Source: Ailanthus altissimus (lineage: Eukaryota > Streptophyta > Magnoliopsida > Sapindales > Simaroubaceae). From it: a stretch of DNA of 64,000 nt. A model generated the notes under the pieces. The model was not told the origin of the DNA and did not search any database. It saw nothing but the letters and a program-made list of their open reading frames with translations. Below, one piece after another: positions 1 through 64,000 of the stretch. The translations under genes and the position numbers were made by a program. Each line of letters starts with the position of its first letter. Position 1 is the stretch's first letter. Location of the stretch: contig OX327699.1 in NCBI GenBank assembly GCA_946807835.1, positions 2,845,001 to 2,909,000 on the forward strand, written 5' to 3'.

Positions 1-1643
1 AGGTGAAGGACAAGTATGTCCAATCAAATTATAAGATGTTCAATAATTTTCAGGGCGCCGGATGGTGAGTTAGTTTCGATTATGGCTCCGTAACTAAAAT
101 CGGGAAGTAGTTTACATTCGAGCTTTGTATGCCGATTAGGGCATTTAGTAGTTAAATGAGATTCTAGTGTTTGATTTGGTTCTAAATGTCATTTATGGCG
201 CGTAGGTGAGGATAACCGAGAGCGTTAACGGGAGCAGGAATCGGGAGCGAAATTGAGCACGGAGCGGTAGTGAGTGGAAATCTGCCATTTCTTTTACTTT
301 TCGGTTATTATGTTTTCGCACAATGACTATGTATGTTTTATGAGCTTTCGATGCATAAACATGATTTATGATCTTGATATATTCATAGACATGCTTTTAC
401 ATGATCGATTTGTGAAACAGTTTTAAAATTTCTGCATTTGTTTTAAGGCCATTGGTACTCTCAGATTATAGTGGTGATGATTATATTAGACCCGACCGGT
501 ATATCCCGTGCACATGGGCAGGTCTTGGGGGTGTGTCACTAACTCCGGGAAGTCGGGATGTCGAGTCATGTGAGTCGCTCTATGTGTATGGGATATTGTC
601 TTGCTATATGCATGCGATGTAGGATTCCGCTGCGTAGCCAGTGAGATGTCTTGAGATGTCACTGTGGGTGCTGCTAGTTGAGGTGCCCCGTGACCTACTC
701 ACGTATGCGGTGCTAGATGAGTCGCTGCGTGGGTATAGAGCTTTAGGGTTACCATTGGTACAGTTTAGAAAGAAAATGGCCGAGCGAGGATTTTACTAGT
801 TTTCGATTTACCGATAGCATTTATGCATTTATATGCACACAGTAGTTATTATGTTATACAGATTCTAAATATAGTTTTCCAAAGATGTAGATAAAACCCG
901 CTCGGCAAGATTTCATTAGCATATGATATTAGAAACCGTTTTACATCCGTTTTAGAAGCATAATTTCTGCATGTACTTTAGAAATTGCTATCTTTGTATA
1001 ATATTCTTGTAATTGAATTCTCATTTACACTCACTGAGCTCCTTTAGCTCACTTGTTTTATGTTTTATGTTTTAAACCCCTTTCCCAGGTACAGGTCTCG
1101 GAACGCAAGCTGCTGATTCTCCTATCGTCGAGTAGTGGGCCGAATCCAAAGATAGTTTTTGTATATGTAAATGTGCTAATAGCACTCTTTACTTTATGCA
1201 TAATAGTTGTAGGCATGTATATTTGTAAGTATGTGTTGAATCAAGAAGAAGAGATTTCCAGTTTATGATGATCGTTTTTACTTTTTATGATTATGCTTAT
1301 TTTGTGATTTACACGAAATATTTGAGTTGTGTTGGATTTGATTTGAAAAGGACCGGAGGTCCAAATTGGTAGAATGGAGATGTGTTCGAATTAGAAGTGA
1401 AATTTCCTTGCAGGTTTATATGGATTTTCCGAAAAACAGGGGAAACTCTGTCCGTTTGTTTTTAAAACTAAGATGTCGTTTTCATGTATATTACTAGATC
1501 TTCTTAGTAGTAACAAGAATTAAAAAGGGGTTCGCCTCGCAGAATTTCTTAACTTACCCAGTTAGGTTCGGAGGAACTTCCGTCGGGGTGCCCGGCAGGG
1601 CCGCTGGGATCTATAGTAGAGGGTCTCGGGTCGGGTCCTGTCA
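1..1643 (+). mobile_element. Tekay-type Ty3/gypsy LTR, 3' portion
   Basis: This is the downstream part of a long terminal repeat whose start lies outside the window. It matches, in inverse orientation, the LTR at 34495-37396: the opening block around a GGGCGCCGGATGG-like stretch, the ACTCACTGAGCTC stretch near 1030, and the terminal GGGTCCTGTCA ending at 1643 all recur there. No primer binding site follows 1643, so this is either the 3' LTR of an element lying to the left or a solo LTR. The 71-codon open frame at 1053-1268 lies inside the LTR and is not a gene. Confidence 0.82.
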
Positions 1644-1699
1644 CCTTGTGTATGTTTCAAATTCTTTAGAGGATTATCATTATTATCCTTTAATGTTCC

Positions 1700-3790
1700 A
1701 TGAATAACTAGCCTACACATATTATGATAGTAAGATATATAGAGATATTGGCATTGATTTTAGTTATAATATCAGTTATAATGTCGGTAATGATGGTAGA
1801 AATGATGAAGGTTATGAGAATGATAATCATAGTTATGATGTTGATTATGAGGTTTGTAATGATGATGATGATGATTATGGAGAAACAAATACTAATGGAA
1901 ATGATGATATTACGATGATGACGACAACAATGATGACGATGACGATAATAATGATTATGTCAACAAAGAAAGCGTTAAGGTAGAAAACTTATTTCAATTC
2001 TAGCTTGAAATATTACTATTTGACTTGAACATATCGAAAAAGGTATCTTATCTTGGAATTGGAGATGTGTTTATAAGAAAGTTATATAACAACAAATATG
2101 AAATTCATGAGGCCATAAGCATGGTTGCACTTAAGGAAAATGGAGTTTCAGACTTTACAAGTCCACCAAAGATCATTTTGAGTTGAAATGCGATGATGAC
2201 AGATGCAAATAGAGCTTACGGAATGTGTCGACGGAATGGCGACATTTTTTCATTATAAAGCGAGTAGATGCAGAACACACTTGTGTTTTAGGTCAATTAT
2301 AGAATGATCACTGGCAAGCCAAGAGTTGTATTATTGCTCAAGCAATTAAAAATAAGTTTGCATCAGTCAATAGAAATTATAGGCCAAAGGACATTTAAGT
2401 AGACATAAGTGAAGAATTCGGTGTTCAGATAACTTATACTACAGTTTGGCGAGTTAATGAGCATGTATTAAGATTGATAATAGGTGCGCTAGAGAATTCA
2501 TTTAGATTGCTTCTTGCATACAACTGTATGTTGCAACAGAAGAACCCAGGTACGGTTACTCACTTGGAAACTGACGCAGATAATCACTTCAAGTATTTCT
2601 TTTTGGTGTTGGGACCCTACATCAGAAGTTTTAATTCATCCGTCTGATCGGTGATTATAGTGGATGGAACATTTTTGAAAGGTTCCTATCTTGGTACAAT
2701 GTTTGTGGCCGTTTGTAAAGATAGAACAATTAGATATGAAAATATCTGATTGTTGACTTAGAAAATGATGCTTCTTGGAAGTAGTTTATGGTCAAATTAC
2801 GGAGAGTAATTGGTGGCCATCATAATATTATTTTTATATCTGATCGACACGCCAGTATTGAGAGGGATATAAGGAGTGTGTTTTATAATGCATATCATGA
2901 GTTTTGCATTTATCACTTGAAGAGAAATTTGGTGACAAAATACAAGTTACTAACGAATAAGTCTAAAAAAGTGGTATACTTGTCGACCTATTTTGTTGTT
3001 GCCAAGGCATATTGTGTCTCTGATTTTTAATACCAATTGAACAAGATACAAGAAATGAGACCCAATGTAACTAAGTATTTAGAGGAGAATGTTGGTATGG
3101 TAAGATGGGCTCAATCAGCTGGTGCTTTTAGAAGGTACAATGTCACGACTACTAATATTGTAGAGAGCAGTAATGTAATTACAAAAGAAGCAGGAAAGCT
3201 TTCTCTAACCAATTTGGTAGAGTGGATACGAGAACTATTACAATTATAGTTTTATCATAGACGGTTGGCGGTACAAAATATATCAATTATGTTAACGAAT
3301 TGGGCAAATCACAAAATGATGAAATATAATAATGACGTAAATTGAATGACAGTTTACCATGTAGATGTTTCATGATTTTTAGTAAAGGCAGGTGGCAGAA
3401 ATAGGATCATGGACATTTTTAATAGAATATGTAATTGTTGAAAGTTTGACTATCGGTAACTATCTTGTCCCCATGCACTCGCCGTATGCAGTTACATAAG
3501 ATTATCGTATGAGAGTCTTTGTTTGACTTATTACACATCTAAGACTTTATTCCGTGCCTATAGCGAGTCAGTACTTTCAGTTGGCAGTCTGTTGGATTGG
3601 ATAGTCTTAGAGAATTTGAAAAATATAGACATCTAGGCTCTAATAGCATGTCGTCAGGCAGGCAGGCATTGGACGAATCAGATTCCATCTCAATGGGAGG
3701 AACTATCGAAGAATATTTGTAGTTGTTGTAGTCAACATAGACATAACCAACAGATGTGTCAAAACCCCATCACTTTACATACTAGGTGAT
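1700..3790 (+). pseudogene. Mutator-like (MULE) transposase remnant
   Basis: This is a decayed MuDR-family transposase, the enzyme that cuts and moves Mutator-like DNA transposons. In order, the reading frames show an acidic Asn/Asp-rich N-terminal stretch (about 1740-1910), a MULE DNA-binding region (about 2060-2300), the core with IIVDGTFLKG (about 2655-2690), FISDRHASIERD and the following FCIYHL (2833-2925), a NIVESSN motif (about 3155), a SWIM-type zinc finger ending CPHALAVC (about 3425-3490), and a C-terminal PSQWEEL stretch with a Cys/His cluster to about 3770. Several stops and frame changes interrupt it, so it cannot make a protein. It points tail-to-tail at the Ulp1-like remnant at 8380-11235, and a copia element sits between them. 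MULEs carrying both genes are known in plants. Confidence 0.85.
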
Positions 3791-3896
3791 GTATATTTGT
3801 TTTTAAAACAAAAAAATTAATATTTAATTTTTAATTCCACTATAATATGAGGCTAATATATTTTTTTTGTTTCAGATGGGTATGAGATGGATGAAT

Positions 3897-6124
3897 TGTT
3901 GGGATTTGTGCTTATATGTCATTCCCTTTGCATGTATGAATATTTATTTTATATTTATACTATTATAGTTTCATTAAATCGCTAATTATATTTTATATAT
4001 AGTAAGATGTTGGTAACGTTTCAGACATTGTATGATCTGAAGGAGTTCAGATCTGGTCTAAAAGAGTTTAAATCAGTGCTAAGAATTAGCAATGCTAAGA
4101 GTTATAAATGTTAAGAATTAGCACTGATAAGAGTGAGCAGGTTATAAGAGTCAGCGAAATCTAAAGAGTTAGAGTCTTGTTTGAAATAGAACAAAGATGT
4201 GAAAATATATTAGTAATGATGTAGTTGCCAAGAGTTGCAATGGTACTAAAAATATCATTATACAAATATGTTCTCAAATACTATGTTCTTGATCTACTTT
4301 ATTGATGCGAGTCTGTCGGTGAAGAACTTATTATTTATAGATTAGTATATGTCTATATCTGAAAGGTCCAAATGGTTAGTCTTAGTAGACCATGAGTTTA
4401 GTGAAAGCTCGTATAGAGATACGGGTATTCAATAAAGACTGGGTACTGAATAGACTTACGAGGACCTCCAATAGACATCCCATAAAGTCGTCAATAGAGG
4501 GTGTTCTCGAGTTGAGTAGTATTCATGATCCTTTAACCTGAGCACTATGGTAGGCTTGTGAGTTATCCACTATATTTTGATTCTACATATGTCAGAAACC
4601 TTTCATGGTCTGACCATTAGGTGTCGTTAGGTATGGTCCAATGGTCATAGAGTTCGGTGTGCACAAATATAGGATCCATAAGCTCATTTGGGTGAGTAAT
4701 ATATCCTAATGCTCTAAGATTGTGTTTCAGAAAGTCTTATGGCCATAAGCAGTAATACTCAGGAAAAGAGTTTTACCATAGGGATAAATAATATCGTAAA
4801 AATATTTGCGGATATTATTTATTAAAATAAGAATTTGAAGATAAGTTTATGATAAAAAATATAAAGATTTGATGGTGTTGATCTATGTTTTCGCTCTTGC
4901 AGGATATAAATGATGGAAGGATTATACATATATGTTATAACCTCAACTTGTATGGTTTAATGCGCTGCTTTGTAATATTCATAACATGTGTATGAGACAT
5001 TGTTCACGGACGTATGAAAAAGTTCTATATGATAAACCGGGTGTAGACCTAGAGAGTCTCACAATATGAAGTGTACTCATTGTGCATTAGGGCAGCGTAT
5101 TAGATTGAACAATTTAGTCCAAGAAATTCTAGCAAACCAAAAATATGTTTCAGAGTTCCTCAGATTATGCACTTGTCTAGACTTAAATATTAAGTACATC
5201 AATTAATTAGTTAACAAGAGTTGTTAACCAATAAGATGTTGACAAGTGGCACAATATTGTCAATGATTTATTTTTACCTTGAAATGACTTTATTTACCTT
5301 GATAGTAAAAACAAGTGAGGTAAAAGTAATTATTGAAAAATTATTTTTGAATAATTAATATAAAAGTCATTTATTATTATTATTATAAAAGGAAAAACAT
5401 AATTATGGCAATCGTATTATTTATACAATGAGGGTCCTTAATGTTTGCCATTTGATTACCTAAAATAATGAAAGATATTTCATTTGTTAGGGAAAGAAAA
5501 ATTTGGATGACCATTAATTAAGTGCTTGGTTAAATTAATTGAGTGGGGTGGCCAATAATTATGAATGGTGGGGAGAGCACTTACATTTGCCATCATTTGG
5601 ACAAAACCAAATGAAGTGTTCATTCAATTCATTCAAGGTGTTTGATACGTAGGAGAGAAAGACCATTGAGAGATTTGACTAAGTGTATTTCCTAAATGCT
5701 CTATGTAAAGGGTTGTGAGAAAATAAAAAGACCAAAAACATTCTATTCATTTCATTTCTCATAAAAAATAAATACCAAAAGAATCAAAGGGTTTAAAGGT
5801 TAAACACCCACTGTTGAAAATTTAAGAGCTTATATTCTAGATTCATAATCCCAACATTTTAGTTGTGAACTAGAATTGTGTAACAGCACACTTCAAGGTG
5901 AGCTCAAAACTTAGAGATTGAAACTCTTGAAGAATTGAAAGTTCCCTTCAATCCAGGTAAGTTTTTTCTCACTTGTAATTTATTTAATTGATACATATGA
6001 ACATATATGAGATATATATGTGTGATTATGCTATATTGAGTGTATTTTGTATGTGATACTTCCGCTGTATGTAATAAAATTTAAAATTACACATACACTC
6101 AATTAATCACACACTCACTTAATA
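3897..6124 (+). repeat. Copia 5' LTR
   Basis: This 2.2-kb LTR starts TGTTGGGATTT and ends CACTTAATA. It is the inverse-orientation counterpart of the LTRs at 16118-18276 and 23519-25222 plus 42690-43216. Blocks such as GTCTTATGGCCATAAGC (about 4733) and TTAGTTGTGAACTAGAATTGTG (split across 5860-5881) recur there. Confidence 0.82.
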
Positions 6125-6126
6125 AA

Positions 6127-6138
6127 TGGCATCAAAGT
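6127..6138 (+). promoter_or_regulatory. Primer binding site (tRNA-iMet type, mutated)
   Basis: TGGCATCAAAGT lies two bases after the LTR end. The sister copia element has TGGTATCAGAGC at the same place, the standard complement of the 3' end of plant initiator tRNA-Met. This copy carries two transition-type changes. It primes minus-strand cDNA synthesis. Confidence 0.78.
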
Positions 6139-7299
6139 ATGCTAAATGGTTGTGTGATGCTTGATATGTTTGAATATTTAACATGATGATGTTGTAATTT
6201 TAAACAACATAATAATGTTTGATTTGGAACATAGTGATGTTTAAAATCAAACATGGTAATTTTAATTATATTATTGAATATGTTGATGTTTAGAAATGAA
6301 CATATGATGTATGGATATAATATACATATGAAAAAAATTGAGTGCCAGAACAAGAAAAGTTGAATTTCGGACACCAAAAATAGTGATAGCGTCCGATGCC
6401 AAGCTTTGGGTGTTGTGGCACCTTACATACTGACCTAGAGCGCTGCGACTCCCAGTTAATTTTTTATGAACACCATGGCGTTCGGCACTATTATTGGAAT
6501 TTTTTTCGTTCTTCTTCATGTTTTGACTTATTTTATTACTTTATTATATTTCTATTTTTGTTATAACATGATATGATCATTTATTTACATTGATAACCAT
6601 TATAGGAGCCCTATTGGTAGGGGTTAGTTGTGCTTGTGTAAATTAAATGAATGATCTAAATTAATCATCTTTATGAGTTGAGAATATGTTTAGAAAATCT
6701 CTTTTAATCAGATTGAATAATATTTTATTCTGAGATAATGTTATAATATGATATGTCTTGTCAATACAGTGTTAGACAGGTCACTTCAATTTTTTTCAAG
6801 ATTGCTAAAGTGTGAAAGATTGATTGGTGTGACTTGGACTATGCCAGTTAAACATAAGATGAGGAAAATATAGGCGAAAGTATTACCCTAGATCGCTAAA
6901 GTGTGCGGGTAATATCGCTAACATATATTTGATGATTAACAAGTTAATTTGAAATATATTTATCCTAGATCGCTAAAGTGTTCGGATAAAGTGTATTTAG
7001 GATTAGTGGTAAGAGTTGCATGAGATGCACTTGACAAGAGTTGTTTACCTTTTGGGTTTACAAAGGCCAAGATCGCTTAAGTGTGCGACTAAAGTAAAAT
7101 GCTAATAGGGTCCACATCTCACTGTATAATTTAAAAAAATTTAACTATTATTTTTTCGTTTGAGAGATTAAAGGGATTTTGTAAAACAATGGGAGGGCAT
7201 TTTTAGAATATATAGCTGTTATACCCATGGTCCAAAAATTTATTTATTAGCGATTGAAATATTCTGCTAACAATTATTTTTTTGTCTTGTGAATATCAA
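6139..7299 (+). promoter_or_regulatory. Copia 5' leader with four iterated stem-loops
   Basis: This is the untranslated leader between primer site and gag. Four hairpins share a loop close to TAGATCGCTAAAGTGTGC: 6793-6818 (stem TTTC/GAAA), 6881-6914 (TATTACCC/GGGTAATA), 6959-6990 (TTTATCC/GGATAAA) and about 7057-7097 (weak stem). The sister element carries the same four at 22450-22755 on the minus strand. A packaging, dimerisation or translation role is possible but inferred. Confidence 0.7.
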
Positions 7300-7768
7300 A
7301 TGGCTTTAAGCAGCCTACTAGTTTCTATCTTTGATGCACACCAACTCAAAGGTGTAGGGTAATACTTTATACTGATTGGCTTATAAATCTTAGAATTATT
7401 ATGGATTCTTAGAAGCTTGAGTATGTAATTGATCAATGCCTATCCCAAGGCGCTTATGATTATGCTTCTCTAAAAGAAAAGGAGATATATAAAAAATGGT
7501 TGGATGACGATTTGAAAGTCAAATCATACATCATTGGTTCAATGTCTACGGATATGTAAAGAGAGCATGTCCATATAGACAATACTAGCAGTATAATGCT
7601 TCACTCGAAGGAGTTATTTGGTGACCGACCTCAAGTTAAAATATACAGGGTTGCCAAATCTCTCTTTCAAGCTAGACTACCCGAGGGTAGTCCAATAAGT
7701 CCCTATGTCCTCAAGATTATATCTTATATTGAGAGGCTGGAAACCATGGATATCTCACTAAGTAATAC
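7300..7768 (+). pseudogene. Copia gag, N-terminal fragment
   Basis: This is the start of the copia capsid gene. The ATG at 7300 begins MALSSLLVS-like coding, the same start as the sister element at 22231 on the minus strand. Further on, MLHSKELFGD (from 7596) and VLKIISYIERLETM (about 7707-7750) match the copia gag UBN2-type domain. At about 7768 the frame runs directly into 3' LTR sequence because the rest of gag and all of pol have been deleted. A frame break near 7400 and in-frame stops around 7558 show it is non-functional. Confidence 0.72.
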
Positions 7769-7961
7769 ATTAAAGATTGGAATACTTGAAGAATTGAAAG
7801 CTATCTTCAATCTGGGTATGTTTTTCTCACTTCTAATTTATTTAATTGATACATATGAACATATATAAGATAATTTGTATGATGATGCTATATTGAGTGT
7901 ATCTTGTATGTAATACTTCTGCTGTGTGTAATAAAATTTGAAATTACACACTCACTTAATA
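7769..7961 (+). repeat. Copia 3' LTR, terminal remnant
   Basis: These bases match the last ~190 bp of the 5' LTR (about 5925-6124), including TTTATTTAATTGATACATAT and the ACACTCACTTAATA end. The upstream ~2 kb of this LTR is missing. Confidence 0.8.
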
Positions 7962-8379
7962 GGAATGACTTGGATCTCAAGAGAATGAACCATTTTTTAA
8001 TTATAGTACTTTGCATTAGAGTGTTGAGTTTTGTAACTTTTATTAAAGCACTTATGCTTTTTATTATGCACTTAAATTATTGATGATAAATGTATTTTTC
8101 ATTTAATGTTGATGTTGATAATTTTAAGTTATGGTAAGTTATAGCTATCAGAAACTGGCATATTAAAAGTTATATGGACTCTCTCAAACTGGCATATTGA
8201 AAAAACACACTTCTATACATTTATATAGCATCTCTGCACACATACACCTAACATATAGACATCAAAACAATAATAGATCTAGGATAAACAATATATTATA
8301 CATCTATAAAGCATTGTTTGTAGTAGTTCAAAAATTAACGGTCATCTTTTATCTATAAAAATCACAAATCTTAGGGAAG

Positions 8380-11235
8380 ATATCAAATGATCAACCTAAC
8401 ATAAGATACTCAATAAACATACAGACAAATGTGCTACAATCCCTGCTTCTGATTGCCTAGTGAGGTATGTTATCTTTCAAACGAATGACTGGCCTAGACA
8501 ATATATCTGCATCCTATTCTTCCCTTAAACTATAAAATCTATATCTACGAAGATAAAAGAGCATGACAACACTCAGAGGTTCCATAAATTTTTGAATGGC
8601 TGCATCATAGTGGCCATTCACATTGGAATCATACTGCATAATCTTCTTCTGAACAAGGCCGACCTCTGCTGCAAATCAATATTCTTGATTGATATTCAAC
8701 AGATATATACTTGTAAAAGCTATTTTTGTATTATTTTAAAAATATTATATTTAGTAACAATAAAAAGTTATTATTGTACCCATTACTTTATTGAATGATG
8801 CCCATAGTTTAGCATCAAATAATTCAAGCTTTTTTCCTTGTGCACATGCCCACAATACTCTGATCCATTCAGCGTTAAAGCTTGAATTGGGCTTGGAAGA
8901 TGTTTGTCATATTTGTCTAATGTACTCCTAAAGACAAATATATATATATATATATATATGACATTAAACTCATTAATAGTTAACCAACGGTATTATAATG
9001 TAATATGCATAATAGACACGTAAAAAATACTTACGTAAAAATATGCATCTGCAGTTGTGCAGTCCTGTGAGTACGTGTTGGGAAACATCCTCTGTTGTGC
9101 ATGCAGAAGCTTTAGATACTCATTGATATGTGCAAAACCGTGATAGAATGTATATAAGTTTTGATACTATTAAAAACTCACAATAAAAAAATATAAAAAT
9201 AAAAAGTCCTTACCGTATCATTAAGCAAGTGAAACAATAGATCGTTAAATCATATATTGTTCGCATCGAGCCTATATAATTTAATATGCTGTATTAGGTC
9301 ATTTTTATTTATTCAATCCGCAATTTTCCTAAGTTTTGCTTCATAAATAAGAATCAGTTGCCCGTTTATGTCAACTGTAGGTCCTGCTTTCAATTCCACA
9401 AGTTTATTTTTCAAGGCTTTTTTAATAAATCAGTATAAGAATTGCTTTGAGCTTGCACATTTCTGTAGTAGTGCCCATACTTACTCATCCTTTGAGCTAA
9501 CACACGGGGTATAATTTTTATACTTGCAGAGCTCTTAGCTACATGTTGTACTTTTATTGGCATGGGTTGATGTTGAGACTTAGTCGTAAGAGTGTAAGCT
9601 TGAAAGTCAGCGGCTATGAATTCGGTGCCCTAAAATAAAATAACACTAATCAATGTATTGACTTGTTAACTTTATATCCAATGAAATTTAGATTCAAAAC
9701 GTATTATAGTTTAGCTTGCATCCTCATAGATATAGGATGAATTCGAATGCTGCATCATGAGAGACATCTGATGCAAAATCTCTTCTTTATTCTTATCATC
9801 CTACTCATTACCTCTGCTTGAATATTTGAGCCAACGCTATCAATCTTTGTAGAAAGCTCTGAGCTAATCTTATCAATCTTTAAGCCAACACTATCAATCT
9901 TTGTAGAAAGTTATGAGCTAAGCTTATTAATCCTATTAAATAACTCTGCTTGAAGATCGTCAATCCTCTTCTCTAGGACATAATACTGTGATGATGACGT
10001 GCTGGACTCAAACTATGCATAAGTAATTATAATCAATCTTTACAATGCAATACTCATCAACAACATATAGTAGTAAATTCAAGGAAAAAGATTAAATTAT
10101 TATATTGTTGCTTCAGTAGCTGACAGGGCTTAGAATTTTTACCTAGGTTGAACATCCATATCAACCTAACGATCGGTGAATTGGGTATTCAGAATCTCAA
10201 CTTTCTCCAACTTTAGAGTCTCTTCCCATTTTTTCAATTGAATGCACAATTTTGCTATCATGCGACAGTCCATATTTTTCTCATGTTTATAGGGCACCAA
10301 CTTCTTATGTACTTCCAAAACTTACTCCAAATTTTGGATTTATTAATCATTAATAGAAAAAAACAATAACATTTATAGAAAAATTATATATATTTTTCGT
10401 TGAATGTAAAAACATACCCAATACTATTGAAGAGAACGTTTGCGACGTCTTTGTATAATCTGATGCCTGTACTGGACCAATTTAAAAGACGCAAAAAATG
10501 GTTATCATCCTTGCGCGCAAACACCTCCTTACATCTTGGGATTGCCTTAAAGATCTACACATGAGATAATAAAAATAATAATAATATAAAAAAATAACAA
10601 CACTATTCTCTTCTCTTCTTTAATACAAAATGAAAATAAAAATTTATTTGCATCTCCATATGATAATGAATCAAAAAGAAAAGAATTACTTATCGAGAAT
10701 GTTTGACCAAATGCATATAGGTTGTATGTTTCTCTATCCGGAGCATCCTATTTTCTGACCTTCATTAACTTTTTTAATTAGGGCTATGCTTAAGTTATAG
10801 TGGAGCATAGTCTATGTAATCGTACCCCAAGGATAGACTTTAAATTCATCCAAATCATCTATGAGAGGAAGTACAAAAAATTGAACGGCTTTACGAAAAT
10901 TTATGAAATACATAAAATAGACACATTTTTACTATATCTATATCATCGTCAAATGTAATGCTGTTAAATTACGGATCTAAATTTTTGTAGGTCAACTCAT
11001 TTCTACCTATAAAGTATTTATGTCAAACTCCCTTACTGAGGGATAATCCTCCATCCTCAAACTAGTAATCAAATAGAACTCTAGACGACAGAATCTAATA
11101 CGCATGTTACTTATATAGAACCACAATTCTTCATGCAAATTTGTGGCATATACGCATCTTAATAAAATATTGTATACTAAAATACCCAAGAATGCAATAT
11201 CATGTACATCTAAAAAAATGGTCAAAACATGCGGT
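8380..11235 (-). pseudogene. DUF1985/Ulp1-like protease gene of a MULE, degraded
   Basis: This is a remnant of the second gene found in Ulp1-carrying MULEs. Read on the minus strand, the N-terminal part (11225-11007) contains LWFYISNMRIRFCRLEFYLI, resembling DUF1985. It is followed by a YPWGTITW stretch (about 10830). A coiled-coil-like segment with repeated STKIDSVG units lies at about 9990-9810. The C-terminal part resembles a C48 (Ulp1/SUMO) peptidase: AAIQKFMEPLSVVM (about 8600) and DCSTFVCMFIEYLM (about 8435-8390), whose Cys would be the catalytic nucleophile. Introns, stops and frameshifts are mixed together and I could not resolve exon borders. It faces the transposase remnant at 1700-3790. 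What the protease does for the transposon is not established. Confidence 0.7.
8937..8960. repeat. (TA)n microsatellite
   Basis: An uninterrupted TA dinucleotide run of about 12 units, probably in an intron of the Ulp1-like remnant. Confidence 0.9.
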
Positions 11236-13221
11236 TTTAAATATTTGGATCTGCCTTGAAGTCAATTTGGCTTTTATTATATCGATAGCCTATAGCTTCG
11301 AGTAAGTAGTAATATTTAATCGGTAGAATTCGTTTTTAGCAATTATATATTCTTTTGAGACGTTCTCCTTCTTAGAAAAAAAAATAATTTAAATAATTAC
11401 TATAACAATTTGAGACGTTCTCCTTCCTTAAAAAAATAACAATTATTAGTATATAATAAATTATTAGATAATTTAAATAATTACTAAAAATTAAAAATTA
11501 TTATTAGTAAAAAAATTTATTAAAACTCTTTTAACTAACAAAAACAATATAATAATGATAAAAAATTAAAATAGTAACTAAAGTTAAATATTTTTAATTA
11601 AAAATTAAATAAATTTTTTTGAAAAAAATTGCCATGTGGTAGCGTTAGTGGGTGAGTGGGATGACGATCACGCATCAACCCACACAACATATTTTTTTAT
11701 GCACTCGGCGTGTGGGGCACTATGCCAGTGCGTGATGCACGCGCTAGCTCATGGCGTCACAGGTTGGGCAGAAAAATGGTCGAAATCCGTTAGTTTTGAT
11801 CATTTTTGATCACTTATATTCATTTTTAATTTATTTTACATCTTATTAACACTACATATATATGTCTAACAATTTCATACAAAAACAACTTAAAAACACA
11901 ATAAAATTAAATTTAGAATAAAAATTCATTAATTTTTATTAATTTTTATTTTTTTAATTCTATAATTAATTATTTTAATTTATATCTTTAAAATGTACAA
12001 TATTTGAAGTCTGATCTACAAATTTAGAATAAAATCTTTAAGGATGACTGAGAATTTGAAGAAGAGAGAGTTGAGAGTTTGAGTTCTCCAACAAAAAGAA
12101 AAAAAGAAAAAAGGCAAAATGGCATAATATTTAGTGTTTGGTTAATATATAGTGTTTGGTTAATATGGTGTACATCTTTTGACCGGGTCAAAACAAATTT
12201 CAATGGGCAAATTTCGATCAAAATGGGGAAATTCCTACTTTCTATATATTAATATTATTATTCTCATCTCAAATTAACATAACATCCAACGGCCAGATCA
12301 TTTGCACCACCAAATAGATGTAAGGTCACATCATATATAATCTAACTTGACCCATATATTATTTTGACACTTTGTAGAAAATATTTTTGTTTGCATAATG
12401 TTTGATTGGATAACAATATTTTTGTATTGCACAATTTGATTTTTACTTTCGCAGCGGTGCCATAATCTGCCCTCATTTGATAAACTCATTGTTAGTATCA
12501 TCAAACTTACGTTCTTGTTTGGTGATCTACTCACCCTTACAACTATTTTTATCGTTTGAGATGTTCGCGTTCATTAAAAAATTATAAAAATTTAGCCGCA
12601 ATATAACACCGTTATCAAACGACGACGAGTGAGAATAGAATAAAACATATCACTTCTAAAATATATCAGTCGATTTTGAGCAAATTGGTGGTGGTCATGT
12701 AGCACCACTTGTCGCCGTATAATGGTGACATTCAGAGCCATGGGAACTTTAGTGATGATCAGTTTCTTTTGTCAACGATTTTGTATGGTTGTGTAGATGA
12801 AACGAAGAGGATTCCAAATGATACCGGAAGTAATATCAATGCACAACGACTCTACAGTAGCTACTAGCAGTCAATGGTTGGGTGCAAGTGGTGGTGACTT
12901 TGTTATGTGATACCAATTAACCAATAGTATTGGAAATTTTTTGAAAATGGTCATTTTTTAAGTAAAAATTTATTAGAATTTTTTTACACATTTATAAAAT
13001 TTATTAGTTAAATACTTAAATTTCAGATTATTTTATTTTTAAAACTTTTTTATATCTCTCTCTTATAAGTTATTTAAAATTTTGATCTAAAACACATTTT
13101 AAAATTAATTAAAATAAATACATTTAGAGTAACATAAATTAAAAATTGATAAATTTAATTAAAAATAACCGAAAAAAATAAAAATTGAACAAAATCTAAT
13201 AAAAAATATTGAAAAAAAAGA
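11236..13221. other. Gene-free AT-rich DNA
   Basis: I see no coding region. The part to about 11850 is probably the upstream region of the DUF1985/Ulp1-like gene and has a short GC-richer patch at 11630-11780. The rest is AT-rich with short poly-A/T runs. A possible degenerate gene fragment around 12650-12900 could not be matched to any family. Confidence 0.5.
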
Positions 13222-13445
13222 TTGAGACCACGTCTCAATGATAGGGCCACATGCCCTGCTTTGCGATACGAAGAGGGCGTGTTGCTCCTCCTTGCGCCAT
13301 GCCTCGTACTTGAGGAAGGGCGTACAGTCCCTCATCATGTTATGCCTCGCGTCTAGGAGGAGCACACAACCCCTCCTTCTATCCCACCTCGCTTCGCAAA
13401 GAGGGCACATGACCCCTCCCAGTGCACGAGGGCGTCGAAAATATT
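13222..13445. repeat. GC-rich hairpin island
   Basis: This is a ~220-bp GC-rich block in very AT-rich surroundings. It begins with the inverted repeat TTGAGAC-CAC-GTCTCAA and continues as a large imperfect palindrome. GGCCACATGCCCTGCTTTGCG (split 13246-13266) mirrors the strand-complement of CGCAAAGAGGGCACATGACC (about 13394-13413), and GGGCGTGTTGCTCCTCCT mirrors AGGAGGAGCACACAACCCC. The centre is near 13330. Two overlapping open frames (13159-13461 minus, 13238-13447 plus) follow from the base composition and are not convincing genes. A non-autonomous foldback element is the likeliest explanation. Confidence 0.55.
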
Positions 13446-16117
13446 GAGTTATGCCCATCATTTGGTCCTTAATTTTATATTAATAAGGATAATTTCGTTA
13501 ATTTATTATCTTGTTAACTAATAAAGATTAGTAAAATAATTTTTAATTATCAAAATTTGTAATTTTTAAATAATAACTATTTTTAGATATTTTTCAATAA
13601 TATTTACCAGACCCATGAAATGGCTGATGAATGACTAGCCTACATCTTTGCGTGGAATAAAATAAAAGCTCTTTCTACTTTTGAGTTTCGGTCAAAAACA
13701 CCGATGCCCAGCGGTTGATGCTAAGCTGCTAGAATTTTAAAACATTGCAAGCAATCTTTGTTTCTAATTTCACATCTCTAAGGAAATTGAAATTAAAATA
13801 GAATAATATTATATATATACAAAAAAAATTTTATATAATCTAATACGTTATATAAGTATTAATCTATCGAAATTCATTTCATTAATTTTTATATTTTATC
13901 TCACTAATACTTATCTATTACATCAGTTAGTATTTATAAAGCAATTGTATTTTTAGTTTTATTAATTAAAATATGCATGGCGATACACAACAAAAGCAAC
14001 AAGACAGATGTATATTGGATTTTGCAGCAGGAACCTGATAATTGTAGAGTCAAAAGTCTTGGTTGTAAATTTGCAATGTTGTGGTTATTGAGACAGCACT
14101 AAAATCAATGTATAATTAATATTACAGCAATATCTTGGTTGTCAACTCCCAAAAATTTTACTAGCTTTCCATCAAATTCACATTTGCATGATTCCAAAGA
14201 GCATGAAGCATTAAGCATCACGGATTCTTCCCACACATTTATCGAGTAGATAAATTAAAATTCAAAATAATAATAATAATAATGCATCATTATCACCTAG
14301 TAAAAGACCAATTAATATTTACGTTAACAGTTTAATGATAAAAAATTAACAATACATTTATTTTTATTTTTATTTTGTGATTCTCGCTAAATACATATTA
14401 TTATAAACACGAAACACTTCATCATGTACCAGTAGTAACATATGACACTAATAGATAAAAAAAAATGATATTAATATTTATCTAATGTTGAATATTACAA
14501 TTGTGATATTGCATATTATAATGTTGAACATTTATTTAATAATTTATAATTTTAGATTAAATAATTAATTTAGTATGGTATTAGAATTAAAAGGTTGTAT
14601 ACTAAAATCTGCATGTCTCGTTGTATTTCAATTAATATGGTATCTACATTCTCTATAATGCCACTTGTTAGATTGACTTTAATTGTTATTATGCTCTATT
14701 TTAGTAAATTAAACTTTTAATTCAAGTATTAATTAAAATTATTAAAAAAATGAGTGGGGTTATATTTACATAGGAATACAATGTTTACATTCCAACTAAT
14801 ATATTACTAATTGATGATTATCATAATTGTTACTTTTTTACTTCTAATTAATATAGTAATTATATAATATCAATTAATAATAGACACATCAAATATTACA
14901 TTAATTAAATTATAAATTTATATATCAATTATATAAATATAATATTACTGTTAAAAATATATTTGAATAATATCACATTGTATATTACTCTAATTTATTA
15001 CATAAAACTTATTAGGGCGGACTTGTCTTAGACATAAAACTTATTAGGGTAGACTTGTCTTAGGGCATAGGGTCATTGTCTTCTCAATTCTAATTTTTTT
15101 CTAAACTCAATAATTAATTTTTACAATTTTAATCTTTAAAATAAGTATTTTTATGATTTAATCTCCCAAAATTTCATTAAAAACTCCACATAATTAAATT
15201 CTAATCCTTTATAAATTTTGATTTTGACATCTAACCTTACTTTTTAAATTCTAATTCTACCCCTCAAACTTATTTAAGCAATGTTTCACACGGGCTAATT
15301 GGTTTGAAAAAAAAAATCCTTCACAATTCACTTGCCCATTTTATTTCTCTCTCTCTCTTTTGGTTTTTGAAGTTTAAATTTAAATTTAAAGATATTGATA
15401 TTGATTATTATATAAGCTTTGCTTGTGAATGACAATATGATGTATTCAGATAAATTTTCTTGGAGTACAACCAACCAATTAACCAACTATATGACCCAAA
15501 TTCAATTAAAGTTTCCTTGGTTTAAACATTTTGTCCAAATCAAATACATTTTCAATGAAGGTGGCTTAAAATATGATTGCATATGATCTTGGTTTTTGCA
15601 TAGTCAATGTGCATAGTGAAGTGGAGATCTTATCCATTTCATGTGCACGTGCTCAAGCCTTCTAACTGAGGGCAAAGCATGTTTCACGAGAAAGAGACTT
15701 CAATAATAAAAATTTAAAAGTATGGAATATATGAAAAATGCCTTGGCTTTTTCATGTCAACGAGTTTATTCCTTTTACGAGTTAATGCATTTTTTTAAAA
15801 AAATTTATTTGTTATGACTTTGTTGGTTGTTGGATCGAGGTATTGAGGTAGGTTTTCAGGAATTGTTTTATTTATTTATTTTGAATACTTGTAAGGGGTT
15901 TTGCGCATATGTCAGGATTCTACAAAGATGTTTTTTTTAAATCAAATTTATTAAGTTTGTTTTAATTTGTAGGTTCAATAAGAAATATGCTTTTTAAATT
16001 GTTGGGTTCATTATTTAGGGTCAACCACATTGTGCTTAGCTCAATTTTGTAGGCTCAAATTTTGAATCTATATTGTTAAATATTCGGGCCAATCTATCAA
16101 TAGGTCTTATAAATGAA
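13446..16117. other. Gene-free AT-rich DNA
   Basis: No supported coding sequence. The stretch contains poly-A/T runs, a 32-bp tandem duplication at 15001-15064 and a CT microsatellite near 15345-15360. Its right edge is the truncated end of a copia 3' LTR. Confidence 0.6.
15001..15064. repeat. 32-bp tandem duplication
   Basis: Two adjacent units of 32 bp (15001-15032 and 15033-15064), each beginning CATAAAACTTATTAGGG. They differ at about three positions. Confidence 0.9.
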
Positions 16118-18276
16118 TTATGGGTTTACAAAATATACTCAATCCAATATAATTATATACATAAATTTCATATATCATCATATGTATTAATAAAACAAAT
16201 TATAAATGAGAAATTTTACTCGAATTGAAAGTAATTTTTAATTCTTTAAGAACTATAATATTTAAGTCTTAAGCTTACATTGAAGTGTGTTTTTACACAA
16301 TTTTAGTTCACAACTAAAATCGGTAGAATTTTGAAACTAAAATAGCAGTTCCAAAATTATCAACAATAGGTATTAACCTCTCAAACACTTTGATTTTATT
16401 TGTCTTTATTTCTTATGAGATATGAGATGAATAAAATATTTTTAGTCTTTGTTCTCACATAACCCTTCGCATAAAACACTTAAAAAAAACACTTATCTTA
16501 TTCTCTCACAACTCTCTTATACATAGATAGTTTGAATGAAAATGAATTAAAAAGAGTTCCAAATAATTTTGTCAAAATAATGACTAATGGAAGTGCTCTC
16601 CCCACCATTCAACTTTTTGGGCCATTCTATTCCATTATCTTATAAAAAACACATGATTAATGGCTACCAAATATTCCTATATCTAACATATAAAATATCT
16701 TTAATTATTTTAAGTAATCAAATGATCAAAATCAAGACCTCTCATTAGGTAAATTATATCATTCCCATAATTGATGTTTATCCTTTTGCAATAATGATAA
16801 TAAATGAATTTTTTATTAATATTCAAAAACTAATTTTAAATAATTACTTTTACTTCACTTATTTTTACTAGTAAGGTAAATCAATAATTTTAAGGTAAAA
16901 ATAATTTATAGACAATTTTGTGCCACTTATTAATATTTTATTGATTAATAACTCTTGTCAACCAATTATGTGATGTACTTAACATTTAAGTCTTGACAAA
17001 TACACATCCTGAGGAAGCCTGAAACATATTTTTGATTTGCTGAAATTTATTAGACCGACTGCTTCAATCCAATACGCTGCCCCGATGTACAATGAGTATA
17101 TTTTATATTGTGAAACTCTATAGGTATATGTCCGATTTGTCATATGAAACTTGTCCATACGTCTGTGAACAATATCCCACACATATGTTACGGATATCAC
17201 AAAGCGGCATATTAGACCATACAAGTTGAAGTTATAACATATTCGTATAATCCTTCCATCATTGATATTCTGGAAGAGCGGAGATATAGATCAAGATCGT
17301 CAAATTTTTATATGCTCAATCGTAAACTTATCTCCAAATATGTATTTCAATAAATAATATCCGCAAAACTTTATGATATAATTTATTCATAGAAGAAGCT
17401 CTTTTTTCATTTTTTTTTACTACTTATGCCCATAAGACTTTCTGAAATACAATCTTAGAGCATCAGGATATATTACTCATCGAAATGAGCTGATGGATCC
17501 CATATCTACACACACTGAACTCCATGGGCATCGGACCATACCTAGCGACACCCAGCGGTCAGATCATAAAAAGTTTCTGACATGTATAGAACCAAAGTAT
17601 GATGGATCACTTATAAGCCCACCGTGGCGCTCAAGTTAAAGGACTACGAATACTACTCAACTCGAGATGACCCTCAATTGACGATTTTATGAGATGTCTA
17701 TTGGAGGTCCTCGTGAGTCTGTTTAGTATTTAGTCCTTGCTGAATATTTGTATATTTATACGAGCTTCTACTAAACTCATGGTCTGTTAAGACTAACTAT
17801 TTGAACCATCCAGATATAGACATACACTAATCTATATTTATATTAAAGTCTTCACTGACAGACCTGTATCAGTGAAGATAGATAAAAAATATAGTATTTG
17901 AGAACATATTTGCATAATGACATTTCCTAGCATAACTTGCAACTCTTTGTTACTACGTCATTATTAATATATTCTCAAGTCTTTGTCCCACTTCAGATAA
18001 AGCTCTAATTCCTTAGATTTTGCTGACTCTTATAATCTGTTAACTCTTATTAGTATTAACTCTTAGCATTTATAACTCTCAGCGTTGCTAATTCTTAGCA
18101 CCGATCTAAACTTCTTTAGACTAGATTCGAACTTCTTCAGATCATACAATATCTGAAACATTACAAGCAATTTATCATATTAAATATAATTAGCGATGTA
18201 ATAAAATAATAATAGTATAAATATAAAATAAATATTTATACATAAAAGAGATGATATGTAACCATAAATCCCAACA
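16118..18276 (-). repeat. Copia 3' LTR
   Basis: In element orientation it starts TGTTGGGATTTATGG at 18276, directly after the purine-rich AAAGGAAGTAAAAGT (polypurine tract, about 18277-18291) that overlaps the end of pol. It pairs with 23519-25222 plus 42690-43216. The lower-coordinate end is approximate, because homology fades at about 16118-16130. Confidence 0.78.
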
Positions 18277-18280
18277 ACTT

Positions 18281-21200
18281 TTACTTCCTTTGCAGCCATT
18301 TACGATGGTATCTAATGCCCATTGACTCCACATGCCTTTCAAATATTTTTGAAGTTAAGGCTTTAGTAAGTGGGTCCACTACATTATTCATAAAGTCTAC
18401 TCTACAAACTATTACATCTCCTCTAACCAATATTTCTCTAATAATATTGTATTTTCCTTTCACATGCTTAGACTTTTGGTATGCTCTCAACTTTTTGCCT
18501 TATACAATGGCTCTATTGTTGCTGCAAAATAATGGCATATGATTTATTGAATTTGAAACTATTCCAAGTTCAACGACAAAATTGCGTATCTATACTACTT
18601 ATTTCGCTACTTCTGAGGCTGCAATATATTTTGCCTCTGTTGTGGAATCAGTCGTGGATTACTGTTTGTTATTTTTCTAACTCACTGCAATACCATTGAG
18701 AAAGAATACATACCCAGATATAGACTTTTTATCATCTGGATTAGACTGGAAGTCTGAATCTGTATACCCCTTCACTTGTAAGTCACTTCCTCCATATATC
18801 AGAAACTTGTCCTTGGTACCCTTAAGATATTTCAGGACATGTTTCACAGCCATCCAATGGCCTTTGTCTGGATCAGACTGATACCAATTTGTAACACTTG
18901 TAACTATACTAATGTGAGGTATTGTACACATCATGGCATATATCAAGCTTCCTATAGTTGATGCATATGGTATGTTAGACATTCTAACTCTTACATCTTC
19001 ACTCTGAAGACACATATTCCTCAAAAGATGAATGCCACATCTAAAAGATATATCAACTATCTTACAGTTACTGAAATTATATCTTTCTAAAAAATTATAT
19101 ATATACGATGGTTAGAGAGTCTTATAAGCCTCATAGCTCTATCTCTATAAAGCTTTATACTTATTATATAGGAAACCTCTCCCAAATCTTTAAAGGAGAA
19201 GTTCTTACTAAGGTAGCTTTTGACTGATTGTAACATACCAATATCATTTCGATAATGAGTATGTCATCCACATAAAGAACCAAGAAGACTACTATGCTCA
19301 CACTGCCCTTTTTATACACACATGATTCCTCTTCGTTCTTGATGAAATTAGACCCTCTTATTACCTCATCAAAATGAAGATTTCAACTTCGGAAAGCCTG
19401 CTTAAGTCCATAAATATACTTCTTTAGTTTACACGCTAGACCAGAAGTTTGGTTGGATGTAAAACCTTTTGATTATTCCATATAAATCTATTCTTCAAGA
19501 TATCCATTTAAGAATGCCGTTTTTACATCCATTTTTCAAATGTCATAGTCATAATATGCAGCAATTGCCAATAAAATTTAAATTGACTTAAGCATCGCTA
19601 CTAGTGAGAAGGTTTTTTCATAATCGACCCCAGATTGTTGAGTATAACCTTTTGCCACTAGACGGGCTTTAAAGGTTTCTACTTTCTTATCAGGCCCACA
19701 CTTTTACTTGTAAATTCATTTATTACCAATAGGAATAATTCCTTTAGGAAGCTCAATTAAGTTTCAGACTTGATTTTGATGCGTTGAGTCAATTTCAGAT
19801 TTCATAGCGTCTTGCCGTTTACTCGAATTAATGTCCAACATCGCCTCTCTATAAGTCAAATGATCTTTTTCATTAACCAAGAAAATACCATGGGCACCTT
19901 CAAGAATTAAACCATACTTTTCAAGTGACCTTGATATCCTTTTCGACTTACATGAAATGTGTGTTAAAGTTAGTCCACTTGATTGAGCTTGAGGTTCCAT
20001 CATTGGTTCATTTATATTTTGAATGATTTCATCTAATTCAATCTTACCACAATCTCCATGATCCATAAGAAACGTTTTCTCTAAGAAAGTGGCATAACAA
20101 AAAAACGAACACATTTTTTTTTTCCTTTGGATCATATAATTGGTATCCCATTGAATTCTTGGGGATATCTAATATACCAGTACTAGTATTCTCTGGGTGT
20201 AAGTTTATACTATTGCGTAACTTTTATGTAAGCAAAATAGTCCTAAATCTTGATTACTTAAGACTCGGTTTTCTTTTAGTTCATATCTCATTTGGAGTAC
20301 ATGGAACAACTTTCCATGGAACTCTGTTCAATAAATAAGCAACGATTTCTAGAGCATATCCCCATAGATATTCAGGGAGATCAGTGAAGTTTATTATTGA
20401 TCGGACCATATGCAATAAAGTCTGATTTCTCATCTCCAAAATACCATTATATTATAGAGTTCCTAGAGGAATATACTGAGCGAGAATCCCATTATTCTTT
20501 AAATAATTCAAAAATGCAATGCTCATGTATTTACCACCTTGATCTGATCAAAGGCATTTGATATACTTATCGGTTTGTTTCTCTCCTTTAAGTCGAAACT
20601 CTTTGAACTTTTCAAAAGTTTCTAACTTATATTTCATAAGAAACACATATCCAAATCATGATAGATCATCAATAAAGACAACAACGTATCGAAATCCACC
20701 AATTGCAGTGTGATTCATTAGACCACATACATCATTATGTACAAGTTCTAATAAATCAGTGGCGTGGTGTCTAACACCAGTAAATGAAGCTTTGGTCATT
20801 TTTTCTTGAATACAAGATTCACAAACTGGATAAGATTCTGTAGTTAAATCAAGTATTTGACCATCCTTAACCAGACGAGATAAACGTCTCACACCTATAT
20901 GACCTAATCTCATATGCCACAATTTGGTCTCATTTAAAATTCTCGAGCTACTACTAGCATTTACCTGTGCATTCATGATATTTTATATTGTATCCAATAT
21001 GTAATGGCCATTAATCAACTGACATTCAACTAATAAAATATTATCCAAATCATACAAATATAAGGAATGGTTCCAAACATACATATGATATCCTTCATTG
21101 TCCAACACAGGAATGGAAATAATTTGTCAAATAATGTTTGGCATATAATAATAATTATTCAATACAATAATTTTAATACATAGAAGAAGTAAATTAAAAT

Positions 21201-22231
21201 GTCCAATAGCTTCGACTTACAGGAAATCACAATTCCCAACACAAAGTTGTACTTCTCCAGGCTGTAACAGTCTAACTTCTTTTAGACCCTGCAACACATT
21301 TCAGATATGAGAAGGATAAGTAGTATCTAATACCCAGCCAGTACTAGCATCAAATGGTAAAGACATTTTAATGGTAGGTAAGTGCATACCTAAGGGAGTC
21401 TTCTTAATCCTGGTAAGATATTTTGAGCAATTATACTTTCAATGCCCATCCTTGCTGCGATGGAAACATTTTCTTTTTGCTTTGTTCTCATGTTAGGGCT
21501 TTGACATTGTTGCTTTTGAGGACCCATGTTAGGTGTATGCTTTATCTTTTTTTTATTCTTCTCTTTGAACTTCTTAAAAGCCTTCAAGGTCGAAGATGTA
21601 ACACCTTGAATATAGAGTATCGTGCCTTTTTTGTTCATATCCTCTTGATCTTTTTTGAGTATGTTATGCAGATCAGCATAAGTAGGGGTCAATCTCTACA
21701 TGTCGAAGTTCATGATGAACTATGAAAATGACTTTGGAAGTGATTGGAGAATTAAATTATTCCCTAATATATTGCTCAATAAGATATTCATGGGTTATAA
21801 ACTCTCAATATGAGATTTAATCTGGAGGACATAGGGACTCACTAGATTGCCTTTGGGTAGTCTAGCTTGAAAGAGAGATTTGCCAACGTTATATATTTCA
21901 ACTTAAGGTCGGTTGCCAAATAACTCCTTCAGATAAAGCATTATGCTGCCAGCATTATCCATGTGGACATACTCTATTTGAAGATCCGTAGACATTGAGT
22001 CGATGATGTACAATTTGACTTTTAAATCGTCATCTAACCATTTTCAATATGTCTCATTTTCTTCTGTAGAAGCATCATCAGACATAGATCAGGCAAATGC
22101 TGATCAATTACATACCCAAGCTTCTCAGAATCCAAAACTATTTTGAGATTCATAAGCCAGTCAGTATAATTTTCTACACCTTTGAGTTAGTGTGCATCAA
22201 GGATACGAACTAGTGGGTTGCTTAAAGCCAT
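18281..22231 (-). pseudogene. Copia gag-pol polyprotein, degraded
   Basis: This is the copia polyprotein (capsid, protease, integrase, reverse transcriptase, RNase H), read from an ATG at 22231 (MALSNPLVRILDAH). Recognisable parts are the gag N-terminus (22231-21900), a Lys-rich gag tail (about 21690-21390), the GAG-pre-integrase zinc region LWHMRLGHIG ... CESC (about 20920-20815), the integrase core start (about 20770-20656), the RT motif LYVDDILI (about 19285-19255), and the RT/RNase H end with KGYTDSDFQSNPDD (18780-18730) and the terminal VDPLTKALTSKIFERHVESM (about 18375-18315). Many stops and frameshifts disrupt it. The copia order with integrase before RT is clear. Confidence 0.85.
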
Positions 22232-23504
22232 TTGATCTTCACAAGGAAGAAAGAAAGAAAAAAGATGTTAGCGAAATATTTCAATCGCTAATTAATAATG
22301 TTTTAGATCATGGGTATAACAATTATACATATTTTAATCTAAAAATACCCTCCCACTATTTTACAAAATCCATTTAATCTCTTAAACAGGAAAACGATAA
22401 TTAATTTTTTTTTAAAACTATACAGTGAAAAGTAGATCCCATTGACATTTTACTATAGTCACACACTTTAGCGATTTAGGTCTTTATAAACCCAAAAGGT
22501 AGACAACTCTTATCAATTGCATCTCATATAACTCTTACCATTGATCTTAAATACACTTTATTCGCACACTTTAGAGATCTAGGATAAGTGTATTCTAGAT
22601 TAACTTATTAATCATCAAATATATGTTATCGATATTACCTACAAACTTTAGCGATCTAGGGTAATACTTTCGCATATATTTGGCTAATCTCATGTTTAAC
22701 TGGCGTAGCCCAAGTCACACTGATCAATCTCTTATACTTTAGCGATCTTGAGAAAAATTAAAGTGACCTATCTAACATTGTATTGATAAGATGGATCATA
22801 TTATAATATTATTTCGTAACAAAATATTATTCAATCTGATTATGAGAGAATTTTCAAACTCATCCTCATATCATGTAGATGATAAATTTAGATCATTTAT
22901 TTAATTTTTTGCAAGCACAACTAACTCCCACCAATAGAGCTCCCATTATGGTTATCAACATAAATAAATGATCATATCACGTTATGACAATTATACAAGT
23001 ATAATACAACAATAAAATAAGTCAAAACATGAAATAAAATAAAATAAAAAAATTTTCCATAACAATACCAAACATAGCGAAGTAGGGAAATGAACACCGC
23101 AGTGTTGGGAAATGAATGCCGCAACGGTCATAAAAAAAGAGAGCTGGCGCCGCGACGTCTAGCCTATATATGCCTAGCGCCACAGCGCAACCACCTTGGC
23201 ACCTCAAGGTAGTAGCTATAGGGTCATGGTGCCCAGAGGCTAGTGTGCTGGACGCTGTTATCTCATTTTGGTGTTCGAAAATTAAATTTTTATGTTCCGG
23301 CACCAAATTATCTCATGTACATCGTGTCCATACATCATATGTTTAATTCCAAACATCAACATGTTCAAGAACATTACAAAATTATACCATTTTCAATTTT
23401 AAACATCACAATGTCCCAAATTAAATATCATCATGTTGTTCAAAATTACAACATCAACATGTTAAAAATTCAACAACATCAAGCATCACAAACCCAATTA
23501 GCAT
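22232..23504 (-). promoter_or_regulatory. Copia 5' leader with iterated stem-loops
   Basis: This is the leader between primer site and gag. In plus coordinates the four hairpins with the shared GATCGCTAAAGT loop lie at 22450-22490, 22553-22590 (stem CACTTAT/ATAAAGTG-like), 22633-22666 (TATTACC/GGTAATA) and 22727-22755 (TCTC/GAGA). They correspond one-to-one with those of the plus-strand copia at 6793-7097, and stem bases differ in a pair-preserving way in some. Confidence 0.7.
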
Positions 23505-23516
23505 GCTCTGATACCA
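23505..23516 (-). promoter_or_regulatory. Primer binding site (tRNA-iMet)
   Basis: TGGTATCAGAGC on the minus strand, two bases inside the 5' LTR end at 23519. It is the perfect plant initiator tRNA-Met complement used by many copia elements. Confidence 0.92.
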
Positions 23517-23518
23517 TT

Positions 23519-25222
23519 TGTTAAGTGAGTGTGTGATTAATTAAGTGTACATATAATTTTAAAAATTTATTACACACAGCGAAAGTATCACATACAAAAT
23601 ACACTCAATCTAACATAATCATACACATATATCTCATATATGATCATATATATCAATTAAACAAATTACAAGTGAGAAAACTTAGCCGAATTAAAGATAG
23701 CTTTCAATTCTTTAAGAACTTCAATATCCAAGTCTTGAGCTCACCTTGAAGTGTGCTGTTGCACAATTCTAGTTCACAACTAAAACCGGTGAGATTGTGA
23801 AGCTAGAATAGTAACTCTAAAATTTCCAATAGTAGGTATTACCTCTCAAACAATTTGCTTCTATTTTTTGTGTTTCTTATGAGAGATGAGATGAATAAAA
23901 TATTTTTGATCTTTGTTCTCACACAACCCTTTGCATAGAACACTTAGGAAAACACATTTAGCTTATTCTCTCACAACTCTCTCATACGTAGATGGCTTGA
24001 ATAGAAATGAATCAAAATGAGTTCCAAATGGTTTTGTCAAAATAATGACTAATGGAAGTGCTCTCTTCACCATTCAACATTTTTGGCCATTCCATTTCAT
24101 TATCTTATAAAAAACACATGATTAATGGCCACAAAAAATTTCTATACCTAACATATGGAATATCTTTAATTATTTCAAGTAATCAAATGGCCAACATTAA
24201 AGTCCCTTATTTGGTAAATTATATCATTGTCATAATTGATGTTTATCATTTTAAAATAATGATAATAAATGAATTTTGTATTAATATTTAAAAACTATTT
24301 TTGAATAAGTACTTTTACCTCACTTGTTATTACTAGTAAGGTAAATTGACAATTTCAAGGTAAAAATAATTTATGGACAATTTTTTGTCACTTGTCAACA
24401 TCTTATTGATTAATAACTCTTATCAACCAATTATGTGATTTACTTAACATTTAAGTCTTGACAAATACACATCTTAAGGAACCCTTGAGGCATATTTTTG
24501 GTTTGCTGGAATTTTTTAGACCGACCTGTTCAATCCAATACACTGCCTCCGTTTACAACGATTTTACTTCATATTGTGAGACTCTCCAAGTTCATGCTCG
24601 GTTTGTTATACGAAACTTGTCCATACGTCTGTGAATAATTTTTCACACACATGTTACAGATATCATAAAGTGGCACGTTAGACCATAAAAGTTGAGGTTA
24701 TAACATATCCGTATAATCCTTCCATCATTGATATCCTGAAAAAAACAGAGACATGGATCAACATCGTCAAATTTTCATATGCTTGACTGTAAACTTATCT
24801 TCAGAATTTTATTTCAATAAATAATATCCGTAAACACTTTTACGATTTTATTTATTCCTAGGAAAAACATTTTTCCCAGTTTTTGTTTTACTGCTTATGG
24901 CCATAAGACCTTTTGAAACATAATATTAGAGCATCAGGATATATTACTCACCCAAATGAGCTGATGAGTCTTATATCTACACACATCGGACTCCATAAGC
25001 ATCAGACCATAACCAGCGACACCCAGCGATCAGACTATGAAAGATTTTTGACATGTGTGAAACTAAAGTATGATGGATCACTCATAGGCCCATCGTGCCG
25101 CTCAGATTAAAAGACCACGAATACTACTTAACTCGAGATAACCATCAATTGATAGTTTTATGGGATGTCTATTGGAGGTCCTCGTGAGTCTCTTCAGTAT
25201 CCAGTCTTTATTGAATACCTGT
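23519..25222 (-). repeat. Copia 5' LTR, downstream part
   Basis: This part runs from the LTR end (TTAACA at 23519) up to the insertion point of Athila-like element B. The last bases, CCTGT (25218-25222), form one copy of the insertion's target duplication. Confidence 0.88.
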
Positions 25223-26719
25223 TCTTTACGTTCAAATTGTAATGCGATTATTGCAGTATAGATTAAGGTATCGATCCCATGAAGAAGCTTTTGATAAAAT
25301 AGGTTAGTGAAATAAAAATATTAAAATAGTAACGAAAGAGAAAATTGAATGTGAGATTGATATAGAAAAGGTAAAATTAAATATAAATTAAGGAAGAAAA
25401 TTATAATGATGTGAGTAAGGCTTCGAGAATTACTAATATATATTTTAAATCTATTATATACTTTGTTTCAATGTTTATAATTCAATTGAAAATTTTACAT
25501 CCGAAACAGTCAATCGAAAGATATGTATAATATGACATATTTAATAAGCAATTTATTTGACATGACTAAACTCTTTGTAAATATTATCACAAACTATGTT
25601 CATTTATACAAGTTATCTAAGATCGACAACATATCATTTTGACAATATTGCAGTAAAAAATTAAAATGATGTAACCAATAACAATTATAATTCGACAAGA
25701 ATCACATAAAGAAAGCATGATTAAAAATATATGAAAAATGAGAATTATAACCTCTGGATTATAGAAAAGTAATAGATAAGAGTTTTGACACAACAAACTT
25801 ACAACATTGTAGCTCTTAACAAAAAATCAAAGTCTAGAAGTAGATTTATTACACATAGAAGTTCATCTCTAACCTTACCAAGAAATTTAGCCTAGTTTAC
25901 AATTCATTCTTATAAATATTAAAGGAAAATATTTAAGAGAATTGTAAGACATGAAAAAAACATCCATTAGCCTCCTAAAGGTGTCCTTATATAGGCAATG
26001 AATAAGAACATGTTTAGTGTGACTTCAATCAACACTAATTTTTGCCACCAACACCTTTATCTAATTGTAGCACCTTTTTGATAATAGAGACAATCGATAT
26101 AGCCTTTGTGGTCAACATGAAAGTTTCAGTATTTTATCTCTCTTTCTGTAGTCACCAGGTTCATGCAATCTTGATTAGTATCTTATGAGATATAGTCAAA
26201 ATACCAAAGCCATATTAGATTTCAGACAACAACTCTTTTATTAATTTGCAATCAAATTTGAACTATGATAACGACTGCTTTAGATGTTGGTGTCAATAGA
26301 AGAGTTATAGATAATTGACTCAAAATTTTCTAGCTTCAAGAATTATACTGATTGAATAATTATTTTGTAAAATAAATTCCAAGTATTGGAGATAAGTCAG
26401 GTTAAGGGGAGTTGTAATCTAGTTCTGTTGTATCCCAATTTTGGCCCATAAAATGTTGGATTTGACTTTTTGATTATTTTTCAAATTTGTGTAAGATTGA
26501 GTCATGCAGCTTCAAGTTCAACAATTTATTCATTTCAATTTTTACATTGAGAGTTATGTCCATTTTTGAAAACCATTGCAAATAATATTCATTAATCACA
26601 ATTTAATAACAACACTTTTTTTTTCAAGTTTAAAAATACAAAATGCTAAAATTAGTGACATTGTAAATGTTAAATAGTGACTGAATCTCTTAACAAATAT
26701 GATTTTAATATGTTTATTA
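25223..26719 (-). repeat. Athila-like B 3' LTR
   Basis: About 1.5 kb, matching 41199-42684 and 43796-45286 along its length. It contains a TATATAAG-type TATA element near 25988-25994 (minus strand), conserved in all three LTRs. A purine-rich remnant adjoins the inner edge near 26720-26730. Confidence 0.88.
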
Positions 26720-28096
26720 TAGCCCCTATCAATTCAAATGTAAATTGAATAAGTAAAACTACCTAAGCATTTCAAACAAAAAGTCAGTTCAAGATCATTA
26801 TTGTTATTAAGGTTTTTTCAATCATAGCTTCCAAAATTTTGTGTGTGTGTGAACTAAGTCGTAACCTTCTTACCACAAACCACAATATATATACCCTTGA
26901 TAATTTCTTCAAGTAAAAGCCTAAACTCTATATGCTCACAAGTGTATAACTGTTTAAAAGATTAGAATTTTTCTCATGGAGTTAGAAAATAATTAATCAC
27001 TTAAGAAAAAGTTAATTTTTAAAGACAGACATACAAACTAACATTAATCCAAAGGTAGAAAAATCAATCGTTTAAAAATCAATCATTCTTCACATGCACC
27101 AGCTTTAGGACTTCAATTGTCTTATGAGAATAATACAAATATAGATTGGTGAGAAAATTGTCTCACAAAATATTTGTCTTCTAAAATTGAATGAAGACTT
27201 TATTAAACTCAATTGATTCTGTTTTTTTTTCTTTTTAGAATTTTGCTTTTCATTTTTTTGAGAATACAAGGAAGCATTACAAAATAAAAAATAGTTTCTC
27301 ACCAAAATATATTACACACAATTTGAAAATTTACTTTAAATCATCCTTCAGTCATACAACCAACTTATTCCTTAATTGGAATAATATCCTTCTAAACAAA
27401 AATGAACCAATTAAAAAAATCAATGACAGTTCGTAAGTTATTTTCTCAACCTTTTCACTTACTCACAAAAGATATATGAGATTAGAAAAATATATACTTA
27501 AATATGAAAATTCTCTTGGCTATATACGTTGAATCATCCATCTTACTACAAGGCTTAGCATTGTGCTCAAAAATATTTTGGAAGCCATTTCTTAGTAACC
27601 TATATAGAAACAGTGACTCAAACCAAACAATTTTAAAATCATATAAAGATAGAAAAGAAAATTCCTTTATATAAGAATTACAAAGACTATATGCAATAAA
27701 TAATAATGCATGAAATATAAAACAAAATAACAAGAAGTTAGTTAAAATGCATTTCAAAAGTTAAAAAAAAACTCCTTACTTGCCATTCTTAATCTAATTA
27801 ACTTAGAATGTGTCTTAAGAGTTTAAAAATGAACTCTTTATTATGCCATTTTAATCAAATAGGTATGTCGGACCACATCATTTAAAAAAAATGCAAACTG
27901 CAAAATGCAACTTATGTCTACTATCCTTTTCCCTCAAACCAAATTAAAACATTGTCCTCAATGTTTAAATAGAAAGAGATAAAGTATAGAAGACATTACC
28001 TAAAACGTCACTTATTCAAAATAAACAAACCTAAGAGACACTTAAGCAAATATAAACTAAAATGATTACGCTAATAAACAAAAAAGCAATAAAAAT
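26720..28096 (-). other. Element B 3' internal noncoding region
   Basis: This lies between the LOG gene and the 3' LTR. It aligns with 50398-51260 plus 53977-54472 of element A (shared TTCTTACCACAAACCACAA block near 26868). I see no coding frame. The 66- and 91-codon frames here are not conserved in element A. Confidence 0.65.
27921..27941 (-). promoter_or_regulatory. Internal purine-rich tract (secondary PPT-like)
   Basis: On the minus strand this reads GGTTTGAGGGAAAAGGATAG, preceded by a CATTGAGGACAATGTTTTAA block. Element A has the same block with a longer G run at 54311-54325. A GAGGACAATGT-plus-G-run block far from the 3' LTR recurs in Athila/Tat elements and could act as a second plus-strand primer site. 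Confidence 0.55.
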
Positions 28097-28744
28097 TTAC
28101 AAACAAAGTATCAGATTCAGTTTTCGCTTGTTATGGCCCATTGACCAATCTATCTGATTTGTTGCTAGGTCAGGTTCGAAGGTAACTGCTTGTAATTTGT
28201 CAATCAATTTATCAGCATTGGTAGCACATATAAGGATCTGTCGCACTTAATGTGAAATAATATTCTGTTCCATAGCTTAATCAAGAAAACAGAATAAGCA
28301 ATCAAAATAGTTACTGATATTCAACAAACCTATGAGTTTCTAATGGATATTCAATTGGGCTCAAAAGGAAATTTGAAAATTTTCTTCCAAGGTACCAAAA
28401 TCACCTGGTAAAGTAATAAAAGCATCTGTATAGTAAAGCATTCTAGCTATATGTTAATGTATGCATGAGACTCGTAATATTTTCACTATTGTTTTCCAAT
28501 GAGGTTTTCCACAGCTAAAACTGTAAGAATAATACATAAAACTTAACTTTCTCATAAATGTACAACTGTTGACACTCACCCCATTAACCCAAGGCTACCA
28601 TCTCTATATATTAAATAAAATTTTCTTACAGCTAATACTTTTCCTAGATTGTTTGCTACCTCTACTAACACTTTACTTTTTTTAAAGATTGGATCCACAA
28701 CATATACATATATTTTGAAATCATCAAACTGAGGTTCCCTTCAT
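28097..28744 (-). pseudogene. LOG-like: LOG-like cytokinin phosphoribohydrolase, copy B
   Basis: This is a degraded second copy of the retrotransposon-borne LOG gene. LOG enzymes release active cytokinin bases from cytokinin riboside monophosphates. From the ATG at 28744 (MKGTS) the readable parts are NICICCGSN, NNLGKVLAVRKFYLIY, GSLGLMG, DAFITLPGDFGTLEENFQI (the family's PGGxGTxxE motif with the second Gly now Asp), IGLLNI, ILICATNADKLIDKLQ, NQIDWS and a KR-containing tail to a TAA at 28097. There are many stops and a few frame changes and no introns. Start context, length and C-terminus match copy A at 54473-55125, so both descend from one captured gene. Confidence 0.82.
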
Positions 28745-28795
28745 ATCTACACTCACCTTCATCTCATATATGAAAATAAAGAAGATGAGGTGCTG

Positions 28796-28803
28796 TATTT
28801 ATA
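28796..28803 (-). promoter_or_regulatory. TATA box upstream of LOG copy B
   Basis: TATAAATA on the minus strand, within CTCTATAAATACAG, 52 bp before the LOG ATG. Element A has the same motif at 55191-55198. Conservation in two diverged elements suggests a real internal promoter. Confidence 0.6.
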
Positions 28804-29060
28804 GAGTATCAAATGATAACATCGATTTTAGTAACCCGATAATTGTAGAAGATATTTGAAAATAAAACACAAAAATTCAAAGATAACGACACACATACAT
28901 TATTCAACGCAAAGATTTGAATTTAAGATATCTATATTAGTAGTCCTACCTTTTATTGAAAAACAAATTTGAAATTAAGATGTATGTGTATGTATAGGTA
29001 GTTGTGATTGTGGCTTACATCTTTCTCGAGTTTTATGTCCAGAAATGGCGTAAATGCCAC

Positions 29061-29455
29061 CTATGGGTCAGGGATAGGCTTCCCATCCAATTTTTATATA
29101 AATTAGAAAATAGAGTCTTTTAGAGTCAGATTCTTGAAACTATATCACTAATGTTCAATTTTGAATTTGTTCTATAAATCAAGAAGTTCACGTTGCACGA
29201 ACCCATAAGGATGCGTCTCAAGAGTCACTAGGATAGCATCCAAAGAAAAATTACTCAGTCCATTCTTAATGAACTGAATTGTATCTTCTCGATTTCTAGA
29301 TACAAATCCTAAAGAATGACAACTCTGGTTACAATTCTATCGAGCACATTTATGACAGACTTGTAACTTTTTTACTCTTCACCTTTTGGCATAAGAGCTT
29401 CTTTCAAGACTAGGTATAAAAGAAACAAAATTATTTAGAGACTCACCAGATAATC
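29061..29455 (-). pseudogene. Cys-rich basic protein, copy B (5'-truncated)
   Basis: This is the counterpart of the small Cys-rich ORF at 55483-56031. The frame, open to the element's Tekay junction at 29455, reads RLSGESLNNFV, then SSYAKR, a stop, RVKKLQV, the cluster CHKCAR(stop)NCNQSC, SLGFVSRNRED, LVTLETHPYGF, NLTLKD and finally KLDGKPIPDP before a TAG at 29061. The C-x2-C-x4-C-x3-C spacing and the basic patch before it are the same as in copy A, and this copy has no frame change across that join. The N-terminus was removed by the deletion that also took the integrase. Function unknown; the layout resembles viral Cys-rich nucleic-acid-binding proteins (see copy A). Confidence 0.72.
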
Positions 29456-29818
29456 GTTAAAAGAACTAACTAGAATTCCTAACTTGGCAATCCATGAACT
29501 TGTCTCTAATTGGTCAATTCTCTAATATATGGATTGTGTTTCTCAACAAATGCTTGTTCCATACTTAACCCTTAAATGAAATTCATGTAGTACATTAAAA
29601 TTTCATTTTTCAAGCCAATAGAGAAAATTTTTAAAAATATTCTAGGGTCGTCCGACGCTCCGACCGAGTGTGAAATTATCAAATTAGGTCTAATATCTCT
29701 CACGTACACCATAAACAAATATTTTTAATAGGGTTAGAATCGGGTAACCCTACGGTGTCTTTATTACTCTATACTGAAATCTAGGCACTAATACTATTAA
29801 TAAAGATTGGATATTACA
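29456..29818 (-). repeat. Tekay 3' LTR, truncated
   Basis: Matches the first ~360 bp of the 5' LTR (37396 down to about 37030), beginning TGTAATATCCAATC. The remaining ~2.5 kb is deleted. Confidence 0.87.
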
Positions 29819-29819
29819 A

Positions 29820-29845
29820 TTTCACCCCTCTTTAAAAAAAATTTT
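29820..29845 (-). promoter_or_regulatory. Tekay polypurine tract
   Basis: The minus strand reads AAAGAGGGGTGAAA immediately upstream of the 3' LTR start. This is the plus-strand priming site for cDNA synthesis. Confidence 0.75.
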
Positions 29846-29856
29846 GTTCTCAAAAT

Positions 29857-31902
29857 TTAAATTGTACCTGTCTCGAAGAGGTATGGATGTTGTACTCGCA
29901 TCTGATCTTCATGTTCCCACGTGGCTTCTTCTACTCCATGGTTTATCCATAACACTTTCACTAAGGAAATGCTTTTATTATGAAGCACTTGCTCTTTCTG
30001 GTCTAGAATTTGCACTGGCTTCTCTTCGTAGGTCAAATTCTCGTTCAATTCTACTGACTGTTCCCTTAGAATGTGCGAAGGATCTGCTAAGTACTTGCGA
30101 AGCATGGAAACGTGAAACACATCATGAATTCTAGCCAGATCTTTTGGTAACCGTAGACAATATGCCACATTTCCAATTCTTCCAACTATATCGTAAGGCT
30201 CAATGTATCGGGGACTCAGTTTTTCTCACTTCCCAAATCTTAGTACTTCCTTCCATGACGATATCTTCAGAAAGACTTTATCACCAATCTGAAACTCCAA
30301 GTTTTTTCTCCTATTATCTGGATAACTCTTCTGTCTATCTTTAGCTATTTTTAATCTTTGCCTGATAACTTGAATATTTTTTGAAGTAATCTGGATAATT
30401 TATGGGCCGACCAATTTTCTTTCACCTACCTCATCCCAACAAACTAGAGTTCTGCACTTTCTTCCATACAATGCTTCATATGGTGCCATCTTAATGCTAG
30501 TATGGTAGCTATTATTGTACACGAACTCTATCAGTGACAGATGAGTATCCCAACTCCCCTCGAACTTCATAACACATGCTTTAAGCATATCATCGAGTAT
30601 CTGAATTGTCTGCTCAGACTGGCCATCCGTCTGTAGATGAAAGGCCGTACTAAAACTCAATTTAGTGCCTAGAGCTTTCTGTAAGCTGGGCCAAAATCAA
30701 GAAGTGAACTGTGGATCCCTATGTGACATAATGGATACTGAAACACCATGGAGTCGTACCTTTTCATCTACGTACAACTGGGCCAATTTATCTAAAGCAT
30801 AATTGCTTCTAATGGGCAAGAAATAGGCATATTTTGTCAGTCTATCAATAATTACCCATATTGTGCCGTTGCCTTTTTGGTTATGCAAAAGTCCTACCAC
30901 GAAATCCATCGTTATTCTCTCCCATTTCCACTCAGAAATCAAAAGAGGTTGCAAAAGCCCAGTAGGTTTCTGATGCTCAGCCTTTACTTGCTGGCAAGTT
31001 AGGCATCTTGAGATAACTTCGGTTATATCTTTCTTCATACCCTTCCACCAGTAGTGCTCTTTTAGGGTACGGTACATCTTTGTGCTCCCCAGATGCATAG
31101 CATATGCAGACGAATGAGCTTCTTCCATAATCTCTCTTTTTAATTCATTTACATTCGATACACATAATCTCCGACCCAAGGTTACTACAGTATATAGTTC
31201 TCTGATTCGATCAATCAGTATTGAACAGACCTGAAATGTGGCTAATAGTGCCCCCGAATCTGACAAGTCTAATTTTACACCCAAAGACCTCAATTCTATT
31301 AACATTGATAGATATGCAACCTTCAAGTGAGCTATTGAACTGATAGGCTTCCTGCTGAGAGCATCTGCTACCACATTAGCTTTTTTCGGATGGTACTCCA
31401 GGGTGCACTCATAATCTTTAATAAGCTCTAGCCATTTTTTCCGCCTCATATTTAGTTCTTTCTGGGTGAACAAGTACTGAAGGCTCTTATGGTCCGTAAA
31501 GATCTTACAAGGAACCCTATACAAATAGTGCATCCAAATTCTTAGAGCAAAAACTACTGTAGCTAGTTCTAGGTCATGTGTAGGATAATTCTGTTCATGC
31601 TTCTTTAATTTTCTGGAAGTATAGGCTATTACTTTCTCCTTCTGCATTAGCACACAACCTAGACCCTGTCTGGAAGCATCACAATATATGGTAAATTTTT
31701 TATTCCCTGACAGAAGTGTAAGCACTGTGGCCGAATTCAACCTTTGCTTTAGCTCTTTGAAACGCTGCTGGCACATTTCCGACCATACAAACTTCTCTTT
31801 CTTCCGGGTTAGTTTAGTCAGAGGAATGACTTTATTTGAAAATCCCTCTACAAACTTTCTATAATACCACGCCAAATCCAAGAAATTACGGACTTCCGTC
31901 AC
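29857..31902 (-). pseudogene. Tekay pol 3' half: RT end, RNase H, integrase, chromodomain
   Basis: This is the second half of the chromovirus pol, coding for the end of reverse transcriptase, RNase H, integrase and a targeting chromodomain. 31902-30697 is one long open frame with the RT connection ([12 protein letters not shown]), the RNase H start ([16 protein letters not shown]), the integrase zinc finger (His residues in the [10 protein letters not shown] block, then CLTCQQ) and the first core Asp (TMDFVVGL). A stop at about 30696, an R-to-stop (CGA to TGA type) position, is followed by the HLQTDGQSEQ core (30640-30600) and another open stretch. The last ORF (30168-29857) ends with the chromodomain: KSISLVKVLW and EEATWEHEDQMR. 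Few breaks, so relatively young. Confidence 0.88.
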
Positions 31903-33190
31903 ATTCGTGCGCTATCTTCAATTCACTATGACTTCAATCGTCTGGGGATCTACTGTTACCCCTTCTGCAGAGATTACATGACCCAAAAATGTAACTCTAT
32001 CTAGCCAAAACTGAGATTTACTGAGTTTGGCATACAGTCCATGCTCTCTTAAGGTTTACAAAACAATCCTCAGATGTTCTGCATGCTCATCCTTACTACT
32101 TGAATACACCAGTATATCATCAAAAAATACTATGACAAACCGATCTAAATAGGATCGAAAAGCTCTGTTCATAAGATCCATAAAAGCAGCTGTGGCATTA
32201 GTTAGCCTAAAAGGAAAAATCAAGAGTTTATAATGCCTGTATCGGGTTCTAAAGGCCGTCTTAGGAACATCTTCCTCCTGAATTTTTAGTTGATGATAGC
32301 TTGACCTTAGCTCTATCTTGAAAATGCTTTGGCCCCCTGTAGCTGATCAAACAAATCATCAAATCTTGAAATTGGATATTGATTACGCACTGTTACTTTA
32401 TTCAGTTCCCTGTAATAATGCATAATCTCATACTTCTGTCTTTCTTCTTTACAAATAAAATCGGTGCCCCCAAGGAGAAGTACTCGGTCTGATAAAATCC
32501 TTATTCACCAACTCTTCTATCTGTACCTTTAGTTCTATCAATTTTGAAGGAGCCATTCTGTAGGGTGCTTTGGAAATTGGTTGCGTTATAGGGGTTATTT
32601 CTATTCCAAACTCTATCTGTCTATCTAGAGGTAAACCCGGAAGATTATCTGAGAATACATCCAGAAACTCTCTAACCACTAGAATATCCTTCACTTTCGT
32701 TCCACTGTTTCTTAATTCCATGGCATAGACTAAGTACCCCTGACACGACTTTTGAAGCATCTTTCTTGCCCTCATTACAGACATCATACTAGTGAAAAGT
32801 GATTTTCACATTACACAGAAAATGACTTCCGTTCCCGCTGGGCTACATAATCTAACTTCTTTCTGAAAACAATCCACCGATACCCGATATTTAGACAACC
32901 ATTCCATCTCCAAAATCACAAATGGCCAGCACAATCAAATCCGCCATGAATTCTTAGCCCTCAATATTGATTTACTACCTTTATACACCCTTTCTGCTAC
33001 AATAGAGTTTCTTGTAGGAAGAGACACTACTACCGCACAATCTAATAATTGGGACACTATAGTAGTATTTGCAGTAAACTCCATAAAAATAAAAGAATGG
33101 GTCGATCCAAGATCTATCAGTACATAAGCATCTCAATAAAAAATTGACATCGTACCTATCACAACTTCTGGGGCCGCATCCGCCTTCTAC
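31903..33190 (-). pseudogene. Tekay protease and reverse transcriptase N-terminal part
   Basis: The protease region (about 33190-32800) shows the aspartic active-site stretch LIDLGSTHSFI (about 33120-33090), with D-L-G replacing the more usual D-S-G. The RT starts in the open frame 32787-32449 (FSDNLPGLPLDRQIEFGI, then APYRMAP) and, after several frame changes, reaches the catalytic FFDDILVYS at about 32130-32105. The break points lie between about 32450 and 31900. Confidence 0.82.
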
Positions 33191-34343
33191 TGGGTCATTG
33201 CAAATACCCTAGCCTAGGTATGAGGTTTGCCTTGCGGTCCTCTGAATGATCCTACTCGATTGGCTCCCCAAATAGGCTGGCCTGAGCGGTTCAGCCTTTT
33301 GGATTGGGGACCGCCTCGAATATGTTCTCGGCCACCACTAGTTTATCCCGGAGCTGCTGGTCTGTCTTCAGGCTTACTATTAGCTCCAATATTCGGGCAA
33401 TCTCTTATGCAGTGGCCCTCTTGACCACACTTATAACAATCGGTAGTCTTATTCTTACAATCCCCCGAATGGGCCTTGCTACATTTATTACACATTGGAA
33501 AATTCTTCTAACTCTCCTTAGTGCTTCAAGATCCGGCTGATGGTTGCATAACGGAAGCTTGACTGGATTGAGCTCCTTAGCTTGGTTTCTAACTACTGGA
33601 TCATGTTGATCTCTCCTCTGTTCATGAGAATTTACTAGGTCATCCTCGAAAACCACCTGAACAATGCTCCATATTGAGTATGGGCTGCTGATACCATGTA
33701 CGCTCTGATCCGAGGATTGAGACCTACTGTAAACCGATTAGCCTTATACTCTTCATTATCAGCTATAAAGGGAATGGCACGGAAGAGCTCTGAAAACTTC
33801 TTCTTATACTCTGCCACCGAGAGAGAACCTTGTTCCGGCTTGAAGAACTCTTCTATCTTCACATCTTTATAACTTTTGAGGTAGAACTTATTCAGAAATT
33901 CCTCTTTGAAAAGCACCCAAGAAACCCCATCAGCATTCTTCCTTTGCAAGGCCTTCCACCAGTCTTTCGCTCCTTCCTTCAACAGAAATGTAGAGTATAC
34001 AACCATGTTCTTCAGTACATCCCATAACCTGAATTTTTTTTTCATTATTCTCTGACTAGGATAGGGCTCTCTCAAGGTCTCCTGTACCATCATACCGTTG
34101 AGCCCCCAATTTCTTGGTATGCTCAATGGACACTCCTATCTCTCTCAGCTGTTGAATTGTTGCTGCTAGTATCTGAGCCATCTAAGCTACATTCATGTTT
34201 CCACCATCTGGCTCGGCAGGCTGAGATGCCTCAGGAGGCGTCTGAGGCATAGGAACATTTACCGACTCATTCCCTTGCTCATCTTTAGATGCAAGAGCCT
34301 CCGCAGCTGTGCTCTTATTATGTGGGCCCCCACGACGATGCAT
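33191..34343 (-). pseudogene. Tekay gag (capsid and zinc knuckle)
   Basis: This is the capsid/nucleocapsid gene of the Tekay element. The ATG at 34343 (MHRRGGPHNK) follows the PBS by about 135 bp. An in-frame TAG at about 34182 and a frame change near 33640 interrupt it. The retrotransposon gag domain is clear in 34126-33635 (LKEGAKDWWKAL, then VSWVLFKEEFLNKFY). The nucleocapsid end has a CCHC knuckle CYKCGQEGHCIRDC (about 33450-33410), with a CNKC ... DC pair before it. The open frame 34182-34550 extends this reading into the LTR by chance. Confidence 0.85.
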
Positions 34344-34477
34344 ATTTTTTATGAATTTAGTGATGCAAATGATTATCAAATGCATAAAATTTAATTTACT
34401 AAACTTAGAAAAATATGCATGCAATTTCAAGAATCTTATTCTAAAAATAAATTTTTTAACTAAAAACTTCAAAAATT

Positions 34478-34491
34478 GGGCTCTGATACCA
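34478..34491 (-). promoter_or_regulatory. Primer binding site (tRNA-iMet)
   Basis: TGGTATCAGAGCCC on the minus strand, three bases inside the 5' LTR end at 34495. This matches the plant initiator tRNA-Met 3' end. Confidence 0.92.
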
Positions 34492-34494
34492 CTC

Positions 34495-37396
34495 TGACAG
34501 GACTCGACCAGAGACCCTCTAATGTAGATCCCAGCGACCCTGCTGGACACCTTGACAGAAGTTCCTCAAAATATAACTGTGTAAGTTGAGAAATTCCACG
34601 AGGCGAACCTTTTTTTAGTTCTTGCTATTACTGAGAAAATCTTGAAATATACATGGAAAAGACTTTTTATATTTTTTTTTAAAAAAGGGGAAGAGTTTCC
34701 CCTATTTTTCTGAAAATCCAATATAAAACATGTAAAGAAATTTCACTTCTATTTCCATCTGCTTCTCAATACTACCAAATAAGACATTTTGTCCTTTTTA
34801 AAACCAAATTCAACTCAACTCAATAATTTCATTATTGAACACAAAACTGGAATATTAACAAAAAGTGAAACGATCATCACAATATCGAAACCTCTTCTTG
34901 TTTGTTCAAAATATATGTACAATACACAAGCCTATACTACTATATATAAAGGAAAAAGAATGCTACTTAGCACATTTACATTTACAAAAATATTCTTCAT
35001 ATTTGGCCCACTAATTGGCAGTAGGAGAATCAGCAGCTTACATACCGAGACTTGCACCTGAAAAGGGAGTTTATAAAACATAAAACACAAAACGAGTGAG
35101 CTAAAGAAGCTTAGTGAGTGCATTTAAGATTTCAAATGAAATAAATTTCTGCATAGATATTAAATTCTAAGGACATGCATAAATCATGTTTCTAAAACTT
35201 GTATAATGCAGTAAAATAGTTTCTAACATCATAAGCCAATGAAATCTTGTCGAGCGGGTTTTATTTACATCTTCGAAAAACTATATCCAAGATCTGTAAA
35301 ATATAATAACTAGCATGTACATATAAATACATAATATGCAATCGGTAGATAAAAAACTATTAAAGCCCTCTCTCGGCCATTTTCTTTCGAAACTGTACCA
35401 ATAGTAACCCTAAAGCTCTATACTCACGCAACGACTCAACTAGCACCGCACACGTGAGTAGGTGACGGGGTGTCTCAGCTAGCAACCCTCATTGTGACAT
35501 CTAAAGACATCTCCCATTGTGACATCTCAAGCCATCTCACTGGCTATGCAGCGGAATCCTACATCGCATACATATAGCGAGCCAATACCCCGTACACATA
35601 GAGCGACTCACATGACTCGACAACCCGACTTCCCGGAGTTAGTGACACACCCCTCAAAACCTACCCATGTGTATGGGATATACCAGCCGGGTCTTAAACC
35701 ATCACCACCATTGAAATCTGAGGGTACCAATGGCCTTTTTAAAGCTAATGTAGTAGTTTTAAAGTTGTTTCTTAAACCGAACATGTAAAAGCATATCTAT
35801 GGATATATATCAAAATCATAAATCATATTTATGCATTAAAAGCACATAAAACATACAATTTTATTATGCGAAAAAAATAATAAACAAAAGATAAACATAA
35901 TGACAGATTTTCACTCACAACCACTTCGAGCTTAATTTCGCTCCGGACTTCACCTACACGCCATAAATGACATTTAGAACCAATTCAAACGCTAGAATCT
36001 CATTTAACTACTAAACGCTCTAATCGGCATATAAAGTTCGGATGGATACTACTTTTCAATTTTTATTTACGGAGTCATTTAATCTAATTTAACTTACCAT
36101 CCGACGCCCTGAAAATTTCTTAACACCCTATAACTTTGGTTGGACATAATTACCCTCCACCTTACCAAAATGGACAATTATGACGGAGTCATTTAATCTA
36201 ATCTAACTTACCATCCGACGCCCTGAAAATTTCTTAACACCCTATAACTTTGGTTGGACATAATTACCCTCCACCTTACCAAAATGGACAATTATGTCTT
36301 ATTTTCTTCATTTTTTATTTTCCATCAACCATATACATTCAATTTACATAAGACACCATTTATACACAACAATTCAACCAAAACACAACTTAACCCTAAC
36401 TTCCCTAAAGTGGTAGAATTTACATCCATAATCTAACACATTTCGTTTCTCAATTTCTTGTTCCAATAGCATCAAAATCGAGCCAATTTCATTCTAATGC
36501 CCTAATTACAACCATTGAAGTCTTTACATCAAAGTCACCCAAAGCTCTAATTCTTACCTTGCCAATTTCTTCAATTTAATGACTCCTTCAAGCTTCACAC
36601 TAGAGTACAACTCAATCTAAACCAAGAATACACACAAGAATATCAATTGAAGCAATCTTGAAAGTTCACATATCATCATCATAAAACAATACTTTTCTGA
36701 CCTCTTTTTCTTAGATTTTTACTAATGGAGGCTTCAATTTATCTTAGGAACTTGTATTTGACCTTATTTTAGCTTGATTAAGCATGAAAAATCATGAAAC
36801 AAATCTTGAAATTTCACTGTAACAGCACCCCTCTTCACTTGGACGAATTTTGCTTCTCTTTTGCTCTAAATGTTATGCTTTTAATCTCATGAAATTTCTA
36901 CACACTTCTACATTATAATTAGTGCTCCTTCAATGGACCAATTTGCCTCTCAACTTACTCTAAATTTTTAATTTTCTATTGGTTGGAAACTAAGTATGTA
37001 ATTGGTTCCTTTGTAACTATCTAGTTGGAATAGTCAAAAGAACTAACTAGAATTCTTAACTTAGCAATCCATTAACTTGTCTCTAATTAGTCCATTATGA
37101 TATATATGGATTGTGTTTCTCAATAAAGGCTTGTTCTATACATAACCATTAAATGAAAATTCATGTAGTACATTAAAATTTCTTTTGTCAAGCCAATAGA
37201 GAAAATTTTCAAAAATATTCTAGGGTATCTAACGCTCTTACCGATTGTGAAATCATCAAATTAGGTCTAATATCTCTCATGCACACCATAAAAAAAATAT
37301 TTCTAATAGGGTTAATATTGGGTAACCTTATAGTGTCTTTATTACTCTATTCTAAAATCTAGGCACCAATACTACTATTAGGTATTGGATATTGCA
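34495..37396 (-). repeat. Tekay 5' LTR
   Basis: This 2.9-kb LTR starts TGCAATATCC at 37396 and ends CCTGTCA at 34495. It matches the truncated 3' LTR at 29456-29818 and, in inverse orientation, the LTR at 1-1643. It contains a 114-bp tandem duplication (36071-36298). Confidence 0.88.
36071..36298 (-). repeat. 114-bp tandem duplication inside Tekay LTR
   Basis: Two adjacent 114-bp units, 36071-36184 and 36185-36298, each beginning GGAGTCATTTAATCTAAT. I see a single clear difference (TAATTT versus TAATCT). The LTR at window start shows only one unit where it can be compared, so this is a recent private duplication. Confidence 0.9.
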
Positions 37397-39600
37397 CCTT
37401 TAGCATAATAGACAGCAATAGGTTTCCTTTTCTTCGTTGCCCAAGAACTATTCCTACAACATAATTACTTGCATCACACATAATCTCAAATAGGAGGTTC
37501 CAATCTGGTGATTGCATGATAGGAGCGATAGTAAGTTTGGCAATGAGTGTTTGGAATGCCTTCTTACACTCTTGTGTCCATATGAATTAAATATCTTTTA
37601 GTAGAAGGTTACACAATGGTCTAGATGTGACAAAACAATTTTGTATAAACCTGTTGTAAAAGCAAGCATATCCCAGAAAAAATCGGACATCTTTTACCGT
37701 TTTAGGCGTAATAATTTAGAGATCAATTCAATTTTGGCATTGTCAACTTCTATTCCCATTTCATATACAATATGCCCTAAAACTATTCTTAAAGATATCA
37801 TAAAGTGGCATTTCTCCCAGTTTAGCACAAGTTCTTTTTCTTCACACCTACTCAAAATAACTTTTAAATTAAGTAAACACAAATCAAAAGAATCACCAAC
37901 AACAATCAAATCATCCATAAAAAGTTTCATGCATTTTTTAACCATATCAAAGAAAATACTCAGCATACAACATTATAAAGTAGCTGATGCATTACATAAT
38001 CTAAATGGCATTCTACGAAAAGCATAAGTACCAAAAAGGCATGTAAAAGTGGTTTTTTTAAATCTTCTATAGCTATCTTAATCTGGTAGTATCTTGAATA
38101 CCCATCAAGAAAGTAATAAAAGGGATGACGAGCTACACGTTTTAAGATTTGGCCGATTAAAGGCAATGAAAAATAGTCTTTCCTAGTGGCTATGTTTACT
38201 TTTCTATAATTAATGCACATTCATCAACGACTTACTACCCTAGTTGGAATAGGTATCCCATTCTTATTTTTCACAACAGTAATCCCAGATTTCTTAGGAA
38301 CTACTTGAGTTGGACTTACCCATTGACTATAAAAAATTGGGTAGATTATACTGACATCTAATAGTTTTAAGACCTATTTCTTTACCACTTTTTTTTATTG
38401 TTGGGTTAAGTCTTCTTTGAGAGTCTCTATGGGGTTGGACAACTTCCTCTAGATGAATTCTATAGGAGCATATTAATGAAGAAATACCTTTAATATCAGC
38501 TATGGTTAGCCCAGTGCAGACTTTTGTTCTTTTAATAATTTTATCAATTTTTTTCTCTTGTTCAGCACTAAGTTCAGAAGTAATGATGATAGAAAAGGTA
38601 TCACATGATCGCAAGAATACGTGTTTCAAACCTTTGGGTAGTGGAAAGAGTTTGACTTATGGTGTCTCGAGGTTTGATGGTTTCGGTCTCTCCTTCCTTT
38701 ATGTCAACACTTCAAACCGTGGCTACTAAAATTAAGTCCTTTTGTTCTATAAGTAAAAAATATTAAATACATCAGTTGTGTCATCGGGATAATGCAATTC
38801 TTCAAAATTAGAATTAAAGAGATTTTCTAAAAAATCAGAGTTATGATTTTTATAAGCTTCCTCTGCTACAAGTGTGTCTATCATATAAGAATGATAGCAT
38901 TTGTCTTCCTTTTGTGGTTGCTTGCCAATATGAAAAATGTTTACTTCAAGAGTCATATTCCAAAAAAAAATTCATTAGATCATTTTTGTAATTAATAAGA
39001 GTATTGGCAGTGGCAAGAAAAGATTTCCCTAAAATAAGAAGGATTTTAGACTCCATGTTAACCATAAAATGAGTATTTAAAATAAAAAAATCAACAGAGT
39101 AATAAAATTTATCAATTTAGAATAAAACATCTTCTACTATTCTCCATGGTTTCTTGATTGATTGGTTAGTTAATTATAGGACTATAGATGTAGTTTTAAT
39201 ATCACTAAGTCCCAATTGCAAGTAAACAAAATAAAACATCAAATTTACACTTGCTCTTAAGTCCAACAACACTTGACCAAACTCATGTGTCCTAATTTGG
39301 CAGGAGATTGTAGGACATCCTGAGTTTTTATACTTGGGTGGTATCTTTTTTTCAATCACTGCACTTACCTGCTTTGCCCAAAATGCAGTTTTCTTTACAT
39401 GATATTTTCTTTTAATGCTGTATAGATCTTTGATGACTTTGGCATACGTTAGAACTTGTTTAATCACATGCAACAAGGGAAGATTAATCTTAACTTGTTT
39501 CAAGTGTTCTAAAATCTCACATTGAGTTTTTCCCAACAGGTTGAAGAGTTTGAGGAAAAGGCACTGGGATTGAAAATTAATTTTCGGGCTCTTTTTCAAC
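37397..39600 (-). pseudogene. Athila-like B protease, RT and partial RNase H
   Basis: This is decayed pol of element B. The protease region (39599-39174) has GCPTISCQI and the active-site stretch LLDLRASVNL, where the expected DLGAS has Gly replaced by Arg. RT pieces lie at 38629-38327, 38220-37960 (YRKVNIATRKDYFSLPLIGQ) and 37966-37694 with the catalytic FMDDLIV. RNase H begins with CDASNYVVGIVLGQR (about 37480-37430) and is cut at 37397 by the Tekay LTR. The corresponding region of element A (57514-59925) supplies the alignment. Several stops and frameshifts. Confidence 0.83.
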
Positions 39601-40615
39601 CGTTGCCTCTTTTTTAGTAGGGGATCCTTACTACTCGTGGTTGTGTTGGTTGGAGAAGTAGGCTCACTTATAATTTTACCACTTCGAGTAGTGATGGAGT
39701 TGACTTCTTTGAGATTTTATGCATCAGAAGTAGAGACTTGTGCCATAAATTGCCCCTTTTGGATTGGATTGAGGTTGAGATGGAAACTTACCTTGCTCTT
39801 GTATAGTTAAGACACTGGTCAGCTTAGTGATTTGACTCTTAATTTCTTTGTTTTTGTTTACCACCTGTGTAAGAACTTTTTTAAATTTTTTATTAGTCTT
39901 ACTTTGTGCCTCCATAAATGCTTGTAATATGTCCTCTAAAGGACTCCTAGTTGGTCGTGCATTATATTGAGGTGCAACATAAGACTCAGGTGCTTGTTGT
40001 TTTTGTTTCCAATACTTGTTAACTTATTGATCAGATTTTCAATTGGAGTTTGGGTGGTTTCTCCAGCTAGGATTATAGGTTTCAGAGTAGGGTGAACAAA
40101 GCTTCTTGTACATGCCTATGGCATTACATTGTTCCTTATATATCCCTCTCATCTTACTATAAGTGGGACAATCCTAAGCTAAGTGTTTCGTCCCTCTATA
40201 GATAAAACAAATATCATGCGACTTAACCCTAGCAACTGTGTGGGTGACTTTTATATCTTTAGTTTTCAAGGCCTCTAATTCTTTAGTTAACACCTCTAAC
40301 TAGGCTTTAAAGTTATCATCTTCCATAAGATGGAAAACTCCACTAGGTCGTGACCTATTTGTGTTTTCTGTAGCGTTAGGTCCAATCTATGTATGGGCTT
40401 TTTTGGCTATGTCATTAAGGAATTCTATAGCTTCCTCATGATCTTTGAGAATGAACTCCCTATTACAAATTATCTCAACAAATTGTCGCTCTTTCATTGT
40501 GAGTCTCTTATAGAAATAACTAACTAAGCACCAATTTTCTTACCCATGGTAAGAGCATAAATTTAACAGCTCTTTAAACATTTCTCAGGCTTGATACAAG
40601 GTTTCACTGTCTCAA
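39601..40615 (-). pseudogene. Athila-like B gag, C-terminal part
   Basis: The gag reading begins abruptly at GETLYQAWEMFKELL (about 40610), equivalent to the middle of element A gag. The N-terminal half is missing and the leader repeats abut this point, so a deletion joined leader and gag. Further motifs are EEAIEFLNDIA, a zinc-knuckle-like C ... C stretch near 40210-40150 and YNPSWRNHPN (about 40080). Several in-frame stops. Confidence 0.75.
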
Positions 40616-40639
40616 GAAAAAATTAAGACTTGAATAAAA

Positions 40640-41060
40640 TAAAATAAAATAGGCTAAGTGGTAAGACCCACTATGAAATATTAATAAAATACAATAAGAA
40701 ATGAAAAGGAGTTAGGTGGTAAAACCAACCATGAAAAATGAAATAAAATAAAACAAATGAACAATAAGAAAATAAGCTAAGTTAGGTAGTAAAACCAACC
40801 ATGAAAAATGAAATAAAATAAAACAAATGAACAATAAGAAAATAAGCTAAGTTAGGTAGTAAAACTAACCATAATAAATAAATAAAGAAAATAAAGAGAA
40901 TTAAGTGGTAGAACCAACCATGAAAAATAAAATAAAATATAAAAAGTGAACAAAATAAAATAATCTAAGTTATGTGATAATACCAACCATGAAAAAGTAA
41001 ATAAAAATACAAGAAGATGACAAAATAAATTAGGTGGTAGAGCCAACCTTAAAAAATAAA
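40640..41060 (-). repeat. Element B leader tandem repeat with bulged hairpins
   Basis: About seven units, the clearest with a 70-bp period (starts 40711, 40781, 40851). On the minus strand each carries CATGGTTGGTTTTACCACC or a variant. The RNA can form GGU-U-GGU / UUU / ACC-ACC: a 6-bp stem with one bulged base on the 5' side and a 3-nt loop. Variant units keep pairing (AGU/ACU in the 40654 unit; AGU/ACU inner stem in the 40853 unit). Most units also contain ATG followed five codons later by TAA. The element A leader has the same architecture with a different sequence. Confidence 0.72.
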
Positions 41061-41172
41061 ATAAATTACAATAAAATAGAGAAATTTAAGAAGTAAAATT
41101 GTACAAAGAAAAGTAAATATACAAAGTTACCGCTTTAAAATTGATAGACACAACTTACTTTCACCTAATGCG

Positions 41173-41192
41173 CTTCTTTGGTAATGGCACCA
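41173..41192 (-). promoter_or_regulatory. Primer binding site (tRNA-Asp type, mutated)
   Basis: TGGTGCCATTACCAAAGAAG on the minus strand, six bases inside the LTR edge. It is a mutated form of the TGGCGCCGTTGCCGGGGA site of Athila elements; all but one or two of the changes are transitions. Confidence 0.75.
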
Positions 41193-41198
41193 AATTTT

Positions 41199-42684
41199 TA
41201 TTTACGCTTAAAATGTAATGTGGTTATCACAGTATATATTGAGGTGTCGATCCTACGAGGAAGCTTCAAAAAATAGGTTAGTGAAATAAAAATATTAAAA
41301 TAGTAACGAAAGAGAAAATTAAAAGTGAGATTGATATAGAAAAGGTAAAATAAAATGTGAAGTAAGGAAGAAAATTATAATGATGTGAGCAAGACTTCGA
41401 GAATCACTAATATATTTTTTAAATCTATTTTATACTTTAACTCAATGTTTATAATTCAATTTAAAGTTTTACATCCTAAACAATCAATCGGAAGATATGT
41501 ATAATATGACACGTTTAATAAGAAATGTATTTGACATGACTAAACTCTTTGTAAACATTATCACAAACCATGTTCATTTATACAAGTTATCTAAGATTGA
41601 CAACGTATCATTTTGATAATATTGCTGTAAAATATTAAAATGATGTAACTTGTAACAATTATAATTTGATAAGAATCACATAAAAAAAGCATAACTGAAA
41701 ATATATGAAACATGAGAATTACAGCCTTTGGATTATAGAAAAGTAATAGATAAGAGTTTAGACACAACAAACTTACAATTTTGTAGCTCTTAACAAAGAA
41801 TCAAAGTCTAGAAGTAAATGTATTACACATAGAAGTTCATCTCTAGCCTTACCAAGAACTTTAGCCTAGCTTAAAATTCATTCTTATGAATATTAAAGGA
41901 AAGTATTTGAGAGAATTGTAAGACATGAAAAAAAAAAGGTCCATTAGCCTCCTAGAGGTGTTTTTATATAGGCAATGAATGAGAACATGTTTAGTGTGAC
42001 TTCAATCAACACCATTTTTGGCCACCAACACCTTCACCTAATTACAATACCTTTTCGATAATGGAGATGATTGATATAGCCTTTGTGGTCACCAAAAAGT
42101 TGTAACATTTTTTCTCTTCATTCTGTAGCCACTAGGTTGATGCAATTTGGATTAGTATCTTATGTGATATGGTTAAAATACCAAAGCCACATTAGATTTT
42201 AGATAACAACTCTTTTATCAATTTGCAACTCGATTTGGACTATGATAACAACTACGTTGGACTTTAGTGTCAACAAAAGAGTTAGATAATTGACTCAAAA
42301 TTTTTTAGCTTCAAGAATTATACTGATTAGATACGTATTTTATGAAATACGGTCCAAATACGAGGGATAGGTCAAGTTAAGCAGAAGTTGTAATCCAGTT
42401 ATATGTATCCCAATTTTGGCCCATTGAATATTGTACTTGACGTTTTGATTGTTCTTTAAATTTGTGTAAGATTGACTCTAAGTTTAAGAATTTCTTTATT
42501 TTGATTTATACATTGAGAGTTATGTATATTTTTCTAAACCTGTGCAAATAGCATTCATTAATCACAATGTAAGGACAACACTTTATTTCAAGTTTAAAAA
42601 TATAAAAAATGCTAAAATTAGTGACATTCTAAATGTTAAATGGTGATGAATCTCTTAAAAAAATGCATTTTAATGTGTTCATCA
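41199..42684 (-). repeat. Athila-like B 5' LTR
   Basis: About 1.49 kb, paired with 25223-26719. In element orientation it begins TGATGAACAC at 42684. A TATATAA-type TATA element lies at about 41964-41971 (minus strand). Confidence 0.88.
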
Positions 42685-42689
42685 CCTGT

Positions 42690-43216
42690 ATCGTTAGACG
42701 AGCTTCTACTAAACTCATGATCTACTAAGACTAACCACCTGGACCATGCATATATAGACATACAATGATCTTTATTTATATTAAGGTTTTCATTGACAGA
42801 CTTGCATCAGTGAAGATAGATCAGAAACATAGTATTTGAGAACATATTTGTATAATGAAATTTTCTAGCACAATTTGTAACTCTTTGCAACTACGTCATT
42901 ATTAATATATTCTTAGATATTTGTCCCACTTTAGATAAGGCTCCAACTTCTTAGATTTTGCTGACACTTATAACCTGCTAACTCTTATCAGTGCTAACTC
43001 TTAACATTTATAACTCTCAGCGTTGCTAATTCTTAACACTGATCTAAACTCCTTGAAACTAGATCCGAACTTCTTCAGATCATACAATGTCTGAAACGTT
43101 ACAAGCATCTTACCATATATTAAATATAATCATCGATTTAATCAAATAATAATAGTATAAATATAAAATAAATATTCATACATAAAAAGGATGGCATGTA
43201 AGCACAAATCCTAATA
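42690..43216 (-). repeat. Copia 5' LTR, upstream part
   Basis: This continues the LTR of 23519-25222 after the Athila insertion. It matches 17755-18276 of the 3' LTR and ends ATCCTAATA at 43216, the degraded form of the TGTTGGGAT start. 42685-42689 is the second CCTGT target copy. Confidence 0.87.
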
Positions 43217-43770
43217 TATTCTTCTTATCAGAGGACGATGCATTCTCGTAAATTCAAGTAGTTAGCAAAGGTAATGAGTAATTTTTGTAAGGTTTCTATT
43301 TTAAGGAACTTCTGTGCGCTATCTGTCAAAAGAATCTTTATAACCTAAGCATGTATTAGCTATCCTTATCTCTTTAATTTCACTTCAGGAAAGGGTCAGG
43401 TCTCTGAATTACTTATCTCAACAAGATTCTTAGTAAACACAAAACCTATGAGAGTTGAACCTTAACAAAATCAGGGATGCATCAATTACATTATCTAGTC
43501 ACTTATCTTTTTCATACTTTTATAAACTTATCTTATAAATAATACTTACTCATTCTTTATTGGAAGTATACACATAAAGCCTTCCCTAAGAGGGTTGAGT
43601 ACTGAAAGGCCATATTTTTAGAAAGCTCAAACAAGTGTTTTAATTTGTTGCTAAGTAAAAGTCATTACACAATAATTTAAAGCCTAGAACACGCTTTTTA
43701 GTCGAGTCATGTCATGTCATGTCTATCATAGGATGAATATAGGGGGGAGCCTTTACTTTTGCCTAGTGTG
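43217..43770 (-). other. Leader/internal fragment of another B-type element
   Basis: No coding region recognised. It directly follows a tRNA-Asp-type primer site (43790-43771 minus), so it is the 5' internal part of a B-type Athila-like element. It lacks the hairpin repeats of elements A and B. The copia element begins at its lower edge. Confidence 0.5.
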
Positions 43771-43790
43771 CCTCTTCGGCAACGATGCCA
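43771..43790 (-). promoter_or_regulatory. Primer binding site (tRNA-Asp type)
   Basis: TGGCATCGTTGCCGAAGAGG on the minus strand, close to the Athila consensus and five bases inside the LTR edge at 43796. Confidence 0.82.
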
Positions 43791-43795
43791 AATTT

Positions 43796-45286
43796 TGTTT
43801 ATACTCAAATATAATGCGTTAATACAATACAGATTGAGGTATTGATCCCACGAGAAAGCTTTTGACAAAATAAGTTAGCAAAATAAAAATATTTAAACAA
43901 TAATAGAGGAGAAAATTGAATATAAGATTGATATGAATTAAAAAAGAAATCTATGATGATTTAGCAAGGCTTCAAGAATCACTAATATGCTTCATAAATC
44001 TATTCTCTATTTTGATTCAACATTTATAACTCAATTGAAAGTTTCATATTCCAAATAATCAATCGAAAGATATATATAATATAACATATTTAATAATGAA
44101 TATATATGATATGAATAAACTTTATGCAAACAATATTAATAAACAATGGTCGTCTTTAAAAGTTATCCAAGATTAATAGTATATCAATTGACAATATTTC
44201 AATAAAAGATCAACTTTGTAGAATGATGTAACTAATAACAATTATAATTCAACAAGAATCACATAATAAAAGCATGACTAAATTTATATGAGACATGAAA
44301 ATTATAATTTCTAAATTGTAGAAAATAATAGATAAGAGTTTAGATACAAACATACTTATAAATGTTATAGCTCTTGATAAAGAGTCAAAGTATAAAAATA
44401 AATTTATTACACATAAAAGCTCATTTCTAGTATTGCCAAGAACTTTATCCTAATTTACAATTCATTCTTATAAGTTTTATACAAAACGAATAAGAGAGAA
44501 TTGTAAAACAATTTTTTTTTTTGAGGTATTTTTTTAGCCTCCTAAATGTATCTTATATAGGCAATGAATGGAAACTATTCAATGTGAATTCAATCTTTAA
44601 CATTTTTTGCTACCAACTCATCCATTAAATTACAACACATTTTTATTTATGTAAATGGTTGATTTGGCTTTATGGTCAACATGAAAGTTGTATCTTTTTG
44701 TCTTATTTTTTCATATCCACCAGGTTCATTCCATTTGGATTAATATTCATTGAGCTGTGGTTAAAAAACTAAAGGTATTTTTTTATTTTGGCCACCAACC
44801 AATTCATTAATTTGCAACACAATGTTGTCTATGAAAACAGTTGAATTAAACTTTGTGATCAATAGAAGAGTTGTAAATAATTGGCCCAACTTTACCTAGC
44901 TATAAGAATCATACTAATTGGATTTATAATTTATAAAATACGGTCCAAATATATAAGGTGGGTCAGGCTAAGCAAAAGTTGTAATTCAGTTCTGTTGCAT
45001 CCCAATTTTGGCCCATTAAATGTTGGATTTGGTTTTTTGACTGTTCTTCTAATTTGTGTAAGATTGAGTCATGTTTGCTCTAGATTTAAGAATTTATTTA
45101 TTTTAATTTCTACATTAACAATTATCTCCAATCTACTAAACCTGAGCAAATAGTTTTCATTAATCACAAATCAAATAAATACTTTATTTCAAGTTTAGAA
45201 ATTCAAAATTGTTAAAATTAGTGACATTCTAAATATAAAATGGTAACTGAAACTCTTAATGAATATACACTTTAAAGTGTTCATCA
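43796..45286 (-). repeat. B-type Athila-like LTR between two internal regions
   Basis: This complete 1.49-kb LTR has a PBS and leader on its downstream side and a 3'-internal (PPT-side) sequence on its upstream side (45287 onward). This internal-LTR-internal layout fits unequal recombination between LTRs or two adjoining elements. A TATATAAG-type TATA element lies at about 44552-44558 (minus strand). Confidence 0.82.
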
Positions 45287-45722
45287 CAACCCCTAATCAG
45301 CTTGTTGATAGTCTATAGCAATTCAAGTATAACTAGAATATGCAAAACTATCTAAGCATTTCAAACCGAAAGTCAAGTTCAAGATCACGATTGCTATTAA
45401 GGTTTTTTCAATCATAACTTCTAAAATTGTGTGTGTAAACTAAGTTGTAACCTTCTTACCACAAACCACAACACATATAACCTTGAGAATTTTTTCAAGT
45501 AAAAGCCTCAACTTCATATCTTTACAAGTGAATGATTGTTTAAAAGGTTAAAATTTCTCTTATGGAGTTGGAAACTAATTAAGCACTCAAGAAAAGGTCA
45601 TATTTAAACATAGACATGCAAATTAACATTGATCCAAAGATAGAAAATTAATTGTTTAGAAATCAACCATCTTGCCATAGACCAACTTTAGGACTTCAAT
45701 TATCTTGTAAGAATAATACAAA
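45287..45722 (-). other. B-type element 3' internal fragment
   Basis: Aligns with 26720-27125 of element B and 50398-50835 of element A (shared ACTTCTAAAATTGTGTGTG-like and TTCTTACCACAAACCACAA blocks). Noncoding. It stops abruptly where an inverted LTR piece begins. Confidence 0.75.
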
Positions 45723-45724
45723 GA

Positions 45725-46091
45725 GTTTGTTGCTATTGTTTGCAAAGAGTTTATTCATATCAAATACATTCATTATCAAATGTGTTATATTATACATGTC
45801 TTCCAATTGATTGTTTGGAATGTGAAACTTTTTAGCTATAAATGTTGAATAAAAGTAGAGAATAAATATATGAAGAATATTAGTGATTCTCAAAGCCTTG
45901 CTTATATCATCATAGATTTCTTCCTTAATTCATATGCAATTTTATCTCCTCCATATCAATCTCATATTCAAATTTCTCCTCTATTATTATTTTAATATTT
46001 TTATCGCTAACTTATTTTGACGAAAGCTTCCTCCTTAGATCGATACCTCAATCTATACTGTAATAATTGCATTATTGCTTGAATGTAAACA
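45725..46091 (+). repeat. Inverted fragment of B-type LTR
   Basis: This is the reverse complement of the 43796-44160 part of the neighbouring LTR, ending TGTAAACA at 46091, the LTR terminus. The two arms form a ~365-bp inverted repeat about 1.5 kb apart. No PBS follows. Confidence 0.82.
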
Positions 46092-48475
46092 AATACAAGG
46101 CAAAAGATGCTTATATAGGATGCCACTCACTTAGAAAGCACCATAATCACATGTCCAATTTTCAAAATCAGCAATAAAGGTTTGGCCATCATCCATAACT
46201 TCAAAATTAGCGCCAGTTGTATCTATTACCTTCACAGACCTTCCATCTTTTCTTGCTTGATCCAACATCTTCTTCATTGTTGGTGGCAAAGCTCTCTTTT
46301 ATTGCAATGCTTTTTGATGCCTTTTTTGCAATCTCTTTATTATTTATTTTTTCTTATAAATTCTAACAAGTCCAAAATAAGTCTTCCCTTATGATCGTTT
46401 AACCAACTATTCCATAACTTTATCAAATTGTTGGTTACATAATCACATTTGATATCATGCTCGAAAGCATGTCTATATTACTGGTTTGGCTCAATATTTA
46501 CAAGCTAGTTATAGGCTTTCACATTAGCCATCTTAATCTTACTCATAGCTTCATCAAAAATTGATTTCTTAGTAGCCCTTGACGCCTCCCAAAATAAATG
46601 CCTAAATCTCTAATATATCATTACTTTCTGAAATTAAAGAATAAATGTTTAGCATAAAACCTTGTTGGGGATCCAAGCCAATGATTTGATAATGATCGTA
46701 GTATCCTTTTTTGTCTGTCAGTTATAAATGTGACTGATTGCTCATTTACAATGTTAATCCATTGCCTAAGGTTTTCTAGAACCAGCCCCATGTTTCTCCA
46801 CTCTCAATCTCAATCATAGACATTACTATAGAAAAAATCCTATTATTTGTGTCCATGATCACAACAGATAATAATACACCTAAAGGCCCTCTAAATGGCA
46901 TCTATCTAGTCCAATGAACCTTCTATAACCTTGGAGGAAACCATCTCTCAAAACTGGAAACTTATACATAAATTTCTTAAATCATACTAGACTATCTTTA
47001 TTAGTGACATCAAAGTATATCTTAACTAACATACCAAGGTTTTTCTTCATCAGTACATTAGCCTCAACCATCAACCTCTGATATACTAAGTTATGATCCA
47101 CACTAGCTTTTTTAAGTGCTATAGCTATAGCTCTAGCTTTTCTTATCTTCTTCATATTACAGTAAACGCCAAACCTTTGCTTCAACTCTTCTCTCATTGC
47201 TTTGCTGATATTTGCAGGTTAGTCTTCAGGGCACTCATAAACTTTGATGTAATCTATGCTGAAACTACTTCTTTTGACTTGGAAACCATGTTACAAGTAT
47301 GCTCTTTTTGCAATTTTTGGATTTTTAACACTATGCCAAATTTCACTTTGGTTGAATAAATGAACCATGGGCATCCTATAGACTTGTACTCACCTTTAAA
47401 CATCGGCAAGTCATTCTTAAGTTAAATAACTTCAAATTCTTCTCAGAGATGATATTTCTTCAATGTACCTGTAAAGTGCTCAAGTCCCTCAAATTCTTGG
47501 CCAATATACAAATTAGCCTCATATTGATCACATTGTCTGAAGTACTCTCTGTCCACTGACCTTTCTATTTATCTTACTGCTTCATCCTTATCCAATAAAG
47601 ACACTAGGGAATTATCTTTGTCATCTAACTGATAACTTGACATTGGATGGTCTGTTGCACTATAACTGTCACTCATCAATTTATTCCCATTTTCTTGGTC
47701 AGTGTCTTCAACATTAGTATCATTTGAATATACTGTATCTTCTTGGTTACTGTCTAACTAGAATGTCTCGTCCTCTGATAAGCTATGGTTATACTAATTT
47801 GGTGGACTTGGTTGATATAGTGGGTTAGGCGACAATGGTGGGCTGGGCTACTGAGTTGGTGGCTTTAGGCTTGAATGTTGTGCTTGCTAAACAATTGGGC
47901 TTGAATCTGGCTACTGGGTTAGTGGGATTGGTTTGTTGGTTGTTGTGCTTATTGGGTTTGTTGTAATACTTGAGATTTACACTTATTTGCAAAAATGGAT
48001 CCTTGGTATACTTAAGTGCAAAGGCCCTATATTTCTGTCTCTTTCATTTGGCCAGTGGAAGATTCATTGGCACGCACATAGATAAGATTAGAAAATAGCT
48101 TCCTCATCATGCTTGAGCTAGTACTACCATCATACTTTGGCACTCCCTAACTTTTATACCGAGGGGGAGTCAATGACTTCAGTGGTATCCAAGTCGACAT
48201 CTATGAAAAATTATTTTCTTCTTAAACACTCATCAACTAATTCCACAAGATCACCATCACTCTCCATTTCAACTCTCTGCCTAGTCCAAGGTATAGTTGT
48301 AATAACCCTAAACTTGTCTCCTAGAAACAATGGCTTATCAAACAATCTCTCTCATACTTCCATCTTCGTGCAATTAAACTATAATAATCTATCTTGTTAT
48401 AGTATGTGTAATTATCTCACCCGAGAACTCTAACAGTGATCGTAACAAACTCTTCTTCATAAGATATCATCTGCA
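46092..48475 (-). pseudogene. Mutator-like transposase remnant, second family
   Basis: This is a degraded MULE transposase, distinct from that at 1700-3790. Minus-strand motifs in order: a CPWFIYS DNA-binding end (about 47375-47350), REELKQRFGVYCNMKKIRKAR (47194-47135), RRFIGLDRCHLEGL with the first catalytic Asp (about 46940-46890), a TW-WFLENL-like region (about 46790), ITDRQKGYYDH (about 46730-46690), CDYVTNNLIKLWNSWLNDH (about 46450-46395) and a SWIM-like ENWTCDYG near 46160-46135. Many stops and frame changes. The C-terminal end is cut by the inverted LTR piece at 46091. The start is placed near 48475 by the extent of similarity, not by a clear ATG. Confidence 0.75.
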
Positions 48476-48957
48476 TCTACATCATCAACAATAAACAAAC
48501 TTGGTTTAATTACTGCCCTTCAACATAATAAAAAACAACACCATCAATTTACAAAATTCCAATATTAAGTCCATTTGCAATATTGACCCCATCTCCAAAT
48601 TTCCCAAAAAACAAAACCCTAGATTATTTTGAACTCCTAATAGACACATAAAAAAAAACCTAGAAATTTTTGATGAAGACACATAACAACCAAATGAAGC
48701 ATTTAATGAAAATGTATTGTATGATTGGTGAAATCACAAATATTTAATCAAAATATTCTCATAAATAAAAAAACCCATCTATCAAACAACAAAACAAAGA
48801 TGATGAATCCAATAAAAATATCATCAAACCCAGATGGAGAAAAAAAGTGTATTCAAAATAAAAAACTTTTTTTGGTCTATTTTAGATTTTAAATGATTTA
48901 CTTACCGTGAATCAGTGCTTCTACCTATGAATTGAGGTTGTTCGTGTTGATGGTGGT
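48476..48957 (-). other. MULE upstream region, probable 5' intron
   Basis: AT-rich, noncoding. On the minus strand a good splice donor, CACG-GTAAGTAAAT, lies at about 48912-48898, suggesting a 5' UTR exon and intron before the transposase. The upstream exon is split by Athila-like element A at 48957/63530. Confidence 0.4.
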
Positions 48958-50397
48958 TGACACGTCCAGAATATAAGAGTTATTCCCAAGTGCAAGATTA
49001 TCGAAGTAATAAATAACCCGATAAGAACGGGGTCGATCCACAAAGAAGTAGAATTAAAATTACAAATTATAAACACTTTAAAGATAATTAATGCAGTATA
49101 AGATGTTTGCAAATATTATTTCAATTAACCAATTCAAATAAAAAGCTAAGGTTACGGGGATTCACTCTTGGCATAAGAAGTAAGAATATATTTAACTTTT
49201 TATTTTTTTTATAACTCAATTGGAATTCTCACACAAAGGAGGTTCCAACCGGAAAATATAGCAATTAAAGTTCATCATCATTTATATATTGATTAGTATT
49301 TATTTCTTTCAATTATTATACACCAAATCTTATAAATGGGTTCAAGTATTTATTATGCCAATCTTTATATTTGTCTACAATAAATCAAGACTCCAACTTT
49401 ACAAGAAAGGTTATATACACCAAATTTTGTAAATGGTTTCAAGAATTTATTGTGCCAAGTATTAAATTTGTCAATAATAAATCAAGAATCACCACTTTAG
49501 AAGAAAGGGTATTAATTCTACAAACAAAATAAATACATCATATATAAGTTTGCATAACTTAAAAATAAAGCATTAAAATTATGAATAAATATTAAACATA
49601 TCTTATTACCTTGCCAAGAGCTTCACCCTTTCACCTTAGCTTAAAGAAAATTATTTGGACATAATAAAACTAAAGAAAAAAGAAAAGAAATGGAAGAAGA
49701 AATAATATGATTTAATAGTAAACAAGAGAAATAAATTTACAAAGAAATGGATACAAAGGACAAGTATTTTGAACTAAATTCGAACTTTCTAATTACATTA
49801 TTTAGGCATAAACAAGCCACCTATTTATAGAAAAATATGGATAAATCGAGATAAATTTGGAGGGAACCACTTGGTTGATGAAAGTCAAGAATGGTGGCAA
49901 AATAATTTGCATTCATTATCACTTGGGCACCCACTTGATTATCTAATTTGGAATTGAGGTGCTCCGAATTAGCTGTCACTCAAAACATTAACGTTGTAGA
50001 TAAGTCTCTTATCTTTTCAAATTGAGTGATTTCATACATATTAGATATTTATTTCTATAGTTATGGGCCAAATACCGATGACTGTTCAAATTGGGCCTGT
50101 ACTACAGATCAGTTCTATTCTAGGTCATTTTTAACCCTCTAAACATTCTAATTTCCAATACTTTGTGAAATATAATATATTATCCCATTGAGTCATCTCT
50201 CCACAGGATTAAGAATCACCTCAATTGGATCTTTAGGTAGAAAGTTATGTCCATTTTACCAAACCTACCACAAAACAGTTAAAAGATAATTAAGTACAAT
50301 ATTGTAAACATACTTAAGTTAAGAAAATTAAATACACTAGTAATACAAAACAATCATGTAAAACTCTTATTAAATGTGTAATTTCAAGTGTTCATCA
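48958..50397 (-). repeat. Athila-like A 3' LTR
   Basis: 1440 bp, ending TGTCA (minus) at 48958 and starting TGATGAACAC at 50397. It is adjacent to a purine tract GTTGGGAGGTG (about 50398-50408, minus). Near-identical to 62089-63529. TATA element CTATAAATA at 49822-49830 (minus). Confidence 0.93.
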
Positions 50398-51260
50398 CAC
50401 CTCCCAACTAGCTTATTACTAGTCCCTAGCAATTCGAGCATAAATAAAATTTGAATACTACCTAAGTATTTCAAACAAAACGTCAGTTTAATAGACAATC
50501 GCTATAAAGGTTATTCAATCATAACTTTCAAAAATATTTTTGTGTGTGTGTGAATTAAGCCAAAGCCTTCTTACCACAAACCACAACATATATACCCTTA
50601 AAAAAATTTCAAGTAAAAACCTCAACTCCATATCCTTACAGGTGAATAACTTGTTTAATGGCTTAGGATTTCACTCATGGAGTTGGAAAACAAATAATCG
50701 CTCAAGAAAAAGTTATATTTAAGGACAGACAGACAAACTAACATTGATCCAAAGATAGGAAAATCAAATATTTAGAGTCAAACCATTATTGTCAAATGCT
50801 AGCTTCAAGACTTTAATTATTTAATGCGAATCTTACAAATATAGAATTCGGTGATAAAATTGCTTCCTAATGACTTTAGTCTTCTAAAATTGAATGAAGA
50901 CTTTATTGAACTGAATTGACTTCTTTTCTTTCTTTTTTTTTTTTACTCAATTTTTTTTTCTTTTTTGAAAGACATAAGGAATCATTACAAAATAAGAGCA
51001 ATTTATCACCATAATACTTTTTCAATTTTTTTTTTATCCTTCAGCTAAGCAACCAAATCATTCCTCATCCCAAATAATGTCATTCCAAATAAAAATTAAC
51101 AATTTTAAAATATCAATGAAAATTTGTAAGCCGTTATCTCAAACCTCTCCACTCACTCACAAAAGATATGTGAGTTTAGAAAATAATATGTATACTTAAA
51201 CATGAAAATTCTTTTGGCTATATATATTGAATCATATCTTACCACAAAGCTTAGTATTGT
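50398..51260 (-). other. Element A 3' internal noncoding region, part 1
   Basis: Begins with the PPT (GTTGGGAGGTG, minus) and aligns with 26720-27560 of element B. No conserved coding frame. It is interrupted at 51260 by a solo LTR. Confidence 0.7.
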
Positions 51261-53976
51261 TGTCACGCCCCAGACCCAAAAGATCTGACACACGACATCA
51301 CTTACATTCATTCAATAATACTTAAACATTCATTTTAATTTCTTTCAGAATTATAGTAATTGAATTATGACTGGGACAATTAGTAAACCGGAGATACGCA
51401 GAGTTTTCTCAGAGATTAACACTCTACTACGTCACCAGTAGCAACTTTATTACCGGAAGCCCAGAATATATTCATTGCAAATTCTTACTTAAAATCAATC
51501 CATTACTACACTTGGTGAAACTTAAACTAAATCCAACCACACACAATAAAATAATACATAAGTATTTATTCACTAGGGACAAATCAAATATCTTATCCCA
51601 CGTGTCCCCAAATGAAACACTTAGCAACCTAACAACTTAGGAAACCCAAGGAACAGCAGAAGCCTTGCCAAATCCGCTAAGCACACATGTACCTTATTTA
51701 CCTGAAATCACCATAAACTATAATGAGTATAAAACTCAGTAAGCATACTAGTTTTTCATATATCAAATACAAATACATATATGTACACGATGCATATGTA
51801 TGATATGCTGTGATCAATCAAAATCATAATCTTATCAAATCACATATCATGTAAGCGCTTACACATTCTTTCAAAACACATAATAGGAATACCATTACTC
51901 GACTACTACTTAGTAGGACTTACATATCACATATCACATAATGAGCCAAATGTCACTCGTAGGTGACATACCGTATGAGAGGAATAGTACAAGTGAGGTC
52001 TTTAAATCACACATATATAACGCTTATGCCCGAAGGTAAAAGCCAAACCCTCACCCTGATCATCGGTGAGTCCTCTCACATGTACCAATACGCCACCACA
52101 CGAATGTGATGACTCACACTTCCTTTAGGTACCAATAGGATCCTCCCTACATACGGAACACATAACATATACCAATCCCGAAGGAAAGGCCACACATAAA
52201 GGCTCCACAAATCACATAAAATGCCTACTAAGTTAACAGTGAGTTCAAGTACCCTCAAATCACAAAATATTTCTCATGGACATATTACACTTCAAAAGCT
52301 TTCTTTGTTAAACGCATCTTATTTTGGAAAGCTCACTTTCAAAAACACATGTATGTCCATGCTCAATGTCAATGCTCACATTCATAAACATATATTCACA
52401 TTTCATATCAAAATATACTTTGACATATCATAAACATATTCTTAACCCCATTTACAAAATCATACAAAACAATTATTATGTTTATTGTGATTCCAGTAGT
52501 AAGTCTAGTATACTTACCTCTTAGCACTTACAGCTACAAGGCTTAAATCTCCTTAACCTATCAATGGAGATCAATCCTTTCATAAGTCTCACAATTCACA
52601 CAAATACTTAAATAGCTTACAAAATTATACACAATGCATTTAACACATCAAATTGGTCTAAATACTTGATTTCTCAAAACTTGTCATTCTGACCACTTAC
52701 ACTTAACAAAATTTTCTAATAGATCAAATGATGTCCAATTACTCCAAAATCAGAATATATCATTCTTGACTCATATATCCTTCTTATATATGAATATTAT
52801 ATCAAAATTCCTACACAATTCATTTCATACACATCATCAAATCCAAACTACAAACCTGACAGGATCAAGATACTTACTGAACAGTATTCAATCTCCCAGT
52901 TTTATAAAATCATATACTAACTCAAAAATTATAAAACTACCACATAATTACTCTTAACACATATCTCAGTCCATGATAAATATTTCACTTCCAAATCACT
53001 GCCAAAAGTATTTTAAAACTATTTTATTCTATAACTTTAAAAATCTGTTAATCAAATATTACAATGAGCTGATACACTTTAGAAATTCATAACACTTCAA
53101 CCACATTGATCTAAATTCTCAATTCCGAGTATATCATATTAGACATATAAAATTATCATATTCCACAAATTCATAATTTTTGAAAATCATTCAGTAGGAC
53201 AAAAATTATTTTTCACTGTACTATACTGTTTACACAGGAAATTTCCAGAATTTCAGGGTCATTTTGGTAAATTCACTATAAATTCAATTTCCAGAATTTT
53301 AAATCGATTCAAAGTCTCAGATGATCCTTAACATGTCTAATTTCATATACTCAAAATTAAAAACCAGAATCGAATCACAACAATTTATAAAATTCCTAGA
53401 TCAAGAGGTTATCCAGCAAAAATTCCATAATTCATCATGATTTATCAAACTATCTTATAGATCATCATCAATTCTCATATGATCTTACGAAATACACAAC
53501 AAATCCTCAATTATACATATTTTCAGAAATCAAAACTTAAAGGAATTAACTTAATTAATACCAATAAATTGAGAAATACGTATGATATACCTCTTGAAAT
53601 TCAAAATTCCAATTTCTTCTTCTTTTTCTTCTTCTTCTCCTCTTTCTCTCTCCTCTATTTCTCTCTTCTCTCTCTTAAAATGGGTAGTTCGACCTAAAAA
53701 TAGTAAATTAGGGTTTAAAAGTGTATTTTTATACTAAGAGGCTAATTTTTGGTATTTACAAATTTGCCCCCAAAACTTTCAAAGTATAACAATTTGGTCC
53801 CTAAAATAATTCCAAAGTCTTGCAAATAAACCCAATACTAATAGTATATCCTTAACCTATAAAAACACTACTAATAACAATATATAAATCAGGGATCACC
53901 CACATACAAATAAAATACGTATATTTATATATATAAATATACATATTCTTACCGGTTATGGATACTGGTTACTACA
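51261..53976 (-). mobile_element. Solo LTR of a second Tekay-like gypsy family
   Basis: A 2716-bp sequence with TG/CA ends (plus strand TGTCACGCCC ... ACTACA) and the target duplication ATTGT on both sides (51256-51260, 53977-53981). The uninterrupted sequence of element B across this point confirms an insertion. No internal region is present, so LTR-LTR recombination removed it. The minus-strand end GGGGCGTGACA and the TTACTGAGTTTTATACTC block resemble Tekay/Del LTRs. It is not the same family as 34495-37396. It contains a pyrimidine-rich tract at 53615-53680. Confidence 0.87.
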
Positions 53977-54472
53977 ATTGTTCTCAAGAAATAATTTCAG
54001 AAGTTATTCTTTAGTAACCTAGATAGAAAAAGTGATTTAAACGAAACAATTTTGCAATCATATATTGATAGCAAAGCAAATTTATTTACGCAAGAGTTAT
54101 CAAGAACTTAAGCAACAAACATTTATACATAAAATGTATTAAAACTAAACCAATTAGAATGTGTTTCAAAAGTTTATAATGTACTCTTTACTCTGCCATT
54201 CTAGAGCTAGAATGCGTCTCAAGAATACATAAATGAACATTTTACTCACGCCATTCATGATAATAATAATTTTTTTTTTAGTAAACAAGGTGATAACAAT
54301 AATATCAACTATCTTCCCCCCCAACCAAATTGAGACATTGTCCTCAATGTCAAAATATAGAAAGAGTAAAGTATAGAAGATATCACCTGAAACATCTTTT
54401 ATTGAAAATTAAACCTACAACAAAATAAAACAAGCCACACAAAAAGCTTAAAAATATATAGAAACAGATAGG
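53977..54472 (-). other. Element A 3' internal noncoding region, part 2
   Basis: Continues the alignment with element B (27570-28096) after the solo LTR. Contains the internal purine tract at 54311-54325. No coding frame. Confidence 0.65.
54311..54325 (-). promoter_or_regulatory. Internal purine-rich tract (secondary PPT-like)
   Basis: The minus strand reads GGTTGGGGGGGAAGAT, preceded by ACATTGAGGACAATGTCTCA. The same block occurs at 27921-27941 in element B. Position just after the LOG gene and about 1.2 kb (without the solo LTR) from the 3' LTR suits a second plus-strand initiation site; this role is inferred. Confidence 0.6.
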
Positions 54473-55125
54473 CTACAGATGAAGCGTCAAATCTATCTTG
54501 CGTTTCTTTTCACTGTTATCAGTATACCAATCTATCTGACTCATTGTTGGATCAGATAGAGGTATAAAAGTTTGTAGTTCATCGAGTAACTGATCAACAG
54601 TTGAAGCAGAAATGAGGATCTATCGTGCTGTAGATGAGACGAATTATTTTTCCACTGCATAGTCAAGAAAAGATAACAACCCATTATAAAAACCATCAAC
54701 GTTTAACAAACCAATTGGTTTTTTATGGATTTTCAATTGTGCCTATGAGACAATTTGAAAAATTTCCTCCAATGTTCCGAAACCTCCAGGTAGAGCTATG
54801 AAGGCATCAGCATTACGAAGCATAAAAGAAATTCGTTCATGCATTGATGATACTTATAACTCATCCCTAATTGTTTTTCCTACAATGTCTCCAACAACTA
54901 GAGCTTTTGGTATGATACCCAAAACTTGACTGCTATTATTTTGTGCAGCGGTTGCCACACGTCCCATTAATTCAAGACTACCTCCCATATATACTAAATG
55001 AATATTGCGCTCAGCTAATATCTTACCAAGGGTTTCTACTGCTTCTATAAACGCACTAGTTTTCCAAGGCTGGATCCATAAAAGACACAAATTTTTGTGA
55101 GTTTACGAGTTGATGATCCTTCCAT
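54473..55125 (-). pseudogene. LOG-like: LOG-like cytokinin phosphoribohydrolase carried by a retrotransposon
   Basis: This is a captured plant LOG gene. LOG enzymes hydrolyse cytokinin riboside 5'-monophosphates to active free-base cytokinins in the cytosol. From MEGSSTRKLTKICVFYGSSL (ATG at 55125) through [50 protein letters not shown], the catalytic/binding PGGFGTLEE (the family's PGGxGTxxE), [35 protein letters not shown] to the terminal TAG at 54473, the whole ~215-residue family length is present. There are no introns, although host LOG genes have several, so it came through an RNA copy. Damage: one frame change near 55057 and four in-frame stops (about 54852, 54751, 54648, 54621), at least two at C-to-T-type positions. 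It lies downstream of the Cys-rich ORF and behind its own TATA box. Element B has the same gene at 28097-28744. Confidence 0.9.
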
Positions 55126-55190
55126 GATTACACTCACCCTCTCTCTTTAATGATTTTGAGTTTGTACAAAGATGCAGAAATAATACAATG

Positions 55191-55198
55191 TATTTATA
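55191..55198 (-). promoter_or_regulatory. TATA box upstream of LOG copy A
   Basis: TATAAATA on the minus strand (context GGCTCTATAAATACATTG), 66 bp before the LOG ATG. It is conserved with 28796-28803 in element B and suggests separate transcription of the LOG gene. Confidence 0.62.
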
Positions 55199-55482
55199 GA
55201 GCCAAAAGGTATTGCAAAGTTAAATCACATGGCTATTGGCTTGAAATACAAGATTCAACACCTTTTACCAATTTTCAATTTGTTAGCTAGAAAAGTCACA
55301 TGGGTTGTTGGTTTAAAATGCAAAATTTTCAAAAAGGATTATAAGTGGTTGATTATTGAAAAGACGTTTGAGTTTGAAATGAAATATTTAAAAATAACAG
55401 CTATAGTAAATATATACAAGTAGTTGTGATTGTGGCTCACATCTTCCTCTGATTTTACGTCCAGTAACGGCTTAAACGCCCT

Positions 55483-56031
55483 TTATGGGTCAGGGATAGG
55501 CTTCCCATCCAATTTTCTTATAAATTGGCAAACAGGGTCTTTTAAAGTTAGATTCCCGAGACTATACCGCTCATGTTCTTTTAGGAATATGTCCCATAAT
55601 TCATGAATTGCAATATGCACATATCCACTAGGATGCGTCTCAAGAGTCGATAAAATATTATCTAAAGACTCCTTACTCAGGTCATCCTTAATTAACCTAA
55701 TTTTATCTTCACGATTTACAGACACCATTCCTAAAGTGCGGCAACGTGTGTTGCAAGTCGTGCGTGCACACTTGTAACAAACATTTAATCGTTTTGCTCT
55801 TCGTTTTTTTTTAAAGAGCTTTTACCTAAGCCAAGCATGTAGAAAATTAATGAGTCTGAAAATTCACCTGTCAATCTAACTTTGGCTTCAATTAACCAAC
55901 GTAAATCAACAGGTATATTCATAATCATTAATAACCTTAATCTTTCACATCTTGCTTGGTAAATTTTCTTCAAGGAATTTTAAGACAATGAGGGAAAACG
56001 TTTTTTCAAATTTTTTTAGAATGTCATCCAT
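55483..56031 (-). pseudogene. Small Cys-rich basic protein, nucleic-acid-binding-like
   Basis: This gene lies between integrase and LOG. A likely ATG at 56031 (MDDILKKFEKTFSLIV) leads, after a frame change near 55970, into NIPVDLRWLIEAKVRLTGEF. Then a second frame change in a run of nine A residues (55804-55812) leads to a basic patch KRRAKRL, the cluster CYKCARTTCNTRC (C-x2-C-x4-C-x3-C), LGMVSVNRED, LSTLETHPSGYVH, NLTLKD and the end KLDGKPIPDP (TAA at 55483). Element B keeps the basic patch, Cys spacing and C-terminal blocks (29061-29455), so it was a real gene of about 180 residues. The plan of an N-terminal helical part, basic patch, then Cys cluster resembles the Cys-rich nucleic-acid-binding proteins of carlavirus-type plant RNA viruses. 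That is a resemblance judged by eye, not an identification; function is unknown. Confidence 0.68.
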
Positions 56032-56301
56032 TTTTTTTTTTTTTAGAAAAGGGGGAAGAAGAGAATATATCAGTAATTATGAAAAACTGACAAAATCGAT
56101 TTGAAATATCACAGAGTACCGTTATCTGCCACTTAATTGGGGTGCAAAATAAAACTTTAACAAAACTACTAAATTAACCTGCAAGTAAAAAAAAAATGTT
56201 AGAAGAATAATAAATATATATAAATATGTAAATATATAAAACAAAGATTAATTGGTCTCGTAACAAGGATCTGACAGGAATGTAAATTCTTCATGAAAAG
56301 C

Positions 56302-57505
56302 TTAATTTTCTAGAAACGGCTTGAGTCTTTGCCCATTTACCTTAAACACATTCCCATTTCTAAGATTTTTAATGTCAATTGTTCCATAAGGGTACACATG
56401 TTTCACAATAAAAGGGACACTCCATCTTGATCTTAATTTTTCAGGGAATATGTGAAGTCGAGAATTATAAAGCAAAACCTTCTGACCAGTGTCAAATGTT
56501 TTTCTTTGAATTTTTTTTATCATGAAAGGCTTTAATTTTAGCTTTATGAATTTTTGAATTCTCATATGCATCATTTCTCAATTCTTCAAGTTCATTTATT
56601 TATAATTTACGTATGTGTCCAACAGAATCAAGATTTTCATTGAAAGTTTTAATAGCCCAGTAGGCTTTATGCTCAAGTTCCACAGGTAAGTGACAAGGTT
56701 TTCCATACACTATCCTATAGGGAGACATACCCAATGAAGTTTTAAAAGCAGTTCTATAAGCCCACAGTGCATCAATTAGTCTTAAAGACCAATCTTTGCG
56801 ATTTGAGTTTACAGTTTTTTCTAAAATTTGTTTTATCTCCCTATTTGCTAATTCAACTTGTCCACTTGTCTGAGGATGATAAGGGGTGGCAACTTTATGA
56901 GTAATACCATATTTTTTTACGAATGTTTCAAATGGTCTATTACAAAAATGCTTACCCCCATCACTTATAATGGCTCGAGGGATTCCAAATCGACTTAAGA
57001 TATTTTCTTTCAAAAATTTTATGACTGTTTTATGGTCATTATTTCGACATGGAATAGCCTCGATCCATTTTGAGACATAATCTACTGCAACTAAGATATA
57101 CGTAAATCCAAATGATAACGAAAATGGTCCTATGAAATCTATCCCTCAACAATCAAAGATTTCAATAATAAGAATGGGGTTCAAAGGCATCATGTTTCGT
57201 TTTGAAATTAATCTCAACTTTTGACAATTTTCACAAGTTATACAAAATGCATGTGTATCTTTAAATAAAGTGGGCCAATAAAATCCACACTGCAAGATTT
57301 TTACAACTGTTTTCTTTGATGAGAAATGTCCCCTACATGCTTCAGAATGACAAAATTCAATAACTTTATTTACCTCATTGTCGGGTATGCATCTTCGAAA
57401 TATTTGATCACGACAATATTTGAAGAGATAAGGATCATCCCAATAAAACTTTCTCACCTCAGTTAAAAATTTTCTTTTGTCTTGAGCATTCCATTGAGGT
57501 GGCAT
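56302..57505 (-). pseudogene. Athila-like A integrase
   Basis: This is the integrase, which inserts element cDNA into the host genome. The N-terminal zinc finger is in 57505-57146 (H-x-n-H in the FCHSEACRGHF block, then CITCENC). A stop at about 57144 replaces a Trp (TGG to TGA type) just before GIDFIGPF with the first catalytic Asp. The second Asp is in [10 protein letters not shown] (about 56980) and the Glu follows [16 protein letters not shown] (about 56880-56835). After a stop at about 56600 the C-terminal part 56574-56302 ([13 protein letters not shown], then [19 protein letters not shown]) shows the GPF/Y-type domain, with one further frame break. Three or four lesions in all. Element B lacks this gene. 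Confidence 0.88.
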
Positions 57506-57513
57506 TTCTCCTG

Positions 57514-58296
57514 TTACAAGAAAATTAACAATATTAGCATACCAAGCATTGTAACAGTAGAAAATAAAAATTCATCTGGAAAAGAATCATTAATAGGTGT
57601 TATTTCTGTTGATGAATCTGGTGTGAGTCTTGATAAGTGATCTGCAACAACATTCTCAGTTCCCTTCTTATCCTTTATAGTGATAATAAATTCTTGAAGC
57701 AATAGAATCCATCGAATTAGCCTCGGTTTTGCATCCTGTTTTGACATTAAGTACCTTACAGCAGCATGATCAGTAAATACAACAGTTGAAGAACCAATTA
57801 AGTAAGAACGAAATTTGTCTAATGCAAATATTACAGCAAGTAGTTCTTTTTCAGTTGTTGTGTAATTCATTTGTGCATTGTTTAAAGTTCTACTTGCATA
57901 ATAAATGACATAGGATTTACCTTCCTTTCTTTGTCCCAATATAACACCAACAGCGTAGTCACTAGCATCACACATGAGCTCAAAAGGTAAAGACCAGTCA
58001 GGAGATTGTATGATAGGAGCAGATGTTAAGAGGCCAATTAATTTTTCAAACGAATTTTGACACTCTTGAGTCCACTTAAATGATACATCTTTTGCTAAGA
58101 GGTTACAAAGAGGTTTAAATATAGCACTAAAGTTTTTTATGAACCTCCTATAAAATCCAACATGTCCTAAAAAGGATCGAACTTCTCTGACTGTTTTTTG
58201 TGGAGGCAAATGTGTAATGAGTTCGACTTTTGCCTTATCCACTTCAATTCCTTTAGAAGATACTATATGTCCTAAAACAGTTCCAGAAGTAACCAT
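57514..58296 (-). pseudogene. Athila-like A RNase H region
   Basis: This long open stretch follows RT after a single Trp-to-stop (TGG to TGA type) at about 58309. It shows the RT connection ([15 protein letters not shown]), RNase H start [17 protein letters not shown] (first catalytic Asp), the [16 protein letters not shown] block with the catalytic Glu, [12 protein letters not shown] (next Asp) and [10 protein letters not shown] at the end. It removes the RNA strand of RNA-DNA hybrids during cDNA synthesis. A frame break near 57513 separates it from integrase. Confidence 0.88.
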
Positions 58297-58311
58297 GTAA
58301 TGACATTTTTC

Positions 58312-59085
58312 TCAATTCAATACAAGACTTTTTTCTTCACATCTTTTTAAAACTTTTTCTAAGTTTTCAAGACAATTATCAAAAGAATTTCCAAACACAG
58401 TTAAATCATCCATGAAAACTTCTAAATAATGCTCAATCATGTCACTAAAAATTCTTAACATACATCTCTGAAATGTTGCTGAAGCATTACAAAGTCCAAA
58501 GGGCATTCTTCTAAAAGCAAAGGTTTCAAAAGGGCATGTGAATGTAGTCTTTTCTTGATTCTCTAGTGCTATGGGAATTTGATAATAGCCAGAGTAACCA
58601 TCTAGAAAGCAATAGTAGGGATGTCCTGCTACTCTTTCTATAATTTGATCAAGGAATGGTAAAGGAAAATGGTCTTTTCTAGTGGCCGAGTTCAACTTTC
58701 TATAATCTATGCACATCCTCCAACTAGATGAGACTCGAGTTGGTATTAACTCACCTTTTTCATTTTCAATGACTGTGATTCCAGATTTTTTTGGTACTAC
58801 CTGAGTAGGACTTACCCACTTACTATCTGAGATAGGATAGATGATTCCTACTTCAAGTAATTTGAGAACTTTAGCTCTCACTACCTCTTTTATATGTGGA
58901 TTTAATCTCCTTTGAGATTGTTGGGAAGTTTTGGCATTATCCTCTAGGTGTATTCTATGTGTGCAAATTAGAGGATTAATACCATTTATGTCTTTTAAAA
59001 TCCACCCAATTGCATTTTTTTGCATTTTTAATAATTCAATCAACTTACCTTCTTGTTCACTTGTAAGTGTAGAAGAGATTACCAC
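58312..59085 (-). pseudogene. Athila-like A reverse transcriptase
   Basis: This is one open frame of 257 codons covering the fingers and palm: HRIHLEDNAKTSQQSQRRLN, YRKLNSATRKDHFPLPFLDQ, YCFLDGYSGYYQIPIA (first catalytic Asp), FGLCNASATFQRCM and the paired Asp motif FMDDLTVFG. Gene order protease-RT-RNase H-integrase is that of Ty3/gypsy. The catalytic residues are intact; only neighbouring stops break the polyprotein. Confidence 0.92.
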
Positions 59086-59094
59086 CGGGTAAGT

Positions 59095-59925
59095 TTATTT
59101 CTCTCTAAAAAATGCATATTTCAGTCCTTCGGGCAAAGGTTTTAAGTCTAACTTTGAAATTTCATTTTGTTTATCCTCATTTTCTCCCAATTCTTTAAAC
59201 TTTAGTTTCCATCCTTTATTTTCAATCACCTGTGCACAATCAAGTAAAGAATATATATAAGAGATTTCATGATCTAATTGTATATTTGACTCAAATGAAT
59301 TTATTAAACACATTTTTAAGGCATCGGTAGAACTCCCTTTTTGAATATGATCCTCTACAATCGTTTCAATCATGTCGCATTCTTCACTTTCATCCTCCCT
59401 TTCATATGGTTGCTTACACATATTGAAAACATTGAGTTTAAGTGTCATGTTTCTAAATGAAAGCTTCATTACTCCATTTCTGCAATTAATCAAAGCATTA
59501 GAAGTTGCTAAAAATGAACGACCTAAAATAACAGGTATCGGATTACATCCTTTGACAAGTTCTGTGTCCAAGACAATAAAATCCACAGGATATATGAATT
59601 TATCAACTTGAACTAAAACATATTCCACTGTCCCTCTTGGTACTTTTATTGATCTATCGGCAAGTAAAAGAGTTACAGATGTTGATTTTAACTCCCCGAG
59701 ATTAAGCTGCTGATAAACTGAATACGGCAATAAATTCACACTAGCACCAAGATCAAGTAAGGCTTGTTCAATTTTATGACTTCCAATAATACATGAAATT
59801 GTAGGACAACCAGGGTCTTTATATTTCAAAGAATTATTGTTCTGAAGAATGGCACTTACTTGTTCAGCTAAAAATGCTTTCTTTTTCACATTCAGTTTTC
59901 GCTTTACTGTGCATAAATCTTTCAA
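59095..59925 (-). pseudogene. Athila-like A aspartic protease region
   Basis: This is an open frame with the retroviral-type aspartic protease: GCPTISCIIGSHKIEQ, then ALLDLGASVNLLPYSVYQQL, where the DLGAS Asp is catalytic. The flap and ILGRSFLATSNALIN segment follow. The remaining ~100 codons are the acidic linker before RT. The protease cuts the gag-pol precursor. A frame break near 59925 separates it from gag. Confidence 0.9.
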
Positions 59926-61519
59926 AAATATTAACTTTTACCTGTTTGAAGATTTCAAAAATTTCAGGATTGTGATTCATCTTCTTAGTATTACGTAATG
60001 CATGAGGAAATGGAGGTGGAGGTAAGGGTTTGGTGTTTTCTTCATTAGATGTAGGTTCAACACTTTCCTTACCATTAGAGATTGATTCATCACTCTCATG
60101 AGGTTCAGGAATTTCCTTTTCAACAATTTTACCACTCCGAAGAGTGATAACTACTTTAACTTGATCGATGTGTTGGCTTCCTGAACTACATGCATTTGAG
60201 TTATGTTGTCCTTTAGGGTTTGGCTGTGGTTGAGAATGAAATTTTCCTTTCTCATGAATGTTCAGTGCAAATGCAAATTTAGCAAGAGTATCTTTCAAAT
60301 CAGCAAATGTTTGAGCATTTTGAGAATTAACAGACTCTTGTTTTTCAATGAATGTATGCAAGGTTTCTTCAAGATTTTTCCTAGGAGGTGAGACATATGG
60401 TGCATAACCTTGATGATTTTGAAAGTTTTGGTGTGGTTGGAAAGGTGGCTGTGAAGCCTGTGCTTGAGTGTCATTCCTCCAACTAAAATTCGGGTGATTT
60501 TGCCATCTAGGATTATAGTTTTATGAATATGGATTATTGTTTGACCGTTTAAACGTGTTTAGAACATTGGCTTGTTCATGGAGACATTCCCTAAATACAG
60601 GCAAAGTTGGGCAATCATTGGTAGAGTGATTATGGATTTCACAAATGTGACACACAATTTCTTGAACATATTTTATTTGACCACTCTTTTTCATTTCTAA
60701 TGTTTCGACTTTTCTAGCAAGGGATGCTAATTTGGCTTGAAGGTCATGGTCTTCCTTAAGATGATAAATACCCTCACTAGATGTAGTGGTTTGATTTTTG
60801 CTAGGTGGCTCACAGGTACAAGCAGTGTCCTAATTTTGAGCATTTTCTGCTAGTAAGTCAAGATAGTTCATTGCCTCTTCTGGGTCTTTTTCCTCAAATG
60901 TTCCATTACACATCATTTCTACCATTTGCCTAACTTGGGGTGTTAAGCCCTCATAGAAATTTGAGACTACTCTCCATGTTTCAAAACCATGATGGGGACA
61001 GGTATTAAGTAATTCTTTATACCTTTCCCAACATTGGTAAAGGGTCTCTCCTGGTTTTTGGGCAAAAGTGGTGATTTGTTTTTTGAAAGAATTTGTTCTA
61101 TGGGAGGGAAAAAACTTTTTCAGGAATTGTTGTTGCATCTCATCCCATAAAGAAATGGATCCTGGCCTAAGGTTTTGTAGCCATGTTTTAGCTTTATCTT
61201 TTAAAGAAAAAGGGAAAAGCTTAAGTCGAATTGTGTTCATGCTACAATTTTGATCATTATACGTGTTACACACTTCTTCAAATTCTCTTAGATGTAGATA
61301 AGGGTTCTCTGCATCTAAGCCATGAAAAGTGGGTAAAAGTTGAATAATACCTGGCTTAAAATTAAAATGCGTTGCAGCCGGAGGAAAAATTAAGCAAGAT
61401 GGTGCACCAGTTCATGTAGGGTTCATGTAGTCTCTAAGTGTCCTAGGTCGGTTATGCTCATTATGTTGAGATTGATTGTCCCCTGGGTTTATGAGTCCCT
61501 CAATTTGATTTTCGCTCAT
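59926..61519 (-). pseudogene. Athila-like A gag
   Basis: Capsid gene starting at the ATG at 61519 (MSENQIEGLINPGDNQSQHN). The retrotransposon gag domain lies in 61370-60830 (IRLKLFPFSLKDKAKTWLQN, KPGETLYQCWERYKELLNTC, FYEGLTPQVRQMVE). It continues with an Arg/Cys zinc-knuckle-like stretch (CHICEIHNHSTNDCP, about 60650-60605), YNPRWQNHPNFSW and a Pro-rich end (PLPPPPFPHALR, about 60030). In-frame stops at about 61412, 60830 and 60521 interrupt it; the first two sit at CGA- or TGG-type codons, suggesting C-to-T changes. Sequence and length are typical of Athila gag. Confidence 0.9.
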
Positions 61520-62061
61520 AGTGTTAATTAGTAAAAATGAAAAGATGAAGGAGAATCTAACAAACTATCAAAGGAAGTTTTGAAATTACCTTTCACCAAA
61601 CGATAAGAATTAGGATCTCGAAACCAACCGCTCATAAAAGAAATAAAATACAATACAATAACAATAAATAATACAAATAAGAGAAAAATAAATATTAAAC
61701 ACAAGTAAATAAAATAGGAAAAACGAAAAGCAAAATAAAGATAAATAATTAGAAGTTAGATTAGTAATGTTAGATTATATAATAAACAAAATAATAAATA
61801 AAGCACGTTAGGAGGCTCGGCCTTCCATGAAAATAAAAAAACGAAAAAAAAATAGAATAATAAATAAAGTAAAGCAAGTTAGGAGGCTCAGCCTTCTATG
61901 AAAATAAAAGGCAAAAATAATAAATAAAGTAAAATAAATTAGGAGGCTTAGTCTTCCATGAAAATATATTTAACGAAAATAAAAAGTAAATAATAAATAA
62001 AGTAAAGCACGTTAGGAGGCTTAACCTTCCATGAAAATAAAATAAATAAAATATTAATTTT
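61520..62061 (-). promoter_or_regulatory. Element A 5' leader
   Basis: Untranslated region between the PBS and gag, about 540 nt and A-rich on the plus strand. Its PBS-proximal half is the hairpin repeat array described separately. No conserved long frame. Confidence 0.75.
61800..62045 (-). repeat. Element A leader tandem repeat with bulged hairpins
   Basis: Four units with cores at about 61808, 61880, 61941 and 62012 and spacing of 60-72 bp. The minus-strand core is CATGGAAGGCCGAGCCTCC or a variant. The RNA can fold GGA-A-GGC / CGA / GCC-UCC: a 6-bp stem, one bulged base on the 5' side, 3-nt loop. This is the same geometry as element B (40640-41060), where the stem is GGU/ACC. Two of the four units keep full pairing and two have one mismatch. 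An ATG in the first strand of the stem opens a very short frame. Confidence 0.72.
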
Positions 62062-62082
62062 ACCTCCCCGGCAACGGCGCCA
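62062..62082 (-). promoter_or_regulatory. Primer binding site (tRNA-Asp)
   Basis: TGGCGCCGTTGCCGGGGAGG on the minus strand, six bases inside the 5' LTR. This is the canonical Athila primer site. Confidence 0.95.
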
Positions 62083-62088
62083 AAAACT

Positions 62089-63529
62089 TGACACGTCCAG
62101 AATATAGGAGTTATTCCCAAGTGCAGGATTGTCAAAGTAATAAATAACCCGATGAGAACGGGGTCGATCCATAGGGAAGTAGAATTAAAATTACAAATTA
62201 TAAACACTTTAAAGATAATTAATGCAGTATAAGATGTTTGCAAATATTATTTCAATTAACCAATTCAAATAAAAAGTTAAGGTTACGGGGATTCACTCTT
62301 AGCATAAGAAGTAAGAATATATTTAACTTTTTATTTTTTTTTATAACTCAATTAGAATTCTCACACAAAGGAGGTTCCAATCGAAAAATATAGTAATTAA
62401 AGTTCATCATCATTTATATATTGATTAGTATTTATTTCTTTCAATTATTATACACCAAATCTTATAAATAGGTTCAAGTATTTATTATGCCAATCTTTAT
62501 ATTTGTCTACAATAAATCAAGACTCCCACTTTACAAGAAATGTTATATACATCAAATTTTGTAAATGGTTTTAAGAATTTATTGTGTCAAGTATTAAGTT
62601 TGTCAATAATAAATCAAGAATCACCACTTTAGAAGAAATGGTATTAATTCTACAAATAAAATAAATACATCATATATAAGTTTGTATAACTTAAAAATAA
62701 AGCATTAAATTCATGAATAAATATTAAACATATCTTATTACCTTGTCAAGAGCTTCACCCTTTCACCTTAGTTTAAAGAAAATTATTTGGACATAATAAA
62801 ACTAAAGAAAAAAGAAAAGAAATGGAAGAAGAAATAATATGATTTAATAGTAAACAAGAGAAATAAATTTACAAAGAAATGGATACAAAGGACAAGTATT
62901 TTGAACTAAATTCGAACTTTCTAATTATATTATTTAGGCATAAACAAGCCACCTATTTATAGAAAAATATGGATAAATCGAGATAAATTTGGAGGGAACC
63001 ACTTGGTTGATGAAAGTCAAGAATGGTGGCAAAATAATTTGCATTCATTATCACTTGGGCACCCACTTGATTATCTAATTTGGAATTGAGGTGTTCCGAA
63101 TTAGCTGTCACTCAAAACATTAACGTTGTAGATAAGTCTCTTATCTTTTCAAATTGAGTGATTTCATACATATTAGATATTTATTTCTATAGTTATGGGC
63201 CAAATACCGATGACTGTTCAAATTGGGCCTGTACTACAGATCAGTTCTATTCTAGGCCATTTTTAACCCTCTAAACATTCTAATTTCCAATACTTTGTGA
63301 AATATAATATATTATCCCATTGAGTCATCTCTCCACAGGATTAAGAATCACCTCAATTGGATCTTTAGGTAGAAAGTTATGTCCATTTTACCAAACCTAC
63401 CACAAAACAGTTAAAAGATAATTAAGTACAATATTGTAAACATACTTAAGTTAAAAAAATTAAATACACTAATAATACAAAATAATCATGTAAAACTCTT
63501 ATTAAATGTGTAATTTTAAGTGTTCATCA
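62089..63529 (-). repeat. Athila-like A 5' LTR
   Basis: 1441 bp, beginning TGATGAACAC at 63529 and ending GGACGTGTCA at 62089. It pairs with 48958-50397. The GTGGT target copy follows at 63530-63534. Confidence 0.93.
62954..62961 (-). promoter_or_regulatory. TATA box of element A 5' LTR
   Basis: TATAAATA on the minus strand (context TTTCTATAAATAGGTGG), in the middle of the LTR and conserved in the 3' LTR at 49822-49829. It probably drives the genomic RNA. Confidence 0.65.
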
Positions 63530-63534
63530 GTGGT

Positions 63535-64000
63535 GTATAGTGGCCTTTGTTTTAGTCGATTAGGATTGAATCATGGTCTCAATGTGGTTGAATCAGAGTT
63601 TGACAAAGGCTTCTTGAGAGAGATTTCTTTAGAGGTAAATTAGGGTGTTCAAAGTGGAAGATGAAAGATTGATTGAGTTTATATCATTACTTGGATCAAG
63701 TTATGATTATGCCCTTTGACCGTCAAATCAAATAGAATCTTGCTAACAAACTAGGATAAAAATGACTTTTCTAAAACTCATTTGACAAAATTGAGAATTA
63801 GATCAAAGTTGTAGGACAAAAAAAGTCCTTTTTCCAAAATAATTCCCCATAATTTTTAAAGTTTAGAGAGAATTTTGACCAAATTTAGATAATATTTATA
63901 ACACTTAGAAAATTTCTAAAAATAATTTTTGACGAATTACAAAAATAACAAGACTTGTACTTAATAAATTTTGAAGACAAATTGAGACAATTAGTCCTTA
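63535..64000 (-). other. MULE 5' flank, continued after element A
   Basis: Resumes the sequence interrupted at 48957. It is probably the upstream region or 5' UTR exon of the minus-strand MULE. No coding region or terminal inverted repeat could be recognised within the window. Confidence 0.4.

Follow-up and report, generated by a model that had tools for sequence, protein, structure and literature searches.

Two accessory genes, LOG-like and virus-type, apparently under purifying selection in an Athila-like retrotransposon family of Ailanthus altissimus

The window, a stretch of 64,000 nucleotides from the Ailanthus altissimus genome (assembly GCA_946807835.1, contig OX327699.1, positions 2,845,001 to 2,909,000), contains a complete Athila-like LTR element, element A, which occupies 48958-63529 on the minus strand (Table 1). 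Its LTRs, aligned as 48957-50397 against 62088-63529, are 97.5% identical over 1442 columns, have TG...CA termini and are bordered at both flanks by the 5-bp target-site duplication ACCAC, as read from the sequence. The primer-binding site TGGCGCCGTTGCCGGGGA is presumably that for tRNA-Asp; no tRNAs were found in the 64-kb window. The gag, protease, reverse transcriptase, RNase H and integrase pieces are arranged in gypsy order and are separated from each other by stops or frame changes. The name Athila (Ty3/gypsy, OTA) rests on the preliminary description of this DNA and on anatomy, and is used here only in the form Athila-like. The ATHILA ORF-1 domain (PF03078) had no match in the window pieces scanned or in the 182-aa accessory gene described below; according to an excerpt of PMC6317226, this domain is present in 16% of Athila elements and most are without it. 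The flanks of a 2.7-kb stretch of element A are contiguous, at L062 612-621, in the single sister copy compared in addition to L008.

Table 1. Features of elements A and B in the 64-kb window
Feature	Position	Strand	Basis
3' LTR, element A	48958..50397	-	LTR alignment, TG...CA ends
5' LTR, element A	62089..63529	-	LTR alignment, TG...CA ends
Target-site duplication ACCAC (element sense)	48953..48957	.	read from flanks
Target-site duplication, second copy	63530..63534	.	read from flanks
Primer-binding site TGGCGCCGTTGCCGGGGA	62065..62082	-	sequence just internal to 5' LTR, element A
gag piece	60833..61273	-	PF03732, E 1.1e-21
Protease piece	59098..59925	-	PF13650, 8e-6
Reverse transcriptase piece	58315..59085	-	PF00078, 1.6e-23
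RNase H piece	57517..58296	-	PF17917, 4.7e-37
Integrase piece	56603..57013	-	PF00665, 1.5e-7, 32.1 bits; slightly below 32.6-bit cut-off
Accessory gene 1 remnant, virus-type cysteine-rich nucleic-acid-binding protein, frameshifted	55486..56015	-	tblastn 91-97% to open copy
TATA box CTCTATAAATACA before LOG ATG, element A	55189..55201	-	
Accessory gene 2, element A: LOG pseudogene (open copies: 217 aa)	54473..55125 (LOG sequence 54476-55125)	-	
2.7-kb stretch in element A	51265..53977	.	missing from one sister copy compared
5' LTR, element B	41198..42682	-	LTR alignment, 86%
Accessory gene 1 (CRP-type) remnant, element B	29064..29456	-	interrupted by nested element
TATA box preceding element B LOG	28794..28806	-	
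LOG pseudogene, element B	28100..28744	-	tblastn 50% to open B-type LOG
3' LTR, element B	25222..26717	-	86% identical to 41198-42682

A LOG homologue is found between the integrase piece and the 3' LTR of element A, in sense with gag-pol. The preliminary description had placed it in this interval without giving a strand, which is minus, and both LOG motifs that it quoted are present in the window sequence. Its full-length reading holds for the extent of the gene but not for its intactness, since a frameshift close to codon 22, together with four stops in the reading frame, makes the window copy a dead pseudogene. Read through with each of the four stops written as X, it matches Arabidopsis LOG3 (PDB 2a33) with an E value of 9.5e-53, and two open pieces match PF03641 (2e-13 and 4.3e-7), which rules out a chance resemblance to LOG. 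Recent insertion of a host LOG beside element A is likewise ruled out, given the copies elsewhere in the genome and the one at the homologous place in element B.

Element B carries its LOG at the corresponding place and, as had been described, in a more decayed state than element A. Both elements are homologous on either side of LOG (blocks of 77%, 67% and 75%), and no match was found between the LTRs of one and those of the other, consistent with the earlier claim that these differ. Element B is split by a nested gypsy element (29452-37396) that has gag (PF03732) and RNase H/integrase zinc domains and whose end pieces, 29452-29818 and 37029-37396, are 87% alike; it is the insertion of this element that interrupts the CRP-like gene of element B. 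Other repeats were seen nearby. A third, truncated LTR with an inner edge related to element B (74-75%) lies at 43753-45722, followed directly by an inverted LTR piece (45724-46092), and a diverged repeat family is present at 3890-7960, 16127-18277, 21765-25222 and 42684-43224, with direct and inverted copies that are 79-87% alike. An inverted match of 78% between 1-1643 and 34495-36162 shows that part of the nested element recurs at the start of the window.

Between integrase and LOG there is another accessory gene, missed by the preliminary description, which encodes 182 aa in open copies and probably specifies a virus-type cysteine-rich protein (CRP). The order downstream of pol is, in sense, the CRP gene and then the LOG-like gene behind a TATA box, and between the end of the CRP frame, in copies where it is open, and the LOG match there are 359-360 nt in A and 314-318 nt in B. 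The viral nucleic-acid-binding family PF05515 was matched by 29 of 29 open CRP frames at E<=0.01 (best 2.6e-9), and the carlavirus nucleic-acid-binding family PF01623 by 28 of the 29 at the same threshold (best 1.9e-7). The first member scored above both curated cut-offs, reaching 29.7 bits against 23 for PF05515 over 83 residues, and the open window remnant (55486-55815) scored below the 23-bit cut-off of that family (2.7e-4, 21.4 bits). Viral CRPs are silencing suppressors and pathogenicity determinants, and those of mandariviruses and allexiviruses have a zinc finger as well as a nuclear localisation signal (excerpts of PMC12172455).

Family members were located in the genome (939 Mb, 37 contigs) using LOG DNA and protein queries. 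For the A and B LOGs as DNA queries the best 40 matches each were scored, of 2883 and 2727 first-look candidates, and for the protein query the best 150 of 3830. Of these 150 protein matches, 149 read straight through the host exon boundary and one is a host exon; an open frame of at least 200 aa was present in about 110 of the 149 uninterrupted matches listed. Because only the best matches are scored in such searches, intact copies are favoured in this sample. As to the possibility raised earlier that other family members lack LOG, many carry it among the members found via these LOG queries. Among the loci fetched, a complete 217-aa LOG frame was present in 13 of 30 A-type loci (window locus included) and a complete 215-aa frame in 6 of 30 B-type loci; the CRP frame was open in 18 and 11, and both genes in 11 and 5, respectively. 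A splice-donor-like motif, GGTGAGTGTA, was also seen just ahead of LOG, no more than 30 nt from its start, in 25/30 A-type and 16/30 B-type loci. An open LOG copy scored above cut-off for PF03641 and TIGR00730 (4e-40 and 4.5e-57) and below the NF058542 equivalog cut-off (131.4 versus 300 bits), which belongs to a prokaryote model. A-type LOG copies other than that of the window differ from L008 by 0.5-3.3%, mostly about 1%. C>T or G>A changes made up 395 of the 623 differences from the majority in these 29 A-type loci, as expected of methylated, silenced copies.

Upstream of LOG, the TATA-box sequence TATAAATA begins 72-73 nt ahead of the LOG start in every one of the 30 A-type loci, and 59-60 nt ahead of it in 26 of the 30 B-type loci. 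Between A and B, the non-coding sequence immediately upstream of LOG is only 45-49% alike, and the TATA box was kept while this adjacent stretch diverged, which suggests that the LOG of the element may have its own promoter.

Codon comparisons were then made between the subfamilies. Open LOG frames compared in 78 A-B pairs gave a dN/dS of 0.12-0.17, with synonymous sites near saturation (pS 0.65-0.70), and a codon model applied to three A and three B copies gave an ML omega of 0.174 (2dlnL 103 against omega 1). Reverse transcriptase of the two decayed window elements had a dN/dS of 0.10, and pN was similar for the two genes (0.22 for RT and 0.21 for LOG); LOG is therefore conserved about like pol. 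Judged by these ratios, the comparison of the two subfamilies shows that the element LOG was kept under purifying selection and not merely carried. The dN/dS check among retrotransposon copies put forward in the preliminary description accordingly gave purifying selection between subfamilies, and the gene that it saw travelling as a passenger is indeed carried by the family but is apparently more than a passenger. Within subfamilies, LOG pN/pS was 0.80 (A) and 0.64 (B), so recent copies are little constrained, as would be expected of young copies mostly past selection. The CRP gene also shows purifying selection by the same kind of comparison, with a dN/dS of 0.18-0.23 (mean 0.20) over 198 A-B pairs and rejection of omega 1 (2dlnL 40; best grid value 0.3; three A and three B copies). 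Nucleotide identity between A and B is 58-73% in the LOG block and up to 82% in the best flanks, one well-matched flank being itself coding, namely the CRP-like gene. Between A and B, dS is higher for LOG (1.7) than for the neighbouring CRP-like gene (0.9), a mismatch that simple joint descent does not predict; perhaps there was recombination between lineages.

We then considered the active site, mapping residue positions of CgLOG onto the retro-LOGs by motif and offset. According to excerpts of PMC4979012, Arg99 and Glu122 are proposed to carry out catalysis in CgLOG, the adenine/prenyl pocket is lined by Lys100 (adenine and prenyl site) and Glu125 (prenyl site), and activity is nearly abolished when AMP-binding residues, with one exception, are changed to alanine. 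Open retro-LOGs retain the catalytic Arg99 (18/19) and Glu122 (19/19) together with the PGGxGTxxE motif (Arg, Glu and motif: 18 and 19 of 19), as well as Met96 and His97 (19/19) and Trp129 (18/19). Lys100 is replaced by Ile and Glu125 by Gln in 19/19, positions that are invariant in the 17 cellular LOGs compared. The hydrolase core is thus kept and the base-side pocket altered, and we read the protein as a selected, possibly retargeted enzyme. With two pocket residues changed in all 19 open copies, cytokinin as a substrate is unproven and doubtful, and the label cytokinin-activating, given in the preliminary description, is not supported as stated.

Host LOG genes were located by searching with a short exon peptide; at least 20 host-like rows were among the best 150 matches scored, and 15 of these loci were read. 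Their spliced models have seven exons in nine cases, six in three and four in three, and the A-type and B-type retro-LOGs are without any host LOG intron. Host LOG pairs of near-equal score occur on different contigs of this genome (C20/C27, C18/C19, C7/C4 and C3/C10 in G000, among the matches listed), which suggests an old genome duplication. We built an ML tree of 24 rows comprising 14 host LOGs, AtLOG3, AtLOG8, two bacterial sequences, three A and three B copies; host locus L076 was omitted as broken. A-type and B-type LOGs formed one clade (support 100/97) outside the plant LOGs, and they do not group with different host LOGs, an outcome that the preliminary description would have taken as refuting its proposal. 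The single clade is more secure than its placement beyond all plant LOGs, since the tree is rooted on two long bacterial branches. A and B LOGs are 66.5% identical to each other, and 49-56% identical to AtLOG3, AtLOG8 and one host LOG (six comparisons). No match was found between host LOG flanks and the stretch upstream of the element LOG; beside one host LOG (L067 3125-3213) there are short matches, at neighbouring places, to the sequence downstream of LOG, of 58 columns for A and 38 for B. No LOG relatives were confirmed in IMG/VR contigs. With one LOG clade, the same position, homologous flanks and no introns, a single capture predating the A-B split is the best supported origin on these comparisons, in agreement with the capture before the split of the subfamilies that had been proposed from the window.

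Our main reading, to which we give a probability of roughly 0.7, is that an Athila-like Ty3/gypsy lineage long ago acquired a spliced LOG coding sequence and kept it as a real accessory gene. Had a host LOG transcript instead been transduced once and copied along without function, one would readily understand that both window copies are broken, that no complete frame is present, by the criterion used, in 17 A-type and 24 B-type loci (of 30 each), and that C>T or G>A changes are so frequent among the A-type differences. Such a dead passenger is strongly disfavoured by the omega of 0.17 between subfamilies, by the open frames in both and by the catalytic residues common to the retro-LOGs, and we regard it as quite improbable. 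More improbable still is that LOG was captured twice, from two members of a divergent host LOG clade missing from our sample, with the low omega due to selection in the host. The excess of LOG dS over that of the CRP gene and the partial sampling of host LOGs (15 loci read, with at least 20 host-like rows among the matches listed) would allow for this; against it, A and B have in common the site, the homologous flanks on both sides, the TATA box and the Lys-to-Ile and Glu-to-Gln changes, and their LOGs form one clade and resemble each other more than AtLOG3, AtLOG8 or the host LOG compared.

A different question is what the selected protein does. That it is no longer a cytokinin LOG, and acts on another nucleotide or binds instead of cleaving, is a serious contender that we place a little under even odds: the replacement of Lys100 and Glu125, kept in all cellular LOGs compared, and the near loss of activity on alanine change of AMP-binding residues, all but one, in CgLOG (excerpts of PMC4979012) favour it, and the retained Arg, Glu, PGGxGTxxE, Met96, His97 and Trp129 speak against it. 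As to the CRP, a basic, Cys-containing retroelement protein, for example one with a nucleocapsid-like finger, might resemble the viral profiles by chance and not by homology. The window remnant is indeed under the PF05515 cut-off, no relatives were confirmed in IMG/VR contigs (query with a composite B row) and none came under E 0.28 in the PDB, and viral homology was judged by profiles. We nevertheless think chance resemblance unlikely, given the matches of all 29 open copies to PF05515 and 28 to PF01623, and a first member above both curated cut-offs.

Under our main reading, LOG would have transcripts that start at a promoter of its own, not spliced ones from the LTR, and the protein would cleave ribose 5'-phosphate from a purine nucleotide, N6-modified or other. 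It might aid the element by locally altering the state of hormones or nucleotides in cells that divide, and the CRP might dampen RNA silencing of the element. Perhaps, then, the family carries a two-gene module in which an RNA-virus-type gene, a probable silencing suppressor, is joined to a host-captured LOG with a reshaped pocket and its own promoter, both selected for the benefit of the element, countering silencing and altering hormone or nucleotide state much as a gall former does; this wider proposal is tentative, and we would not bet on it at evens. What extra genes do for plant LTR retrotransposons is mostly unknown. The two described here have named relatives, open copies and signs of purifying selection, for LOG about as strong as for RT, and it therefore becomes testable whether the success of a retrotransposon in its host involves the use of a plant hormone enzyme, in original or retargeted form, together with a virus-type protein.

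Steinbauerova et al. reportedly described, in 2011, two Athila-like elements that are similar to LOGL4. In the excerpts consulted of Alvarado-Marchena et al. (2022, PMC9289625), which cite that work for LOG-domain elements, a YgdH (LOG) domain is present in LTR-element consensuses of Citrus sinensis and C. clementina, and a looser filter adds Populus trichocarpa. The preliminary description knew of no described Athila lineage with LOG cargo; the cargo is not undescribed and is known in kind. Like the elements studied here, those are plant Gypsy elements with a LOG domain, with at least five consensuses per Citrus species; for them, the same excerpts give neither a selection test nor a promoter, and neither pocket residues nor a second accessory gene. 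The open-licence literature searched contained no further paper on LOG in Athila or other LTR retrotransposons and, partly at the level of titles and abstracts, no report of a CRP in a plant retrotransposon. Within that literature the two-gene module, the selection evidence, the pocket changes and the TATA box appear new. Compared with the plant cytokinin riboside 5'-monophosphate phosphoribohydrolases AtLOG3 and AtLOG8, the retro-LOG shares full-length homology, PGGxGTxxE and the catalytic Arg and Glu, and differs in being intronless, 49-52% identical and changed from Lys100 to Ile and from Glu125 to Gln. The CRPs of carlaviruses, allexiviruses and mandariviruses (PF05515, PF01623) have in common with the element's protein the profile match over the basic and cysteine region; the latter has 182 aa and is encoded by a retrotransposon. 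Insect LINEs with RNA-virus helicase domains, for which silencing suppression has been proposed (excerpts of PMC5563155), differ in gene, element class and host, but there, too, an RNA-virus-type gene has been kept by a retroelement.
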